Shown here in pieces: positions 1 to 64,000 of a stretch of DNA of 64,000 nt. Each line of letters begins with the position of its first letter. The stretch's first letter is position 1. The DNA lies in contig NC_011420.2 in assembly GCF_000016185.1 (NCBI RefSeq), positions 4,209,501 to 4,273,500 on the forward strand, written 5' to 3'. The position numbers and the translations under genes are program-made. Below the pieces are notes generated by a model. That model did not search any database and was not told the DNA's origin. It worked only from the letters and a program-made list of their open reading frames with translations. Source of the stretch: Rhodospirillum centenum SW. Lineage in GTDB: Bacteria; Pseudomonadota; Alphaproteobacteria; Azospirillales; Azospirillaceae.

Positions 1-2
1 GG

Positions 3-2075
3 GCCGCCGCCGGGACACTGGCGCTCCAGCTTGCCGTGACGGATGCCAGCCCGGTCAGCTACAGCCTGCTCGGCGGCACCGGCGTGGAACTCTTCGATCT
101 CGATCCGGCGACCGGACGGATCACGCTCGCCCAGGATGTCGGGCTCGATCATGACGGGACGAGCAGCTACACCCTCACGGTGCGGGCAAGCGACGTTGCC
201 GGCAACAGCCGCGACCAGAGTTTCACGATTGCCGTGACGAACGTGGCGCCCACGGTGCCCGTCGATACGAACACGGCGCCGGACAGGGTTGTCGAAGGGG
301 CGTCGGCAGGGACGCGGGTGGGGATCACGGCGATGGCCACCGACCCGGGCGGCGGGACGGTAAGCTGGAGCCTGACGGACGATGCCGGCGGGCGGTTCCG
401 GATCGACGCGGCGACAGGTGTCGTGATGGTGCGGGACGGCGGCCTGATCAACTACGGGGCAGCGACCAGCCACACCATCGTCGTGACCGCGACGGACGCC
501 GGCGGGCTGACCGCCTCGCAGAACTTCACGATCGCGGTGACCCAGGCCCCCGATCCGGAGCCGCCGCCTCCACCACCACCACCACCGCCTGTGGTGGTGA
601 TCCCGCCGTCGCCGCCAGGGCCGCCGCTGCCGCCGGCGCCGCCGGGACCACCGGCCGCCCCGCCGCCGCCGCCGGTGGTTCCGACGACGGTGACGGCGAC
701 GGAGGACGGGGTGTCGGTGGGGCGCGGCAGCGGCAGCGACAGCCTGACCGGGCGGCCGGTGGAGCAGGTCGTGGTGGCGCCGGTTCCGACCAGCCGCCAG
801 GATGCCGGCGGCACGCCGACGGCGAACGCGGACATCCGGCTGGGCGGCAGCAGCAGTGTGCCTGTCCTGGTGGCGACGCTGCCGGTGGGGGTCGGGCTGC
901 AGGCCTCGGGGGCGACGACGCTGACCCTGGCGGAACTCTCCGCAGCGGCGGGGGTGGAGGCCGGGCGCATCCAGGCGGCCGGCACGGTATCGACCGGCAC
1001 GGTCGATCTGGCGGGCCTGTCGACGCTGCTGCCCGGGAGCACGCCGGTGACGCTGCGGACGGTGACGCCGACGCTGACGGCGGGCAGCACGACACCGCCC
1101 GGTCAGCCGATCCTCCTCTCGGTGCCGACCTCGACCGACACGTCGGGGATGGTCACGGCGGTGGTGATCGACGGCCGCTCGCTGCCGTCGGGGACGAACA
1201 TCGAACTGCGCGACGTTGACTATGCGGTTGTGACGGGCAGCGTGTTCGTGACCGGGGGCACCGGGTCGAACGTGGTGATCGGGGACGATGCGCGGCAGTA
1301 CATCCGGCTCGGCCCGGACGACGACACGCTGCGCGGCGGCGGCGGCGACGACACGGTGGGGTCGGGGGAGGGCCGCGACCTGCTCTACGGCGACGAGGGC
1401 AATGACAGCGTGTTCGGCGGGGAGGGGTATGACCGTCTCTCCGGCGGGGCGGGGGACGACACGATCGACGGCGGCTCGGGGGTCGATGTCGTCCGCATCG
1501 AGGCGGCGCGCTCGGCGGTGACGCTGGAGGCGACGGGCCCCTGGGGCGTGCGGCTGAGCGGGGCGGCGACGGGCACGGACGTGGCCAGCGGGGTCGAACT
1601 GATCCGGTTCGACGACCAGGTGGTCTATGTCACCCTGCCGGTGCGCTTCGAGGCGGTGCAGCCGGACGGCGGCGGGGCGTTCGACGAGGCCTTCTACCTC
1701 GCCCAGTGGGCGGACGTGCGGGCCGCGGTGGCGGACGGCCGGTTCCAGAGCGGCCTGGAGCACTATCTGGCGTTCGGTCAGGCCGAGGGGCGCGACCCGA
1801 CCCCGCTGTTCGACGAGGAGGCGTACCTGGCCCGCTGGGCCGACGTGCGCGTCGCGGTGGAGGCCGGGCAGTTCCACTCGGGCTACGAGCACTATCTTGC
1901 GTTCGGCTGGCGCGAGGACCGCGATCCCTCCGCCTGGTTCGACCTGTCGGCCTATCTGCAGCGCAACTCCGATGTCGCCGACGCCGGCATCGATCCCCTG
2001 CGCCACTGGCTCGTCTGGGGCATCGGCGAAGACCGCATCGCCACCGCCGCAGACACCGGCCTCTGGCTCGCCTGA
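3..2075 (+). CDS. Cadherin-like/RTX repeat secreted or surface protein (5' end outside window)
   Basis: The frame is open from the first bases of the window, so the start lies upstream; 690 residues are visible. The N-terminal visible part has two cadherin-like repeats, each with a FDLDPATGRI- or FRIDAATGVV-type strand and ending in FTIAVT. A long proline-rich linker follows (about residues 182-226). Glycine/aspartate-rich RTX calcium-binding nonapeptides lie at about residues 416-493 (GGGGDDTVG, YGDEGNDSV, SGGAGDDTI). The C-terminal 120 residues hold three copies of a roughly 40-residue repeat of the type YLA-x2-ADVR-x-AV...HYLAFG-x2-EGRDP. RTX proteins are usually type I secretion substrates that fold on calcium outside the cell. 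A role in adhesion or matrix binding is inferred from the neighbouring EPS cluster. No secretion genes are visible here. Confidence 0.85.
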   Translation, partial: AAAGTLALQLAVTDASPVSYSLLGGTGVELFDLDPATGRITLAQDVGLDHDGTSSYTLTVRASDVAGNSRDQSFTIAVTNVAPTVPVDTNTAPDRVVEGASAGTRVGITAMATDPGGGTVSWSLTDDAGGRFRIDAATGVVMVRDGGLINYGAATSHTIVVTATDAGGLTASQNFTIAVTQAPDPEPPPPPPPPPPVVVIPPSPPGPPLPPAPPGPPAAPPPPPVVPTTVTATEDGVSVGRGSGSDSLTGRPVEQVVVAPVPTSRQDAGGTPTANADIRLGGSSSVPVLVATLPVGVGLQASGATTLTLAELSAAAGVEAGRIQAAGTVSTGTVDLAGLSTLLPGSTPVTLRTVTPTLTAGSTTPPGQPILLSVPTSTDTSGMVTAVVIDGRSLPSGTNIELRDVDYAVVTGSVFVTGGTGSNVVIGDDARQYIRLGPDDDTLRGGGGDDTVGSGEGRDLLYGDEGNDSVFGGEGYDRLSGGAGDDTIDGGSGVDVVRIEAARSAVTLEATGPWGVRLSGAATGTDVASGVELIRFDDQVVYVTLPVRFEAVQPDGGGAFDEAFYLAQWADVRAAVADGRFQSGLEHYLAFGQAEGRDPTPLFDEEAYLARWADVRVAVEAGQFHSGYEHYLAFGWREDRDPSAWFDLSAYLQRNSDVADAGIDPLRHWLVWGIGEDRIATAADTGLWLA

Positions 2076-2099
2076 CGGGCTCGCCCGACCCGAGGCCAA

Positions 2100-2126
2100 G
2101 GGGCGCCCCGCACGCCGGGGCGCCCC
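2100..2126 (+). terminator. Perfect 11-bp GC hairpin after the RTX gene
   Basis: GGGGCGCCCCG, a 5-nt loop (cacgc) and CGGGGCGCCCC form a perfect stem 25 bp after the stop codon. There is no T-run after it, so it is either a weak intrinsic terminator or a 3'-end stabilising hairpin. The next gene is on the opposite strand and ends at 2308. Confidence 0.6.
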
Positions 2127-2307
2127 CGTCAGAACTACCCCCCGTCAGAGGCGGGGGCAGTCGGAGCCTTCCTGGGCTATGGCAAGGAGAGGATCAGGGG
2201 GATCGTCCGGGCGCAGGTCGCAGGCCTTTCCCATGGCGGTGCATCGTCAGGGATCCCCGTAGATCTGTCCGCTGGAGATATCCCCAGGAACGGGGCTGTC
2301 TGCCCCG

Positions 2308-3750
2308 TCAGTACACGTCCCGCCCTGCCAGCTTGATCGCGGTGAGGACCAGGATCTTGATGTCCAGGGCCAGCGACCAGTTCTCGACATAGTACAGATC
2401 CTGCTCGATGCGGCGCTGCAGTGTCTCGACATCCGGGACCTCGCCGCGCAGGCCGGTCACCTGGGCCAGCCCCGTCATGCCCGGCTTGACCCGGTGGCGC
2501 GCCATGTAGCTCTCGACCTGCTCGCTGAATGCGGTGTCGTGCACCAGCGCGTGCGGCCGCGGACCGACCAGCGACATCTCTCCCCGCAGCACGTTGATGA
2601 GCTGCGGCAGTTCATCCAGGCTGCTGGCGCGCAGGAACCGTCCCATCCGGGTGACGCGCGGGTCGCGCCGGGTCACCTGTTGCAGCGGCCCGGTCCCGTC
2701 CTCCGTGACATGCAGGGTCCGGAACTTCAGCACGGTGAAGCTGGCCTTTCCGAAGCCGCCGCGCCGCTGCCGGAACAGGGCCGGGCCGGGGCTGTCCAGC
2801 CGGATCAGCGCCGCCAGCAGCAGCAGCAGGGGGGACAGCACCACCAGCAGAGCGCTCCCCACCACGATGTCGAAGAGGCGCTTGACCGTCCGGTCCATCT
2901 CCGCCAGGGGCGGTCGCGCGACCGTGATGACCGCCGGATCGTCGGTCAGGCCGAAGTCGCTGCGCCGCCGCAACACCCCGGGCGGCGGCAGGATCTTCAC
3001 CGCGACGGGCAGGAAGCGGGTCGCCCCGACATAGGCTTCAAGGGCCGCGTCGTCGTCCAGCGGCGGAGCCAGCAGGACCTGGTCGATCCGGTAGCGGGTG
3101 CAGAGAACCGCGATCTCGCGCACGGCATCGCGCAGATCGGGTGCCGCCGGGGCCGCTCCGTCCCCGCCATCGCCGCTGCCCCGGGGCGCAACGGCGACCG
3201 TGGCCAGGACGGCGTTCTCCCGGTCCGACAGGTAGGGCAGCAGGGCTTCAATCCGGTCGGTCGGCCCGACGAGCACGGAATGGCCGCAGAGCCGCCCGGT
3301 TTCGCGCAGCCAGGTCAGCACATAGCGGTAGAACAGCCGGACCGAACCGAGGGCGACGAAGCCGAGCAGCGCCCAGGAGCCCAGCCAGATGCGTGAATAC
3401 TGACCACTCGTCTTGGCGGCGAAGCTGAGCGCGATCACCAGCAGGACGGCCAGCCCCCAGCTGCTGGCGACGCGCCGCACGGCGGTCACCGGATCGCTCA
3501 TGCTCTCCGGCCGGTGGGTCCGGAACATGGGGCCGAGGAAAAGAAAGGCAAAGGCCCCGAGGGCAACCAGGACGGCATAATCGTCCGGTAGCTCGGACTG
3601 ACCGAAGCGAAGGCTGACCGCCGCAAGGGCAGCCGCAATGATGATCGTCAGGTCAGAACTCTGGAAAACCACCTGAACGGCCCGCTTGCTCCAGCGGGAG
3701 GGGCGCCGGACAGCAGAATGTGAGCTCTTTTCCGGGGCAGCCGTCGTCAC
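2308..3750 (-). CDS. Polyprenyl-phosphate sugar-1-phosphate transferase (WcaJ/ExoY type) initiating EPS synthesis
   Basis: 480 residues. Four hydrophobic segments lie in the first 150 residues, followed by a CoA-binding-like middle domain. The C-terminal bacterial sugar transferase domain starts at about residue 288 with KRLFDIVVGSALLVVLSPLL, the re-entrant membrane helix typical of the family. Family signatures visible are FRQRRGGFGK, VLKFRTL, DELPQLINVLRGEMSLVGPRP and the C-terminal LDIKILVLT. Such enzymes transfer a hexose-1-phosphate (often glucose or galactose) to undecaprenyl phosphate at the inner membrane, the first step of Wzx/Wzy-dependent EPS synthesis. The start is GTG at 3750; no upstream ATG in frame gives a better fit and the Shine-Dalgarno is weak. 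It is transcribed away from the rest of the cluster across an AT-rich intergenic region. Sugar specificity cannot be read from the sequence. Confidence 0.92.
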   Translation of the reverse strand: MTTAAPEKSSHSAVRRPSRWSKRAVQVVFQSSDLTIIIAAALAAVSLRFGQSELPDDYAVLVALGAFAFLFLGPMFRTHRPESMSDPVTAVRRVASSWGLAVLLVIALSFAAKTSGQYSRIWLGSWALLGFVALGSVRLFYRYVLTWLRETGRLCGHSVLVGPTDRIEALLPYLSDRENAVLATVAVAPRGSGDGGDGAAPAAPDLRDAVREIAVLCTRYRIDQVLLAPPLDDDAALEAYVGATRFLPVAVKILPPPGVLRRRSDFGLTDDPAVITVARPPLAEMDRTVKRLFDIVVGSALLVVLSPLLLLLAALIRLDSPGPALFRQRRGGFGKASFTVLKFRTLHVTEDGTGPLQQVTRRDPRVTRMGRFLRASSLDELPQLINVLRGEMSLVGPRPHALVHDTAFSEQVESYMARHRVKPGMTGLAQVTGLRGEVPDVETLQRRIEQDLYYVENWSLALDIKILVLTAIKLAGRDVY

Positions 3751-3787
3751 GGTGGGCTCAACACTGTTAACCCCGTCTTAACGCCGC

Positions 3788-3817
3788 ATATCCGGGAGAG
3801 GTACATCACCATGACAA
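3788..3817 (-). promoter_or_regulatory. Candidate sigma70-like promoter for the sugar-phosphate transferase
   Basis: On the minus strand TTGTCA (3817-3812) is followed after 18 nt by GGATAT (3793-3788), about 40 bp upstream of the GTG start. The -35 overlaps one arm of an 8-bp inverted repeat (GACAAATG 3813-3820, CATTTGTC 3855-3862). Suggestive only: the spacer is one base longer than optimal. Confidence 0.3.
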
Positions 3818-4134
3818 ATGAAGCAAGGAGCTTTCCTAAAAATTCATTAAATCCCATTTGTCCTATATGGAATTATCGCATGAGAATTCCGAATGAGTAT
3901 TGATCGTTCCATGCAAAAATCGAGCGCTGATTTGTGACGCTTAGAAATTGAAAGCATCATTCAGCGCATCAAGATTTTTGGTTAATGAAAATCAAGGCAA
4001 TGTAATGTCATCGGATATTCTAGCAGCAATATAATCTCAATATAATCATGGCTGGCTCTTTTGCTGAAGATTCCGGGTCGGGATTGATGGTCGTTTTCTT
4101 GGCGCAACTCTTCATTGGGGGTCCGGCCCGCCGA

Positions 4135-4470
4135 TCATCGAAGGTCTCGCACGCCTTCGCCGCGGCCTGATCCGCTCGCTGCGCTCAAATGTGCAGGCCG
4201 GACCGTTTCCGGGGCGGTGGGGGCGGTCAGTTCGGGAACGCAATCGAAGTTGATCCGACGGTTCCGGTCGCCAGCGACATGGGAGCTCCCGAGTCGGGCT
4301 TGCGGAACGATGTCCTTTTCGCCCTGTGACAGTTTCCCTTCCTGCAATGGAGGCGGAACGATCAGGTGGTTTGAGTTTTCCGCGCCGGCGTCTTCCGCCG
4401 TCTTTCGCCTGATGGTCGGGATGGAAAACAACATCCCTGCCGGAAGTGTGGCCAGGAAGAGTCGGGTCAT
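4135..4470 (-). CDS. Doubtful hypothetical protein, 111 aa
   Basis: An open frame with ATG start inside the long intergenic region. The first 18 residues (MTRLFLATLPAGMLFSIP) could pass for a short signal sequence, and AGAGAT lies just before the ATG. The rest is polar, without a recognisable domain. Third-position GC appears lower than in the certain genes around it, and there is no good Shine-Dalgarno spacing. It may be chance open frame in GC-rich DNA; I list it because nothing else explains this stretch. Confidence 0.18.
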   Translation of the reverse strand: MTRLFLATLPAGMLFSIPTIRRKTAEDAGAENSNHLIVPPPLQEGKLSQGEKDIVPQARLGSSHVAGDRNRRINFDCVPELTAPTAPETVRPAHLSAASGSGRGEGVRDLR

Positions 4471-4586
4471 ATCTCTAGTCTTGAGAATTCGGGCGGCTGA
4501 TGCTACGGATGGGGTAAGTCCTGAACGGTGCTGCCCATTTCGGACAGTATCTCATACCCGAACACTCCACGACATGGGTGGGCCCG

Positions 4587-5816
4587 ATGCGCAATGCAGT
4601 CAAACTCGCTGCCGCGGCAACCGTTCTGGTCAGCGCGCTTCCGCTGGTCGCAGTCGCTCAGGAGGATGCGCGGGGCGTTCCGGTGCTCAACCGGGGGCGG
4701 CCGGACTACGATGCCGCGGGCGTCCGTGCCGGCGGCTTCATGGTGATGCCGTCGCTGAAGCTCGCCGGGCAGTATGACGACAATATCTTCGCCTCGGAGA
4801 ACGAGGTCGATGACTACATCCTGGTCGCTTCGCCGTCCCTCAGGGTGCGGTCGAACTGGAACAATCATGCCCTGAATTTCCAGGCCGGCGCCGATGTCGG
4901 GCGCTACCAGGACAACGACCAGGAGGATTACGAGGACTATCTGGTCGGTCTGGACGGTCGGATCGACATCGCCCGTGGCACCACGGCGCGCGCTGACGGC
5001 AGCTATGCCCGCAAGCATGAGGAGCGGGGCTCGCCCAACGATGCCGGCGGGCGCGAACCGACCGAGTATGATCTTGTGACGCTGGGGGCGGGGTTCGACC
5101 GCTCGCTGGCCCGCCTGGGCTTCCGGCTTGGCGGCGACTACCAGAGCTTCAACTTCGACGATGTCGCCGGCGTCGGCTCCCAGATCATCGACCAGGACAA
5201 CCGTGACCGTGAGGAATACGGCGTCACAGCCCGGGTCAGCTACGAGACCACGCCCAATGCCCGCGGTTTCGTGCAGGCGGCCTACAACTGGCGCCGCTAC
5301 GATACCAATCCGGTGCGCGATTCCGATGGCTACCGCCTGACGGCCGGTGTCGAGCTCGACCTCGGCGGCATCACCACCGGCGAGCTGTTCGCCGGCTACC
5401 GTAGCCAGTCCTACGACGATCCGCTGTTCGATGATGCCAGCGGCTTCACCTACGGCGCCAACCTGACCTGGAACGCTACGGCTCTCACCACGCTGATCTT
5501 CACCGTCTCCAACACGACCGAGGAGACGACGCAGGCCGGCAGTTCGTCCTACATCGCCAGCCTCTACCGGGTGCAGGTCGATCACGAACTGATGCGCAAC
5601 GTCATCCTGTCCGGTTTCGCCTCCTACATCGACAACGACTACAAGGGCATCACCCGTCAGGAGGATGTGATCGGTCTCGGCGCAAGCGCCAAGTACCTGA
5701 TCAACCGCAACTTCTCTGCCGAACTCGGCTATCGGATGACCGACCGGGACGTCAACGTGGCCGGTTCCGATTACACCCGCAACATCTTCTTCCTGAATCT
5801 TACGGCGGCTCTCTGA
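4587..5816 (+). CDS. Outer-membrane beta-barrel protein of the EPS export locus
   Basis: 409 residues from the ATG at 4587; a GTG 9 bp upstream is also possible. The protein opens with a Sec signal peptide (MRNAVKLAAAATVLVSALPL, cleavage after AVA-Q). The rest is alternating amphipathic strands rich in aromatic and acidic residues (GQYDDNIFAS, YRSQSYDDPLFDDASGFTYG, ELGYRMTDRDV) and ends NIFFLNLTAAL, a typical C-terminal strand for BAM-dependent insertion. This resembles the outer-membrane beta-barrel (BBP2-type) proteins found in EPS operons beside OPX and Wzc genes. Those are thought to help polysaccharide cross or attach to the outer membrane, but no single function is established for the family. 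It precedes the OPX and kinase genes on the same strand. Confidence 0.8.
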   Translation: MRNAVKLAAAATVLVSALPLVAVAQEDARGVPVLNRGRPDYDAAGVRAGGFMVMPSLKLAGQYDDNIFASENEVDDYILVASPSLRVRSNWNNHALNFQAGADVGRYQDNDQEDYEDYLVGLDGRIDIARGTTARADGSYARKHEERGSPNDAGGREPTEYDLVTLGAGFDRSLARLGFRLGGDYQSFNFDDVAGVGSQIIDQDNRDREEYGVTARVSYETTPNARGFVQAAYNWRRYDTNPVRDSDGYRLTAGVELDLGGITTGELFAGYRSQSYDDPLFDDASGFTYGANLTWNATALTTLIFTVSNTTEETTQAGSSSYIASLYRVQVDHELMRNVILSGFASYIDNDYKGITRQEDVIGLGASAKYLINRNFSAELGYRMTDRDVNVAGSDYTRNIFFLNLTAAL

Positions 5817-6132
5817 CCCGTTGATGACGGGCTGACCTGCTGCGCGAACGGAACGGTGCAGGAGCGAGGCAGGCGGAGTCCTGCCCGCGTCCTCGCTCTC
5901 TGCGTCCGGCGGGTCCTGCGCCCGGTTCATCCGGGGCGGGCCGGAGTGCTGCGGTGCTTACTGGATGACAGGCCTGGATGCCGTATCGGTCGGTTCCCCG
6001 TAAATCAAGCACGCCTGAACCGATGATCTTTTTGTTTTCGGATCCTGAGCCGGTTCTGCATCAGCTCCGATGGAGATTCGCCGGGAATCCGTGGTAAAGT
6101 GATCAGGTCTTGTGGAGCCTTGGTCGGGGACA
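5817..6132 (+). other. 316-bp gap before the OPX gene; nested hairpin, no gene seen
   Basis: After the barrel gene an imperfect nested hairpin is visible: GAGCGAGG (5862-5869) pairs with CCTCGCTC (5891-5898), with an inner CAGG/CCTG. It has no following T-run. The later half (6010-6110) is less GC-rich and includes a T-rich stretch (about 6028-6038) and a -10-like TAAAGT at 6095-6100 without a good -35. It probably carries the promoter for the OPX and kinase genes, but I cannot fix it. No gene is supported. Confidence 0.4.
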
Positions 6133-6705
6133 ATGCTGGAAATCCTGCTGCAGTCGGGGAGGAGGCGGTCGGATCTGTTCCGCTGCATCCTGATGCTGTT
6201 CTTCCTGCCGGTCCTGTTCCTGGGGGCGACCATACCTGTGGCATCAGCCGCGGAGTACCGCCTGGGCTCCGGTGATAAGCTGCGCGTTGCCGTCTTCGCC
6301 GAGCCCGACCTGTCGGGCGAGTTCGAGGTCGAAGGGGCCGGTATCATCTCGCTGCCCCTGATCGGCCAGCTCAAGGCGGGCGGCCTGACCCCGCGGGAAC
6401 TGGAACGGGCCATCGCCGAGAAGCTGGCCGACGGCTATCTCGTGAACCCGCGCGTCAGCGTCGAGGTCATGAACTACCGGCCCTTCTTCATTCTGGGCGA
6501 GGTCAATTCGCCGGGAAGCTACGCCTATGTCAACGGCATGACGGTCCTGAACGCCGTGGCCCTGGCCGGGGGCTACACCTACCGGGCCCGCAAGGACCGC
6601 ATCGTGATCCTGCGCGGGGGCCGGAGCAACGATGAGGAACTGGCGTCGGAAGCCACCGAGGTCCTGCCCGGCGACATCATCCGCATTCCGGAGCGACTGT
6701 TCTAG
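6133..6705 (+). CDS. Polysaccharide export (OPX) protein, short GumB/Wza type
   Basis: 190 residues from ATG 6133 (GGGGA just upstream). A Sec signal peptide ends ...ASA-AEY near residue 41. The mature part begins YRLGSGDKLRVAVF, the diagnostic start of the polysaccharide export domain, and goes on EFEVEGAGIISLPLIG. One SLBB-type domain follows (YRPFFILGEVNSPGSYAYVNGMTV onward in two parts, about residues 115-180). No lipobox cysteine is seen, and the protein lacks the C-terminal extension of full-length Wza, so it belongs with the short OPX proteins such as GumB. It probably forms the periplasmic/outer-membrane channel for EPS and works with the upstream barrel protein and the co-polymerase encoded next. 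Confidence 0.92.
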   Translation: MLEILLQSGRRRSDLFRCILMLFFLPVLFLGATIPVASAAEYRLGSGDKLRVAVFAEPDLSGEFEVEGAGIISLPLIGQLKAGGLTPRELERAIAEKLADGYLVNPRVSVEVMNYRPFFILGEVNSPGSYAYVNGMTVLNAVALAGGYTYRARKDRIVILRGGRSNDEELASEATEVLPGDIIRIPERLF

Positions 6706-6790
6706 ACAGGCCCCGGTCCCCCCCTTGCGCCGGTCGCCGTCGATGTTCGGACCCCGGTGCCGCCCGACATCTGGAACAGGAACGCCGTAA

Positions 6791-9031
6791 ATGTCGCCAG
6801 AGGCAGTTGACCGACCCGATCCGGCCGGACCGGCCGCCAGGACCAATGCGGATGAGGAACTCCGTCTCATCATCCGCATCCTGATGCGGCGGTGGCTGGT
6901 CATCCTCTGCGCGCTCCTGTTCTCCTTCCTTGTCTCCGTCGTCATCGCTTACATGCTTCCCGCCCGCTATACGGCGGAAGCGGTCGTCATGCTCGACATG
7001 CGCCGCACCCAGGTGGTGGATGTCGAGGCAGTCGTCTCGGGGCTCCGTCCGGAGGCTGCCGTCGTGCGCAGCGAGATGGACGTGATCTCCTCCCGCGTCA
7101 TGGCGGCCAAGGTCACGGACCGCCTGGATCTGCTGAACGCTCCGGACTTCAACGGCACAGCCCCGCTGCCGCACTCCCTGTTCAGCTATGTCGATCCCGT
7201 CGGTTGGCTCCGCTCTCTCGTCCGAATGATCACCGCGGGCGGCGAGGGGCCGAAGGAACCACAGACGGAGGAGGAGCGTCGGGCGGATCTGCGCGAACGC
7301 ATCATAACGGAGGTGCGGGCGGGCCTGCGCACCAGCAATGACGGGCGCTCCTTCTCCATCCGGATCAGCTATACGGCGCGCGATCCCCTCAGGGCGGCAC
7401 AGCTGGCCAACGCCTATGCCGACACCTATCTGGTCGACCAGCTGGAAGCGAAGTATGAGGCGACCCGGCGCGCCAACGAATGGCTCAGTTCCCGCCTGGG
7501 TGAACTCCGCGACCAGGTCAGGGTCGCCGAGGAGGCGGTCACCCGCTACCGCGAGGAGCAGAACCTCGTGGAGGCGCGGGGCGGCACCGTCACGGCGCAG
7601 CAGCTTGCCGAGATCAATTCCCAGCTTGTCATCGCCCGCACGGAGCGCACCCAGGCGGAGGCCCGCCTGCGCGGTGCCCAGACCCTGCTCCAGGCGGATG
7701 CGCGCGGCTCCGCGACCTCCGAGGCTCTGACCTCCGCGCTCATCCAGCGGCTCCGGGAGGAGGAGAGCCAACTGCGTCGCCGGGAGGCGGAACTGGCCAC
7801 CCGGTACGGGCCGCGGCACCCGACGATGATCAATCTCCAGGCCGAAATCCGCAACATCCAGGAGAAGCTGCGGGACGAGGCCCGGCGCATCGTCCAGAGC
7901 CTTGCCAATGATCTCCAGGTCGCCAGGGCGAAGGAGGCCAGCCTTCAGCAGAGCCTGAACCAGCTTCAGTCGCAGTCCGGGGTCAGTCTCCAGGCGGAGG
8001 TGAAACTGCGTGAACTGGAACGCGAGGCGCAGGCCAACCGCCTGCTCTATGAGAACTTCCTGGGCCGCTTCAAGGAGACGACCGAGCAGAAGGATCTCCA
8101 GACCTCCGATGCGCGTCTGATCTCCAACGCCGTCGTGCCGACGGCCCCCTCCTATCCGAACAAGAGCCTGATCGCCATGTTCGGGCTTGGCTTCGGCCTG
8201 CTGCTCGGCATGGCTCTCGCCTTCGCCATCGAGCGTCTCGACCGGGGTTTCCGTCTGGCAGAGGATGTCGAGGCGCAGACGGGTACATCGGTGCTCGCCG
8301 TGGTGCCGGCCTTGAAACGGGGATCCCCGCCGCCGGAAGAATTCCTCCTGAACAAACCGCTGTCCAGCTTCGCGGAAGCGATGCGGACCGTCCGGACGGC
8401 GATCCACTTCTCGAACGTGGACCGCCCGCCGAAGGTCATCATGGTGACCTCGGCCGTGCCCGGCGAAGGCAAGAGCACCCTGTGCCTGTCCCTGGCCCGT
8501 TCCCTCGCCTCGTCGGGGAACAAGGTCCTGCTCATCGATGCCGACCTGCGCCGTCCCCGCATCGGCTCCGCCCTCGCCGGCAACGGCCACTCCGGCGACC
8601 TCTCGGAACTGCTGATCGGGGACCGCGCCCCGGAGGATGTCATCCGGGTGGATACCCGCACCGACCTGCACTATGTCGTGGCCCAGAGCAAGGCGCCGAA
8701 CCCTCAGGATCTGCTGGCCTCCCGGCAGATGGAGCGGTTCGTCCGCGGATGCGCCGATGTCTACGACTACGTCGTCATCGACACGCCGCCGGTCATGGCC
8801 GTGGCCGATGCCATCTCGGTTTCGCGCTATGTCGATGCCTGCCTGTTCGTGTTGCGCTGGGCAGAAACCCCGCGCGATTTCGCCCTTACCGCCATCCGGA
8901 CCCTGCGGAAGTACAATGTGCCGGTGATCGGTACGGTGCTGAGCATGGTCAATGTGCGGCAACAGGCGAAATACGGCTATGGAGATCACGGCTACTATTA
9001 CAGCCGCTACAGCCAGTACTATAAAGACTGA
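6791..9031 (+). CDS. Wzc-type polysaccharide co-polymerase/BY-tyrosine autokinase
   Basis: 746 residues. The N-terminal Wzz domain starts with a transmembrane helix (about 35-55). A long periplasmic coiled coil runs through about 220-440 and ends in a GNVR-like stretch, followed by a second helix (about 457-477). The cytoplasmic BY-kinase shows Walker A (SAVPGEGKST, about 553), Walker A' (KVLLIDADLRRPRI, about 578) and Walker B (YVVIDTPPVM, about 660). The C-terminus is a cluster of eight tyrosines in the last 20 residues, the usual autophosphorylation site. Such proteins control EPS chain length and couple polymerisation to the OPX channel. AGGAA precedes the ATG at 6791. The 3' end overlaps the convergent glycosyltransferase gene by 13 bp. 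Confidence 0.96.
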   Translation: MSPEAVDRPDPAGPAARTNADEELRLIIRILMRRWLVILCALLFSFLVSVVIAYMLPARYTAEAVVMLDMRRTQVVDVEAVVSGLRPEAAVVRSEMDVISSRVMAAKVTDRLDLLNAPDFNGTAPLPHSLFSYVDPVGWLRSLVRMITAGGEGPKEPQTEEERRADLRERIITEVRAGLRTSNDGRSFSIRISYTARDPLRAAQLANAYADTYLVDQLEAKYEATRRANEWLSSRLGELRDQVRVAEEAVTRYREEQNLVEARGGTVTAQQLAEINSQLVIARTERTQAEARLRGAQTLLQADARGSATSEALTSALIQRLREEESQLRRREAELATRYGPRHPTMINLQAEIRNIQEKLRDEARRIVQSLANDLQVARAKEASLQQSLNQLQSQSGVSLQAEVKLRELEREAQANRLLYENFLGRFKETTEQKDLQTSDARLISNAVVPTAPSYPNKSLIAMFGLGFGLLLGMALAFAIERLDRGFRLAEDVEAQTGTSVLAVVPALKRGSPPPEEFLLNKPLSSFAEAMRTVRTAIHFSNVDRPPKVIMVTSAVPGEGKSTLCLSLARSLASSGNKVLLIDADLRRPRIGSALAGNGHSGDLSELLIGDRAPEDVIRVDTRTDLHYVVAQSKAPNPQDLLASRQMERFVRGCADVYDYVVIDTPPVMAVADAISVSRYVDACLFVLRWAETPRDFALTAIRTLRKYNVPVIGTVLSMVNVRQQAKYGYGDHGYYYSRYSQYYKD

Positions 9032-10263
9032 GCCGGTTTCCTGCCGGCGGACCGCAGCAGAACGTCCTCGAACCGGCCCAGCACGGCTTCCTTCGACCAA
9101 TATTCCACTGCAGTACGCCGGGCCGCGTCCCCCAGGCTCCGGCGCAGACCGGCATCGTCCGCCAGGGTCGCCAGGGCGTCCGCCATCCGGGCCGCGTCCC
9201 CCGGCGGCACGGCGATCCCGCAGCCGGCGATGGCGTCATGCACCTGCGTCCCCGGGGCGCAGCCGCAGATGCCGGGTCGCCCGCTGGCCAGCATTCCGGT
9301 GAGCTTGGACGGCATTACGAGATCGGCGGCGTCCGCCCGCTGCGGCAGCAGATGGATGTCCGCCAGGTTCAACAGATCGTTCAGCCGTTCCACGGGTTGC
9401 AGCGGCAGGAAACGGAGGTTCGTCAGCCCGCGGGCCGCCTCGCGCAGGACGGGCAGGGCAGGACCTTCGCCAGCGATGCAGACCACGATGCGGGGCCTGT
9501 CCGCCAGCAGCCGGGCGACCTCGATCAGCATCTCCAGCCCCTGCTTGCGGCCGAGAGTGCCGGCGTAGAGGGCGACCACGTCGTCGTCGCCCAGCCCCAC
9601 CTCGCGCCGCAGCGGGCTGGGACCGTCCAGCGGCCGGATCGCCGCCGTGTCCACCCAGTTCGGGAACAGGTGCAGCCTCTCCGCGGGTACGCCCTTGCCG
9701 GCCAGACGCTCGGCCATGCGGGGGGCGATGGTGCTGACGACCGCGAACCGCCGCAGCAGGGTGCGCTCCACCGCAAGGGCGAAGCGGCGGAGCCCTCCGT
9801 GCCCGAGCAGGCCCAGGTCGAAGGCGGCATCGACCTCCAGGTCCTGGACATGCAGCCACCCCACCGCCCGCGCCAGGAAGGCGGCCACCAGCGCCGCGGG
9901 CGCTCCCGCCAGGGGTGGTTCGATCGCCATGACGACGTCCGGCCGGAACGCGACGGATCTTGCGACCATCACGGGAAACGAGGAGACGGCGAAGGACAGC
10001 AGATGGAGCAGGCGTCGGACGCCGCCGGGGGTGCGCGGCACCCACAGGGGACAGCGCACGACCGCCGCTCCGTCCAGCCTCTCGCTGTGATAGGTCCAGG
10101 CCCGGTAGCCAGGCTGCACCCGCCAGAAGGGATAGTAGGGCGGCGCACAGACGATGGTCACCTCATGCCCGCGGGCGGACAGCCACGCCACCATCTCGCC
10201 GTTGTACTTGCCGATGCCGGTCGGCTCGGGGTGGTGGTTCAGGGTCAGCAGCAGCAGTCGCAT
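9019..10263 (-). CDS. wcaI: WcaI-family glycosyltransferase (GT4)
   Basis: 414 residues from the ATG at 10263. It follows the WcaI pattern closely: PEPTGIGKYNGEMVAWLSAR near the N-terminus, then APPYYPFW, VVRCPLWVPRTPGG, LHVQDLEVDAAFDLGLLG, LFPNWVD, YAGTLGRKQGLE and LLPQRADAADLVMPSKLTGM. WcaI is a retaining glycosyltransferase of colanic-acid-type clusters (fucosyltransferase role proposed there). That is consistent with the gmd and fcl genes further along this cluster, though the actual donor is not shown by the sequence. The gene runs against its neighbours and its 3' end overlaps the kinase gene by 13 bp. Confidence 0.9.
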   Translation of the reverse strand: MRLLLLTLNHHPEPTGIGKYNGEMVAWLSARGHEVTIVCAPPYYPFWRVQPGYRAWTYHSERLDGAAVVRCPLWVPRTPGGVRRLLHLLSFAVSSFPVMVARSVAFRPDVVMAIEPPLAGAPAALVAAFLARAVGWLHVQDLEVDAAFDLGLLGHGGLRRFALAVERTLLRRFAVVSTIAPRMAERLAGKGVPAERLHLFPNWVDTAAIRPLDGPSPLRREVGLGDDDVVALYAGTLGRKQGLEMLIEVARLLADRPRIVVCIAGEGPALPVLREAARGLTNLRFLPLQPVERLNDLLNLADIHLLPQRADAADLVMPSKLTGMLASGRPGICGCAPGTQVHDAIAGCGIAVPPGDAARMADALATLADDAGLRRSLGDAARRTAVEYWSKEAVLGRFEDVLLRSAGRKPAQSL

Positions 10264-10332
10264 GGATCCCCCGATCGGGCACCCCCGGAAGGTACACCCG
10301 TCCGCCGGTCCGGACCAGGGCGGGCCGTGGTC

Positions 10333-10362
10333 TTGACAGGGGACTAAAAATAGGAATAAAAA
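10333..10362 (+). promoter_or_regulatory. Candidate promoter for the phage-tail-like pair
   Basis: A consensus TTGACA (10333-10338) is followed, after 18 nt, by TAAAAA (10357-10362) inside an A-rich stretch that stands out from the GC-rich surroundings. It lies 34 bp before the ATG at 10396. The -35 is perfect, the -10 is weak. Confidence 0.45.
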
Positions 10363-10395
10363 CCACATATAGGACCGATGACCGGGAGAGAAATC

Positions 10396-10731
10396 ATGGA
10401 CACGCTCATGCCCCTCGATGCGGACGGCAGGCCCCTCAATGTCCTGCGCCTCCGTTCCGGTGGGGCGCACACGCTCATGGTCGGGGCGACCAGCACCCGC
10501 AACGCCGTCGCCTTCGATCCGGGGACCCGGGTCGTCAGCCTCTATGCCACGGGTCCCTGCTTCATCAGCTTCGGCGCTGCCGACGTGGTGGCGGGCAGCG
10601 CCGACCATTACTTCCCCTTCGGCATCTGCTGCGACCTCGCCATCGCCGATGCCCACGGCCAGGGGGCGACGCACATCGCGGCGGTGCGCGCCGACACCGA
10701 CTGCCGGCTCTACGTTTCGGAGAAGGTCTGA
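10396..10731 (+). CDS. Small protein of phage-structural type, 111 aa
   Basis: Begins MDTLMPLDADGRPLNVLRLR. ATG 10396 has GGGAGAG 6 nt before it; ATG 10378 in the same frame has poorer spacing. I do not recognise a named family. The small beta-rich protein (SLYATGPCFISFG, HYFPFGICCDLAIAD, CRLYVSEKV) sits directly before a tail-fibre-like gene and shares a TGATG stop/start with it. Genes of this size and arrangement are common next to fibre-type genes in prophages. It is an odd member of an EPS cluster, since no other phage gene is present. Function unknown. Confidence 0.7.
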   Translation: MDTLMPLDADGRPLNVLRLRSGGAHTLMVGATSTRNAVAFDPGTRVVSLYATGPCFISFGAADVVAGSADHYFPFGICCDLAIADAHGQGATHIAAVRADTDCRLYVSEKV

Positions 10732-11708
10732 TGCTGGCCGGTCTGCGCCTCGGGGCGGTCCCGTCGGCGGTCCTGCGTCCGGCCTGCGACTGGGATCTGG
10801 CCGGCGGCCTGCCGGCCGGGATCTCCTTCCTGCGCGGGAGCGCGGCAACCTGCGTGGATGCTGCCGTCCGGATCGTGCCGATCCCTGCGAACGGCCCCCG
10901 TTTCGACCACGATCCGGCCACCGGGAAGCCCCTGGGGCTGCTGATCGAGGGGCCCCGCACGAACTTCCTGCCCGACAGTTTCGCACCGGCGACCCGCACG
11001 GTATCGCTCCCCGCGGGCAGCTACACCCTGTCGGTCGGTTCCGGGGGGAGTCTCGCGGTGACGGGGGCCGCCGCCGGGACCGCAGCGCCTGGCGTGCCGC
11101 TGACGCTGACGCTCTCCGCTCCGGGCTCCCTGACCGTCACCGTGCAGGGGCAGCCGCACTGGTACCAGTGTGAGGATGGCCCCTTCGCGTCATCCCCCAT
11201 CGCCACGCCACCCGGGGCGTCCGCGCGCCGGGAGGCGGACGAGGTCCGCGTCCTGCTCGGTTCCTGGCACCGGCAGGAGGCCGGGACCTGGATCGTGGAC
11301 TTCCGCCCGGGCGCGGGCTTCGTACCGGCGCAGTATCTGATGACCGTATCGGACGGAACGGCATCGGAGCGACACAGCGTCTATCGCTGGGCGGCCGGGC
11401 TGATCGCCTATGACATGAATGCCGGCGGCGTTCAGCGCAGCAGCCTGGTCCCGGCCAACGCCCTGGTGGCCCTGACCCCTTCCCGGGTGGCCGCGGCCTG
11501 GTCGCGGCAGGGCGTGGCCTTCTGCCTGAACGGCGGTCCGGTAGTGACCGCCGCCGTCCCCGCGCTGGCCGCCGGGATCTCCCGCATGACCCTGGGGGCG
11601 CAGACGTCGGGCCTTGCCCAGTCGCTTTTCGGCCACATCCGGCGGGTGCGGTACTTTCCCGACCGTCTGCCGGCATCGCTGCTCCGTTCGATGACGGCCA
11701 CGCCCTGA
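10731..11708 (+). CDS. Phage tail-fibre-like protein with LamG/concanavalin-like fold
   Basis: 325 residues; the ATG overlaps the stop of the preceding gene (TGATG), so translation is probably coupled. The N-terminal part contains SFLRGSAATCVDA, PRFDHDPATGKPLGLLIEGP and RTNFLPDS. This is the hallmark seen in many prophage fibre or virion-associated proteins (RASTATYVDA...PRFDHDP...GLLIEEARTNLL). The C-terminal half has jelly-roll-like strands ending LFGHIRRVRYFPDRLPASLLRSMTA, as in LamG-type lectin domains of those proteins. A carbohydrate-binding role would suit the surroundings and is my inference. There are no capsid, terminase or integrase genes nearby, so this is either a stray prophage remnant or a domesticated module. 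Confidence 0.75.
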   Translation: MLAGLRLGAVPSAVLRPACDWDLAGGLPAGISFLRGSAATCVDAAVRIVPIPANGPRFDHDPATGKPLGLLIEGPRTNFLPDSFAPATRTVSLPAGSYTLSVGSGGSLAVTGAAAGTAAPGVPLTLTLSAPGSLTVTVQGQPHWYQCEDGPFASSPIATPPGASARREADEVRVLLGSWHRQEAGTWIVDFRPGAGFVPAQYLMTVSDGTASERHSVYRWAAGLIAYDMNAGGVQRSSLVPANALVALTPSRVAAAWSRQGVAFCLNGGPVVTAAVPALAAGISRMTLGAQTSGLAQSLFGHIRRVRYFPDRLPASLLRSMTATP

Positions 11709-11773
11709 AGCGGCATACCATTGGTGCGGCGACCATGGCATGATCCTACCTCTTCCGTGCCCAGCGAGGTGCG

Positions 11774-12622
11774 ATGACGACCGCCCGGCGCCCCGGACTG
11801 CTGGACCAGCTCGACCTTCTCCTGTTGCGCCTGGCAAAGCGCAGGCGAGAGCGTTTCAGCACCGAGCAGGCGTTCTACGACACCTTCTTCACGGAGGCGG
11901 ACGTGGAGAAGTACCGGAGCGATGTGCGGAATGTCTGGCGGTTCCGGACCGTGGCGGACATCCAGGCCCGGCTCTTCGACGACCGCCCGGCGACGGTCGT
12001 CGATGTGGGCTGCGGTCTGGCGGCCGTCGCCACGCATCTGCCCGCTGCCGCCACCTACCGGGGGGTCGAGTTCAGCCCGGCGACCCTGGCCCTGGCGGCG
12101 CGGCTGCATGCCGGGCGCCCAGGCATCCGGCTGGAGCAGGGCGGGTTTCCGGACCTGCCGGTGGGCGATGGCGAGGCCGATCTCGCCCTCTGCTTCGAGG
12201 TGGTGGAGCATGTCCGCGACGACGGGGCGGCGGTGCGGGAACTGGCCCGGATCGTCAGGCCGGGCGGCTATCTCCTGTTCAGTGTTCCCGGCACCCACTA
12301 CTGGCCGGAATACGAATCGCTGATCGGTCATTTCCGCCACTACACGGGAGATGCGGCGCGCGATCTGCTGCGGGACGCCGGCTTCGACATCGTCCGGGGC
12401 GTTCCGCAGCACCGCGGATTCTGGCGCCTCTACCATTACGGCTACGTGGCCGCGCTGGCGGGTGCCGCGCTGCTGACACGGGTGACGGGGCGGCCCGTGT
12501 CCCTGTTCTCCAGCGGTATCTACCGGGCGCTGTCGCGCCGTGTTCTGTCGACCCTGGCCGACGACGGCGTGCGGGACGACCCCGGTTCCACTTTCCTCCT
12601 CGCGCGCAGGCGCGGCCCGTGA
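11774..12622 (+). CDS. Class I SAM-dependent methyltransferase
   Basis: 282 residues. Motif I is VVDVGCGLAAVATHLP (near residue 75), the acidic residue after the second strand is in YRGVEFSPATL, and the family motif LCFEVVEHVRDD is followed by LARIVRPGGYLLFSVPG. These are Methyltransf_11/23 features. GAGG lies just before the ATG. The stop overlaps the GTG of the following glycosyltransferase (GTGA), so the two are co-translated and likely act on the same EPS intermediate. Substrate (sugar hydroxyl or carboxyl) cannot be read. Confidence 0.88.
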   Translation: MTTARRPGLLDQLDLLLLRLAKRRRERFSTEQAFYDTFFTEADVEKYRSDVRNVWRFRTVADIQARLFDDRPATVVDVGCGLAAVATHLPAAATYRGVEFSPATLALAARLHAGRPGIRLEQGGFPDLPVGDGEADLALCFEVVEHVRDDGAAVRELARIVRPGGYLLFSVPGTHYWPEYESLIGHFRHYTGDAARDLLRDAGFDIVRGVPQHRGFWRLYHYGYVAALAGAALLTRVTGRPVSLFSSGIYRALSRRVLSTLADDGVRDDPGSTFLLARRRGP

Positions 12623-13827
12623 GCGGCCCCCGGGTGCTGCGTGTGATCGGCGGGCTCGATCCCGATTTCGGTGGTCCGTCCGTTTCCGCCGTGACCTCTG
12701 CCATCGCCGCTGTCCGGGCGGGTGTTCCCACCGATCTTCTTTTCCCGGCCGGGGATCCGGATGCGGCCCTGGGCTTCCCGGCCGTCAGGGCGCTGGCGCA
12801 GGGCGGGGTCGGCGTCCGCTGTGTGCCGCTGCTGCGGCTGGCCCCGGCCCTGTCGCGCAGCCTGGGTATCAGCCCCGACCTCTCCCGGAATCTGCGCCGG
12901 CAGGTATCCGGGTACGACATTCTGCACGCCCACGGCGCCTGGACCCATGCCACCCTGGCGGCGATGGCGGCGGCGGGGGCTGCCGGCCTGCCCTTCGTCC
13001 TCAGCCCGCACGAAGGACTGACCCGCTACGACCTGTCCCATGCCCGTGCCGCCCCCCTCCGGATCGCCAAGCATCTGCTGAAGCGGCGGTTCGAGGCGCG
13101 TTGTGCTGCCATCGTCTACTCCTCCGGGCTGGAGCGGCGGGACAGTGCGTCCCCGTCGGCGCGGGCACGGGCGGCCGTGATCCATCATGCCGTGGTGGAC
13201 GACCGGGACGTGCCGTCGGCGGCCCGGCGGAAGGGCAGCATGCTGCGGCTGGGTTTTCTCGGGCGCCTGCATCCCAAGAAGAATCTGGACGTGCTCATCC
13301 GGGCTCTGGCCCTGCTGCCGCCTGAGGTGACCCTGACCGTCGCAGGCAGCGGCGAGGACGCTGCGGTGCGGGACCTACGGGGGCTGGCCGAGGCCGAAAA
13401 CGTGGCCGGCCGCATCGACTGGCGCGGATTCGTGACCGGCGGGGCGAAGGACCGCTTTCTGGCGGAGATCGACCTGCTCTGCATGCCGTCCACCTATGAA
13501 TGCTTCGGCATGGCAGCGGTGGAGGCGCTGGCCCGAGGCGTGCCGGTGCTGCTGTCGCCGGACTGCGGGGTGACGGCCCCCCTGGCCGACGCCGGCGCGG
13601 CACTGGTGGCCGACCCCCGGCCCGGTCCTGTGGCGGCGGCGGTCGGCACCCTGCTGGCGGATGCCGGCCGGTGGAAGGACCTGTCGGTGCGTGGCCAGGA
13701 GGCGGCACGCACCCGCTTCTCCTTCTCCGCCCACGGGGCGGCACTGCGCGCACTCTATTCGTCCCTGCCGGCAGCGGGAGCTTCCGCCGACGATGCGGGG
13801 TGTCCGTCGGCCCGCGATCATGGGTAG
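12619..13827 (+). CDS. Glycosyltransferase, GT4 family
   Basis: 402 residues from GTG 12619, overlapping the previous stop by 4 nt. The N-terminal half has the acceptor-binding fold with GGLDPDFGGPSVSAV and LHAHGAWTHATL. The C-terminal GT1-type domain shows LGFLGRLHPKKNLDVLIRAL and then CMPSTYECFGMAAVEALARG, which contains the E-x7-E motif of retaining GT-B enzymes. It probably adds one sugar to the lipid-linked EPS repeat unit at the cytoplasmic face of the membrane. It is in line with the methyltransferase before it and the glycosyltransferase after it. Confidence 0.9.
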   Translation: MSGPRVLRVIGGLDPDFGGPSVSAVTSAIAAVRAGVPTDLLFPAGDPDAALGFPAVRALAQGGVGVRCVPLLRLAPALSRSLGISPDLSRNLRRQVSGYDILHAHGAWTHATLAAMAAAGAAGLPFVLSPHEGLTRYDLSHARAAPLRIAKHLLKRRFEARCAAIVYSSGLERRDSASPSARARAAVIHHAVVDDRDVPSAARRKGSMLRLGFLGRLHPKKNLDVLIRALALLPPEVTLTVAGSGEDAAVRDLRGLAEAENVAGRIDWRGFVTGGAKDRFLAEIDLLCMPSTYECFGMAAVEALARGVPVLLSPDCGVTAPLADAGAALVADPRPGPVAAAVGTLLADAGRWKDLSVRGQEAARTRFSFSAHGAALRALYSSLPAAGASADDAGCPSARDHG

Positions 13828-13882
13828 AATGGCGTCGCTCCGGGCCGGCCGAAGCCGATACCGGCTCTCTCGATCCGTGCCG

Positions 13883-15085
13883 ATGCGCATCACCGTCTCC
13901 ACCATCGCCCGCTTCCACAGTTTCGACCTCGCGGCGCAGCTTCAGGCGCGCGGGCACCTCGCGGCCGTCTTCACGGGCTATCCGCGCCGCAAGCTCCTGG
14001 ACACGGGCGTCGATCCGGCGCTGATCCGGAGCTTTCCCTGGGTCCAGACGCCCTACATGGCGCTGCTCCGGTACGGCCTGCTGCCGTCCCGGGCGGAGCG
14101 GGAGATGGCCCATCTCGCCCACCGGACGCTGGACGGGCATGTCGCGCGGACCCTGCCGGACTGCGACCTTGTCAGCGTGCTGTCGGGGGCCGGCGTGGCG
14201 ACCGGCAAGGCGGCGCGGCGGCGCGGCATCGCCTATGTCTGCGACCGTGGATCGGCCCATATCCGGACCCAGGACCGTCTTCTGGCGGAGGAGTTCGACC
14301 GGGTGGGCCTGCCCTGGCGCGGCATCGACCCCCGGGTGATCGAGCGGGAGCTGGAAGAGTACGATCTCGCGGACCGGATCACCGTTCCGTCCGGTGCCGT
14401 GCGGGACAGCTTCGTGGCCCAGGGCGTGGCGCCCGGGAAGCTGGCCGTCGTTCCCTATGGTGTGGATCTCGGTCTTTTCCGCCGGGTGGCTCCGCGGGCG
14501 CCGGAATTCCGCATCCTGTTCGTCGGCGGCCTTTCGGTGCGCAAGGGGCTGCACGACCTGTTCGCCGCTGTCCGGCTGGCCGGGATCCCCGGGGCCAGAC
14601 TGGTGCTGGCCGGTGGCGGACTTCCCGAGACCGCCCGTCTTCTGGCCGCTGCCGGCGTACCGTTCGACTGGCTCGGTTCCCTGTCCTGGTCCGACCTGGT
14701 CCGCGAGTTCTCCGCGGCTGCCGCCTTCGTCCTGCCGTCGATCGAAGACGGGTTCGGGCTGGTCGTCTCCCAGGCGATGGCGTGTGGCTGTCCCGTCATC
14801 GTCTCCCGGAACGTGGGAGCGGCCGATCTGGTGCAGGAGGGGGTGACCGGGTTCGTCGTGCCGATCCGCAGTCCGGAGGTCATCGCGGACCGTCTTGTCA
14901 GGCTGCACCGTGACACGGACCTCTGGGCCGGCCTCTCGGCCGCTGCGGTCGGTCGGGTGCGGCACATCGGCGGCTGGCGCGACTACGGCGACCGGAGCTG
15001 CGCCGTCTTCCGGGAAACCATCGAGGCGCCGGGCCACCGGCTCCCTGGCCCTGCGGGGGGAGCGGAGCGATGCGGAGCGGAGTGA
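13883..15085 (+). CDS. Glycosyltransferase, GT4 family
   Basis: 400 residues if started at ATG 13883 (MRITVSTIARFHSFDLAAQL), which matches where GT-B folds begin. An in-frame ATG at 13820 overlaps the previous stop by 8 bp and is the alternative; neither has a strong Shine-Dalgarno. Visible motifs: CDRGSAHIRTQ, VPYGVDLGLFRR, LFVGGLSVRKGLHDLFAA and LPSIEDGFGLVVSQAMACG (E-x7-E-like region). Transfers a sugar to the growing repeat unit. The 3' end overlaps the FkbM gene by 16 bp. Confidence 0.88.
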   Translation: MRITVSTIARFHSFDLAAQLQARGHLAAVFTGYPRRKLLDTGVDPALIRSFPWVQTPYMALLRYGLLPSRAEREMAHLAHRTLDGHVARTLPDCDLVSVLSGAGVATGKAARRRGIAYVCDRGSAHIRTQDRLLAEEFDRVGLPWRGIDPRVIERELEEYDLADRITVPSGAVRDSFVAQGVAPGKLAVVPYGVDLGLFRRVAPRAPEFRILFVGGLSVRKGLHDLFAAVRLAGIPGARLVLAGGGLPETARLLAAAGVPFDWLGSLSWSDLVREFSAAAAFVLPSIEDGFGLVVSQAMACGCPVIVSRNVGAADLVQEGVTGFVVPIRSPEVIADRLVRLHRDTDLWAGLSAAAVGRVRHIGGWRDYGDRSCAVFRETIEAPGHRLPGPAGGAERCGAE

Positions 15086-15864
15086 CGGGCCTGCCCGGCC
15101 GTGCCGCGAAGCTGCTGCGCCTGCTCTCCCGCCCGGGATACCGGCGGGGGCTGGCAGTCGGCGTCGCCGCGGCGGTGGAGCATGAGGCGGCGATCCGTGC
15201 TCTGCCCGTCGGCATGCTGATCGACGTGGGCGCCAATGTGGGGCAGTTCTCCCTGCTGGTGCGGACGTTGCACCCCGCCGCCCGGATCGTGGCGTTCGAG
15301 CCGCTGGCGGAGCCTGCCGCTCGCTACGGGCGCCTTTTCGCCGACGCCCCGGGCGTAGACCTGCACCGGCATGCGCTCGGCTCTGCCGAGGGGAACGCGA
15401 CGATCCACCTGTCCCGGCGGCTGGACAGTTCGAGCCTGCTGCCCATTTCCCCCGTACAGGAGCAGACCTTCGCCGGCACGGGCGAGGTCGGCGTCCGGAC
15501 CGTTCCGGTCCGCCGCCTGGATGCCGTGCTCTCCCCGGCGTCGCTGACCGGCCAGGTCCTGCTGAAGCTGGACGTCCAGGGATTCGAGCTGGAGGTGATC
15601 CGCGGTTTCTCCGTGGGACTGGCGGCGGTGGAGCATGTCTATGCCGAGGTCTCCTTCCTGCCCCTCTACGAAGGGCAGCCGCTGGCGCCGGCCATCATCG
15701 CGGACCTGCACGCCCGGGGGTTCGACCTCGCCGGCGTCTACAATCTCTCGACCGACCGCGAGGGGCGGAGCGTGCAGGCCGACATGCTGTTCGCCAACCG
15801 GCGGCGCCGATCCGTCACCGCCGCTCCCAGTCCGGCGGGCATCGGCCCAGACGCTCCAGGATGA
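15070..15864 (+). CDS. FkbM-family methyltransferase
   Basis: 264 residues; a G-rich Shine-Dalgarno precedes the ATG, and the start lies inside the end of the preceding gene. FkbM motifs are clear: LIDVGANVGQFSLLVRTLHP, IVAFEPLAEPA, VDLHRHALGS and VLLKLDVQGFELEVIRGF, ending in DMLFANR. FkbM proteins methylate hydroxyls of sugars or polyketides and are common in EPS and O-antigen clusters. The last 50 bp are overlapped by the convergent GT2 gene, and the tail (AAPSPAGIGPDAPG) looks unstructured. Confidence 0.92.
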   Translation: MRSGVTGLPGRAAKLLRLLSRPGYRRGLAVGVAAAVEHEAAIRALPVGMLIDVGANVGQFSLLVRTLHPAARIVAFEPLAEPAARYGRLFADAPGVDLHRHALGSAEGNATIHLSRRLDSSSLLPISPVQEQTFAGTGEVGVRTVPVRRLDAVLSPASLTGQVLLKLDVQGFELEVIRGFSVGLAAVEHVYAEVSFLPLYEGQPLAPAIIADLHARGFDLAGVYNLSTDREGRSVQADMLFANRRRRSVTAAPSPAGIGPDAPG

Positions 15865-16762
15865 GATCGCGGTAGGCCTGCGCGACGGGGCTGGCGCCGT
15901 TCCTCAGCTCGGCCAGGAACAGGTCCACCTTGAACTCGTAGAAGGCCCGCAGCAGGCAGTATTTCAGCCCCGTGCGCCCCATCAGAAGGCCCAGCCGCGC
16001 CACGTAGACATAGGCGAAGACCCACAGGAAACGCAGCGGCAGGTGCCGGTACGACCAGTGTTTCAGCCTCCGGCGCCGCGCCATGGGGCCGGGCAGGGCA
16101 CAGGCCCCGTGGTCCGCAGCGGGCCTGTGCAGGTCGATGAAGGCCTCCACCGCCTCCATCTCCGCATAGGCGACATGGCGCTCCAGATAGCGGCGGATGC
16201 CCTTGCCGTCCTCATGCAGCAGCGGACTGGCGAGAAAGCCCACGGGACCGTCGGCCAGCATGTGCTCATGGACCAGCCGCCGTTCGTAGCGGGCGCGGCC
16301 CCGGCGGATCAGGCGGATCTGATAGTCCGGGTACATCCCGGCCCGGCGCAGGAAGACCCCGTCCACCACGTTCCTGCGCGGGATGGCGAAGGCCACCTCC
16401 GGCCGGTCACCGTGCAGGATGGCGGCGATCTCCGCCAGCAGGTCCGGCCCGATGCGCTCGTCGGCATCCAGCAGCAGAACCCAGTCGGTCCGGAACTCCA
16501 GATTGTCCAGGGCCCAGTTCTTGTGATCGGCGAAATTGTCGAAGACCCGCTGATGGAAGCGGGCGCCCCATGCCCGGGCGATCCGTTCCGTGCCGTCCGT
16601 GCTGTGGCTGTCGAAGACGACGACCTCGGCGAAGGCGCCCAGGGTGCCGAGAGTGGCGGGCAGGGCGCGTTCCTCGTTCCGGGTCGGGATCACCACCGTG
16701 ACCGGCAGCCTGCCCGTGGACGGGACAACCGGAAGCTCGGAGGCGGGGAGCCCGTCGTCCAT
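15815..16762 (-). CDS. Glycosyltransferase family 2, WaaE/KdtX-like
   Basis: 315 residues from ATG 16762, which has AGGA at good spacing; an in-frame ATG at 16801 is the alternative. The GT-A core shows VTVVIPTRNEERALPATL, VVVFDSHSTDGTERIA, DHKNWALDN and VLLLDADERI (metal-binding DxD). The later DYQIRLIRRGRARYERRLVHEH and the C-terminal basic/aromatic region are as in WaaE-like lipopolysaccharide core glucosyltransferases. Likely inverting and membrane-associated. The 3' end runs 50 bp into the FkbM gene on the other strand. Confidence 0.88.
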   Translation of the reverse strand: MDDGLPASELPVVPSTGRLPVTVVIPTRNEERALPATLGTLGAFAEVVVFDSHSTDGTERIARAWGARFHQRVFDNFADHKNWALDNLEFRTDWVLLLDADERIGPDLLAEIAAILHGDRPEVAFAIPRRNVVDGVFLRRAGMYPDYQIRLIRRGRARYERRLVHEHMLADGPVGFLASPLLHEDGKGIRRYLERHVAYAEMEAVEAFIDLHRPAADHGACALPGPMARRRRLKHWSYRHLPLRFLWVFAYVYVARLGLLMGRTGLKYCLLRAFYEFKVDLFLAELRNGASPVAQAYRDLILERLGRCPPDWERR

Positions 16763-16839
16763 CGGATGTCCTGTTCCCGGTCGCCGCCCGGCGGGCGTCA
16801 TGCTAAAGAAAGAACAAAGGTATCAGGAGGATGGAGGCC

Positions 16840-16935
16840 GTCTCAAGCAAGGACTGCCTCAAGCGAAGACTGCCTCGAATAAGAGCGGCCTCGAATAAGG
16901 ACGGCATCAGGCAAGGGGCTCCTGAAGCGGGGACT
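16840..16935. repeat. Six tandem copies of a 16-bp repeat
   Basis: Six back-to-back 16-nt units begin at 16840, 16856, 16872, 16888, 16904 and 16920. The first is gtctcaagcaaggact, the second gcctcaagcgaagact and the fourth gcctcgaataaggacg; the rest diverge further. The array lies in the divergent promoter region between the GT2 gene (start 16762, minus) and the methyltransferase gene (start 16975, plus). The unit length is not a multiple of three, which argues against a coding repeat. Confidence 0.85.
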
Positions 16936-16974
16936 GACCGGGGGCGATACGGGAAGGGACAGGCGGTGCCAGGT

Positions 16975-17652
16975 ATGGACGCGATCATCGATACCCCGGT
17001 CGAGGCCAAGAAGGCCCCCGTCGTGGTCGAACGGATTCTGACGACACTGGGCGGCATCCGGTCGGTGCTGGACATCGGCTGCGGGGACGGGATCGTGCGC
17101 CTGCATCTGCCGGCGGGGGTCCGCTATCTTGGCATCGACGCCGATGCCGGTCTGCGGGTCCCGGTCAGGGCCGCCAACGTCATCTACATGAAGCCCGGGG
17201 AGTCAGCCTTCGACCATGTGCCGGACGAACCGTTCGACGCCGTCCTGCTGCTGGATGTGCTGGAGCATACCCAGGATTTCACCGGCCTGTTCATCCAGGC
17301 CTGCGCAAAGTCCCCGCGCTATGTGGTCGTCACCCTGCCGAACGAGATGAACGGGGTCCGGCGGCTCGCCTTCCTGCGGGGCCGCTGCCCGCCGGAGCAG
17401 AGCATCGCCCAGGTCGGCAAACCCGACGGACACCGGCACATGTGGCTGGTTGACCCCGATGTTGCGACCGAGGTGCTGCTCCGGACGGCCGGGCCGCTGG
17501 GGTACCGGCTGCGTCAGCGGCACGACTGGCGGCTCTGGCCGCGCTCGCCGGTCAAGCGGCTGGCGTACCGGCTGCTGTGCGCGGTGGCTTCGGCCCGGGT
17601 CTGGAGTTTTCACACCGTGCTGGTCTTCGAGCGGGTGCCGTCGGCCGGATAG
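16975..17652 (+). CDS. Class I SAM-dependent methyltransferase
   Basis: 225 residues from ATG 16975 (AGGCGG upstream). Motif I is VLDIGCGDGIVRLHLP, then GIDADAGLRVPV and DAVLLLDVLEHTQDFTGLF, with a Methyltransf_23-like layout. The middle PRYVVVTLPNEMNGV and a short basic C-terminal region suggest membrane association. An open frame continues upstream through the 16-bp repeat array, but the methyltransferase fold begins only after 16975, so I exclude that extension. The end overlaps the convergent fusion gene by 43 bp. Confidence 0.85.
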   Translation: MDAIIDTPVEAKKAPVVVERILTTLGGIRSVLDIGCGDGIVRLHLPAGVRYLGIDADAGLRVPVRAANVIYMKPGESAFDHVPDEPFDAVLLLDVLEHTQDFTGLFIQACAKSPRYVVVTLPNEMNGVRRLAFLRGRCPPEQSIAQVGKPDGHRHMWLVDPDVATEVLLRTAGPLGYRLRQRHDWRLWPRSPVKRLAYRLLCAVASARVWSFHTVLVFERVPSAG

Positions 17653-19760
17653 ATCGCGTCGGCCAGCAGCAGCAGCGACTCCATCATCGTCGGGCCGATC
17701 TCCTCCAGCGCGAAGGGGGACGGCGCTGTGGCGGACGCGCCGGCGGTCCGGCGCAGATGGTCGGCCAGGATTCTGGCGTGGGGCAGGGCGCGCCGCGCCG
17801 TCCCGCCGCGGCGTGGTAACAGCCTCTGCCATGCCATGCCGGCCAGCCTCCCGGCCGCGGACCAGCCATCGTCCACGGGATTGCCGCGGCGTGGCAGGAT
17901 GCGGAACCCCTCGGGGAAGAAGTCCAGCACCACCGCGGCGCGCTCGAACTCGATCTCGATCCGGGTGCGGGTCGCGGTCCCCGTCGCATCCAGCTCGAAG
18001 CCCAGCGTGGCCCCCGATGCGGTGGCGCACAGCCCGACGGCGGAAACGACGGCCGACCCGTCCCGGCGCAGCACCCGGTCCACGGCGCGCACCTCCGTGA
18101 CCGGGCCGGTGACCTGCAGCGCGATGTCCAGGAAATGCAGCCCCAGTTCCAGCAGCAGTACCCGGTGGGTCACCTCCCGGTGGGCCCAGCGTGCCGGTTC
18201 GTTCAGGATGCGGCCGGTGTGGAACACCACCCGCGCGCGCACGGGCGCGCCGGGATCGTGCGCCGCCAGGAAGCGCCAGAGCCGCAGCGTGTTGGGACGC
18301 AGCCGGTAGTTCTGGACGATGCTGACCGCCCGGCCGGTGTCCGCCGCCGCGGCCCGCAGCATCGCCAGCCCCGGACGGTCCAGGCTGGCCGGTTTCTCCA
18401 GCACGACGTCGCAGCCCGCCCGGAGCAGCCGGGTCCCCAGGGTCGGGTGGGTGATGCCGGGCGTGGCGACGATCGCCGTGGCGCCCTCCAGCAGGGATGC
18501 CGGAACCGCGTCCAGGTCCGCGAACGCCGTCGCGCCCGGCAGCCTTGCGGCGACCGATCCGGCCAGGGACGGGATCGGGTCCACCACGCCGACGACCCTG
18601 ACCGGCAGGGCGGCCAGGGCGGGCAGATGCATCTCCTCCACGATCCGGCCGGCGCCGATCAGAATCACCGGCCGCCGGTCCCGTCCGGCCCCCGCCAGCG
18701 GGGTCGCGGCGACGGCCAGCAGCCGCTCCGCCCGGAGGCGCGCGGCAGCGTCGGCCCCGGTGGCGGGGGCGGGATCCCGGTCGAGGGTCAGGGCCTGCCG
18801 CAGGCAGGTCTCCGCCGTTCCCGTCGGCCTGACGCCCGTCTTCCGCCAGAAGGAGGCGCTGTCGAGCATCGCCGGGTCGAAGGCGTAGAGACGGCGCACC
18901 TTGTGCGGCAGGTCCTTCCGTCGGCCGCCGAGGCGGAACAGCCCCTCCAGAACCCAGGCAGCCGCCATGACCAGGAAGGCGGGAAGGGCGATGCGGAACC
19001 GGGGCCGTCCGGTCATGCGGGCATAGGAGGCCAGGAACCGCCGTCTGGTCGGCAGGGGCGGGGACAGGATGTCGATACTGTGGAACCGGCCGGGCTCCGC
19101 GGCCTGGGCGCAGAGGGCGGTGAGTCCGGCCGAGAGATCGTCCATGGCCAGAAGCGGCACGGCCGCGGCGCCCTGCCCGGTGATGACACCGATGCCCAGC
19201 GGCAGTTCCACGGCCGTGCCCGCCAGGGCGCCGGCCATGTCGGTCCCGAAGACCAGCCCCGGACGCACCAGCACGACCTCCATGCTGCCGTGCCGGCCGG
19301 CCTGGACGGCCTCCTGCACGGCGATGTCCGCCAGGGTCTTCGATTCGGCATAGACTCCGCGCCGCTCCGGGAAGGGTTCCAGCGCCCTGCCGTCCAGCCG
19401 GGAGGGATCGGCCGCCGGGATGCCCGGATAGACGCTCAGGGAGCTGACATGGACGAACCGCGTCACCCCCGCCGCGCGGCAGGCATCGAGCAGGGCGAGC
19501 GTTCCCTCCACGGACGTCCGGTTGATCTGCGCACGGTCGCCGGAACTGCCCGTCGCCAGATGGATGACGGCATCCGTGCCGGGGGGGATGTCGGCCGCCG
19601 TCACGGCCAGGATGTCCTTCACCACCGCCCCGGCAAGGACGGGCGCAAGCTCCGGCACCGTGCGGCGGCCGAGCGCATGGACCTGATGCCCGGCATCGGC
19701 GGCCTGGCGGACGAGGCTACGGCCGATGAAGCCGCTGGCACCGGAGATCAGAAGGCGCAT
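17610..19760 (-). CDS. Fusion of SDR-type NAD(P)-dependent epimerase/dehydratase and Gfo/Idh/MocA oxidoreductase
   Basis: 716 residues with two complete NAD(P) domains in one frame. Residues 1-340 are an extended SDR: GASGFIGRS (7-15), VIHLATGSSG, VHVSSLSVYP and Y147-x3-K151 (YAESK). Residues from about 360 on are Gfo/Idh/MocA type: VILIGAGRIVEEMHLPALAA, then CDVVLEKPASL with the catalytic-lysine EKP motif, and a long beta-sheet domain (VVFHTGRILNEPARWAH, LLLELGLHFLDIALQV). It probably carries out two steps on a nucleotide- or lipid-linked sugar, for example oxidation/reduction coupled to epimerisation; substrate unknown. It follows a GT2 gene by 4 bp on the same strand, so the sugar made may be the one that enzyme uses. 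No frameshift or stop separates the halves. Confidence 0.88.
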   Translation of the reverse strand: MRLLISGASGFIGRSLVRQAADAGHQVHALGRRTVPELAPVLAGAVVKDILAVTAADIPPGTDAVIHLATGSSGDRAQINRTSVEGTLALLDACRAAGVTRFVHVSSLSVYPGIPAADPSRLDGRALEPFPERRGVYAESKTLADIAVQEAVQAGRHGSMEVVLVRPGLVFGTDMAGALAGTAVELPLGIGVITGQGAAAVPLLAMDDLSAGLTALCAQAAEPGRFHSIDILSPPLPTRRRFLASYARMTGRPRFRIALPAFLVMAAAWVLEGLFRLGGRRKDLPHKVRRLYAFDPAMLDSASFWRKTGVRPTGTAETCLRQALTLDRDPAPATGADAAARLRAERLLAVAATPLAGAGRDRRPVILIGAGRIVEEMHLPALAALPVRVVGVVDPIPSLAGSVAARLPGATAFADLDAVPASLLEGATAIVATPGITHPTLGTRLLRAGCDVVLEKPASLDRPGLAMLRAAAADTGRAVSIVQNYRLRPNTLRLWRFLAAHDPGAPVRARVVFHTGRILNEPARWAHREVTHRVLLLELGLHFLDIALQVTGPVTEVRAVDRVLRRDGSAVVSAVGLCATASGATLGFELDATGTATRTRIEIEFERAAVVLDFFPEGFRILPRRGNPVDDGWSAAGRLAGMAWQRLLPRRGGTARRALPHARILADHLRRTAGASATAPSPFALEEIGPTMMESLLLLADAIYPADGTRSKTSTV

Positions 19761-19764
19761 GGTC

Positions 19765-20796
19765 TCAGAGTCCGCGATGGTCGAGGAGGGAAGGGGACCC
19801 GGCCGGGGGCGACACCCCGTCCGACAGCCGGCGGATCAGGTCGCGCCGCTGGCGCCCGAGGCCGAGCGGATCCGCCCGCCCGCCGAGCCGGACCAGATAG
19901 CGCCAGAGCACGGGGAACAGCCCCCAGCTCCGGCGCAGCAGGGCGATCCCGCCCAGCGCCGCCGCCCAGTCGCCATGGCGGGCGGCGTGGGCGATCCAGG
20001 ACACGTACTGCACTCCCCTGTGAGAGAGCAGCAGCGAGCGCGCCGGACCGGGCCGTGCGGAACGGTCGATCAGCGTCTCCAGGACCGGCCTGTCCTCGCG
20101 GATCATCCGCAGGTCGCGGCCCAGGACAAAGGTCGCCCGGCCGGCATGGGCGCGGAGATCGACCAGGCTCTCGTCCAGGAACAGGAAGGGACGGCGGGCC
20201 ACCAGATCCAGCCACATCATGAAGTCGGCCGTCATGCTGAGCGTGTCGCGGAAGGGCAGGTCGCGCGCCAGTGCCCCGTCCACCGCGACGGTCGAGAGAT
20301 TGCCGGGCAGGCAGCCGAAATGGATGAACAGTTCGTTCGCCGCCTCGCCGTCGTAGAACCCGCTCGGCAGCCCGTCATAGTGGCGCGGCCGGTCGATGGC
20401 CCTGCCACCGTCGTCGATGGTGCAGCCCCGGAAGAAGCAGAAGGAGAACCGGCCCAGCGCAGGGCCGGCCACGGCCTCCAGCCGGGCCAGCAGGCCGGGC
20501 CGCATGATGTCGTCCTGGCAGAAGATCTGCACCAGATCGCCGTCGGTGTGGCGGATCGCGTTGTTCAGGTTCGTGAAGATGCCGGGACGGTCCGGGTTGC
20601 GCACCACCCGCACCCACGGATGGCGCGCGGCGAAGCCGGTCACGGTCTCCCATGTGGCGTCCTGGGACGGATCGTAGCTGATCACCAGCTCATCCGGCGG
20701 GCGGGTCTGGGCGGCGATGCCGTCCAGGCAGGCCCCGAGATGCCGGGCGCCCTCGTAGACCGGCATGGCAACCGAGATGCGGAGGGGATGCGGCAT
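19765..20796 (-). CDS. Glycosyltransferase family 2
   Basis: 343 residues, starting MPHPLRISVAMPVYEGARHL. GT-A motifs are ISVAMPVYEGARHLGACLDG, DELVISYDPSQDATWE, PGIFTNLNNAIRHTDGDLVQ and FCQDDIM, where the DD provides the metal-binding acidic pair. The C-terminal half (TADFMMWLDLVARRPFLFLD) is typical of family 2 enzymes acting on EPS repeat units. It forms a two-gene unit with the downstream SDR-oxidoreductase fusion (4-bp gap). Confidence 0.9.
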   Translation of the reverse strand: MPHPLRISVAMPVYEGARHLGACLDGIAAQTRPPDELVISYDPSQDATWETVTGFAARHPWVRVVRNPDRPGIFTNLNNAIRHTDGDLVQIFCQDDIMRPGLLARLEAVAGPALGRFSFCFFRGCTIDDGGRAIDRPRHYDGLPSGFYDGEAANELFIHFGCLPGNLSTVAVDGALARDLPFRDTLSMTADFMMWLDLVARRPFLFLDESLVDLRAHAGRATFVLGRDLRMIREDRPVLETLIDRSARPGPARSLLLSHRGVQYVSWIAHAARHGDWAAALGGIALLRRSWGLFPVLWRYLVRLGGRADPLGLGRQRRDLIRRLSDGVSPPAGSPSLLDHRGL

Positions 20797-21140
20797 CTGG
20801 GCGTTCCGGCGTCCGGCAGAGCGTCAGCGGCACGCCGATTGACGCGCCGGAGCAGTCTTCATACTCTTTATCTACTTCGGCAGGATGTTTTCCGCAACGT
20901 GGATATTCTGCCTGGACCGCCATCCGAAGACTGGGGCGACCCCCGGGGACCGTTTTTGCTGAACGATGCGGAGGGGAAGGAGGGTTTTCCCTGCGCCCCG
21001 CCCGGCGCAACTCTGCGCGTGCTGCCGGCCGGGCGGGTGGATATTCTATCCCCGCCCGGAACCGTCCCGTGCACGGCAGAGCCCACCCCGCCTGCCCCCA
21101 CACCGCTCCGTCCCAGTTCCCGCCCTGCCCGGACACGTCC
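20797..21140. promoter_or_regulatory. 344-bp divergent promoter region
   Basis: Lies between the GT2 gene (minus) and the GT17-like gene (plus). TTGACG (20839-20844), 17 nt, then TACTCT (20862-20867) is a fair sigma70-like promoter toward the plus-strand gene. An exact 11-bp direct repeat GTGGATATTCT occurs at 20899-20909 and 21037-21047, 138 bp apart. A short hairpin AGGG-TTTT-CCCT lies near 20985. No coding sequence is supported. Confidence 0.45.
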
Positions 21141-22100
21141 ATGCCCCGCCTCATCGACTGCTTCATCTTCTTCAATGAACTGGACGTGCTGGAGATCCGC
21201 CTGCGCGAACTGGCCGGGGTGGTCGATCGCTTCGTGCTGGTCGAGGCCACGCACAGCTTCCGGGGCCACCCCAAGGATCTGGTCTTCGCCGCCAACCGGG
21301 CGCGGTTCGCTCCCTACCTCGACAGGATCACCCATGTCGTCGTTGACGACATGCCCTGCGATCCCGACCCCTGGGTGAACGAGAGATTCCAGCGCAACGC
21401 CATCGCCCGGGGTCTTCACGGCGCAGCCCCCGACGACATCGTCGTCGTTTCCGACGTGGACGAAATCCCGCGCGCCTCCGTTATGGCGGAGCTGCGCGGC
21501 ACTCCCTTCAAGGCCGCCGGGCTGCGCATGCGCCTCTACTATGTCAGGCTCAATTATCAGAATCTGGTCGGCAGCGCGTCGCACGCGGTCTGGTCGGTGG
21601 CCCAGCCCTTCGCCCGCTTCCGGTCGGCCCAGGCGGCCCGGGACCTCCGTCCCGCCCTGGACGCGGCCGACGGCGCGCTGCCGCCGGGCCATCTCGTCCT
21701 GCCCGACGCGGGCTGGCATTTCTCCTACCTGGGGGACAAGGAGCGCATTCTGAACAAGGTGCGCAACTTCTCCCATGCGGAGATCGATACGGCCGCGCTC
21801 GAAGCCCTGGACATCGACGGGCTCATGCGGTCCGGGACGGATCTTCTCGGGCGCGGCGGGATGGTCTGGGGGGTCGTTCCCGGCGGTCATGGCCTGCCCG
21901 ACGCCGTGCTCGCCGATCCCGACCGCTATGCCGCCCTGCTGGCGCCCTGCGATCCCGCAGACCTCGACCGCACCCTCATGCGTGTGGTCGCCGGGGGGGA
22001 GGCGCTGCGGCGGGCGGAACAGGACGCGCCTGTCCTCACCATGATGCGGCGCCGGTTCAGGCGGTGGCGGAGTCTGGCCGGGCTGCCCGCTCTCGGCTGA
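21141..22100 (+). CDS. Glycosyltransferase family 17 protein
   Basis: 319 residues from ATG 21141, starting MPRLIDCFIFFNELDVLEIR. The family 17 pattern is clear: CFIFFNELDVLEIRLREL, FVLVEATHSFRGHPKDL, DPWVNERFQRNAIARGL, DIVVVSDVDEIPRASVM and GWHFSYLGDKERILNKV. The prototype GT17 enzyme is the eukaryotic beta-1,4-mannosyl-glycoprotein N-acetylglucosaminyltransferase (MGAT3). Bacterial members occur in polysaccharide clusters and their acceptors are mostly unknown. The DVDE motif would bind the metal and nucleotide-sugar. Confidence 0.88.
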   Translation: MPRLIDCFIFFNELDVLEIRLRELAGVVDRFVLVEATHSFRGHPKDLVFAANRARFAPYLDRITHVVVDDMPCDPDPWVNERFQRNAIARGLHGAAPDDIVVVSDVDEIPRASVMAELRGTPFKAAGLRMRLYYVRLNYQNLVGSASHAVWSVAQPFARFRSAQAARDLRPALDAADGALPPGHLVLPDAGWHFSYLGDKERILNKVRNFSHAEIDTAALEALDIDGLMRSGTDLLGRGGMVWGVVPGGHGLPDAVLADPDRYAALLAPCDPADLDRTLMRVVAGGEALRRAEQDAPVLTMMRRRFRRWRSLAGLPALG

Positions 22101-22113
22101 GGCGGCCGGTCCG

Positions 22114-22884
22114 TCAGATCCGGGCGGGATGCCTGCCGAAGCGCCGGGCGAGGGCCGCGGCCGCCACCCGGGGCAGGGCCGCCAGCATCAGCTTCAGCGA
22201 GAAACTGTCCAGGCTGGTGGCGCCCAGGGTGGCGTCGTTCTCCGGATGCACGAGATTCCGCGGTGCGCCCGCCGCATGACCTGCGGCCAGCAGCCTCGCA
22301 TGGACACTGTCCGGGCCGGTGTTCCTGCAGAAGAGCAGCAGGTTCTGCCGGTAGAAATACTCGACCGTGCCGTCGCTCCAGATCCGGTCTCGCAGGATGT
22401 CGAAGCACTCGAATCCATTTCTGCGGAAGTGATGATCCCAGTAGAGCGGCCACTGCTCGTTGACATGCCCGTTCCCCCCCTGGAACGGGATGGCGGCGGA
22501 GAAGAGAACCGTGTCCGACAGCAGGCAGAGGAACGAGATCAACCTTCCGGCAGCCGTCTCCGGAACATGCTCCGCCACCTCAAGGCAGACGGCCAGATCG
22601 AACCGCCGGTCCGGAACCGGCGGGTTCTGAAGATCAATGTCCCGGAAACTCTCCACGGGGATGCGAAGCTGATCCAGTGGCACCCAGGGGCCGTCCATGC
22701 CGGACACATCGGCGCCGGAGCGGCGGAATTCCGACGCCCATGTGCCCACCCCGCAGCCGATGTCCACCACACTCCGGGCCCCGACGAAGGACTGGACAAG
22801 CGGAACCACGGTCTGCGCCGATGCCAGCGAACCGCCGGACTGGGAACGGTAGAAACTGCCTGCATAGATCGGGTGCGATGGCAT
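22114..22884 (-). CDS. Class I SAM-dependent methyltransferase
   Basis: 256 residues. SVVDIGCGVGTWASEFRRSG is motif I, DVSGMDGPWVP carries the acidic residue after the second strand, and DLAVCLEVAEHVPETAAGRL is the post-motif region. PLYWDHHFRRNGFECFDILR and the YRQNLLLFCR strand complete the fold. It belongs to the group of EPS/O-antigen methyltransferases that start with YAGSFYRSQSGGSLASA. It is the second gene of a minus-strand pair with another methyltransferase (85-bp gap). Confidence 0.85.
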   Translation of the reverse strand: MPSHPIYAGSFYRSQSGGSLASAQTVVPLVQSFVGARSVVDIGCGVGTWASEFRRSGADVSGMDGPWVPLDQLRIPVESFRDIDLQNPPVPDRRFDLAVCLEVAEHVPETAAGRLISFLCLLSDTVLFSAAIPFQGGNGHVNEQWPLYWDHHFRRNGFECFDILRDRIWSDGTVEYFYRQNLLLFCRNTGPDSVHARLLAAGHAAGAPRNLVHPENDATLGATSLDSFSLKLMLAALPRVAAAALARRFGRHPARI

Positions 22885-22969
22885 CGGGGTAACTCCATCA
22901 GCCCGCAGACCGGTGCGGATGGACAGAGTGGCAGGAGCAGCCGCGGCGGGACAGCGTAAAATGAAGACC

Positions 22970-23872
22970 TCACGCGCGCTTGCGCGCTTCGACGAAGAGA
23001 AGCCCGTTCTCCCGGCAGTATCGGGCCGTTTCCGGATCAGTTCCGATCAGGTCGGCACCGCGCCGGAGCCATGCGCCGATCTCCGGCCCGTAGGTCTGGT
23101 GGACCGCGTCCACATCGATCTGGAACGGGTCGCTGAACAGCCTGGGGGCGAGGTTGATCATGAACCGGGCGCTCACCTTGGCGGCATCGCGCAGTCGGGC
23201 GGCATGCCGCCTGAGGCGGATGCGCGTGTCATAGGCGGTGACGAGTGCATCCAGAATCCGCCCCCGGCGCAGCTTCTCACGCCCCGTCCCGGGGCTGAAG
23301 CCCAGCCGTTGAGAGGATGACAGGCCTCTGCCGAGGAAATCGGGACAGAGCACGATGACAAGGCCGCCGGGCGCACAGACGCGCAGGCATTCATCCAGGA
23401 AGAGGTGCGGGAAGACGACGTGTTCCAGGACAAAGACGCTGAAGACAAGATCGAAGGCGGCGTCCGCGAAGGGCAGCCTGCGGGGAACCTTCAGGGGAAC
23501 GAACCGGGCGTCCGGGAAGCGTCGTGAATTCTCCGCCATGAGATCGGCCGGGAAGTCGCAGCCTGTGTACCCGGCCGCACTCACCCCGGGGTTGCGCAGA
23601 ATTCCGGCAAGACCGCAGCCCACCTCCAGCACCCGCCGCCCGGCCGTCAGGGAGACGATCCGGCCGAACGGGCCACGGGCTTCCGTCCAGTTCGTGAAAT
23701 CTCCGTTCTCCAGGGTGAAGTAGTCCAGATTGCCGGCGTAGAACGCCGCAAGCTGCTGTTCCAGCCGGCCCAGGGCAGGGCCGTTCACAGGGTCGGTGGC
23801 GGCGACCCAGCGGAACCGCCGGTCCGGAACGGGCAGCCCCGGGCCGGTCGTGATCCAGGTCGGGTCGCCCAT
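22970..23872 (-). CDS. Class I SAM-dependent methyltransferase
   Basis: 300 residues from ATG 23872, which has GGGGAGG at ideal distance; the frame stays open upstream but has no support there. Motif I is VLEVGCGLAGILRN, then YTGCDFPADLMAENSRRF, FSVFVLEHVVFPHLFLDE and LRVCAPGGLVIVLCPDF. The C-terminal region (about 200-300) is longer than in the simple Methyltransf_11 fold. Probably an O-methyltransferase on the EPS or on its lipid-linked precursor; substrate unknown. Confidence 0.85.
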   Translation of the reverse strand: MGDPTWITTGPGLPVPDRRFRWVAATDPVNGPALGRLEQQLAAFYAGNLDYFTLENGDFTNWTEARGPFGRIVSLTAGRRVLEVGCGLAGILRNPGVSAAGYTGCDFPADLMAENSRRFPDARFVPLKVPRRLPFADAAFDLVFSVFVLEHVVFPHLFLDECLRVCAPGGLVIVLCPDFLGRGLSSSQRLGFSPGTGREKLRRGRILDALVTAYDTRIRLRRHAARLRDAAKVSARFMINLAPRLFSDPFQIDVDAVHQTYGPEIGAWLRRGADLIGTDPETARYCRENGLLFVEARKRA

Positions 23873-24003
23873 GCCTGCCTCCCCGGTGATGCTGCCATCC
23901 GGGTGGCACGGATAAGCCAAAGTTGGTACGCTGCCAATGCGGAAGATCGGAACAGTCCGTTTCCGGCCGTTTCCCGGCCGGGCGGGCCGATGCGCCTTCT
24001 CCG

Positions 24004-24051
24004 GCCAGCACGGTAACGGGTCGGCGCGGGAACGGGCCGGCACGGTAACGG
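24004..24051. repeat. Three tandem copies of a 16-bp repeat
   Basis: Units gccagcacggtaacgg (24004), gtcggcgcgggaacgg (24020) and gccggcacggtaacgg (24036) stand directly in line and end 21 bp before the ATG of the polymerase gene. They lie in the divergent gap between a methyltransferase gene (minus) and the polymerase gene (plus), the same setting as the six-copy array at 16840. The unit sequence is different from that array. Confidence 0.8.
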
Positions 24052-24072
24052 AATCACAGGCGGACCTGGACC

Positions 24073-25599
24073 ATGACGACAGCCGTGCCGGGTCCCGTGA
24101 CCGACGCCCGGATCGCCAAGACATCGCTGCTGCTGCGGATCGCACTGACCGTTCTGGGCCTTCTGGCCCTGTTCGTCGGCGCCGGCCTGCAATCGGCGGC
24201 CATCATGGTCCTGGGTTTTCTCTGTCTGACGGCGCCCGCCCTCTTCGCCTTCGCGGAAATCGTCTGGAGTCCGCGGGAGAACTGGTCGGCCTGCCGTCTT
24301 CTCGCGGCTGCGCTCCAGTTCTTCCATTTCTTCGGCGGGGCGCTCAGCCTGTTCCTGGCTCCGGGCGAGGATACGCTGCGCGCCGTCTACTATCCGCGTT
24401 TCGACGGGGAGCAGGCCATCGTCGGCGCCCTGTATGTCGTGCTGTTCTGCGCGGCGCTGTCATTCCTTGGCCGGTACGAGCGTGCGTCCTGGGCGCCGAC
24501 CTTCGACCTGCTGGGCCGCGGGGGCGGGTCCGGGTCGCGGATCGGCGGCTTCTTCGTCGTTCTCATCGTGGCCGAGGTCTATGTCCTGTCCATCGGCGAC
24601 TGGGGTTTCCGCGGGCTGACCTCCAGCATCGAGGGGGAGGCTCCCATCCTCGCCAACGTGATCGGCGCACTGCTGCTGCCGGTCGTCGCCTGCTGCGGCT
24701 GGATTCTGGGGCAGGGTCTCCGCCGCCATTCCCTTGTCTTTATCGTGACCACACTGGTGACGCTGGCGGTCCAGATCTTCCTCTGCGCCCTCTGGGGACG
24801 GTTGAGCTTCGCAAGTGCCCTCATCATCGGCACGGTCTTCCATCTCTGGGCCCGGTATCTCGCGTGCGGTCGCCGGGTCCGTCCGGGCTGGCTGGTCGCC
24901 GCCGGCCTCGTTCTGCTGGGCACCATCACGACGGCCACCCAGCTTCAGTACATGCTCCGCATCGGCATGAACCGGGTCGCCGATGTCGGCGTCGAGGGCG
25001 GCATGCTCGACGGTCTGAGCGTGGCCTACAGCGTCGTCCAGGCGGAGCGCGAACTGGCGGCCGCCTCCAGTTTCGAGAATCTGAGCTACCGCGCCTTCAT
25101 GTTCGGCTATGCGGCGGATGTCGTTCACCAGTATCCGGCGTCGGACATGCTGGGGGGGCTGCATCTTGCGATGTCGGCGATCGTCACCGTTCCGCGCTTC
25201 GTCATTCCGGGCAAGGCCGAACTGGTGCGGACCGTCCCCTTCACCGAGGACATCGTGAACGAGGTGATCGGCCGGCCGCCGTCGGACGAGGCGTTCAGTC
25301 CTGTGATCGGCTCCTTCGCGGATTTCTGGTTCGCCGGGCTGATCGTGTACCCTGTCGTGATATTTCTGATCATCCGCGTCTGCGCCCATGTCATGGGCTG
25401 GTTCCAGGACTCCTATGTCGCGGTGATGGGGCTGGGGCTGATGTTCCAGTTCTTCCTCGCGGCAGAGGGCACCATGACGCTGTACTTCTCAGCCCTGCGC
25501 TACGCTCTGGTCTTCCTGCTCCTCGATCTGGTCTTCCGCCTGTTCCGGTCCTTCAGCGCGCGGCCCGCCCTGTCGGCCGGCCGGCCCGCGCTGCGCTGA
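24073..25599 (+). CDS. Integral membrane protein, candidate Wzy-like EPS polymerase
   Basis: 508 residues, with about eleven or twelve hydrophobic helices spread over the whole length (for example LLLRIALTVLGLLALFVGAG, ALLLPVVACCGWILG, GLIVYPVVIFLIIRVC). A large soluble loop at about 310-410 contains RAFMFGYAADVVHQYPASD and VIPGKAELVRTV. Size and layout fit oligosaccharide repeat-unit polymerases, which have little sequence conservation. It lies directly before the flippase candidate, and every other Wzx/Wzy-pathway component is present nearby. I cannot exclude a different membrane enzyme. The tandem 16-bp repeat lies just upstream. Confidence 0.7.
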   Translation: MTTAVPGPVTDARIAKTSLLLRIALTVLGLLALFVGAGLQSAAIMVLGFLCLTAPALFAFAEIVWSPRENWSACRLLAAALQFFHFFGGALSLFLAPGEDTLRAVYYPRFDGEQAIVGALYVVLFCAALSFLGRYERASWAPTFDLLGRGGGSGSRIGGFFVVLIVAEVYVLSIGDWGFRGLTSSIEGEAPILANVIGALLLPVVACCGWILGQGLRRHSLVFIVTTLVTLAVQIFLCALWGRLSFASALIIGTVFHLWARYLACGRRVRPGWLVAAGLVLLGTITTATQLQYMLRIGMNRVADVGVEGGMLDGLSVAYSVVQAERELAAASSFENLSYRAFMFGYAADVVHQYPASDMLGGLHLAMSAIVTVPRFVIPGKAELVRTVPFTEDIVNEVIGRPPSDEAFSPVIGSFADFWFAGLIVYPVVIFLIIRVCAHVMGWFQDSYVAVMGLGLMFQFFLAAEGTMTLYFSALRYALVFLLLDLVFRLFRSFSARPALSAGRPALR

Positions 25600-25639
25600 T
25601 CCGGGCGGACCCGCATTGGACGGCGGTGACGATCGGTCG

Positions 25640-27298
25640 GTGAAAGGGTCCCTGACCCGGGGATTCGGCGCCCGCTTCGTTCTGTTCGGGCTCACCTTCG
25701 GGCAGCAGTTCCTGCTGGTTCCGGCCTATCTGCATGCCTGGGGGGCGGGCGTCTACCAGGACTGGCTGGTGATCGGGGCCGTCGCGGCCATGGCCGGCCT
25801 GCTCGACCTCGGCATGCAGTTCTATTTCGGCAACAGGCTGACCATGCAGTGGGCTGCCCGTGAGGAGGCGGCCTACGCGAAGACCCTGAAGATCGCGCTG
25901 GGGTGCTACGCGGTGGTCACCGCCTCGGCCATAGCCGGCATCGGTGCCCTGCTGCTGCTGACCGATCCCGTGGCGCTGCTGAAGCTCGGGACGATGGCGC
26001 CGGACGACGCCTTCCTGGCCCTGGCCGGCTGCACCCTGGTGAACATCCTGGCCGTCGGCATGGGTATTCTCGGGGTCCTCTACAGGACCCGCGGGCGCTA
26101 CGAACGGTCGGTCTACATGGGTATCCTGCATTCGCTCTACACGGTGCTGGCGACCCTTGTCTGTCTTCTCCTGGGGGCGGGGCCGTCGCAGATCGCCCTC
26201 GTCACGCTGGGCGGGGTCGTCCTCTTCCTCGTCGTCCTTCCCTGGGATCTCCGCCGTCAGTTCGGCTCCCTGCCCTGGGGGCTCGCCCTGCCGGACCGGG
26301 CGGAGCTGCGCGACATCGCGGGCCGCGGCGGGCTCTATGCCGTCGGACCGCTCTACCAGATGTCGGTGACGCAGCTCCCGATCCTGGTGCTCAACCATCT
26401 CGCCCCGGCGGGCAACGCGGTGATCCTGTTCAGCATCGCCCGCACGCTGGCCGGCATGGTCCGGCAGCTTCCGGCGCAGCTCGCTCCCGGGATCGGCGTG
26501 GAGATGTCGATCAAGTACGCGCGGGAGGATCTCGCCGGCGTCCGCAGCATGTTTCTCAGGACCAGCCGCTTCCTGGGCGGCGTCGCCGGCTTCGCCGCCG
26601 GTGTCTCCCTCGCCGCGGCGGAGCCGTTCGTCCGGATCTGGACCGGGGGCGCCGTGGCCCTGGATCTGCCTGTCTTCGCCGTCCTGCTGGCCGGCATCCT
26701 TGCCGTCAGCCCCGCGATTCCCAGCCAGACGTTCCTGAGCTTCACCAACCGTCCCCAGGCGCTGACCCTCAGCTATCTGCTGCATGCCGGCCTGTCGTTG
26801 CTGCTCATGCTCCTGCTGATCCCCGGGCAGGGGGCCGTCGGTGCCGCCGTCGCGCTGGCGGTGGGGGAGACCGTGGCCATCGGTCTGTTCCTGCCGGCTC
26901 TCTGCCATCCGCGGCTGGGGCTGCCGCTGTTTGCCTTTCTGGCGGAAAGTGGGCTCCGGATCGCCGGCGCGGCCCTGGTCTCCTGGGGCCTGGCGGGGGC
27001 GGCCGGGGCGCTCGTGGCGCCTGTGTCGCCCCTGACGCTCGGCCTGTTCGGCGCGCTCTGGCTGGCTGGGGCCGTGCCGGCGGCCTACCGGATGGTGCTT
27101 TCGGCGGATCAGCGCGACTGGCTGCGGCAGGGCGCGCGCCACCGCCTCGCCCGCTTCGCCGGCGGCGGGATCGGGCGCGCCGGGCGATCACAGCCCCAGC
27201 CGGCGGGCGACCGAGCGGAGAAGGCTGCCGCCGAGGTGCGGTCGCCGGATGGCTGCCGGGATGAAGCTGCTGCCCAGCCGCCGTCCCAGGTGGGCTGA
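25640..27298 (+). CDS. Wzx-like oligosaccharide flippase
   Basis: 552 residues from GTG 25640; a TTG at 25616 would add eight. The protein has about twelve to fourteen transmembrane helices with the MATE/MOP-superfamily arrangement: FVLFGLTFGQQFLLVPAYL near the N-terminus, LLDLGMQFYFGNRL, LYQMSVTQLPILVLNHLAP and the second bundle from about residue 300. Such proteins flip the undecaprenyl-linked repeat unit to the periplasm. The final 37 residues or so (SQPQPAGDRAEKAAAEV onward) are polar and lie entirely in DNA that encodes, on the other strand, the end of the neighbouring methyltransferase gene. They were probably gained when an original stop was lost. Confidence 0.82.
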   Translation: MKGSLTRGFGARFVLFGLTFGQQFLLVPAYLHAWGAGVYQDWLVIGAVAAMAGLLDLGMQFYFGNRLTMQWAAREEAAYAKTLKIALGCYAVVTASAIAGIGALLLLTDPVALLKLGTMAPDDAFLALAGCTLVNILAVGMGILGVLYRTRGRYERSVYMGILHSLYTVLATLVCLLLGAGPSQIALVTLGGVVLFLVVLPWDLRRQFGSLPWGLALPDRAELRDIAGRGGLYAVGPLYQMSVTQLPILVLNHLAPAGNAVILFSIARTLAGMVRQLPAQLAPGIGVEMSIKYAREDLAGVRSMFLRTSRFLGGVAGFAAGVSLAAAEPFVRIWTGGAVALDLPVFAVLLAGILAVSPAIPSQTFLSFTNRPQALTLSYLLHAGLSLLLMLLLIPGQGAVGAAVALAVGETVAIGLFLPALCHPRLGLPLFAFLAESGLRIAGAALVSWGLAGAAGALVAPVSPLTLGLFGALWLAGAVPAAYRMVLSADQRDWLRQGARHRLARFAGGGIGRAGRSQPQPAGDRAEKAAAEVRSPDGCRDEAAAQPPSQVG

Positions 27299-28042
27299 CA
27301 GGTTGTGCCAGCCCGTCCAGCCGGGGGGTGTCGGCGGGGCCGTGTCGCCGGCCTCCTGCTCCGCCTCCAGATCCAGCCGGTTGAAGGCGGGGTCCGTCAG
27401 GTAGCGGTTGTCCTCCGGGTTCCGCCCCTTCTCGATGAAGATCAGGTAGCGGTAGAAGGAGATGCCGACGATCTGCCGGACGAAGGGGTTCGCCACCCCC
27501 TCCAGCGTCGTCAGCGCATGCCAGTCGGCGCTCCCGTCCGGTACATGGTTGATGCCGTAGATCAGTTCGGAGAAGGCGTCCAGCGCATCCACCCGGTCGT
27601 AGCGGCTGAACTGCGCCACGTCCTCCACGACATAGACGCCGCCCTCGGCCAGATGGGGGAACCAGGTGCGGAAGGTCTCGATCTGTGCCTGGGGATGATG
27701 GGCGCCGTCGTCGATGATGATGTCGAAGGATGTCCGCCCGAACCGCTCCAGTGCGGTGCGGGCCACCGCCGGGCTCTGGCTGTCCCCGATCTGGATGGCA
27801 AAGCCGTCCGCCTCCAGCCGGGCGCATCCCGGATCGCAGTCCAGCCCGCAGACGGTGGCTTTCGGGAAGAACTCACGCCAGACCTTGAGCGAACGACCGC
27901 CCTGCACACCGATTTCCAGCAGCGAACGGACGGCGTGACGGCGGTGGCCGAAATGTATCCAGTAGTAACGGAAATAATCATGTGTGATCTTGGTCGGCCG
28001 GACGCGTTCGGCGATGTGATCCAGGTCGGTTTTTTCGGTCAT
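27188..28042 (-). CDS. SAM-dependent methyltransferase of the CmcI/rhamnosyl O-methyltransferase type
   Basis: 284 residues from ATG 28042, with GGGGAGGG upstream. SLLEIGVQGGRSLKVWREFF is motif I, ATVCGLDCDPG carries the acidic residue, and FDIIIDDGAHHPQAQIETF with FPHLAEGGVYVVEDV is the metal-binding DD region. These are the marks of the metal-dependent family that includes antibiotic sugar O-methyltransferases. A role methylating a deoxysugar of the EPS is an inference from that family and the context. The C-terminal part is overlapped for 111 bp by the flippase gene on the other strand. Confidence 0.85.
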   Translation of the reverse strand: MTEKTDLDHIAERVRPTKITHDYFRYYWIHFGHRRHAVRSLLEIGVQGGRSLKVWREFFPKATVCGLDCDPGCARLEADGFAIQIGDSQSPAVARTALERFGRTSFDIIIDDGAHHPQAQIETFRTWFPHLAEGGVYVVEDVAQFSRYDRVDALDAFSELIYGINHVPDGSADWHALTTLEGVANPFVRQIVGISFYRYLIFIEKGRNPEDNRYLTDPAFNRLDLEAEQEAGDTAPPTPPGWTGWHNLSAHLGRRLGSSFIPAAIRRPHLGGSLLRSVARRLGL

Positions 28043-28086
28043 GGCGTTTCCCTCCCCGTGATCGGCATGTGTCCGTCGGTCAGTCT

Positions 28087-28133
28087 GTGACTTATCAGAA
28101 CTGGATTCGATGTGTTCGCCGTGATATGTCAGA
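28087..28133. promoter_or_regulatory. Two copies of a GTGA-N5-TCAGA dyad in a divergent promoter
   Basis: GTGACTTATCAGA (28087-28099) and GTGATATGTCAGA (28121-28133) match at 10 of 13 positions. Each contains TGA-N4-TCA, and their starts are 34 bp apart. They lie in the 162-bp gap between divergent genes starting at 28042 and 28205. Plausible regulator-binding pair; the regulator is not known. Confidence 0.4.
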
Positions 28134-28204
28134 GCGATCCATTGACGAAAGGCGGCCGATGACCGGATCAGTCCCGTCGTCTGCGCTCCTGTCCCTGATG
28201 AAGC

Positions 28205-29296
28205 ATGACCCGGATACTCTATGTCGGTAGCCTGAGTCCAACGGGCACCTGCTGGCACCGCCATATGGCGCTTGGCCGGCTGGGATTCCGGCTCCGGTCG
28301 ATGGACACGGACATCTATACCGAGGCCGGCAGCCGCGCTGCCCGCTATCTCCGGCTCCGGCTGGGCAGGGGGGAGCTGATCGACAGTTTCAACCGCGCCC
28401 TGCTGGATCAGGTCGCCTGCGCCCGTCCGGACATCGTCTGGTGCGACAAGGCCCTGCTGCTGCGCCCCGGGACGGTGCGCGAGATCCGCCGCCTCGGGGC
28501 CTGCGTCCTCCACTACAACCCGGACAACCCCTTCGGCCTGCGCCGGGACCCGGGCTGGCGGCATTTCCTTGCGGCCCTGCCGGAGTACGACGCGCATCTG
28601 GTCCCCCGCCGCAGCAATCTGGAGGACTATCCACGCCACGGGGCGCGGCGGGTGGTGGTGATGCCCTTCGCCTTCGAACCGACGGTGCATTATCCTCCGC
28701 CGGAGGGCTGGACGGAGGCGGACAGGCCGTATGAAGTCAGTTTCATCGGCTCTCCCTATGACGACAGGCCGCAGTTCATCTCTGCCCTGGCCGCGCGTCT
28801 CGGGCGGGAGGTGACGGTCCATGGTAGCCGGTGGCCCCGGCGGAACCGGCAACCTTCGGATCCACTGGTCCGGCACCGGGGGCCGGCGCCCGGGGAGCGC
28901 TACCGCGAGGCGATCTGGCGGTCCCGCATCTGCCTGGGCTTCGTCACCCGGTCCAACATCGACGATCTGGCGACGCGGACCTTCGAGCTGGCGGCGGCGG
29001 GGGCGGCGATCGTCGCCTACCGGACGCCGGACCAGCTTGCCGCTCTGCAGGATGGCGGGGAGGCCCTGTTCTTCTCCGATCTCGCGGAATGCGCCCGGCA
29101 GGTCGGGCTCCTTCTGGATGATCCGGACCGGCGGACGGAAATGGGCAAGGCGGCAGCCCGGCGGGCCTGGCGGTCCGGCTACGACAATGACAGCCGCATC
29201 GCCGCTGCGCTGGACGAACTGGGCATTCCGGTCCCGGAACGGCCGATCCGGCCTGAGAGGCCGATGCCCCCGATGCCCCCGATGATGACGGCATGA
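28205..29296 (+). CDS. CgeB-like glycosyltransferase (first of a tandem pair)
   Basis: 363 residues. The protein starts MTRILYVGSLSPTGTCWHRH. It shares with the next gene an N-terminal half with PDIVWCDKALLLRPGTVREI, HYNPDNPFGLRRDPGW, LPEYDAHLVPRRSNLEDY, PFAFEPTVHYPPPEGW and VSFIGSPYDDRPQFI. The C-terminal part with WRSRICLGFVTRSNIDDLAT and RTFELAAAGAAIVAYR corresponds to the Glyco_trans_1_2 region seen in CgeB/spore-maturation-type glycosyltransferases. The C-terminus is a short proline/methionine-rich stretch written by 9-bp repeats (ccgatgccc). The stop overlaps the ATG of the paralogue. Confidence 0.82.
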   Translation: MTRILYVGSLSPTGTCWHRHMALGRLGFRLRSMDTDIYTEAGSRAARYLRLRLGRGELIDSFNRALLDQVACARPDIVWCDKALLLRPGTVREIRRLGACVLHYNPDNPFGLRRDPGWRHFLAALPEYDAHLVPRRSNLEDYPRHGARRVVVMPFAFEPTVHYPPPEGWTEADRPYEVSFIGSPYDDRPQFISALAARLGREVTVHGSRWPRRNRQPSDPLVRHRGPAPGERYREAIWRSRICLGFVTRSNIDDLATRTFELAAAGAAIVAYRTPDQLAALQDGGEALFFSDLAECARQVGLLLDDPDRRTEMGKAAARRAWRSGYDNDSRIAAALDELGIPVPERPIRPERPMPPMPPMMTA

Positions 29297-30318
29297 CCAT
29301 GGTGCAGCGCCGCATCCTCTATGCCGGAGAGATGTCCGGCATCTCGAACACCCGGCACCGCATCGCCGCCTTGCGGCGGCTGGGCCATGCGGTGATCGAA
29401 TTCGACATGACCCCCTACCTGACCGCGGGCTCCCGGCTTGCGCGCCAGATCCGGTATCGCTTGCAGCGGGGACGCTCGGCGGAGCGGTGCAACCAGGATC
29501 TCCGCCTCGCGGTTGAGCATGTCCGGCCGGATATCGTCTGGGCGGACAAGGCTGTCCTGGTCCGCCGGGAAACCGTGGCGGCCCTGCGGACGGCGGGGCG
29601 GCGCGTCGTCCACTACAATCCCGACAATCCATTCGGGCCGAGGCGGGACGGCTGCTGGGGCGCGTTCCTGACGGCCCTGCCGGAATACGACGTCCACATC
29701 GTCCCCCGCCCTTCGAACCTGGAGGAGTACAGGCGGGCCGGAGCCCGGGAGGTCCGCCTGATGCCTTTCGGCTACGAACCCACCGTGCATTTCCCTCCGC
29801 CTGCCGGCTGGTCGGACAGGGACCGGCCCTTCGCTGTCTCCTTCATCGGTGCCCCCTACGACGACCGGGCGCCCTTCATCGATGCGCTGCGCGTGGAGTA
29901 CGGCATCAATGTGCATGTCCACAGCGGCGCATGGCCGGCCCGCTGGCGGTCGCGCCTGGGGGCGAGCCACCATCCTTCCACCTACGGTTCCGGCTACCGC
30001 GAGACGATCTGGAAGAGCCGCATCTGTCTCAGCTTCGTGACCCGCTCCAACGTGGACACGCTGGCCCGGCGGACCTTCGAGATCGCGGGCTGCGGCGGGT
30101 TCCTGCTGGCGCAGCGCACCGGGGACCATATGAAGAGCTTCGAGGAGGGACGGGAGGCGCTGTTCTTCGACGATGTGCGGGACTGCGCGGGGCTGATCCA
30201 CCGTTTCATGCACGATGAGGAGGCCCGGTCCCTGATCGCCGCCGCCGGGCGCTGCCGGGCGGAGATGTCGGGCTACGGCAACGATGCCCGTCTGGCCGCC
30301 GTGCTGGAGGGGTTGTGA
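29293..30318 (+). CDS. CgeB-like glycosyltransferase (second of a tandem pair)
   Basis: 341 residues; ATG 29293 overlaps the previous stop (ATGA). It is clearly homologous to the preceding protein along the entire length: PDIVWADKAVLVRRETVAAL, HYNPDNPFGPRRDGCW, LPEYDVHIVPRPSNLEEY, FEPTVH-equivalent YEPTVHFPPP, FIGAPYDDRAPFI and KSRICLSFVTRSNVDTLARR. The two therefore come from a tandem duplication and probably add the same or similar sugars to successive positions. The protein lacks the proline-rich tail of its partner. Confidence 0.82.
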   Translation: MTMVQRRILYAGEMSGISNTRHRIAALRRLGHAVIEFDMTPYLTAGSRLARQIRYRLQRGRSAERCNQDLRLAVEHVRPDIVWADKAVLVRRETVAALRTAGRRVVHYNPDNPFGPRRDGCWGAFLTALPEYDVHIVPRPSNLEEYRRAGAREVRLMPFGYEPTVHFPPPAGWSDRDRPFAVSFIGAPYDDRAPFIDALRVEYGINVHVHSGAWPARWRSRLGASHHPSTYGSGYRETIWKSRICLSFVTRSNVDTLARRTFEIAGCGGFLLAQRTGDHMKSFEEGREALFFDDVRDCAGLIHRFMHDEEARSLIAAAGRCRAEMSGYGNDARLAAVLEGL

Positions 30319-30364
30319 CGGGTCCGCGCGCCCGCTGCCGGTCCCGCGCTCCCGTGGCGGGCCG

Positions 30365-31801
30365 TCATGACGGGTCCCGGGAGCTGCGGGACTGGGCATG
30401 GCCCATCCCGAGCAGGGCCGCGCAGGTGGCCGCGACCGCGGGCATCTGAAGGCTGAAATCCACCAGGGAGTGGACGGCGACCACCGTCACGGCGGCCGCG
30501 GCGGCACCAGGGCAGGCCCAGTCGCGTCGGCGCGTCACGCTGCCCCGGACGCAGCGGATCGCCACCGCCGCGATGCTGCCCCACAGCACCAGGGCCGCTG
30601 GTATCCCCAGACCCAGCATGCCTTCCAGATAGTCGTTGTGCCCCCGGTCAACGCTCAGCAGGGGGGCGTTGCCGGACAGCGCCAGGGCCGCCTGCCGGTC
30701 AAGGAACAGACTGAAGGTCTGCTCGAAGGCGCCCATGCCGTACCCGACCAGGGGCGAGCTGGCGATCGCCCGCAGCATCACCGTGTTGTAGATCTCGCGT
30801 GCCTGGACCGCTCCTTCGTTGACGATCCGGAAGATCGTGCCCTCTCCGCCGATCTGGAGCATGACCGTCAGGCCGACGAGCCCGCAGAGCAGCAGCAGGG
30901 CACGCAGCAGTCCCGTCCGGCGCCGGGCCCGGGCGCAGAGCAGGATGGCGACGGCCGAACCTGCCGCCGCCGCCGCCAGACCGCCGCGGGAATGGCTCAT
31001 CAGAATCCCCGACAGCAGAACGACGGCAGCGGCCAGAAGGATCAGTCCGTAGGTGCCGGCGCGCTCCACCATGCCCAGGAGCGCCAGCCGCCGGGTGTCC
31101 GGGTCGGTCCAGGCTTCGCTCAGCTTGCCGACCAGCAGCGCCAGGGTGCTGACCAGCCCCAGCGCAGCGAAGCAGGCGAAGGAGTTGCGGTTGACGAAGG
31201 TCGATGCGACGTCGTCGTGGTAGGCCCAGCGTTCCATCCAGAGGATGCGGTTGTCCAGGAACAGATAGGTAGCGATTCCGTAGACGGCATAGAAAAGGCA
31301 GCCGGCCACCACGGCCGCCAGCAGCCTGTGGGCGTTGCGGCGGTTGCGGCAGAGCTGGGCGGAGACGAAGAAGATCGCGGCGCAGGCCGCGAGCATGCCC
31401 GCCGACCGGATCGTCGCATCCGGGGCCAGCGAGATGCGGTGGCCGATATCCCGTCCCAGAATCGCTCCCGTTTCCGCCCAGAGCGGGTGCGCGATCGCCT
31501 CCGGCCAGACGGGAAGCGCCTGGAGCACCGCCCACAGGGCGACAGCCGCCACGGCCAGGGCCGGTCCGGTGCCATGCGGCCACAGCCCTCCCTCTCTTCC
31601 GGAGCCCCTTAGGGACAGGAGCGTCCAGCCCGCCAGAAGCGCGCCTGCCGCCATGACGAACAGGTTCGCGGCCCAGGGGCGCGCCCCGCCGAACGGCAGG
31701 GGCAGCGTGAGCAGCAGCAGAAGCAGCAGGGCCAGCAGAATCCTGCCGCCTGGCGGCGGGACGGTCCGGTCCGGCGAGGGAAGCGAGGAGGTGCTGGTCA
31801 T
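30365..31801 (-). CDS. O-antigen ligase/polymerase-like membrane protein (Wzy_C domain)
   Basis: 478 residues from ATG 31801. About twelve hydrophobic helices, with the Wzy_C hallmarks: STFVNRNSFACFAALGL, a following ILMSHSRGGLAAAAAGSAVA segment and a large periplasmic loop with LVGYGMGAFEQTF and DRGHNDYLEGMLGLGIPAA. Proteins of this family either ligate polymer to an acceptor or polymerise it. Since a separate Wzy-like candidate is encoded at 24073, this one could attach EPS to lipid or protein, or be the real polymerase. The gene diverges from the glycosyltransferase gene at 31991. Confidence 0.85.
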   Translation of the reverse strand: MTSTSSLPSPDRTVPPPGGRILLALLLLLLLTLPLPFGGARPWAANLFVMAAGALLAGWTLLSLRGSGREGGLWPHGTGPALAVAAVALWAVLQALPVWPEAIAHPLWAETGAILGRDIGHRISLAPDATIRSAGMLAACAAIFFVSAQLCRNRRNAHRLLAAVVAGCLFYAVYGIATYLFLDNRILWMERWAYHDDVASTFVNRNSFACFAALGLVSTLALLVGKLSEAWTDPDTRRLALLGMVERAGTYGLILLAAAVVLLSGILMSHSRGGLAAAAAGSAVAILLCARARRRTGLLRALLLLCGLVGLTVMLQIGGEGTIFRIVNEGAVQAREIYNTVMLRAIASSPLVGYGMGAFEQTFSLFLDRQAALALSGNAPLLSVDRGHNDYLEGMLGLGIPAALVLWGSIAAVAIRCVRGSVTRRRDWACPGAAAAAVTVVAVHSLVDFSLQMPAVAATCAALLGMGHAQSRSSRDPS

Positions 31802-31955
31802 GGCGACCCGGTCCGTCCGGAGAGGGGGCTGTCCGGGCCGGGGGCAACCCGGCCGCGGTCGATGATAAGACTTGCCAAGTGTCGGGGGCGCAGTCAAACA
31901 GACAGAACAGACAAAGGAACGGGCCGGCTGCGCCTGTCAGGGGCGGACCGCCTGA

Positions 31956-31983
31956 ATCCTGAAGGAAAGATCCTGAAGGAAAG
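31956..31983 (+). repeat. Exact 14-bp tandem duplication containing the ribosome-binding site
   Basis: atcctgaaggaaag occurs twice in line (31956-31969 and 31970-31983), 7 bp before the ATG at 31991. Each copy holds the Shine-Dalgarno-like GAAGGAAAG, so the site is doubled. Copy-number change would alter the spacing or strength of translation initiation. Confidence 0.75.
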
Positions 31984-31990
31984 ACGCGGC

Positions 31991-33226
31991 ATGACGACCG
32001 CTCAGGGGGTTCCCCCTCTTCGGACCCGCGCCGGGCGGCCGGTTCGTCTTGCCTATGTCGTCACGCATCCGATCCAGTATCAGGCCCCCCTGCTGCGGCG
32101 GGTCGCCGCCCGTCCGGACATCGACCTGACGGTCTTCTTCCAGAGCGACCTGTCCGTCAGGGGCTGTGTCGATCCCGGCTTCGGACGCCCCGTCACCTGG
32201 GACGTGCCGCTGCTGGAGGGATACCGCCACGAATTCCTGCCGGCCCTCGGCGGCACCGACCGGGTGGATGTGCTGCGCCCCTGGAGCTACGGCCTCTGGC
32301 GGCGCCTCCTGCGGGGGCGGTTCGACGTGCTCTGGGTCCATGGCTATGGCCGGCCCTACAACATCGGCGCCATCGCTGCCGCGAGGGTGCTGGGCCTGAA
32401 GGTTCTGCTGCGGGATGAGGCGACCTCCCTCAGCCGTGCCCGCTCTCCGGCCCGGCAGGCGGCGAAAAGGCTCTTCTTCGCCCTGCTGTCCCGGGCGGTG
32501 ACGGCCTTTCTCGCCATCGGCAGCCTGAACCGCGACTATTACCGGGAGCACGGCATCGCTGCGGACCGGATCTTTCCGGTTCCCTATGCCGTCGACAACG
32601 AGTTCTTCCGACAGCGGGTCGCGGCCGCGCGGCCGGACCGGGAGGTGCTGCGGGCGCGGCTCGGGCTGCCGCCGGACCGGCCCGTCATCCTCTTCGCCTC
32701 CAAGTTCGAGCCCCGCAAGCGGGCGCGCGACCTGCTGGAGGCAGTCCGGCGCCTGCCGGCCCTGCTGCCGCCGGACCGTCTGCCGGTCCTGCTCTACATC
32801 GGGGACGGTGAGGAGCGCGCGGCCCTTGAGCACGGCGCGGCCGGGCTCCCCCATGTCCATTTCCTCGGCTTCCGGAACCAGTCCGAACTGCCTGCCTTCT
32901 TCGATCTCTGCGATGTCTTCGTGCTGCCCTCGGTGGACGAACCCTGGGGGCTGGTCGTCAACGAGGCCATGAACGCTGGCCGCGCCATCGTCGTCTCCGA
33001 CAGGGTCGGTTGCGGTCCGGACCTGGTGCGCGACGGGGAGAACGGGCGGGTCTTCCCGGCCGGCGATCCGGACGCCCTTGCCCGGGCGCTGGCCGGAATC
33101 CTGCACGATCCGGCGCGCATGGCCGCCATGGGGGCGGCCGGTCTCCGCATCATCGAGGACTGGGGGTTCGAGCAGGATCTGCGGGGTCTGCTGGCTGCCC
33201 TGGAATACGCCCTCGGACGCCGCTGA
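31991..33226 (+). CDS. Glycosyltransferase, GT4 family
   Basis: 411 residues from ATG 31991. The N-terminal half opens YVVTHPIQYQAPLLRRVA and has VLWVHGYGRPYNIGAI and KVLLRDEATSLSRARSP. The C-terminal half has VPYAVDNEFFRQRV, LFASKFEPRKRARDLLEAV and LPSVDEPWGLVVNEAMNAGR (E-x7-E region). It resembles the subset of GT4 proteins that open with THPIQYQ and are common in EPS and methylated-polymer clusters. The last 77 bp overlap the convergent glycosyltransferase gene. Confidence 0.88.
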   Translation: MTTAQGVPPLRTRAGRPVRLAYVVTHPIQYQAPLLRRVAARPDIDLTVFFQSDLSVRGCVDPGFGRPVTWDVPLLEGYRHEFLPALGGTDRVDVLRPWSYGLWRRLLRGRFDVLWVHGYGRPYNIGAIAAARVLGLKVLLRDEATSLSRARSPARQAAKRLFFALLSRAVTAFLAIGSLNRDYYREHGIAADRIFPVPYAVDNEFFRQRVAAARPDREVLRARLGLPPDRPVILFASKFEPRKRARDLLEAVRRLPALLPPDRLPVLLYIGDGEERAALEHGAAGLPHVHFLGFRNQSELPAFFDLCDVFVLPSVDEPWGLVVNEAMNAGRAIVVSDRVGCGPDLVRDGENGRVFPAGDPDALARALAGILHDPARMAAMGAAGLRIIEDWGFEQDLRGLLAALEYALGRR

Positions 33227-34337
33227 CCGGATGTGCCGCCCCGCTGCCGCCGGGAGCCAGGGCCTCCAGCAGGGCATGGACCCGGACGGCATAGGCGGGG
33301 AAGCCGAACCGCTCCAGGTCCTGCGGCACGGCTCCCTTCGGTCGGGTGAGGCCGGCCAGGACAGCGCGGCGGAGGTCCGCCGGGTTCCGGGGATCGGCAA
33401 GCTCGCCTGGCATCCCGTCCGCGACCACTTCCTGCGACCCGTCCAGCCGGCTGGCGACGACCGGGAGGCCACAGGCCATGGCCTCCACCAGAACCAGCCC
33501 GAATCCCTCCCCGGAGCCGCACAGGACGAACAGGTCGGCCAGACGGTAATGGTCGGCCTTCTCCGCCTCCGGTACGAAGCCCGTGAACACGACCCTGTCC
33601 CCCAGGCCCAGCCCGCGGGCCTTGCCCTCCAGCCGGGGCCTGTCATCGCCGTCGCCGACGATCAGGTAGGCGAGATCCGGCCTCTCCCGCAGCAGGGTCG
33701 GCAGCAGGTCCAGCAGCTCGTCGATGCCCTTGTAGCGTTCCAGCGCGGACAGCCGCGCCAGCGTCATCAGGACCGTCCTGCCGCGCAGACCGTAGCGGTC
33801 CAGCAGTTCCGGCCGGGGCGGCCCCGGCGCGAAACGGGACAGATCCAGGGCGTTCGGCAGCACATGCAGTCTTCCGTCCGCCAGCCCTGACCAGGACTGG
33901 AGCCTGCGCGCCGTGAAGGCGCTGACCGCGACGGCATGGTCCACCCGGCGCACCAGCCCGTCCACCGGCCACCGGCCGGTCGGCTGCCAGGCATCCACCC
34001 CATGCACCATCAGGACCGTCGGGATGCGCCGGCCGCGGCGCAGGAGGGCGGCCGCGGGCAGCAGGTTGACATGGCCGCAGAGGATCAGGTCCGGACGCGG
34101 GGCGGTCAGGGTCTCCCGCAGCACCGCGCCCAGATAGGCCGCGGCACCGCTGCCGCGGACGGGCCGGTGCCGGACCCGCTCCGGCACCGGGGCTTCCGGT
34201 GGCGGGGCGCGGCGCGGCAGGACGACGATCTCCGCGACGCCGGGATGCCGGGCCAGGGCCGAGAGCAGCAGCCGGTTCACCGCGGCGATGCCGCCGATCC
34301 CGCCGAAGGCTTCGTGGAGCAGGACATGCAGTCTCAT
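33150..34337 (-). CDS. Glycosyltransferase, GT4 family
   Basis: 395 residues from ATG 34337. N-terminal LLHEAFGGIGGIAAVNRLLL is a typical donor-side loop, then PDLILCGHVNLLPAAALL and VHGVDAWQPTGRWPVDGLV. The C-terminal domain has LTLARLSALERYKGIDELL, LIVGDGDDRPRLEGKARGLG and LCGSGEGFGLVLVEAMACG (E-x7-E). It overlaps the end of the asnB-like gene by 4 bp (ATGA), so they are co-translated. The last 30 or so residues (VSGVRGRIPGQPADPADP) are encoded opposite the neighbouring glycosyltransferase's C-terminus and look like an extension acquired by loss of the original stop. Confidence 0.88.
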   Translation of the reverse strand: MRLHVLLHEAFGGIGGIAAVNRLLLSALARHPGVAEIVVLPRRAPPPEAPVPERVRHRPVRGSGAAAYLGAVLRETLTAPRPDLILCGHVNLLPAAALLRRGRRIPTVLMVHGVDAWQPTGRWPVDGLVRRVDHAVAVSAFTARRLQSWSGLADGRLHVLPNALDLSRFAPGPPRPELLDRYGLRGRTVLMTLARLSALERYKGIDELLDLLPTLLRERPDLAYLIVGDGDDRPRLEGKARGLGLGDRVVFTGFVPEAEKADHYRLADLFVLCGSGEGFGLVLVEAMACGLPVVASRLDGSQEVVADGMPGELADPRNPADLRRAVLAGLTRPKGAVPQDLERFGFPAYAVRVHALLEALAPGGSGAAHPVSGVRGRIPGQPADPADPARTPSPR

Positions 34338-36163
34338 CCGTCCGACCATTCCGCCAGCACCCGCCGGGCCCAGCCGCGCAGCCCCCTGTCCGGCTGCCTT
34401 CTGTCCGTCGCTTCCCCCGGCCGCATCCCGCGCAGCCAGTCGTGCAGCGGAACGAAGAAGCCGGACTTGGGTCTGTCCAGGATCGGGCGGGGCAGCGGGA
34501 GCGGGGCGGACTCCGCCATCGCGCGTTTGGATGGCCGTGCCGGCCGTACCAGGACGGGGGCCAGCCGCCCGAGCAGTGCCGTGTCCACCAACGGAACCCG
34601 GAGTTCGAGCCCGTGCGCCATGCTGGCCCAGTCCGCATCGCGCAGGAGCTGGTTGCGCATGTACCAGGTCGCCTCCAGCGCCGCGACCTGCACCCAGGGG
34701 TCCCGCAGCCCGGCGACGGTCCGGCGCAGGGCTGTCCGCGCCTCCAGCTCCGCCCACCCGTCCCGCGCCGCTTCGGGTCCCAGGATGTCCGGCAGTTCCC
34801 AGGGCATGTAGAGCGCCCGGCGCAGCAGGTAGGCATCGCTGACGGAGGTGCCGTATTCCAGCAGTCCCGCATATTTGGGGGAGGTGAAGCGGCGGAGGAG
34901 CGGGGCCGCCAGCCGCCGGAAGCCGATCCCCGCGGGCCGCAGGCCAGCGAGCGGCCCCAGCCGTGCGGCAAGGCGGGGAACGTCCCGGAAACTCGGATAG
35001 GTGCCGAACAGCTCGTCCCCGCCCAGGCCGGAGAGCGCCACCTTGATCCCGGCCCGGGCCGCGGCGCGGCTGACGTAATAGACGTTCACCCCGTCCGTGC
35101 TGGGCTGGTCCATGGCCCGGAGCAGCCCCTCCAGATCGCCCGCGAAGTCGTTGGCGGAAACCCGCAGATGATGGTGGCGGGTGCCCAGGGCGCGTGCCGC
35201 CTCGGCCGCCAGGGGGGCTTCGTCGGCCGGCGTTCCCTCCAGCCGGTCGAAGGACACGGTGACCGTGTCCACGACGGCGCCGGCCGCTGCTGCCCTGCCC
35301 GCTGCTGCGGCGTAGGAGGCGAGGGTGCAGGAATCGAGTCCGGCGGAGAGGAAGACCGCCACCGGCACGTCGGCGACCAGATGGTGGCGGACCGTGTCCT
35401 CCAGGGCTTCCCGCAGTGCCCCCGGCCCCGCAGCATCCCCTGGCGGCCTTTCCGCCTCTGCCTCCGCCAGGACCGTCTCCAGCGACCAGAAGCGCCGGGG
35501 CGGGCCGACCCCGGAGCGGTCGATCCAGAGACTCGATCCAGGCGGAACGGGAACGATGTCACGGACGATGGTGAACGGTTCCGGCACGGCCCCCCAGAGC
35601 AGGAAGCCGGCGGCGCCGGCCGGGTGGATCCGCCGGGGCACCGCTCCGCCGGCCAGGATCGCCTTCACCTGGGAGGCGAGACGGACGGTGCCGCCGCGGT
35701 CGCACAGATAGAGCGGCTTGATGCCATGGCCGTCCCGGGCCACGAGCATGCCCTGGCGCGCCTCGTCCCACAGGGCGAACGCGAACATCCCCCGCAGCCG
35801 GGGCAGCATGGCCGCACCATGGCGGGCATAGAGGTGCAGCAGCACCTCCGTGTCGCTCCGGCTGCGCAGGACGACGCCGGCGTCGATCAGCTCGGCACGG
35901 AGGTCCTGATGGTTGTAAATCTCCCCGTTGAAGACGAGGTGCAGCCGTCCGTCGGCGGAAGCCATGGGCTGCCGCCCGGCATCGGACAGGTCGATGATGG
36001 CAAGGCGGCGGTGGCCCATTCCGATCCGGCCGTCCGGGTGGCGCCATACGCCCTGCCCGTCCGGCCCCCGGGCCGCCATGGCATCCGTAATGGCCTCCAG
36101 CTCCACCTCCGACACCCGTGAGGCGGCGGGATCGTAGGCGAAGACGGCGGCTATTCCGCACAT
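34334..36163 (-). CDS. asnB: Asparagine synthase (glutamine-hydrolysing), EPS-cluster type
   Basis: 609 residues. The class II glutaminase begins MCGIAAVFAYD with the nucleophile Cys2 exposed by removal of Met1. MAARGPDGQGVW, LVFNGEIYNHQDLRAELI and SDTEVLLHLYARHGAAMLPR are the glutaminase motifs. The synthetase domain has the ATP pyrophosphatase loop VFLSAGLDSCTLAS and VALSGLGGDELFGTYPSF. AsnB homologues are frequent in EPS clusters, where they are thought to amidate uronic acids or similar carboxyls, so asparagine may not be the real product. It is followed by a co-translated glycosyltransferase gene and preceded by the UXS gene on the same strand. Confidence 0.92.
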   Translation of the reverse strand: MCGIAAVFAYDPAASRVSEVELEAITDAMAARGPDGQGVWRHPDGRIGMGHRRLAIIDLSDAGRQPMASADGRLHLVFNGEIYNHQDLRAELIDAGVVLRSRSDTEVLLHLYARHGAAMLPRLRGMFAFALWDEARQGMLVARDGHGIKPLYLCDRGGTVRLASQVKAILAGGAVPRRIHPAGAAGFLLWGAVPEPFTIVRDIVPVPPGSSLWIDRSGVGPPRRFWSLETVLAEAEAERPPGDAAGPGALREALEDTVRHHLVADVPVAVFLSAGLDSCTLASYAAAAGRAAAAGAVVDTVTVSFDRLEGTPADEAPLAAEAARALGTRHHHLRVSANDFAGDLEGLLRAMDQPSTDGVNVYYVSRAAARAGIKVALSGLGGDELFGTYPSFRDVPRLAARLGPLAGLRPAGIGFRRLAAPLLRRFTSPKYAGLLEYGTSVSDAYLLRRALYMPWELPDILGPEAARDGWAELEARTALRRTVAGLRDPWVQVAALEATWYMRNQLLRDADWASMAHGLELRVPLVDTALLGRLAPVLVRPARPSKRAMAESAPLPLPRPILDRPKSGFFVPLHDWLRGMRPGEATDRRQPDRGLRGWARRVLAEWSDG

Positions 36164-36170
36164 GGCTGGC

Positions 36171-36215
36171 CGATGCGCCCCCTGCCGATGCGCCCCCTGC
36201 CGATACGCCCCCTGC
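36171..36215. repeat. Three tandem copies of a 15-bp repeat before asnB
   Basis: cgatgcgccccctgc (36171), an identical copy (36186) and cgatacgccccctgc (36201) fill most of the 64-bp gap between the UXS stop and the asnB start. On the coding (minus) strand each unit reads gcagggggcgcatcg, so the gap is a run of purine-rich Shine-Dalgarno-like elements. Confidence 0.85.
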
Positions 36216-36227
36216 CCGGTCCGCCGC

Positions 36228-37190
36228 TCATCCCGGCTCGGCCTCGGCCAGCAGGGTGGCGAAGTAGCGGATCGTCCGCTCCAGCCCCTCCCGCAGCGGT
36301 ACCCGCGGTTCCCAGCCGAGAAGGGTGCGCGCCCGCGTGATGTCGGGGCAGCGCTGCATCGGGTCGTCCACCGGCAGCGGCCGGTAGACCAGTTCCGAGC
36401 GGGAGCCTGTCAGCCCGATCACCTGGTCCGCCAGCTCCCGGATCGTGAATTCGCCGGGATTGCCGAGATTGACCGGCCCCGTGGTGCCCTCCGGCGCCTG
36501 CATCAGCCGGACGATGGCGTCGATCAGGTCATCGACATAGCAGAAGGAGCGCGTCTGGCGGCCATCGCCCTGGATCGTGATCGGTGCGTTCCGCAGGGCC
36601 TGGACGATGAAGTTCGACACCACCCGCCCGTCGTTCGGATGCATCCGGGGACCGTAGGTGTTGAAGATGCGCGCCACGCGGATATCGACTCCGTGCTGGC
36701 GGTGGTAGTCGAAGAACAGCGTCTCCGCGCAGCGTTTGCCCTCGTCGTAGCAGGCGCGCGGGCCGATCGGGTTCACATTGCCCCGGTAATCCTCCGACTG
36801 CGGATGCTGGTCGGGGTCGCCATAGACCTCCGACGTGGACGCCTGGAAGATCCGTGCGCGCAACCGCTTGGCGAGGCCCAGCATGTTGATGGCGCCATGC
36901 ACGGAGGTCTTCGTCGTCTGCACCGGATCGTTCTGGTAATGCACCGGGGACGCCGGACAGGCGAGATTGTAGATCTCATCCACCTCGACGTAGAGCGGAA
37001 AGGTAACGTCGTGGCGGAGCAGTTCGAAGCGCGGGTGGCCCAGCAGATGCGCGATGTTGTCCTTGGTGCCCGTGAAGAAGTTATCGACACAGATCACATC
37101 GTTGCCGTCCGCGATCAGGCGGTCGCAGAGATGCGAGCCGAGGAAGCCCGCTCCCCCCGTCACCAGAACCCGTGCCCGCGCCCGTTTCAT
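36228..37190 (-). CDS. uxs: UDP-glucuronate decarboxylase (UDP-xylose synthase)
   Basis: 320 residues from ATG 37190 (GAGGACA upstream); an in-frame alternative start at 37235 adds 15 residues. The extended SDR shows [64 protein letters not shown] and [15 protein letters not shown] (Y-x3-K), then [20 protein letters not shown]. These are the full UXS signatures. The enzyme converts UDP-glucuronate to UDP-xylose, predicting xylose in the polymer. It lies at the head of the minus-strand UXS-asnB-glycosyltransferase unit. Confidence 0.94.
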
Positions 37191-37311
37191 CGACCATGTC
37201 CTCGTTGCCAGCAGTTCCTGGGGGGAAATTACCACTTCGGAGCGGGGGGCGTGAACCCTCGATCAGATGCCGTCAGGCCCGCCGCTTGTCTTTGCCTATG
37301 AAGTCATCGGT

Positions 37312-37340
37312 TTGACTGTCCCTTCCGGATAGCGCATATT
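37312..37340 (+). promoter_or_regulatory. Sigma70-like promoter for gmd-fcl-galE unit
   Basis: TTGACT (37312-37317), a 17-nt spacer and CATATT (37335-37340). It predicts a transcription start about 40 bp before the ATG at 37386, which has GGAG at 8 nt. It lies between the divergent UXS and gmd genes and is the best-looking promoter of the EPS cluster. Confidence 0.6.
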
Positions 37341-37385
37341 TTACACATTGTGGGTCGGTGGCGATTCACAGATGGAGTGTTCGTG

Positions 37386-38470
<1,085 letters not shown>

Positions 38471-38474
<4 letters not shown>

Positions 38475-39445
38475 CGGTGCCGGCCATGCAGGGCGTGGAT
38501 TTCCGTCTCCAGGGCCGCCGGGTCTGGGTGGCCGGCCACCGCGGCATGGTCGGCTCCGCCGTGGTGCGCCGTCTGGCGGCGGAGGACTGCGAGACCCTCA
38601 CCGTCGGGCGCGACCGGCTGGACCTGCGCGACGGGGCGGCGGTGGAGCGCTGGCTGGCGGAGACCCGGCCCGAGGTGGTGGTGCTGGCGGCCGCCCGGGT
38701 CGGCGGCATCCTCGCCAATGCCCGCCAGCCGGCCGATTTCCTCTACGACAACCTCGCCATCGCCGGCAGCGTGATCCATGCCGCCTTCCGCCAGGGGGTG
38801 GCGAAGCTGCTGTTCCTGGGCTCCTCCTGCATCTACCCCAAGCTGGCGCCGCAGCCGATCCCGGAGACGGCCCTGCTGACCGGGCCGCTGGAGCCGACCA
38901 ACGAGGGATACGCCATCGCCAAGATCGCCGGCATCAGGCTGTGCGAGGCCTACCGGCGGCAGCACGGCTGCGACTTCATCTCGGCGATGCCGACCAACCT
39001 CTACGGCCCGAACGACAATTTCCACCCGGAGAACAGCCACGTCCTGCCGGCCCTGCTGCGCAAGGTGCATGAGGCGAAGGCCGCGGGGCGGGAGACGGTG
39101 GAACTCTGGGGCAGCGGCCGGCCGCGGCGGGAGTTCCTGCATGTGGACGATCTGGCAGATGCCTGCGTGCATCTGCTGCGGCACTGGTCGGATGAGCGGA
39201 CGGTCAATGTCGGCACCGGCACGGACATCGCCATCGCCGAACTGGCGGCGCTGATTGCCGAGGTGGTCGGCTGGCACGGGCGCTTCGTCTACGACCCGAC
39301 GAAGCCGGACGGCACGCCGCGAAAGCTGCTGGACGTGTCCCGCCTGACCGCACTGGGCTGGACCGCCCGCATCCCCCTGCGCGACGGCATCGCCGCCACC
39401 AGCCGCTGGTATCTGGAGAATGCCGGGGAGTTGCGCCATGGTTAG
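38471..39445 (+). CDS. fcl: GDP-L-fucose synthase
   Basis: 324 residues, overlapping gmd by 4 nt (ATGA). Motifs: [73 protein letters not shown] (Y-x3-K) and [20 protein letters not shown]. The enzyme is a 3,5-epimerase/4-reductase (WcaG) making GDP-L-fucose from the Gmd product. With gmd it predicts fucose in the polymer and supplies the WcaI-type transferase at 9019. Confidence 0.97.
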
Positions 39446-40208
39446 GACGGACGGTGCCGGGGGACTGTCCCCGACCGGGCACGGGGCCGGGCTCCGCCGC
39501 TCCCCCCTCAGGCGCTGGCGCCGGTATCTGCTGCCGGCGGTGCTGCTGCTGCTCGCCCTGCCACCGGCACTGGACGCCGGCCGGCGGCTGCCCGCTTCGC
39601 TCGCCGGGGTGCAGGCGGAGGCGCTGACCGCGACCTGGAAGGCGACCGGAGCCGACGCCGACTGGGAGGCGGCACTGGCAGCCCGGGAGCGGCAGCTCAC
39701 ATGGTTCCCGGACCCGGTGGCGCAGCAGCGCACTGCCCGGCTGCTGCTGGACCGGGCCATGCAGACCGGGGGACGGACCGGCATGGCGGCCCCGTTGCTG
39801 GAGCGGGCCCGGCTTCTGGCGGAGGCCAGCCTCTCCCGAGGACCCGCCGACGGCCGGGTCTGGGCCCTGCTGGCTCATCTTTCTTTCCTGCGGGAGGACG
39901 ATCCGTTCCGGACCGTGGATCTGCTCAGGCTCTCGATCCTCACCAGTCCCGCCGACCCCGGTCTTGCATTCTGGCGGGTCGATCTGGCGCTGCGCCTGCG
40001 CCCCTACTGGGGCGAGACGGTGGAGGAGCTGCTGCAGGAGCAGTTCCGGCTGGCCTTCGCCTGGGCGGAGCGGGATTTCGTCACCCTGGTCCTGGACCGG
40101 GATGCGCTGCTGGCGGTGCAGCAGGCATTCCCGCCCGGAGAGGCGTTGGGTCGCCGGTTCAACGAGGTCGCGGGCGATGCGGTCGTGCGCCGGCTGGCGT
40201 CCCCCTGA
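39438..40208 (+). CDS. Unrecognised membrane-anchored protein, 256 aa
   Basis: Starts at ATG 39438 (GGGGAG at 8 nt), inside the end of fcl by 8 bp; ATG 39420 in frame is less likely. After a basic N-terminus there is one transmembrane helix ([19 protein letters not shown], about residues 34-52). A periplasmic, alpha-helical, leucine/alanine-rich domain of about 190 residues follows ([33 protein letters not shown]), somewhat TPR-like. I do not recognise a family. The position between fcl and galE suggests a structural role in the EPS machinery. Confidence 0.75.
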
Positions 40209-40267
40209 CAGGGCGGGACCACCGCCAGGGCGGCTCTCGGTCCGCGCAAGCAAGTTTGGGGGGGCTG

Positions 40268-41305
40268 GTGCGCAACCTGTCGGGCGAGGTCGTGCTGGTG
40301 ACCGGCGGGGCGGGATACATCGGCTCGCACACGGTCCTGGCGCTGCGGGATGCGGGTGCGGAGGCGGTGGTTCTGGACGATCTCTCGACGGGGGTGCGGG
40401 AGGCGGTTCCGGCGGGCGTGGCGTTCGAGCCGGGCTCGACCCTGGATCGGGAGGGGCTGCTGCGGCTGCTGCGCCGGTACGGGGTGACGTCGGTGATGCA
40501 CTTCGCGGCGAGCCTCATTGTCCCGGACTCGGTGGCGCGCCCGCTGGCCTATTACCGCAACAACGTGGCGGGCTGCCTCGCGCTGGCGGAGGCCTGCGCC
40601 GAAGCCGGGATCGGACGGCTGATCTTCTCGTCCACCGCGGCGGTCTATGGCGAGCCCGCGGCGGTGCCGGTGGCGGAGACGGCGCCGGCCCTGCCGCTGA
40701 CACCCTATGGTGCCTCCAAGCTGATGGCCGAGCGCATCCTGGCGGACGCGGCGGCGGCGCACGGGCTGGATCTGGCGGTGCTGCGCTATTTCAACGTGGC
40801 CGGGGCCGACCCGCGGGGCCGGGCCGGGCAGCGCACGCGGTCCGCCACGCATCTGGTCAAGGTGGCGGCCGAGGTCGCGGCGGGGCGGCGGCCCGTCCTG
40901 GAGATCTACGGCACCGACTACCCGACGCCGGACGGGACCTGCGTGCGCGACTACATCCATGTCGCGGATCTGGTGGAAGCGCACCTGCTCCTGCTGGGGC
41001 ATCTGCGCCGCGATGGCGGCCGGCATCTGGTGAATGTGGGCTATGGGCGAGGTTTCTCGGTGCGCGAGGTGGTGCGGGCCGTGGAACGGGCGGCGGGGCG
41101 GCCGTTGCCCCTGCGGGAGGCCGGCCGGCGGCCGGGCGATGCCGCCCGCCTCGTGGCCGATGCCACCCTGCTGCGCGACCGCTACGGCTGGCGTCCCTCT
41201 TACGACGACATCGACACCATCGTCCGCTCTGCCCTCGACTGGGAGCGCACCCTCGATGCCGCGCCGTCAGATGGCCGCCCCCGGCCTGCTGCCGGCCCCG
41301 GCTGA
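40268..41305 (+). CDS. galE: UDP-glucose 4-epimerase
   Basis: 345 residues from GTG 40268, preceded by a G-rich Shine-Dalgarno. Motifs: [85 protein letters not shown] (Y-x3-K) and LRYFNVAGADPRGRAGQR. It interconverts UDP-glucose and UDP-galactose (or the N-acetylated pair), supplying galactose for the EPS. It ends the gmd-fcl unit. Confidence 0.95.
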   Translation: MRNLSGEVVLVTGGAGYIGSHTVLALRDAGAEAVVLDDLSTGVREAVPAGVAFEPGSTLDREGLLRLLRRYGVTSVMHFAASLIVPDSVARPLAYYRNNVAGCLALAEACAEAGIGRLIFSSTAAVYGEPAAVPVAETAPALPLTPYGASKLMAERILADAAAAHGLDLAVLRYFNVAGADPRGRAGQRTRSATHLVKVAAEVAAGRRPVLEIYGTDYPTPDGTCVRDYIHVADLVEAHLLLLGHLRRDGGRHLVNVGYGRGFSVREVVRAVERAAGRPLPLREAGRRPGDAARLVADATLLRDRYGWRPSYDDIDTIVRSALDWERTLDAAPSDGRPRPAAGPG

Positions 41306-41388
41306 CGCCTTTGCGCCGATGTCAGTCGCGGTCGCAGGAGATACGATCCGGGGTGTTCCAGCACGGTTCCGTCACGGGAAGGATGTCC

Positions 41389-41892
41389 ATGAGCCCCGCC
41401 GCCCCATCGCTCCGCGACCGCCTGATCCGCAATCTGGACGAGATTCCCAAGGCGCACCGGATCCGCGGAACGCGGGTCGAGAGCCTGTGGGCCCGGCTGG
41501 CGGAGGGCACGGCGGCTCGCAAGCTCGGCGCCACGGTGGACATCGTGCCGCCGGGCAAGCTCTCCTGCCCCTACCATCTCCACCACGCGCAGGAGGAGAT
41601 GTTCGTGATCCTGGCCGGCAGCGGCACCCTGCGGGTGGCGGGTGAGATGATCCCCGTGAAGGCGGGGGACGTGATCTTCATTCCGCCCGGTGCGGAGTAT
41701 CCGCACCAGATCCTCAACACCTCCGACGCGCCGTTGAAATACCTCTCCGTCAGCACCCAGGAGGACCCGGAGATCTGCGAGTATCCGGATTCCGGCAAGT
41801 TCATGGCGGAAGCCGGCCTCGCCACCTCCCGCCCGTTCGAGGCCATCCACCGCCAGGGCACCGGCGTCGATTACTGGGACGGGGAGGCGTAG
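41389..41892 (+). CDS. Cupin-domain protein
   Basis: 167 residues. ATG 41389 has GGGAAGG at 6 nt; ATG 41383 is too close to it. The cupin core is visible: PYHLHHAQEEMFVILAGSGT (the histidines and glutamate form the metal-site motif) followed by AGDVIFIPPGAEYPHQILN, which gives the second conserved histidine. The end DSGKFMAEAGLATSRPFEAI is typical of a group of small cupins of unknown substrate. Likely a metal-binding isomerase- or sensor-type protein; no specific reaction can be stated. It lies between the EPS cluster and the cyd genes and may belong to neither. Confidence 0.85.
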   Translation: MSPAAPSLRDRLIRNLDEIPKAHRIRGTRVESLWARLAEGTAARKLGATVDIVPPGKLSCPYHLHHAQEEMFVILAGSGTLRVAGEMIPVKAGDVIFIPPGAEYPHQILNTSDAPLKYLSVSTQEDPEICEYPDSGKFMAEAGLATSRPFEAIHRQGTGVDYWDGEA

Positions 41893-41955
41893 CCGGCGGC
41901 GTCCGTCCTCCCCGTCCTTCTCTGTTCCTCCGTGCTTGTCGGCTTCCGACCCGCC

Positions 41956-42078
41956 CTAGAAAGCGTCCGGGTCGGGCTGGCCGCGGGCGGCGTCCTCCCG
42001 CAGTTCGAACCAGAGCCCGTTCAGCACGGCGAAGACGACGGCCAGGGGCAGGCCGAGGAGCCAGGCGAAATACCACAT
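41956..42078 (-). CDS. cydX: CydX-type small subunit of cytochrome bd oxidase
   Basis: 40 residues: MWYFAWLLGLPLAVVFAVLN then GLWFE and a polar tail. GGAGG lies 5 bp before the ATG. It has the single transmembrane helix and MWYFAW-x-LG-x-PLA start of CydX/CbdX proteins, which stabilise the CydAB haem site. It follows cydB by 38 bp as the third gene of the operon. It is easily missed because of its length. Confidence 0.92.
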   Translation of the reverse strand: MWYFAWLLGLPLAVVFAVLNGLWFELREDAARGQPDPDAF

Positions 42079-42116
42079 CGTTTCCTCCATCCGTTCCGGG
42101 GCCGCGGGCGCGCGGC

Positions 42117-43271
42117 TCAGTAGTGGTGCCCGTCCTCGCGCAGGATCGCGGCTTCGTCCACCTTGCCGCGGAGCACCCGGTAGACCCAGGCGGTGTAGGC
42201 CAGGATCAGCGGCAGGAAGATCGCCGTCGCCACCAGCATGATGAACAGGGTCCGGTGCGAGGACGAACTGTCCCAGATCGTCAGGCTGGAGCGCGGGTCC
42301 AGCGAGGAGGGCAGCACGAACGGGAACAGCGTGATGCCGACCGTCGTGATGATGGCGAAGATCGAGAGGCCGGAGGCCAGCAGGGTCAGCCGCTCCAGCC
42401 GGGCCCGCAGCCCCGCCGCCGCGGCCAGCGCCCCCGCGATCCCCAGGGCCGGCACCAGGACCAGCCAGGGGCGGGCGGCGTAGTTGGCGAACCAGGCCCC
42501 GGCATCGTGCGCCACCTCCTTCAACAGCGGGTTCGACGGTCCGTCGGTGACCGCCGTGCCGACAAGGCGGTAGCCGTCGATCCAGAGCCACAGCGCCAGC
42601 CCGCCCAGCGCGAACAGGACCGCCGTGGCAAGGGCGGCGGCGGTGCCGTAGTCGCGGGCGCGGCGGGCGACGCAGCCGTCCGTCTTGAGCGCCAGCCAGG
42701 CGGCGCCGTGCATGGCGAGCATCGCCACGGAGACGAGGCCGCAGAGCAGGGCGAAGGGGTTCAGCAGGCCGAAGAAGCCGCCCTCGTAGAACGCCCGCAG
42801 GTCGGCATCCAGCCGGAACGGCACGCCCTGGAGCACATTGCCCACGGCCACCCCGAACACCAGCACCGGCACGAAGCCGCCGATGAACAGGGCCCAGTCC
42901 CAGCCCTCCCGCCAGCGCGGCTCCGGGCGCTTGGAACGGTACTTGAACCCGACCGGCCGCAGGATCAGCGCCGCCAGCACCACGTACATGGCGAGATAGA
43001 AGCCGGAGAAGGACACGGCATAGAGCGGCGGCCACGCGGCGAAGATGGCGCCGCCGCCCAGGATGAACCAGACCTGATTGCCTTCCCAGACGGGGCCGAC
43101 GGAATTGATGGCGACACGCCGTTCCAGGTCGTTGCGGGCGACGAAGGGCAGCAGCATGCCGACGCCCATGTCGAACCCGTCGGTCGCGGCGAAGCCGATC
43201 AGCAGGATACCCAGCAGCACCCACCAGATCAGGCGCAGGGTCGTGTAGTCGATGAGGGTGTAGAGTTCCAT
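42117..43271 (-). CDS. cydB: Cytochrome bd ubiquinol oxidase subunit II
   Basis: 384 residues, about nine transmembrane helices. Signatures: [20 protein letters not shown] near the N-terminus, [60 protein letters not shown] and [20 protein letters not shown]. It is the partner of CydA in the quinol oxidase that reduces oxygen at high affinity without pumping protons. cydA ends 5 bp upstream, so translation is coupled. Confidence 0.97.
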
Positions 43272-43276
43272 GGCCG

Positions 43277-44848
43277 TCACTCCCCCGCCGGCGCCGACTG
43301 CCAGGACCCGGCTCGCGGCGGTTCCTCCGCCGGGCCGGAGCGGATGGCGCGCAGCATCAACGCGATCTCGATCACGAACAGGGTGCCGTAGAGCAGGGTG
43401 AAGCCGGCCAGCGTCAGCATAACCTCGCCGACGCCCAGCGAGGACACGGCCACGGCCGTCGGCAGCACGCCCTCGATGATCCAGGGCTGGCGGCCCACCT
43501 CGGCGACGATCCAGCCCAGCTCCGCCGCGATCCAGGGCAGCGGGATGGCGAAGACGGCGACCCACAGCAGCCAGCGCGGGGACCCCAGCCGGTTGCGCAC
43601 CATCTGCCAGAAGAAGGCCGTCATCAGGACGATGAAGAAGAAGCCGAGCCCGACCATGATGCGGAAGCTCCAGAACAGCGTGGCGACCGGCGGCACCAGA
43701 TCCCAGGCCGCCGCCTCGATCTGCTCGGGCGTCGCCTGCCGCGGATCGTCCACATACTGGAGCAGCAGCAGCGCGTGGCCGAGATTGGCGACGTTGGCGG
43801 CGAAGGCCTCGCGCACCGCCGGATCGGCGGCGTCCGGCCCGCCGGCAGCGCGGATCGACTGGAGCGCGTCATAGGCCAGGATGCCGTTCTCGATCCGGGT
43901 CCGGCCGTGCGCCACCAGATCGGCGATGCCCGGCACCTCGGTATCCAGCGAGCGCGTGGCGATCAGCCCCAGCGCGGCCGGCACCTCCACCAGATGGTCG
44001 GTCGTCCGCGACTCCTGGTCGGGGAACCCGATGATGGTCAGGGGGGCCGGCGGCGTCTCCGTCTCCCAGATACCCTCGATCGCCGCCAGCTTCATCCGCT
44101 GGTGCTCGGTGGCGACATAGCCGCTCTCATCCCCCAGCACGACGACGGAGAAGGAGGAGAGCAGGCCGAAGGACGCGGCCACGGCCATCGAGCGGCGGGC
44201 CAGGGCGACATGGCGGCCCTGCAGGAGATACCACGCCGAGACGCCCAGGACGAAGACCGAGGCGGTGACGTAGCCGGCAGAGACGGTGTGGACGAACTTC
44301 GCCTGGGCCACCGGGTTGAACAGCACGGCGGCGAAGCTCTCCACCTCCATGCGCATGGTCTCGGGGTTGAACACGGCCCCCACCGGGTTCTGCATCCAGC
44401 CGTTGGCGATCAGGATCCAGAGTGCCGACAGGTTGGAACCGATCGCCACCGCCCAGGTGGCGGCCAGATGCTGGACCCGCGTCATCCGGTCCCAGCCGAA
44501 GAAGAACAGGCCGACGAAGGTTGCTTCCAGGAAGAAGGCCATCAGGCCTTCGATCGCCAGCGGCGCCCCGAAAATGTCGCCCACATAGTGGCTGTAGTAG
44601 CTCCAGTTCATGCCGAACTGGAATTCCATGGTGATTCCCGTCGCCACCCCGACTACGAAGTTGATCCCGAACAGCGTGCCCCAGAACTGCGTCATCCGGC
44701 GCCAGATGGGGCGCCCGGTGAGGACGTATACCGTCTCCATGACGGCGAGCAGGACCGACAGACCAAGTGTCAGCGGAACGAACAGGAAGTGATAGAGTGC
44801 GGTCGCGGCGAACTGCAGCCGGGACAGGGAGACGATGTCGAATTCCAT
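43277..44848 (-). CDS. cydA: Cytochrome bd ubiquinol oxidase subunit I
   Basis: 523 residues, the length of E. coli Cyd[21 protein letters not shown] contains the conserved haem-ligand histidine, then [60 protein letters not shown] and [38 protein letters not shown] and the long Q-loop with [20 protein letters not shown] mark the CydA type rather than the short-loop CioA type. The gene heads cydABX and diverges from cydDC. Confidence 0.98.
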
Positions 44849-45027
44849 GGCGATGCCGCCGGAGAAGCCCGGCCTCCCTGAAAGCGTGGGGTCCCGTCGC
44901 CTGGACGGGGCCGGCGCACCGCTGGCCGTTCCCTGGACGCCGTTCCGCAGGCATAGTGCCGGCGGTGAACGGCGGCCGGGCACCCGGTGCCCCGGCAGAA
45001 TGGACCGGGAGATCGGGCATCGGTTCC

Positions 45028-45051
45028 TTGCGGATTGTCAATGCGCCGCAA
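45028..45051. promoter_or_regulatory. Inverted repeat TTGCGG-N12-CCGCAA in the cydA/cydD intergenic region
   Basis: A perfect 6-bp inverted repeat with a 12-nt spacer that contains attgtcaa, lying in the 324-bp gap between divergent cydABX and cydDC. On the minus strand the spacer reads ttgacaat, giving a -35-like TTGACA toward cydA without a convincing -10. A possible operator for oxygen- or redox-responsive control. No clear FNR/CRP-type TTGAT-N4-ATCAA palindrome was found. Confidence 0.35.
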
Positions 45052-45172
45052 TGCAGCACGGGCCAGGGGTCTGAAGACAGGGGCGGGAAACCTTGCTAAC
45101 TCTGAAGATACGAAACTACCGCATGGCTGCCCTGACGGGGCGGTGTAAATCCCGTTGTCCGTGAGCGCCGAC

Positions 45173-46935
45173 ATGCCCCGCTCCCATATTCCGCGTGACG
45201 GCGGTCCGCGGCAGCCCGAGTCGTCGCCGCTCTCCGGCGGACCCGGCACCGAAGATGCCGCTGCTCCGGCCGCGGCCTCCGCAAAGGCGTCCAGGCGGAC
45301 CCGCCGTCCGGCCTGGGCCGCCGAACCCGCCCTGCGCCGGGCCGCCTGGCTCCAGGCCGGGGCAGCGCTGCTCTGGCTGCCGCAGGCCTGGCTGCTGGCG
45401 CGCGCGCTCGGCACCCTGGTCGCCGGCGGCACGGGCGTGGCGGCCGTGGCCACGGAGGCGGGCCTGGTCCTGCTGCTCGGCCTCGTGCGGGCCGTGCTCG
45501 ACATCTATGGCGGGCGGCTGGCCTTCCGCTCGGCGCGCGACCGGCTGGGCCGCGACCGTGCCCGCGCCGTCGCCGCCCTGGCCGGGTTGCCGCCGCTGGA
45601 CCCCGGCCGCCCGGCCGCCGGTGCGGCCGCCGCGCTGGTGACCGAACAGGCCGAGGCCGTTCTGGCCTACTGGCACCGCTTCCGGCCGGCCAAGCTGCGC
45701 GTCGTCCTGGTCGGGCCCTTCATCCTGCTGGCGGTGGGCTGGGTCTCCTGGCTCGCGGCCCTGCTGCTGCTGCTGACGGCGCCGCTGATCTTCCTGTTCA
45801 TGGCCCTGATCGGCTGGCGGGCGAAGGCGGCCAGCGAGGCCCGGCTGGCCGAGGTCGCGGACATGCACGGCCTGCTGCTGGACCGGCTGCGCGGCCTGCC
45901 GACGATCCGTGCCCTGGGGGCGGTGGAGGCGGCGGCCCTGCGCCTGCGCTCCCTGTCCGATACGGTGCGCCGGCGCACCATGGCGGTGCGCATCGCCTTC
46001 CTCTCCTCCACGGTGCTGGAGCTGTTCTCCGCCCTGGGGGTGGCGATGGTGGCCGTCTATGTCGGCTTCCACCTGCTGGGCGAGCTGACTTCGGCACCTG
46101 GGGCGGGACGCTCGGGCTGGAGCAGGGGCTGTTCATCCTGCTGCTGGCCCCGGCCTGGTTCGAGCCGCTGCGCGAACTGGCGACGCTCTGGCACGACCGC
46201 GCCTCGGGCGAGGCCGCCCTGGCGGCCCTGCAGAAGCTGGGGGACGGGACCGTCGCCGGACCGGCGGCCGCGTCCGACGCCGCCGGTCCGGCGTCGCCCG
46301 CCGGCGTGGCCGGCCAGCCGCCGGCGCTGGAGGTCCGCGCGCTGCGCTTCGCCCATCCCGGTGGCGTCGGCCCCGTCTTCGACGGGTTCGACCTTGCCCT
46401 GGCGCCCGGCGAGCGGGTCGCCCTGCTGGGGCCGAGCGGCAGCGGCAAGTCCACCCTGTTGGCCCTGATCGCGGGGCTGCTGCGCCCTGAGGCGGGGGAG
46501 ATCCGGATCGACGGTCTGCCGATGACACCGGCCAGCGCCCCGGCGCTGCGCCACCACATCGCCTGGGTCGGGCACCGGCCGCATTTCCGCGCCGTCAGCC
46601 TGCATGCCAACGCCGCCTTCGGCCGGTCGGGGACGCTGGCGGATGCGGCCATCGCCCGGCTGCTGCCGGGGGTCGATCCGGCCCGCCGGGTGGGCGAGGG
46701 CGGGGTCGGCCTGTCGGGCGGCGAGGCGCTGCGGCTGGCGCTGGCGCGCGCCGTCGCCGATCCGGATGCCGGCCTGATCCTGGCCGACGAGCCGACGGCG
46801 CATCTGGACGCCGGCACCGCCGACGACGTGGCCGACGCCCTGCTGGCCGCGGCCGAGGGCCGGACCCTGCTTGTCGCCACCCATGACCCGCGCCTTGCCG
46901 CGCGGCTCGACCGTATCGTCAGGATCGTGCCATGA
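45173..46935 (+). pseudogene. cydD: cydD, ABC exporter subunit needed for cytochrome bd assembly, with an apparent 1-nt deletion
   Basis: Up to about 46089 the frame from ATG 45173 gives the transmembrane half of CydD (AWLQAGAALLWLPQAWLLAR, LFMALIGWRAKAASEARLAE, VGFHLLGEL). At that point it enters nonsense, while the -1 frame continues FGTWGGTLGLEQGLFILLLA, exactly what CydD should read next. It then goes through LLGPSGSGKSTLLALIAG (Walker A), GLSGGEALRLALARAV (signature) and LILADEPTAHLDAG (Walker B) to the stop at 46935. Adding one base at GAGCTGA-CTTCGG restores 587 residues, the usual CydD length. It is either a sequencing/assembly error or a true inactivating mutation. CydDC exports thiols and is required for active bd oxidase. 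cydC overlaps the end by 4 bp. Confidence 0.88.
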
Positions 46936-48620
46936 CGCGCCCCGGACCGCTTGCCGCCCTGATCGCCCTCTACTGGCGCGAACGGCGCGGCACCCTGCTG
47001 GCGGCGGCGCTGCTGGCCGGACTGACCGTGCTGGCCGGGGTCGCCCTGCTGGGCCTGTCGGGCTGGTTCATCACCGCGACGGCGCTGGCCGGGGCGGCGG
47101 GGCTCGGTCTGGCCGGCCTGGACGTCTTCCGGCCGGCCGCGGCGATCCGTTTCCTGGCCGTGCTGCGGACCGGCGGGCGCTATGGCGAGCGCGTGGTCGG
47201 GCACGAGGCGACGCTGGCCCTGCTGGCGGCGCTGCGGGAACGGCTGTTCCGTGGTCTCGCCCGGCCGGAGGCGGCGCGCGCGCTGATGGCCCGGCCGGCC
47301 CGGCTCCTGTTCCGCCTGACCGTGGACGTGGACGCGCTGGACAGCCTCTATCTGCGCCTGCTGGCGCCGGCCGCGGCGGCGCTGCTGACCGTCGTGGTCG
47401 TGGGCGGCGGGCTGGCGCTGCTGGACGGGCGCCTGGGCCTCGGGCTGGTGCTGGCTTGTCTCGTCGTCGGGGTCGGCGTGCCGCTGGCCCTGCGCGGGGC
47501 GGCGGAGCGGGCGGCCCGGTCGCGGGCGGCGGCGCTGGAACTCCTGCGCCTGAGGGCCATCGACCTGATGGCCGGCCAGACCGACCTGCTGATGACCGGC
47601 CGGCTGGACGCCCAGCGGCAGTCGGTGCTGGCGGCGGAGGCGGCGCTGGCCGCGGCCGACGACCGGCTGGACCGGCTGGACCTGCGCGCGGCCCTGGCCG
47701 TCGGCGCCATCGGCGCCCTGCTGCCCGCCGCGGCCCTGGTCGCGGTCGCGGCCCTGCTGGCGCAGGAGGCTCTGACGGTGCCGCAGGCGGCGATGGTCGT
47801 GCTGCTCGCCCTGGCCGTGCTGGAGCCCTTCGGCGCCCTGCGCCGCGGCGTGCTGGAGCTGGGCCGGACCCGCTGGGCCGCCCGCCGCCTGCGCGACTGG
47901 TGGTCGCCGCCGCCCCCGGCGTCCGACCTTCCCTCTCCGCCGGAGGGATCGGCGCTGGTCCTGCGCGATGTCGGGTTCCGCCATGCCGGGGCGCCCGCAC
48001 CGCTGTTCCGCGGCGTCTCGCTGACGGTGGCGGCGGGCGAGCGGGTGGCCGTCGTCGGTCCCAGCGGGGCGGGCAAGTCCACCCTGCTGGACCTGATGGC
48101 CGGGGAGCGGATACCGCAGGACGGCTATGTCCTGGCCCTGCCGCGCACCGTGCTGGGCCAGCGCACCGACCTGTTCCGCGACAGCCTGCGCGGCAACCTG
48201 CTGCTGGCCGCCCCGGACGCGGACGAGGAGACGCTCTGGCATGCCCTGGCCCAGGCCGGGCTGGACGGCTGGGTCCGTGCCCTGCCGGCCGGGCTGGACA
48301 CGATGCTGGGCGAGGGCGGCACCGGCCTGTCCCAGGGGCAGGGGCGCCGGCTGGCGCTGGCCCGGCTGATCCTGCGCGGGGCGCCGCTATGGCTCCTGGA
48401 CGAACCGACCGAGGGGTTGGACGGCGGCACGGCGCGCGCGGTCCTGGCCCGGCTGGCGGATGCCGCCGCCGGTCGGGCGCTGGTGCTGGTGACGCATCTC
48501 CGGCGCGAGGCGGAACTGGCCGACCGCCTGCTCCTGCTGGATGCCGACGGCCGGCTGGACGAGGTCCGCCGCGGCGATCCCGGCTTCGCCGCCGCCCTGG
48601 ACCGGCTGCGCCCGGACTGA
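46932..48620 (+). CDS. cydC: ABC exporter subunit CydC for cytochrome bd assembly
   Basis: 562 residues, overlapping cydD by 4 nt. The transmembrane domain has LSGWFITATALAGAAGLGL, FRPAAAIRFLAVLRTGGRYG and RLTVDVDALDSLYLRLLAPA, all CydC marks. The nucleotide-binding domain has VVGPSGAGKSTLLDLMAGE (Walker A), a degenerate Q-loop LGQRTDLFRDSLRGN, GLSQGQGRRLALARLILRG (signature) and LWLLDEPTEGLDGG (Walker B). It forms the heterodimeric exporter with CydD. It appears intact, unlike cydD. Confidence 0.95.
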   Translation: MTRPGPLAALIALYWRERRGTLLAAALLAGLTVLAGVALLGLSGWFITATALAGAAGLGLAGLDVFRPAAAIRFLAVLRTGGRYGERVVGHEATLALLAALRERLFRGLARPEAARALMARPARLLFRLTVDVDALDSLYLRLLAPAAAALLTVVVVGGGLALLDGRLGLGLVLACLVVGVGVPLALRGAAERAARSRAAALELLRLRAIDLMAGQTDLLMTGRLDAQRQSVLAAEAALAAADDRLDRLDLRAALAVGAIGALLPAAALVAVAALLAQEALTVPQAAMVVLLALAVLEPFGALRRGVLELGRTRWAARRLRDWWSPPPPASDLPSPPEGSALVLRDVGFRHAGAPAPLFRGVSLTVAAGERVAVVGPSGAGKSTLLDLMAGERIPQDGYVLALPRTVLGQRTDLFRDSLRGNLLLAAPDADEETLWHALAQAGLDGWVRALPAGLDTMLGEGGTGLSQGQGRRLALARLILRGAPLWLLDEPTEGLDGGTARAVLARLADAAAGRALVLVTHLRREAELADRLLLLDADGRLDEVRRGDPGFAAALDRLRPD

Positions 48621-48624
48621 GGCG

Positions 48625-49882
48625 TCAGCGGGCCGGGGGCGGGGCGAGCAGCGCCAGCCGCTGCCATGCCCGGTGTGCCAACGCTTCCCGGCGCTCTGAT
48701 GGTGCCAGCAGCCGGATTTCGCTCAGGGCGGCAATGCCGCAGACCGTCAGCAGGAAGCCGTCCATGCGCCGGAGCCCCTCCGGCGCATCGTCCAGCGACC
48801 GCAGCAGGTGGAAGGAGTGTGCGCCGCGGCCCAGCACCAGCGGCCCGGCCAGACCCGACAGGCTGGGATCGTGTCGGGCTGCCGCCAGCAGCTCGTCTAC
48901 GGCGACGATCTCCGGGCGCAGCCCCCCGGACCCGTCCAGCAGGGTATCGACATAGCTGTCCACGGCGGCGGCGCGGGGGATCGTCCCGCCCCGCGCGCAC
49001 GTGATCCAGCAGGTCATTGCGGGCGAGCAGGGCATGCTGCGCATGCTCGAACGTGGCGCGCAGGATATCGGCGCGGGTGCCGAAGCGGTTGACGGCCACC
49101 GACGTGGCCGTGCCCAGCTCCGCCGCCAGACTGCGGTGGGTGAAGCGGGCGGCGCCGTCGCGCGCGACCAGGGACACCGCCGCGGTCAGGATGCGCGCCT
49201 CCGTTGCCGTGCGGGGTGTCGGCGCCAGCGAGGCGGGGTCCGGCGTGCGCAGCGTGCGCCAGTCGCTCGCCGGCTCGGGCGGCGGCAGTCCCGCCAGCCG
49301 GCGGGCGAAGTGCCGCGCGGCCGACGCCGCGGTGGCGCCGGCGATGATCGTGCCGTTCTCCACAAGGAAGATGTCGCCCAGCGCCTGGACCGCTTCCAGG
49401 ACCAGGCCGGACTGTGCGGCCGGCAGGCGGAACCGCTCCAGGACGGTGCGGACGAAGCGCCGGTCGCTCTCGTACCAGGTCCGGGCGGCCGCCTGAAGGC
49501 GCTCGTCCCGGTCGGCCTGGAGGAACAGTTCCCGCCGGATCAGGCAGGACCGGCGCTGGCGCTCCCCCCGGTGCAGGACCCAGACGGCGAACCAGTCCTC
49601 GAAATCCGCCGGGCCGGGCGCCAGCCCCGCCAGGGCCTCGGTCTCCGCCACCAGCCCTGCGTCGGCGTCGGCGGCGGCCTGCTCGAAGGCGGCCAGCACC
49701 AGCCCGTCCCGCCCCCCGAAATGGTAGCAGAGCAGCGCGGCGCTCACATCGGCGGCCCCGGAGACGGCGCGGGCGGTGGTGCCCCGCAGGCCGACCCGGG
49801 CGATCAGGTCGCCCGCCGTCTCCAGGAGCTGGGCGCGCAGGCTGGGGGCAGGGCGGCCCGCATCGGGCAGGGGATCGGTCAT
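48625..49882 (-). pseudogene. Double-TetR-domain transcriptional regulator, with an apparent 1-nt insertion
   Basis: Two TetR-type helix-turn-helix domains are encoded in one gene: LLETAGDLIARVGLRGTTAR...LLCYHFGGRDGLVLAAF (first) and ILTAAVSLVARDGAARFTHR...SVAVNRFGTRADILRATFEH (second, from about residue 225). The frame breaks after ...LLDHVRAGRDD at a run of five G/C bases (48975-48979). Removing one base restores PRAAAVDSYVDTLLDGSGGL and a C-terminal ligand-binding-like domain to the stop at 48625. The total is then 1257 nt, exactly 418 codons plus stop. It could be an assembly error or a real mutation. The gene diverges from the TonB-receptor gene, which it may control. Tandem TetR proteins are uncommon. 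Confidence 0.75.
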
Positions 49883-50115
49883 GGCGTCTTTCTACCCGCT
49901 CCCGAGGGCAGCGGGAATCTGAAAACGACTGTTCAGGACGCTTTCCGGGCCTCCGCCGCCCTGGTCGTCCCGATAGAGGGGGATCAAGGAAAGGCGAGGA
50001 ATTGTTGTGATGTTTGTGGCGGCTTAAAGAAAAATTTCATGACTCCAACACGAAAAACATACGTTCGAAGTCTATGCAGGGGCAGTCCCGTCTCCGGCCG
50101 CATGAGGGGGTTCCC

Positions 50116-52467
50116 ATGTCCCGTTCCCGTTACCCGGCATCCGTGTCCACCCTGGCGCTGCTGCTGGCGCTGGCAGCACCCGCCGCCGCCCAGCCGACCG
50201 CCCCCCAGTCGACAACCTCGGGTCCGACAACCTCAGGGCCGACAACCTCAGGGCCGACATCCTCGGGGCCGGGTGCTGCCGGCGACCGGGAGATCGAGGA
50301 GATCGTGGTCACGGCCCAGCTCCGTGCCCAGCCCCTGCAGGACGTGCCGATGCCGATCAACGCCTTCACCGGCAGCTTCCTCAGGGATGTCCGGATCGAT
50401 GATTTCGAGGGGCTGGCCGATCTGGCCCCGGGCCTGGAGGTGCTGGAGCAGACGGTGCAGAACCCGACCATCGTCGTGCGCGGGGTCAGTTCCGGCGGCA
50501 GTGCCGCGAACATCGAGAACCGCATCTCCGTCTTCCAGGACGGCATCTCCATCAGCCGGGCGCAGGGCGCGCTCCAGGAGCTTTTCGATGTCGGCCAGGT
50601 GGAGGTGCTGAAGGGGCCCCAGGGCACGCTGTACGGGCGCGGCTCCACCGCCGGCGCCATCGCCGTCGCCTCCGCCCGCCCGGACTTCGACGGGACCTAC
50701 GGGTCGGTCTCGGCCGGGATCGAGGAGTTCGACGGCTGGACGGGCGGCGCCATGCTCAACGTCCCGGTCAATGACCGGGCGGCGCTCCGGGTGGCCGCGA
50801 CGCGCCACTACCGCGATGGCTTCATCAAGAATCTTGAGAACGGCGAACCGACCGGCGGTACGGACATGATGGCCGGCCGCATCAGCGGCACGGTGCGCCT
50901 CAGCGATGCGGTCGAGGCGACGCTGATCCTCAACGGCCAGCGCGACCGCGGCAATTCCAACGTCTTCAAGGCGGTCACCATCCCGACCCGGGGCGGCGGC
51001 TTCAGCGGTTCGGGCGACAACACGCCGTGGAACCGGCTGCCCTTCCGCACCGATCCGTTCGCCCCGATGCAGTCCGACCTGGGCGATGCGTCCTACCTGC
51101 GCCGCGACGTGGCGGGGGCGACGCTGCTGGTCGACGCGCAGCTCGGCGACATCACCCTCAGCTCCATCTCCGGTTACCGCTATCTCAAGAGCGACGACTA
51201 TTTCGACGTCGACGGCTCCTACCTCTACATCGTCAACGGGCTGGAGGACACGGACCTCGACCAGTATTCGACCGAGCTGCGCGCCGCCTATGACGGCGGC
51301 GGCCGGCTGACCGGCGTGGCCGGCCTCAGCCTGTTCCGGGAATCCACCGACTACCGCATCGCGCTCGACTACGATCCCAACCGCGTGGCGACGCTGGTGC
51401 TCGCCAGCTCGCCCTTCTACCGGCTGCCGGTGGCGGCGAACGGCGCGCTCAACCCCGTCCTGCCGCTGGGCTTCCCCGCGCGGGTCGGGGAGGAGGGCCT
51501 GACCGAGAGCGACACGACCAGCTACTCCGTCTATCTCGACGGTTCCTACCGGATCACCGACAGCCTCGGCCTCTCCGCGGGTCTGCGCTACACCTTCGAC
51601 GACAAGTCGCTGGCGACGACCCGCCCGATCAGCAATCTCGGCCTCTTCATCCCCACCTCCACCGGCGACCGGCGCACCCGCTCCGCCGATTTCGACGCCT
51701 TCCAGCCGCGCGTCGTCCTCGATTACCGGATCGACGAGGATGCGAAGGTGTATGCCAGCGTCACCACCGGCTACCGCTCGGGCGTCATCCCCGAGGCCGG
51801 GCGGACGAACAGCGATCCGGTCACCGATCCGGAATATGTCATCAGCTACGAGGCCGGGGCCCGCACCACCTGGCTGGACGGCCGCCTGCGCCTCAACGGC
51901 TCGCTCTACTATTACGACTGGACGGACTTCCAGACCCAGGTGACGGACCCGGAAACCAACCTTCCCGTCAGCGCCGCGGCGGGGGAGGCCAGCGCGTTCG
52001 GCTTCGAGCTGGAGGGGGATTTCGACCTGACGAAGGCCCTGCGCCTGTTCGGCAACCTGAACCTGATGCAGGCCGAATACGACAGCTTCGTCTCCGGCGG
52101 CCAGGACTTCACGGGCAACACCATGACCCGCTCGCCGAAGGTCCGGTTCACGCTGGGCGCCCAGGCCGACATCGAGCTTCCCGCCGGCTGGACGCTGACG
52201 GCGAACGGCTACGCCAGCTACCGCAGCCGGCAGTACTACTCGGACGAGAACACCGCGCTGGAGAGCCAGGACGCCTTCACCCTGGTCAATGCCAACCTGG
52301 TCCTGGCGACGCCGGAGGAGGGCATGACCGTCACGCTCTACGCCGAGAACCTGTTCGACGTGGAGTATCTGGCAGACGTCGGCAACACCGGCCGCTCCTT
52401 CGGTATCCCCACCTGGGTGCCGGGCCATCCGCGGGTGATCGGCGTCGAACTCGGCGCCCGGTTCTGA
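50116..52467 (+). CDS. TonB-dependent outer-membrane receptor
   Basis: 783 residues from ATG 50116 (GAGGGGG at 5 nt). Signal peptide STLALLLALAAPAAA-Q, then a repetitive linker (TTSGP x3, TSSGP) and a TonB-box-like EIEEIVVTA. The plug domain follows: LADLAPGLEVLEQTVQNPTI, VVRGVSSGG, VEVLKGPQGTLYGRGSTAGA. The 22-strand barrel ends in a typical C-terminal motif (HPRVIGVELGARF, terminal Phe). Such receptors import iron chelates, cobalamin, sugars or other nutrients using TonB-ExbBD energy. The next gene is a Tat-exported PhoD phosphatase 61 bp on, suggesting uptake linked to an organophosphate. That is context, not proof. Confidence 0.93.
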   Translation: MSRSRYPASVSTLALLLALAAPAAAQPTAPQSTTSGPTTSGPTTSGPTSSGPGAAGDREIEEIVVTAQLRAQPLQDVPMPINAFTGSFLRDVRIDDFEGLADLAPGLEVLEQTVQNPTIVVRGVSSGGSAANIENRISVFQDGISISRAQGALQELFDVGQVEVLKGPQGTLYGRGSTAGAIAVASARPDFDGTYGSVSAGIEEFDGWTGGAMLNVPVNDRAALRVAATRHYRDGFIKNLENGEPTGGTDMMAGRISGTVRLSDAVEATLILNGQRDRGNSNVFKAVTIPTRGGGFSGSGDNTPWNRLPFRTDPFAPMQSDLGDASYLRRDVAGATLLVDAQLGDITLSSISGYRYLKSDDYFDVDGSYLYIVNGLEDTDLDQYSTELRAAYDGGGRLTGVAGLSLFRESTDYRIALDYDPNRVATLVLASSPFYRLPVAANGALNPVLPLGFPARVGEEGLTESDTTSYSVYLDGSYRITDSLGLSAGLRYTFDDKSLATTRPISNLGLFIPTSTGDRRTRSADFDAFQPRVVLDYRIDEDAKVYASVTTGYRSGVIPEAGRTNSDPVTDPEYVISYEAGARTTWLDGRLRLNGSLYYYDWTDFQTQVTDPETNLPVSAAAGEASAFGFELEGDFDLTKALRLFGNLNLMQAEYDSFVSGGQDFTGNTMTRSPKVRFTLGAQADIELPAGWTLTANGYASYRSRQYYSDENTALESQDAFTLVNANLVLATPEEGMTVTLYAENLFDVEYLADVGNTGRSFGIPTWVPGHPRVIGVELGARF
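50212..50271 (+). repeat. Four in-frame 15-bp repeats coding a Thr/Ser-Gly-Pro linker
   Basis: Units at 50212, 50227, 50242 and 50257 (acaacctcgggtccg, acaacctcagggccg twice, acatcctcggggccg) encode TTSGP-TTSGP-TTSGP-TSSGP between the signal peptide and the TonB box of the receptor. Unlike the arrays in the EPS cluster, this one is a multiple of three and lies within a gene, so copy changes would lengthen or shorten the linker without frameshift. Confidence 0.9.
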
Positions 52468-52528
52468 CCGCTGTCCGCCGACCTTCCCCGCCCATCCCCT
52501 GATCTCCCTTCAGCCGCGGAGCGCCGCC

Positions 52529-54586
52529 ATGCCGCAGACCACCCGCCGCGCCTTCCTCTCGTTCGGGGCCGCCGGCCTCGGCCTCACCCTGGTTTCCTCC
52601 CTGTCCCCGCTGGCGCCGCGGGCGTCGGCATCGGGACCCGTGGTCCGCTTCCCCCAGGGCGTCGCCTCGGGCGACCCGACGCCGACCACGGTCGCGCTCT
52701 GGACCCGGGCTGAACCGGCCGAGGGTCATCAGGGGCCGGTCGCCCTCCAGGTGGAGGTTGCCCGCGATGCCCGCTTCAAGGACATCGTCCTGCGCGCCGC
52801 CACGGAGGCGCGCCCGGAGGCGGACTATACGGTGCGTGTCATCGCCACCGACCTCGCGCCCGACCGGACCTACTTCTACCGCTTCATCGCGGGCGGTACG
52901 GTGTCGGAACCGCTCGGCCGGACGCGCACCGCCCCGGCGCCGGACTCCGACCGGCCGGTGCGGATCGCTGCCGTCTCCTGCCAGAACTATGAACAGGGGA
53001 CCTACGAATCCTGGCGGGTTCTGGTGGAGGAGGACGAGGCCGCCGCGCCCGAGGCGCGGATCGACGTCGTGCTGCACCTGGGCGACTTCATCTACGAAGC
53101 GATCGGCTACGGCACGGCGCGCCGGGTGCCGCCGTTCCCGAGCGGCGGGCATGCCTATGACGGGGGCCTGCGCCACCATGCCGTGACGCTGGACGACTAC
53201 CGCCACCTCTACCGGACCTATCTGTCGGACCCCGACCTGATCGCGGCGCGGGCGCGCTTCCCCTTCGTCTGCACCTGGGACGACCACGAATTCTCCAACG
53301 ACTGCTGGCAGAGTCAGGCGACCTACGAGATCGGCGGAAGCCCGGCGCAGACCCGCCGGCTGGCCGCCAACCGGGCCTGGTTCGAGTACATTCCGGCCCT
53401 GCTGTCGGACGCGCCGGCCGTGCCCGGTGCGGAGCGGCATGCCACCGATTTCGCGCCCGCCACGGTGGCGGACGTCCCGTTCGAGCAGGCGCCGCTGGGC
53501 TCGGCGGAGCCCGAGCCGAACAACGCCCGCGCCATCGGCTCGCTGACGATCTACCGTGCCTTCCAGTGGGGCCGGATGCTGGACCTGATCGTCACCGATA
53601 CCCGCTCCTACCGCTCGGCGCACGCGGTGCCCGATCAGCTCGCCATCGCCTACGGTGCCGTGCCGCGCGGGTTGCAGCCGCTCGGCCTCGTCTCCCTGAT
53701 GGATGCGGGCCGCACGGCCATGGGCGGGCAGCCACCGGCCGAGCTGCCGCTGCCCGACGGCCGCCGCGTGCCCAACCCCCGCGCCGCGGCGGAGCCGGGC
53801 AGCATGCTGGGCACGGTCCAGCGCGACTGGTTCCTCTCCGCACTGAAGACCTCGCGCGCCGTCTGGAAGGTCTGGGGCAACTCCGTGCCGCTGACGCCCC
53901 TGCGCTTCGACCTGGACGCGGTGGGGCGCACGCCGGAACCGTTGGCCCTCAGCCTGGACGCCTGGGACGGCTACCCGTCCGAGCGCGACCGTATCCTGGC
54001 GCAGCTTGTCGCCGACGGCGTGACGAACGTGGTGTCGCTCACGGGCGACCACCACATGCACTTCGCCGGTCTGGCGCTGGCCGACAACTACCGCGGCGAC
54101 CCGGTGATGGTGGAATTCGCGGTGGCCGGCATCAGCTCCCAGCCGGCCCAGGTCTCGTTCCACAAGGTGGTGCCGACCGACAGCCCGTTCCGGCCCCTGA
54201 TCGCCTTCGACCGGCCGGTCGCCTCGCCGGCACCGCGCACGGACGCGTTCAACATGGCCATGATGTACGGCGTCGCCTCGGTGGCGGCGACAGCCGCCGC
54301 CGGATCGGAGGAGGCCGGCCTCAAGGTCCGCAATCCCGCGCAGAACCGGCATCTGCGCTTCATCGATTCAGCGGCAAACGGCTTCGCGGTCTTCACCTTC
54401 GCGGCCGACGGGGTCGAGGCCCGCTATGTCACGGTGACGCCGGGCGTGCCCTCGCCGGATGCCCGGGTGCGCCGCCGCATGGCCCTGCGGGCGGATGCCT
54501 GGCGGCCGGGCGGGATGCCGCAGATCCGGGTCACCGCCCTGGAGGGCGAGGCCCTGTTTCCGGCCTCTGCCTACCGGGACCTCTGA
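52529..54586 (+). CDS. phoD: PhoD-family alkaline phosphatase, Tat-exported
   Basis: 685 residues. The N-terminus TTRRAFLSFGAAGLGLTLVS is a twin-arginine signal. The mature protein has the PhoD N-terminal beta domain (VVRFPQGVASGDPTPTTVAL) and the metallophosphatase core: AAVSCQNYEQGTYESW, VVLHLGDFIYEAIGYG, FVCTWDDHEFSNDCW and VSLTGDHHMHFAGLALADN, which together carry the Cys, Asp, Asn and His ligands for iron and calcium. PhoD enzymes release phosphate from phosphodiesters and monoesters in the periplasm or outside the cell. The upstream TonB receptor may be a transport partner. A strong bidirectional hairpin follows the stop. Confidence 0.95.
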   Translation: MPQTTRRAFLSFGAAGLGLTLVSSLSPLAPRASASGPVVRFPQGVASGDPTPTTVALWTRAEPAEGHQGPVALQVEVARDARFKDIVLRAATEARPEADYTVRVIATDLAPDRTYFYRFIAGGTVSEPLGRTRTAPAPDSDRPVRIAAVSCQNYEQGTYESWRVLVEEDEAAAPEARIDVVLHLGDFIYEAIGYGTARRVPPFPSGGHAYDGGLRHHAVTLDDYRHLYRTYLSDPDLIAARARFPFVCTWDDHEFSNDCWQSQATYEIGGSPAQTRRLAANRAWFEYIPALLSDAPAVPGAERHATDFAPATVADVPFEQAPLGSAEPEPNNARAIGSLTIYRAFQWGRMLDLIVTDTRSYRSAHAVPDQLAIAYGAVPRGLQPLGLVSLMDAGRTAMGGQPPAELPLPDGRRVPNPRAAAEPGSMLGTVQRDWFLSALKTSRAVWKVWGNSVPLTPLRFDLDAVGRTPEPLALSLDAWDGYPSERDRILAQLVADGVTNVVSLTGDHHMHFAGLALADNYRGDPVMVEFAVAGISSQPAQVSFHKVVPTDSPFRPLIAFDRPVASPAPRTDAFNMAMMYGVASVAATAAAGSEEAGLKVRNPAQNRHLRFIDSAANGFAVFTFAADGVEARYVTVTPGVPSPDARVRRRMALRADAWRPGGMPQIRVTALEGEALFPASAYRDL

Positions 54587-54590
54587 GAGA

Positions 54591-54625
54591 GCGGGGCGGC
54601 GGGAGCGGGCGGCCCGCCGCCCCGC
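54591..54625. terminator. Perfect 13-bp bidirectional terminator-type hairpin
   Basis: GCGGGGCGGCGGG, a 9-nt loop and CCCGCCGCCCCGC, then cgttt on the plus strand. It lies between the convergent phoD and the small membrane-protein gene, so it can end transcripts from both sides. Confidence 0.75.
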
Positions 54626-54665
54626 CGTTTCCCGGACCGGGCTGCGCCCGTGCTCCGCTCCTGCC

Positions 54666-55040
54666 TCAGCCGTTCGCGGCCAGCGGGGCGGCCGTGGTGT
54701 CCTTCAGGCGGCGGGCCAGCATCTCCGCCACGCCCATGGCGCCCAGGGCGAGGGCGACGTGGGCCACCTGGATCGGCCAGCGGACCTCTCCCACCGACCA
54801 GTGGAGCTGCCCCAGGCCGATCACCGGGACCGCGGCACCGACCGCCAGCGCGACCAGGGCGAGGGTCCGCGCCTTTCCCCAGGCGACCAGGGCCAGGGCC
54901 CAGAGGCCCAGCACCATCAGTCCGCCCACGCCCATGTGGGCATGCAGCGGCACGGCCCAGCCCCAGAAGTAGCCCAACCCCAGGACCAGGGCCGCAAGCC
55001 CCAGGAGACGGACGCTGAAAAGGGGAATCTTGACGCTCAT
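54666..55040 (-). CDS. Small four-helix membrane protein, family not recognised
   Basis: 124 residues from ATG 55040 (GAGG at 9 nt; an ATG at 55046 is too close to it). Four hydrophobic helices are visible: LLGLAALVLGLGYFW, GVGGLMVLGLWALALVAW, ALVALAVGAAVPVIGLG and IQVAHVALALGAMGVAEM. Conserved-looking histidines occur in LHAHMG, QLHWS and VAHVAL, and could bind haem or metal. It lies downstream of the ohrR-like gene on the same strand and may share its transcript. Confidence 0.7.
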   Translation of the reverse strand: MSVKIPLFSVRLLGLAALVLGLGYFWGWAVPLHAHMGVGGLMVLGLWALALVAWGKARTLALVALAVGAAVPVIGLGQLHWSVGEVRWPIQVAHVALALGAMGVAEMLARRLKDTTAAPLAANG

Positions 55041-55115
55041 CGGCATAATCCTCGGTTCGGATCGTCAGGGAAATTCAAAGGGGTGCGCCACCACTAAGCG
55101 GGGGATGGCGGGCGA

Positions 55116-55595
55116 TCAAGTCTCCAGGTGCCCCAGCAGCTCGTCGAGAAGCTGCGTCAGTGCCGCGATCTTCTCCGGCGGCACGCCGCTCCGCTTCGCC
55201 AGTTCCGCGGGGATGCAGCGGCAGCGGGATTTCAGCCCGACCCCGGTCTCGGTCAGGGCGATCTCCACGACCCGCTCGTCCGCCGCACCGCGGCTGCGCC
55301 GGACGAAGCCGAGCTGCTCCAGCCGTTTCAGCAGCGGGGTCAGGGTGTTGCTGTTCAGCCGGGCGCGTGTGCCGATATGGCCCACCGTGCAGGGCGCGTC
55401 CTCCCACAGGATCATCAGGACGATGTACTGCGGATAGGTCAGACCCAGCGGTTCCAGGACCGGCTGGTAGAGCCGCGTCACCAGCCGGGAGGCGGCGTAG
55501 AGCCGGAAGCAGAGCTGCCGGTCCAGGCGCAGCAGATCATCCTCCCCGGGATGCTCCTCCCCGGGGGGCGGCCCGGCTTCGGCCGTTCCGGCCAT
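55116..55595 (-). CDS. ohrR: OhrR-like MarR-family peroxide-sensing repressor
   Basis: 159 residues from ATG 55595; an in-frame alternative at 55622 would overlap the preceding gene. The winged-helix MarR fold is clear (YPQYIVLMILWEDAPCTVGH, LNSNTLTPLLKRLEQLGFVR, RRSRGAADERVVEIALTETG). The N-terminal DRQLCFRLYAASRLVTRLYQ holds the reactive cysteine in the position used by OhrR to sense organic hydroperoxides. It follows a glutathione-peroxidase gene at 1 bp, so regulator and enzyme form one transcript, as expected for organic peroxide defence. Confidence 0.88.
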   Translation of the reverse strand: MAGTAEAGPPPGEEHPGEDDLLRLDRQLCFRLYAASRLVTRLYQPVLEPLGLTYPQYIVLMILWEDAPCTVGHIGTRARLNSNTLTPLLKRLEQLGFVRRSRGAADERVVEIALTETGVGLKSRCRCIPAELAKRSGVPPEKIAALTQLLDELLGHLET

Positions 55596-55596
55596 G

Positions 55597-56079
55597 TCAC
55601 TGTCCCAGGGCGGCGCGGACATGCGCCTCGATGCCCTCCGGCTTCGTCATCGGGGCGAAGCGGCGCAGCGGGCGCCCGTCGCGGCCGATCAGGAACTTCG
55701 TGAAGTTCCACCTGATCCCCTGTCCGAACAGGCCGGGCAGCCGGGTGGTCAGCCAGCGGAACACCGGATGCGCCTGCGGGCCGTTCACGTCCACCTTCTC
55801 GAACATGGGGAAGCTGACCCCGTAATTGACAAGGCAGCTTCCCTCGATGGTGGCCGCGTCGCCCGGCTCCTGGTTGCCGAACTGGTTGCAGGGGAAGCCC
55901 AGCACGACGAAGCCCTGGTCGGCGTATTTCCGGTAGAGCGCCTCCAGCCCCGCATACTGGGGGGTGAAGCCGCACTTGCTGGCGGTGTTCACGACCAGCG
56001 CGACCTGGCCCGCGAACCGGGACAGCGGGACATCCTGCCCGCGCAGCGAGCGGGCGTGCAGGGAATGGAATTCGCTCAT
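55597..56079 (-). CDS. gpx: Glutathione peroxidase, cysteine type
   Basis: 160 residues from ATG 56079 (GGAAGGGAA at good distance). The three family motifs are present: LVVNTASKCGFTPQYAGLEA with the peroxidatic cysteine, LGFPCNQFGNQEPGDAATI and WNFTKFLIGRDGRPLRRF; the catalytic Cys-Gln-Trp-Asn set is complete. Bacterial members often use thioredoxin to reduce lipid or alkyl hydroperoxides. The gene is co-transcribed with an OhrR-type repressor. Confidence 0.95.
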   Translation of the reverse strand: MSEFHSLHARSLRGQDVPLSRFAGQVALVVNTASKCGFTPQYAGLEALYRKYADQGFVVLGFPCNQFGNQEPGDAATIEGSCLVNYGVSFPMFEKVDVNGPQAHPVFRWLTTRLPGLFGQGIRWNFTKFLIGRDGRPLRRFAPMTKPEGIEAHVRAALGQ

Positions 56080-56332
56080 GGCCGGGTTCCCTTCCGTTTC
56101 CGTCGGCCGCATGCAGGGTCGGCGGGGTGGTCAGCATTAATCGCAGGCGATAGAATAGCGCACGATCGATATGTCCGAGGGGCGAGCGGCTGTCAATCCT
56201 GTTCCCGACTGTCCGGGCGTTCACCGCCATGCGGACGCCGGGGCCGGCGGGGTGGTGGCGGGGGCTTTCTCCTGCGGCAGGCCGGCGAGGGCGGATGCTA
56301 GGATCGGCTCCCACCGTCACGGGACCCCAGGC

Positions 56333-56800
56333 ATGGCTTCAGAGATCCGCGCTTCAGAGATCGGCGCCCCCCTCGACGACCGCACGGTCCGGCGCGTGCA
56401 GGACAGTTTCGCCCGGCAGGGGCTGATGGCCCATCTGGGCGCGGTGCTGCACGAGGTACGCAGCGGCCTGGTCGTCGTCCGTCTGCCCTTCCGGCCCGAG
56501 CTGACGCAGCAGCACGGCTATTTCCACGCCGGCGCCACCGGCGCCATCGCGGACACCGCCGGCGGCTTCGCGGCCTTCACCCTGTTCCCGGAGGACAGCG
56601 CGGTGCTGTCCGTCGAATACAAGATCAACCTGCTGAATCCGGGCCGGGGGGAGTTCCTGGAGGCGGTCGGCCGGGTGGTCAAGAGCGGGCGGACCCTGAC
56701 CGTCTGCCAGCTGGAGGTCAATGCGCACCACGGCGACAGCGTCAGCCCCGTCGCCGTGGGACAGCAGACCCTGATCTGCCTGCGCGGCCGGCCCGACTGA
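56333..56800 (+). CDS. PaaI-family hotdog-fold thioesterase
   Basis: 155 residues from ATG 56333. Hotdog-fold marks: FARQGLMAHLGAVLHEVRSG, LVVVRLPFRPELTQQHGYFH and AGATGAIADTAGGFAAFTLF, where HGYFHAGATGAIADTAGG corresponds to the HG-x-x-x-GG/D active site of PaaI-type acyl-CoA thioesterases. SVEYKINLLNPGRGEFLEAV completes the sheet. It hydrolyses an acyl-CoA of unknown identity. It is upstream of the DUF1330 gene on the same strand. Confidence 0.9.
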   Translation: MASEIRASEIGAPLDDRTVRRVQDSFARQGLMAHLGAVLHEVRSGLVVVRLPFRPELTQQHGYFHAGATGAIADTAGGFAAFTLFPEDSAVLSVEYKINLLNPGRGEFLEAVGRVVKSGRTLTVCQLEVNAHHGDSVSPVAVGQQTLICLRGRPD

Positions 56801-56860
56801 TCGGCCCCGCCGGCCGGTACTCAGAAACCAGAAGACCGGAACGCCCGGGAGGGAGACTTC

Positions 56861-57157
56861 ATGACCGTTTATGCCATCGCCCAGGTCAGCATCCACGACC
56901 GTGCCCGCTATGACCGCTACGCCCAGGCCTTCATGCCCGTGCTGATGCAGTATGGCGGCCGGCTGCTCGCGGCCGACGAGGCGCCGGAGACGGTGGAAGG
57001 CGACTGGCCGCACCAGAAGGCGGTGCTGCTCGCCTTCCCGGATGCGGCGGCCTTCCATGCCTGGGCCGGGTCGCCGGAATACCGCCGCATCTCCGAGGAC
57101 AGGCTCGCCGGCAGCCGCGCCACGGTGCTGCTGGTCCGCGGGATCGACGCGGGCTGA
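56861..57157 (+). CDS. DUF1330-family small protein
   Basis: 98 residues; GGGAGGGAG lies upstream of the ATG. YAIAQVSIHDRARYDRYAQA, LMQYGGRLLAADEAPETVEG and LLAFPDAAAFHAWAGSPEYR are the DUF1330 signature (ferredoxin-like alpha/beta barrel fold related to antibiotic-biosynthesis monooxygenases). Function is unknown for most members. It converges with the TetR gene. Confidence 0.9.
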   Translation: MTVYAIAQVSIHDRARYDRYAQAFMPVLMQYGGRLLAADEAPETVEGDWPHQKAVLLAFPDAAAFHAWAGSPEYRRISEDRLAGSRATVLLVRGIDAG

Positions 57158-57183
57158 GGCAGGCCCTGCGGCCGCGGCGGTTG

Positions 57184-57846
57184 CTATGCCGTCTCCGGGG
57201 CCGCCGTCTCCAGGGCCGCCGTCTCCGGACAGATCAGATAGGCGCGCAGAAAGGTATCCAGCGCCGTCTCCACGTCGGCGTCGATCTCCTCCGCCCGCGG
57301 CGGCGTGCCCACGTTCCAGAGGCAGCGCATGTGGCTGCGGGCCTGGCACAGGGAGGTGAGCTGCTGTGCCGCCAGCAGCGGGTCCGCCTTCCGCAGCTGA
57401 CCGCGCTCCATCGCGCTGTGGAGATATTCCGACAGGCGCTGGCCGGTCTCCTTGGGGCCGTGTTCGAAGAAGATGCGGCCGACCTCCGGGAAGCGTTCGA
57501 CTTCCGAGATGACCAGCCGGTTCAGGCGCAGGATGTCCGGCGACAGCAGCTTGCGCAGGAAGGCACGGCAGAAGCGGCGCAGCGAATCGACCAGCGGGCC
57601 GTCCTGGTCCAGCGCCTCCAGCACGCCCATGCGGAACCGGCCGGTCTCCCCCTCCAGCACGGCGGCGAACAGGTCCTCCTTGGACGGGAAACACGACCAG
57701 AGGGTCGTCTTCGATCCGCCCAGGCTGGCCGCGATCGAGGACATCGAGGTGCCGGCGTAGCCATGCTCGAAGAAGGAGGTCCGGGCGATTTCAAGGATCG
57801 CCTCCCGGCGGTGGCGCCGCCGGGCTTCATGGGTGCTCTGCGTCAT
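57184..57846 (-). CDS. TetR/AcrR-family repressor of the divergent efflux operon
   Basis: 220 residues from ATG 57846. The N-terminal helix-turn-helix is ILEIARTSFFEHGYAGTSMS through GSKTTLWSCFPSKEDLFAAV. The C-terminal ligand domain includes the stretch LLSPDILRLNRLVISEVERF typical of TetR regulators of efflux pumps (AefR/AcrR-like). The C-terminus has a short repeat (TAALETAAPETA). The gene diverges from a tripartite efflux operon and its promoter is overlapped by an operator-like repeat also present before the efflux genes, so autorepression is likely. Confidence 0.9.
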   Translation of the reverse strand: MTQSTHEARRRHRREAILEIARTSFFEHGYAGTSMSSIAASLGGSKTTLWSCFPSKEDLFAAVLEGETGRFRMGVLEALDQDGPLVDSLRRFCRAFLRKLLSPDILRLNRLVISEVERFPEVGRIFFEHGPKETGQRLSEYLHSAMERGQLRKADPLLAAQQLTSLCQARSHMRCLWNVGTPPRAEEIDADVETALDTFLRAYLICPETAALETAAPETA

Positions 57847-57849
57847 GAG

Positions 57850-57870
57850 CGTACTATACAGTATCGTTCC
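57850..57870. promoter_or_regulatory. Operator-like element O1 of the TetR/efflux promoter
   Basis: CGTACTATACAGTATCGTTCC. It matches O2 at 16 of 21 positions and contains the half-palindrome GTAC-N6-GTAT. It covers the predicted -10 of the tetR gene (minus strand). Confidence 0.55.
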
Positions 57871-57880
57871 TGATTGACAA
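57853..57880 (-). promoter_or_regulatory. Promoter of the tetR gene
   Basis: On the minus strand TTGTCA (57880-57875), 16 nt, TATAGT (57858-57853). The -10 ends 7 nt before the ATG at 57846, so the transcript would be leaderless or almost so. Confidence 0.6.
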
Positions 57881-57907
57881 GGAAGGGTGGGCGGCGCAAT
57901 GGTGCAA

Positions 57908-57928
57908 CGTACCAAGCAGTACGGTTCC
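57908..57928. promoter_or_regulatory. Operator-like element O2 of the TetR/efflux promoter
   Basis: CGTACCAAGCAGTACGGTTCC, with the inverted repeat CGTAC-N6-GTACG. It lies 58 bp from O1 and ends 2 bp before the ATG of the outer-membrane factor gene, so a bound repressor would block it. Confidence 0.55.
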
Positions 57929-57930
57929 CC

Positions 57931-59361
57931 ATGCGCCCTTTCCCCCTCCGCGCCGCGCCCCTGTGGCTGCCGGCTCTGTGCTCTTTCGCGCTCGCCGGAT
58001 GCGCGGCCGTGCCCGATCTCGGCGCGCCGCCCGCCCCGCGTGACGCCGCCACGCTGGACAGCGCGCGCAGTCTGTCCGCCCCCGCGGCGGACTGGCCCGG
58101 CCGCGTCTGGTGGGCGCAGTACGGCGACCCGCAGCTCTCCCGGCTGATGGAGGAGGCGGTTGCCGCCGCCCCCGATCTGGCCGCCGCCGCGGCCCGGCTC
58201 CGCTCAGCCGAGGCGCTGGCGGAGCAGGCGGGTGCGGCCCTGCTGCCCTCCGCCACGGCGGATGCCAGTGTCAGCGAGGCGAAGCAGAGCTACAACACCG
58301 GCGCTCCGCCGCAGGCCATTCCGCGCGGCTGGAACGACAGTGGCAAGGCCGGGCTCAGCGTCGGCATCGACCTGGACTTCTGGGGTCGCAACCGGGCCGC
58401 GCTGGCGGCCGCCACCTCGGAGGCCGAGGCCGCGCGCGTCGAGCTGGAGGCCGCCCGCCTCGCCCTGACGACGGAGATCGCCGCCGCCTATGCCGATCTG
58501 GCGCAGCTCCATGCCGACCGCGACGTGGCCGCGTCCGCGGTGCGCATCCGCAGCGACAGCCTGCGGCTGGTCGAGGACCGGCTGAGCAACGGGCTGGAGA
58601 ACCGGGCCGCCGCCCGGCAGGCCGCGTCCGCGGTGCCCGCCGCGCGGGCCGAGCTGGCCGCCATCGACGAATCCATCGCCCTGACCCGCAACCGGATCGC
58701 CGCCCTGCTGGGGGCCGGGCCCGACCGCGGCCTCGCCATCGAGCGACCGGAGATCGCCCGGCTGCACGCCGTCGGGCTGCCGGGCCGCCTGCCACTGGAT
58801 CTGGTCGGGCGCCGGCCGGACATCGTGGCGGCCCGGCTGCGGGCCGAGGCCGCGGCCTCGCGCATCGCGGTCGCGCGCGCCGCCTTCTATCCGGACGTCA
58901 ACCTGACCGCCCTGATCGGCGTGCAGTCGCTCGGGCTCTCCAACCTGACGGAGAGCGGCTCCTCCTACGGCAGCGTCGGCCCGGCGCTGAGCCTGCCGGT
59001 GTTCGAGGGCGGCCGGCTCAGCGGCGGCTACCGGCAGGCACGGGCGGGCTACGACGCGGCCGTGGCGGAGTACGATGCCACCCTGACCCGGGCCCTGCGC
59101 GAGGTGGCGGACGCCGCCACCAGCCAGACCGCCCTGGCGACGCGGCTGCGCGAGGCCCGCGCCGCCCTTGAGGAGTCCGAGGCCGCCTACGCCATCGCCC
59201 GGCAGCGGTACGAAGGCGGGCTTTCCACCTATCTCGACGTGCTTTCCACCGAAGAAGGGCTGATCAGCCGGCGCCGTCTCGTCGCCGACCTGGAGGCCCG
59301 TGCCTTCACGCTCGACGTGGCGCTGGTGCGCGCACTCGGCGGCGGCTTCTCCCCGAGCTGA
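57931..59361 (+). CDS. Efflux outer-membrane factor lipoprotein, NodT/OprM type
   Basis: 476 residues from ATG 57931. The lipoprotein signal ends in LAGC, with Cys22 as the acylated residue. The TolC-like fold is seen in WWAQYGDPQLSRLMEEAVAA, LSVGIDLDFWGRNRAALAAA, VEDRLSNGLENRAAARQAAS and GPALSLPVFEGGRLSGGYRQ, with the two repeated outer-membrane-efflux halves. It forms the outer-membrane channel for the EmrAB-type pump encoded next. No clear Shine-Dalgarno precedes the ATG, since the operator O2 lies there. Confidence 0.93.
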   Translation: MRPFPLRAAPLWLPALCSFALAGCAAVPDLGAPPAPRDAATLDSARSLSAPAADWPGRVWWAQYGDPQLSRLMEEAVAAAPDLAAAAARLRSAEALAEQAGAALLPSATADASVSEAKQSYNTGAPPQAIPRGWNDSGKAGLSVGIDLDFWGRNRAALAAATSEAEAARVELEAARLALTTEIAAAYADLAQLHADRDVAASAVRIRSDSLRLVEDRLSNGLENRAAARQAASAVPAARAELAAIDESIALTRNRIAALLGAGPDRGLAIERPEIARLHAVGLPGRLPLDLVGRRPDIVAARLRAEAAASRIAVARAAFYPDVNLTALIGVQSLGLSNLTESGSSYGSVGPALSLPVFEGGRLSGGYRQARAGYDAAVAEYDATLTRALREVADAATSQTALATRLREARAALEESEAAYAIARQRYEGGLSTYLDVLSTEEGLISRRRLVADLEARAFTLDVALVRALGGGFSPS

Positions 59362-59387
59362 GCGACCTTCCGCAGGACGACCCGATC

Positions 59388-60560
59388 ATGACGAACGCCC
59401 AACCCCTCCGCCCCGTGCCGGTCGAGCCGCCGCGGTCCGCACCCGACCGCCATCTTCTGCGCAGGCGCCTTCTCGCCGGCATCGCCGCCATCGTGCTGGC
59501 CGCTGCCGTCGGCTATGGCGGCTGGTACATGCTGGTCGGCGCCACCCATGTCAGCACCGACAACGCCTATGTCGGCGCGGATTCGGCCCAGATCACGCCC
59601 CTGATCAGCGCCCCGGTGAAGGCCGTCCCTGTCAGCGACACCCAGCGCGTGGTCCGCGGCGACGTGCTGGTGGAACTGGACGATGCCGACACCCGGATCG
59701 CCCTGGCCCGGGCCGAGGCCGAGTGGCAGCAGGCCCGCCGGCAGTTCGAGCGCACCGTCGCCACCAGCGCCGCCCTGGCCGGGCAGGTGGCCGCCCGCGA
59801 GGCGGAGATCGAACGCGCCCGCGCCCAGCTCGTCGTGGCACAGGCGAACTTCGACAAGGCGAAGATCGACCTGGAGCGGCGGCGCAACCTTGCGAAGGGC
59901 GGCGCCGTGTCGGCGGAGGAGCTGACGACGGCGACGAACGCCTTCACCGCGGCACAGGCGAACCTGACCCTGGCGCGGGCCGGCGTGACCCAGGCGGAGG
60001 CGGCTCTTGCCGCCGCGAAGGGGGAACTGTCCGCCAACGAGGCCCTGGTCGCCGGGTCCACGGTGGACACCGATCCGGCCGTGGCGGCGGCCCGGGCGCG
60101 GCTTGACCAGGCCCGCCTGGACCAGGAGCGCACCCTGATCCGCGCGCCGGTGGACGGCATCGTCACCCGTCGGCAGGTGCAGGTCGGCCAGCGCGTGGCG
60201 GCCGGCGCGCCGGTCATGACGATCGTGCCCGTGGACCAGCTCTATGTGGACGCCAACTTCAAGGAAGGCCAGCTCACGAAGGTCCGGGTCGGCCAGAAGG
60301 TGACGCTCGTCTCCGACCTCTACGGCCCGGACGTGGTCTATCACGGGCGCGTCACCGGGCTTGCCGGCGGCACCGGCGCCGCCTTCGCCCTGATCCCGGC
60401 GCAGAACGCGACGGGCAACTGGATCAAGGTGGTGCAGCGCCTGCCGGTGCGCGTCACCCTGGATCCTGACGAGCTGAAGGCGCACCCGCTGCGCGTCGGC
60501 CTGTCGATGGATGCCGAGATCGACCTCTCGGACGCCGACTCCCTTTCGGACGCGGACTGA
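59388..60560 (+). CDS. emrA: Membrane-fusion subunit of an EmrAB-type pump
   Basis: 390 residues. One transmembrane helix near the N-terminus (LLAGIAAIVLAAAVGYGGWY). HlyD-type core: ADSAQITPLISAPVKAVPVS, a long coiled coil (about residues 105-220) and RTLIRAPVDGIVTRRQVQVG with the lipoyl/barrel region GAPVMTIVPVDQLYVDANFK. It links the inner-membrane transporter with the outer-membrane channel. A 9-bp repeat (tcggacgcc/tcggacgcg) gives the DSLSDAD-like tail. Confidence 0.93.
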   Translation: MTNAQPLRPVPVEPPRSAPDRHLLRRRLLAGIAAIVLAAAVGYGGWYMLVGATHVSTDNAYVGADSAQITPLISAPVKAVPVSDTQRVVRGDVLVELDDADTRIALARAEAEWQQARRQFERTVATSAALAGQVAAREAEIERARAQLVVAQANFDKAKIDLERRRNLAKGGAVSAEELTTATNAFTAAQANLTLARAGVTQAEAALAAAKGELSANEALVAGSTVDTDPAVAAARARLDQARLDQERTLIRAPVDGIVTRRQVQVGQRVAAGAPVMTIVPVDQLYVDANFKEGQLTKVRVGQKVTLVSDLYGPDVVYHGRVTGLAGGTGAAFALIPAQNATGNWIKVVQRLPVRVTLDPDELKAHPLRVGLSMDAEIDLSDADSLSDAD

Positions 60561-60570
60561 GGCTCCCGTC

Positions 60571-62094
60571 ATGGCCAGCGACAGCGCCGTCCCGATGAGC
60601 GGTCCCCGGCTCCTGTTCGCCGGGATGATCCTCGCCGTCAGCAATTTCATGGTGGTGCTGGACACCACCATCGCCAACGTGTCGGTGCCCCACATCGCCG
60701 GCAGCCTGGGCATCTCCTCCAGCCAGGGGACCTGGGTCATCACCTCCTACGCCGTGGCCGAGGCGATCACGGTGCCGCTGACCGGGTGGCTGGCGCAGCG
60801 GTTCGGCGCGGTGCGCAGCTTCGTGATGGCGATGATCGGCTTCGCCGCCTTCTCGATGCTCTGCGGCCTTGCCGACAGCCTCGGGATGCTGGTGCTGTTC
60901 CGCGTCGGCCAGGGGCTCTGCGGCGGGCCGCTGATGCCCCTGTCGCAGACGCTCCTGCTGCGCATCTTCCCGCGGGAGAAGCATGCCGCCGCCATGGGCC
61001 TGTGGGCCATGACCACGGTGGTGGCGCCCATCGCCGGGCCGATCCTGGGCGGCGTCATCAGCGACAACTGGTCGTGGCCGTGGGTGTTCTTCATCAACCT
61101 GCCGATCGCCGCGGTCTGCGTCGTCGCCGGGATCGGGCTGCTGCGGCCGGCGGAGACACCGACCGAGAATCGCGGCATCGACAAGGTCGGGCTGGCGCTG
61201 CTGGTCCTCTCGGTCGGTGCCTTGCAGATCATGCTCGACATCGGCCGCGAGCACGACTGGTTCGCCTCCACCGAGGTGGTGGTGCTCGCCGTCGTGGCCG
61301 CCATCGGCTTCGCCGTCTTCATCGCCTGGGAGCTGACGGAGGAGCATCCGGCCGTCGATCTCCGGATCATGCGCCACCGCGGTTTCGCGGTGGCGGTGAC
61401 GGCGCTGTCGCTGGCCTTCGGCGCCTTCTTCGCCACCGTCGTCATCATCCCGCAGTGGCTCCAGGGCTATCTCGGCTACACGGCGACGGACGCCGGCCAT
61501 GTCACCGCCTTCACCGGCGTGCTGGCCGTGATCATGTCGCCCATCGTGGCGCAGCTCACGACACGGGTCGATCCGCGCGCCCTGATCTGCTTCGGCATCT
61601 TCTGGCTGGGCTGCACCTCGCTGCTGCGCGCTTTCTGGAACACCGGGGCGGACTTCTGGACGCTGGCCCTGCCGCAGCTCATGCAGGGCTTCGGCATGCC
61701 CTTCTTCTTCGTGCCGCTGACGACGCTCGCCCTGGGGGCGGTGCTGCCGCAGGAGATGGCCTCGGCCGCCGGCCTGATGAACTTCCTGCGCACCATGGCC
61801 GGCGCCGTCGGCACCTCCATCGCCACGACCGCCTGGGACGACCAGGCACGGGTCGCCCGTTCCGATCTGGTGGGGGTGCTGAACCAGCCCGACCAGGCGA
61901 TGCAGACCCTGCAGGGGGCCGGCTTCACGCTGGAGCAGGCGCGCGGTCAGATCGAGCGGCTGGTGCAGCAGGAGAGCGTGACGCTCTCCACCAACGACAT
62001 CTTCCTGTCGGCTGCCATGCTGTTCGCCTTCTCGGCCCTGGTGATCTGGCTGGCGCCGCGCCCGCGCAAGGTGCAGGCCGGGCCGGCGCACTGA
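60571..62094 (+). CDS. emrB: EmrB/QacA-type MFS drug exporter, 14 transmembrane helices
   Basis: 507 residues from ATG 60571. DHA2-family marks: FMVVLDTTIANVSVPHIAGS in helix 1, GTWVITSYAVAEAITVPLTG, LFRVGQGLCGGPLMPLSQTL and AAAMGLWAMTTVVAPIAGPI (antiporter motif C). About fourteen helices. Proton-driven export of hydrophobic compounds is usual for the family; substrate unknown. It is the third gene of the efflux operon under the divergent TetR repressor. Confidence 0.94.
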   Translation: MASDSAVPMSGPRLLFAGMILAVSNFMVVLDTTIANVSVPHIAGSLGISSSQGTWVITSYAVAEAITVPLTGWLAQRFGAVRSFVMAMIGFAAFSMLCGLADSLGMLVLFRVGQGLCGGPLMPLSQTLLLRIFPREKHAAAMGLWAMTTVVAPIAGPILGGVISDNWSWPWVFFINLPIAAVCVVAGIGLLRPAETPTENRGIDKVGLALLVLSVGALQIMLDIGREHDWFASTEVVVLAVVAAIGFAVFIAWELTEEHPAVDLRIMRHRGFAVAVTALSLAFGAFFATVVIIPQWLQGYLGYTATDAGHVTAFTGVLAVIMSPIVAQLTTRVDPRALICFGIFWLGCTSLLRAFWNTGADFWTLALPQLMQGFGMPFFFVPLTTLALGAVLPQEMASAAGLMNFLRTMAGAVGTSIATTAWDDQARVARSDLVGVLNQPDQAMQTLQGAGFTLEQARGQIERLVQQESVTLSTNDIFLSAAMLFAFSALVIWLAPRPRKVQAGPAH

Positions 62095-62113
62095 GCGGGT
62101 CCGCCCGTTCCCG

Positions 62114-63496
62114 TCAGCCGAGGTCGCGGATGATGGTCCGCGCCACCCGCGCCGCCTGCACCCGGATGTCGGGAATGGCCGTCGTCTCCCAGAAGGCGCC
62201 GCGGGTCGGCGGACCCACGGCGTAGAAGCGACCGGCCACCCCGTCCGCCCCGACCAGCCGCCCGTCCGCATCGATGTCCAGGCCCAGGGTCAGCGGATCG
62301 GCCCGGGCCAGCCCCTGGTCCAGCAGATCGCGGATGATCGGCGGGCCACTGTGCGACAGGTCGCCGCCGGGGCCGGTGCAGTTGATCACCCGCGCCACCC
62401 GTGCGCAGTGCAGGCCGTCGCCGCCGCGGGGTTGCCAGTAGGCGGCGACCGTGCGGCCGGAGCCGTCCGTCTCCAGCACGAAGGAGCGCAGCCGGCCGGC
62501 CACCACCCGCAGCTTGCCCCGGTCGCAGAGGGACAGGATGCGGTCGGCCACCTGCGGGGCCAGCCGGTGCCGGTGGATGTCCCACCAGGGCCGCAGGTGA
62601 CGCAGGAAGCGCCGTTTCGTCTCCAGGTCCATCGCCTGCCAGAATCCGGTGGTGACCGGCCGCAGTGCGTCGATCACGCTGCGCCAGTCGCCGCCGCGGC
62701 CGAAGGCGTCCTTGGGGCCGCGGGCCAGCCGCCGCACCAGATGCAGCGCCTCGGACAGCCGCGCCGGCAGCGGTGGCAGCGGGCCGGGCGGGATCGGCGG
62801 CGGCGGGGCGTGCCGGTGCGGCAGCAGCCCCCGGCGGGACAGGGCGATGCGGGTGCCGTGGTGGCCCTGCTTCTCCAGGGACAGCACGACGTCCACCATG
62901 GTCAGGCCGGTGCCCAGCAGCAGCACCGGATCGTCCGGGCGGAACCGCTCCAGCGCCCCGGCCCGCCAGGGGTCCGCCACATAGAGATCGGAGGCGTAGA
63001 GCCCGCTGTCGGATACCGTCGGGGCCTCCGGCCGGGGATTGCCGGTGGCGATCACCAGGGCGTCGATGCGGAAGTCCCGGCCCATGCCCAGTCGCAGACG
63101 GGGCCGGCTGCCCGGCTCGACCCCCACCGCCTCGTCGTTCACCAGCATCAGCCGGCCGACGGCGCTGGCGGTGGTCGCCGCCTCGCGCAGCAGGGACTGC
63201 AGATAGGCGCCGTAGACGCCGCGCGGCACGAAATCGCCGGGGCCTACCGGCCCCGGTCCCTTCTCCGCCATCCAGGCCAGGAAATGGCCGGGCCGGTCGG
63301 GAAAGGCGCTCATGTTGCCGGCGCGGACGTTCAGCAGATGCTCGGGGTTGCCCGTGGAATAGGCGGTCCCCGGGCCGAACCCCTCCCGCCGCTCGATCAG
63401 GAACAGGCGGGGGCCGTCGGGCTCCGACAGCAGATGCAGGGCCGTCAGGGCGCCGCTCGCCCCGGCGCCCACGATGGCGACCGTCGGCCGGACCAT
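62114..63496 (-). CDS. FAD/NAD(P)-binding protein (HpyO/NAD_binding_9 family)
   Basis: 460 residues from ATG 63496. The first dinucleotide-binding fold is VAIVGAGASGALTALHLLSE. GPGTAYSTGNPEHLLNVRAG and NMSAFPDRPGHFLAWM are the marks of the family. A second nucleotide fold is at PVLLLGTGLTMVDVVLSLEK, followed by NCTGPGGDLSHSGPPIIRDL and FYAVGPPTRGAFWETTAIPD. These are oxidoreductases of uncertain substrate, often annotated as hydroxyacylglutathione-hydrolase- or lysine-N-oxygenase-like. The start is preceded by a 15-codon ORF with a strong Shine-Dalgarno. The 3' end nearly meets the efflux operon. Confidence 0.88.
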   Translation of the reverse strand: MVRPTVAIVGAGASGALTALHLLSEPDGPRLFLIERREGFGPGTAYSTGNPEHLLNVRAGNMSAFPDRPGHFLAWMAEKGPGPVGPGDFVPRGVYGAYLQSLLREAATTASAVGRLMLVNDEAVGVEPGSRPRLRLGMGRDFRIDALVIATGNPRPEAPTVSDSGLYASDLYVADPWRAGALERFRPDDPVLLLGTGLTMVDVVLSLEKQGHHGTRIALSRRGLLPHRHAPPPPIPPGPLPPLPARLSEALHLVRRLARGPKDAFGRGGDWRSVIDALRPVTTGFWQAMDLETKRRFLRHLRPWWDIHRHRLAPQVADRILSLCDRGKLRVVAGRLRSFVLETDGSGRTVAAYWQPRGGDGLHCARVARVINCTGPGGDLSHSGPPIIRDLLDQGLARADPLTLGLDIDADGRLVGADGVAGRFYAVGPPTRGAFWETTAIPDIRVQAARVARTIIRDLG

Positions 63497-63498
63497 GC

Positions 63499-63546
63499 TC
63501 AGCGGGCCGGACAGGGGGGACGGGAACGCTCCATTCCATTCACCAT
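63499..63546 (-). CDS. 15-codon upstream ORF with strong Shine-Dalgarno
   Basis: ATG 63546 to TGA 63499 encodes MVNGMERSRPPCPAR. ACAGGAGG stands 6 nt before the ATG, far better than anything before the main gene. The stop lies 2 nt before the ATG of the oxidoreductase gene, so ribosomes could terminate and re-initiate. A leader peptide or coupling device is possible. It could also reflect a mis-read or lost frame of the main gene's true N-terminus. Confidence 0.4.
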   Translation of the reverse strand: MVNGMERSRPPCPAR

Positions 63547-63616
63547 GGCCGGCCTCCTGTGATGGCAACGGATTCCAGGGCGGACCTGCCGGGGGCCGGA
63601 CCTGCGGGCGGACGGG

Positions 63617-64000
63617 TCAGATGCCGGCGCCGTCGGTCAGCCCGTAGATATCGAAGGACGCCAGCCCGCGCGCGATCTCCGCGATCGCCTGATTGGCGGC
63701 GGCCAGGGCGCCGCCCATGGTGATGAAACCGTGGACCATGTCGCGGTGGCAGGAATGCAGGACCGGCACGCCGCTCTCCGCCAGCCGTCCGGCGAAGGCC
63801 CGCCCCTCGTCCAGCAGCGGGTCGAACCCGGCCGTGACCAGCACGGTCGGCGGCAGGCCGGACAGATCCTGCGCCCGCAGCGGCGACACACGCCAGTCGA
63901 GCGCGCTCGTCCCCTGGCCCAGATAGTTGCCGACGTACCAGAGATACTGCGCGCGGGTCAGCAGGTAGCCGTCCTCGCGCAGCCGGTGCGAGGGATGGTA
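63617..64000 (-). CDS. Alpha/beta hydrolase of the HSL (hormone-sensitive-lipase-like) family, 5' end beyond window
   Basis: 127 residues visible, open to the window edge. LPPTVLVTAGFDPLLDEGRA carries the catalytic aspartate (DPLLDEG) and HRDMVHGFITMGGALAAANQ the catalytic histidine, as in family IV esterases/lipases. The upstream part with HRLREDGYLLTRAQYLWYVG and YLGQGTSALDWRVSPLRAQD matches the alpha/beta-hydrolase_3 layout. The nucleophilic serine and oxyanion HGG lie outside the window. Likely a short-chain ester hydrolase. Confidence 0.88.
   Translation of the reverse strand, partial: YHPSHRLREDGYLLTRAQYLWYVGNYLGQGTSALDWRVSPLRAQDLSGLPPTVLVTAGFDPLLDEGRAFAGRLAESGVPVLHSCHRDMVHGFITMGGALAAANQAIAEIARGLASFDIYGLTDGAGI

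Follow-up and report, generated by a model that had tools for sequence, protein, structure and literature searches.

A single 716-residue frame in the window (the whole stretch of 64,000 nucleotides analysed here, from the cyst-forming purple bacterium Rhodospirillum centenum SW) joins an extended SDR to a Gfo/Idh/MocA oxidoreductase. Two questions follow from this arrangement: whether the chain is a genuine two-enzyme fusion, and what reaction its halves may carry out together. Literature searches on an SDR/Gfo fusion of this kind found nothing. We considered the gene itself, its genomic setting and its relatives in other genomes.

The fusion gene and its domains

The gene and its parts are as follows.
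17610..19760, minus strand: SDR-Gfo/Idh/MocA fusion gene, 716 aa (single open frame; both families by Pfam; 50% identity over 1-713 to an orthologue in genome G166)
18786..19760, minus strand: extended SDR half, residues 1 to ~325 (PF01370 at 4-219; motif alignment; SDR tree)
18675..18785, minus strand: linker, residues ~326-362 (alignment with G166)
17613..18674, minus strand: Gfo/Idh/MocA half, residues ~363-716 (PF01408 and PF22725; motif alignment)

The frame starts with an ATG at 19760 and its stop ends at 17610 on the minus strand; a sequence-only reading had given these coordinates and this length exactly, with no strand. The GC contents of its three codon positions (0.75/0.56/0.90) reveal a strong coding bias in a window of about 70% GC. 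The same reading had claimed two complete domains with both active-site signatures, and this was borne out. Epimerase (PF01370) matched residues 4-219 with 84.6 bits (cut-off 20.9), which places the first half among the extended SDRs, and its motifs GASGFIG (7-13), S107 and YAESK (137-141, with Y137 and K141) were intact in the motif alignment. GFO_IDH_MocA (PF01408) matched residues 365-480 with 45.2 bits (cut-off 24) and GFO_IDH_MocA_C3 (PF22725) residues 496-609 with 33.2 bits (cut-off 27). A Rossmann domain with EKP and a C-terminal alpha/beta domain, both above their cut-offs, thus identify the second half as a Gfo/Idh/MocA protein, in which the motif alignment located GAGRIV (369-374), EKP (455-457) and ELGLH (538-542, with E538 and H542).

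Neither half reached any named NCBIfam model, and the SDR half lay far under each cut-off. Its top match was HpnA, the hopanoid-associated sugar epimerase (TIGR03466), yet with 68.9 bits, where the cut-off is 367.65, it does not belong to that model, and no hopanoid genes were seen among the cluster genes examined. The earlier label "SDR epimerase" thus names a superfamily only. A single-sequence AlphaFold2 model of the fusion was set aside (mean pLDDT 43).

The exopolysaccharide cluster and encystment

The fusion gene sits inside an exopolysaccharide cluster of R. centenum, as had been claimed for it, with exopolysaccharide genes on all sides. The features that matter here are the following.
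2308..3750, minus strand: RC1_4002 wcaJ, initiating sugar transferase (Pfam Bac_transf; exact CgrA site in front)
3931..3946, plus strand: published CgrA-binding sequence TTTGTGACGCTTAGAA, exact (PMC4681086 table 1)
11774..13827, plus strand: methyltransferase (11774-12622) and the following GT4 gene (54% and 44% identity to genes of the G166 cluster)
15815..16801, minus strand: GT2 glycosyltransferase common to the G166 cluster (52%; Pfam and comparison)
16831..17652, plus strand: convergent methyltransferase (Pfam; coordinates)
19765..20796, minus strand: GT2 glycosyltransferase directly upstream of the fusion (Pfam; sequence)
36228-37235, minus strand: UDP-glucuronate decarboxylase-like gene (Pfam; 72-76% identity to genes annotated UDP-glucuronate decarboxylase)
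37350-38474, plus strand: GDP-mannose 4,6-dehydratase (Pfam)
38471-39445, plus strand: GDP-fucose synthase-like gene (Pfam; fucose-synthase role taken from gene pairing)

From wcaJ on, the cluster comprises a beta-barrel porin, a Poly_export protein, a Wzz/AAA protein, several GT4 and GT2 enzymes and methyltransferases, and further on a GT17 enzyme (21069-22100), two tandem glycosyltransferases, an asparagine synthase, the UDP-glucuronate decarboxylase-like gene and the GDP-mannose dehydratase/GDP-fucose synthase-like pair. The fusion ATG follows the stop of the upstream GT2 gene by only 4 bases, so the two are probably co-translated. At its other end, the fusion gene overlaps the 3' end of the convergent methyltransferase by 43 bases. 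The nucleotide-sugar genes at 36228..39445 are candidate suppliers of the fusion's substrate. The tandem glycosyltransferase genes (28205-30318) are 52% identical to each other and represent a local duplication, and three long coding frames with no Pfam match (24073-25599, 25616-27298 and 30398-31612) are flippase or polymerase candidates. Adjoining wcaJ, a gene at 36-2075, whose start may fall beyond the window edge, encodes a cadherin domain and RTX calcium-binding repeats and is possibly a secreted matrix protein.

The sequence TTTGTGACGCTTAGAA is present once in the window, 181 bases before the start of wcaJ. It has been assigned to the minus-strand gene RC1_4002 wcaJ, the binding peak lying 174 bp ahead of the first codon; wcaJ expression is lowered in a cgrA mutant, and wcaJ is listed among the genes regulated in cyst development (PMC4681086). 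The first glycosyltransferase of the cluster is thus the encystment-regulated wcaJ, and the cluster opens with a member of the encystment regulon, because wcaJ both carries the exact CgrA site and falls in the cgrA mutant. RC1_3992, the gene of a hypo-cyst mutant (PMC4340629), was considered as the GDP-fucose synthase of the window and dropped: the CgrA site shows RC1_4002 to be the gene at 2308-3750, which puts RC1_3992 most probably outside the window, on its upstream side.

The orthologue, reversed fusions and separate pairs

Only one of the 385 genomes of the class, G166 from another alphaproteobacterial family and the sole representative of its order among the genomes searched, contained an SDR-Gfo orthologue. 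It is 50% identical over residues 1-713 (625 bits) and forms a single uninterrupted 725-aa frame with the same domain order; the linker is partly conserved (RDPAP), with a short insertion in G166. The orthologue was absent from the 81 other genomes of the window's family, where no match scored above 59.6 bits (self score 1535). When 369 genomes of the class of G718, a set without a positive control, were searched with a profile of the SDR-Gfo pair, none matched, and a scan of genome contigs with the fusion protein as single query returned weak SDR matches only. Since a full-length protein of the same order and 50% identity exists in another family, the fusion is no chance frame. It is, moreover, one of a group of polymer genes that are conserved together, because the G166 cluster shares the methyltransferase, GT4 and GT2 genes with that of the window (44-54% identity).

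All other fusions that we found were reversed. There were 25 different Gfo-SDR fusions against two of SDR-Gfo order (the window and G166), a ratio that is biased by the use of a Gfo-SDR profile in one search. The search for the same domain order elsewhere, which the sequence-only reading had proposed, thus yielded one orthologue in a polymer cluster and otherwise the opposite order. The next-best matches in the class after G166 (G137, G394, G325 and G404) all had Gfo first and then SDR. Plasmids of Shinella, Paracoccus and Ruegeria carry such fusions, as do Azospirillum, Skermanella and the planctomycete Aquisphaera and, within the family of the window, the genomes G002 and G010. Like the window protein, they hold the same two families in one chain with intact motifs, in an exopolysaccharide or glycosyltransferase context, and those of Shinella (WP_306035513.1), Paracoccus (WP_289896262.1) and Ruegeria (WP_260026539.1) are of similar length (687-702 aa). 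They differ in domain order and share only ~25-33% identity per domain, so their substrates may differ from that of the window; because of the reversed order an end-to-end alignment is meaningless, and the domains were compared individually. Gfo/SDR fusions in exopolysaccharide clusters are already in public annotation, where they appear as "NAD-dependent epimerase/dehydratase family protein", though the family has no name, and the literature searched gave no function for such a fusion.

In addition, separate adjacent Gfo and SDR genes were found at nine loci, all of them in the order Gfo then SDR; in Roseobacter denitrificans (WP_011655469.1 / WP_011655470.1) the two genes overlap by 4 bases. 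This pair has the same families and genomic setting as the window fusion. The separate pairs differ from it in being two proteins with the Gfo gene first, and most of them have a Gfo Tyr at the expected catalytic His.

These pairs bear on whether the window frame is an artefact, with two neighbours run together through the loss of a stop codon or an error in sequencing. Distant relatives do carry both families as separate adjacent genes, but a lost stop in a Gfo-then-SDR pair would yield Gfo-SDR, the opposite of the window order, and the orthologue is one uninterrupted frame with a partly conserved linker. An artefact of this type is therefore extremely improbable, and we rejected it. The sequence-only reading had named separate neighbouring genes in close relatives as the finding that would speak against a fusion; adjacent pairs occurred only in distant relatives and in reverse order, and the sole close relative is fused in the same way. 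The window frame is a genuine two-enzyme fusion with both of its active-site signatures intact.

In the SDR tree, which is unrooted and includes some rows taken from the neighbourhoods of fusions, generic SDRs were split with support 100/96 from the SDRs of the window, G166, most Gfo-SDR fusions and the separate pairs. The SDRs of the Azospirillum and Skermanella fusions grouped among the generic SDRs with an adjacent pair (L096; 97/92), apart from the other fusions, which implies, on this topology, that the two families were fused at least twice independently. These fusions (L083, L085 and L086) form a separate lineage in which the Gfo motif reads DxGxH, and they apparently arose by a fusion of their own. 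The Gfo half of the window fell outside the Gfo-SDR clade (support 98); trees joining them were not rejected (AU p 0.10, or 0.48 with one more row). The SDR-Gfo order of the window may thus represent a domain swap or an independent fusion. Judged by these sequence comparisons, the SDR/Gfo pairing is recurrent and the domain order of the window is a rare variant.

Directly upstream of the Gfo-SDR fusions of the Shinella-type subgroup and Aquisphaera (L015-L018, L067, L084 and L090-L092) lies a homologous GT2 gene (46-84% identity), and GT2 plus Gfo-SDR fusion is probably a two-gene module spreading by transfer. The upstream GT2 of the window gave no match to the GT2 genes of those loci, and the idea that it is the same conserved gene was rejected.

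A coupled reaction and its alternatives

On the basis of these comparisons, we consider it moderately probable that the fusion is a coupled two-step sugar-modifying enzyme of the exopolysaccharide cluster. A coupled two-step reaction can reasonably be proposed because the same two families are paired repeatedly in exopolysaccharide clusters. Substrate channelling and an unusual sugar in the polymer, which the sequence-only reading had suggested, are plausible proposals. The fusion would be an order-swapped member of a recurrent partnership between one Gfo/Idh/MocA dehydrogenase and one extended SDR. Among the closest solved relatives in profile searches were sugar and cyclitol dehydrogenases for the Gfo half and reductases and nucleotide-sugar enzymes for the SDR half, and a two-step stereochemical change is favoured for this reason.

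In Rossmann folds, an Arg after beta-2 favours NADP(H) and an Asp favours NAD(H). The motif alignment placed R32 at this position in the SDR half and D394 in the Gfo half, and the same Arg and Asp were found across the fusions. As far as single residues can indicate, NADP(H) is favoured for the SDR half and NAD(H) for the Gfo half, and because the two residues favour different cofactors, an oxidation driven by NAD+ followed by a reduction driven by NADPH is possible. The specific scheme, in which the Gfo half oxidises and the SDR half reduces, is put forward tentatively. The Gfo half, with NAD+ as the favoured cofactor, would turn a ring hydroxyl of an activated sugar into a ketone, and the SDR half, with NADPH favoured, would reduce this ketone, or an isomeric form, from the opposite face. 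Overall, this would amount to a two-step epimerisation or a similar stereochemical change and would supply one of the cluster's glycosyltransferases with a non-standard sugar. We infer that both halves act on the same substrate, as well as the direction, the cofactors and the stereochemical outcome. The proposed logic is like that of the decaprenylphosphoryl ribose epimerase DprE1/DprE2 (PMC11127046), where one enzyme oxidises and an SDR reduces for a net epimerisation; the oxidase there is an FAD enzyme and not a Gfo protein, and the likeness is in working only, with no homology.

Within one pathway or polymer, the two halves might instead work on separate sugars or on steps that do not follow each other, the fusion merely fixing their stoichiometry without channelling. 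Several nucleotide-sugar genes in the cluster would agree with this, as would the variable domain order, which speaks against a required fixed geometry, and the Shinella and roseobacter-type clusters that combine a Gfo-SDR fusion with a second, separate Gfo/SDR pair, so that one polymer could call for two or more such reactions. The repeated pairing of both families, separate and fused in both orders, fits linked steps more easily, and we regard simple co-production as rather unlikely. The second set lies near the fusion at L015, L018, L067, L090, L091 and L092; the separate Gfo proteins of these two-set clusters have EHAGY, with a Tyr, where the fusions have ELGxH, with the catalytic His.

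There is still less probability, and in our view little, that one half is catalytic while the other, for instance a Gfo half no longer fully active, serves mainly as a scaffold or as a regulatory domain that binds NAD(P). In the Gfo half, ExxxH stands in place of the DxxxH of many standalone relatives, and no named model comes close (its best NCBIfam match reached 28 bits). Nevertheless, the window, the orthologue and all fusions examined retain both the EKP lysine and the histidine, and the Glu is common to most Gfo-SDR fusions, which suggests a subfamily trait rather than decay.

As for the substrate, it is doubtful, though less so than the loss of one activity, that it is something other than a nucleotide sugar; the candidates would be a polyprenyl-linked sugar, a glycan that is already assembled, or a precursor outside the sugars, for instance a cyclitol. 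Inositol dehydrogenases and glycoside-oxidising DgpA enzymes are among the nearest solved Gfo relatives, and the orthologue adjoins UbiA, FAD-oxidase and SDR genes resembling a lipid-linked pentofuranose pathway. Against this, the extended SDR superfamily is rich in nucleotide-sugar enzymes, and no lipid-linked pentose genes were seen in the window, the best FAD-oxidase match of the genome reaching 28 bits; a general link of the fusion with DprE1/DprE2/UbiA pentofuranose genes was rejected on these last two grounds. The UbiA prenyltransferase, FAD oxidase and SDR genes of G166 (L059 5015-9259) and Ruegeria conchae (L017 1-3700) are 41-51% alike and resemble that pathway with its DprE1/DprE2 enzymes; alongside them lies a GtrA gene in Ruegeria and a gene for a multi-pass membrane protein in G166.

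Returning to the coupled reaction, the two families have been fused repeatedly and in both orders, which is good evidence from comparison for linked steps, and two generic annotations ("epimerase" and "oxidoreductase") become a specific, testable hypothesis on a missing sugar pathway. In its widest form, which we hold with low confidence, the SDR/Gfo partnership would be an unnamed, widespread two-step sugar-inverting module of bacterial exopolysaccharides, fused several times independently and in both orders and combining NAD+ oxidation with NADPH reduction in one chain; it would make a sugar that no pathway yet accounts for, which in R. centenum may be destined for the cyst coat. Exopolysaccharide clusters of rhizobia, roseobacters, azospirilla and one planctomycete contain Gfo-SDR fusions and pairs, and solving one of them would aid the annotation of many. 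In R. centenum, as the first gene of the cluster is under direct control of the encystment regulator CgrA, the fusion enzyme may help to shape the desiccation-resistant cyst coat.
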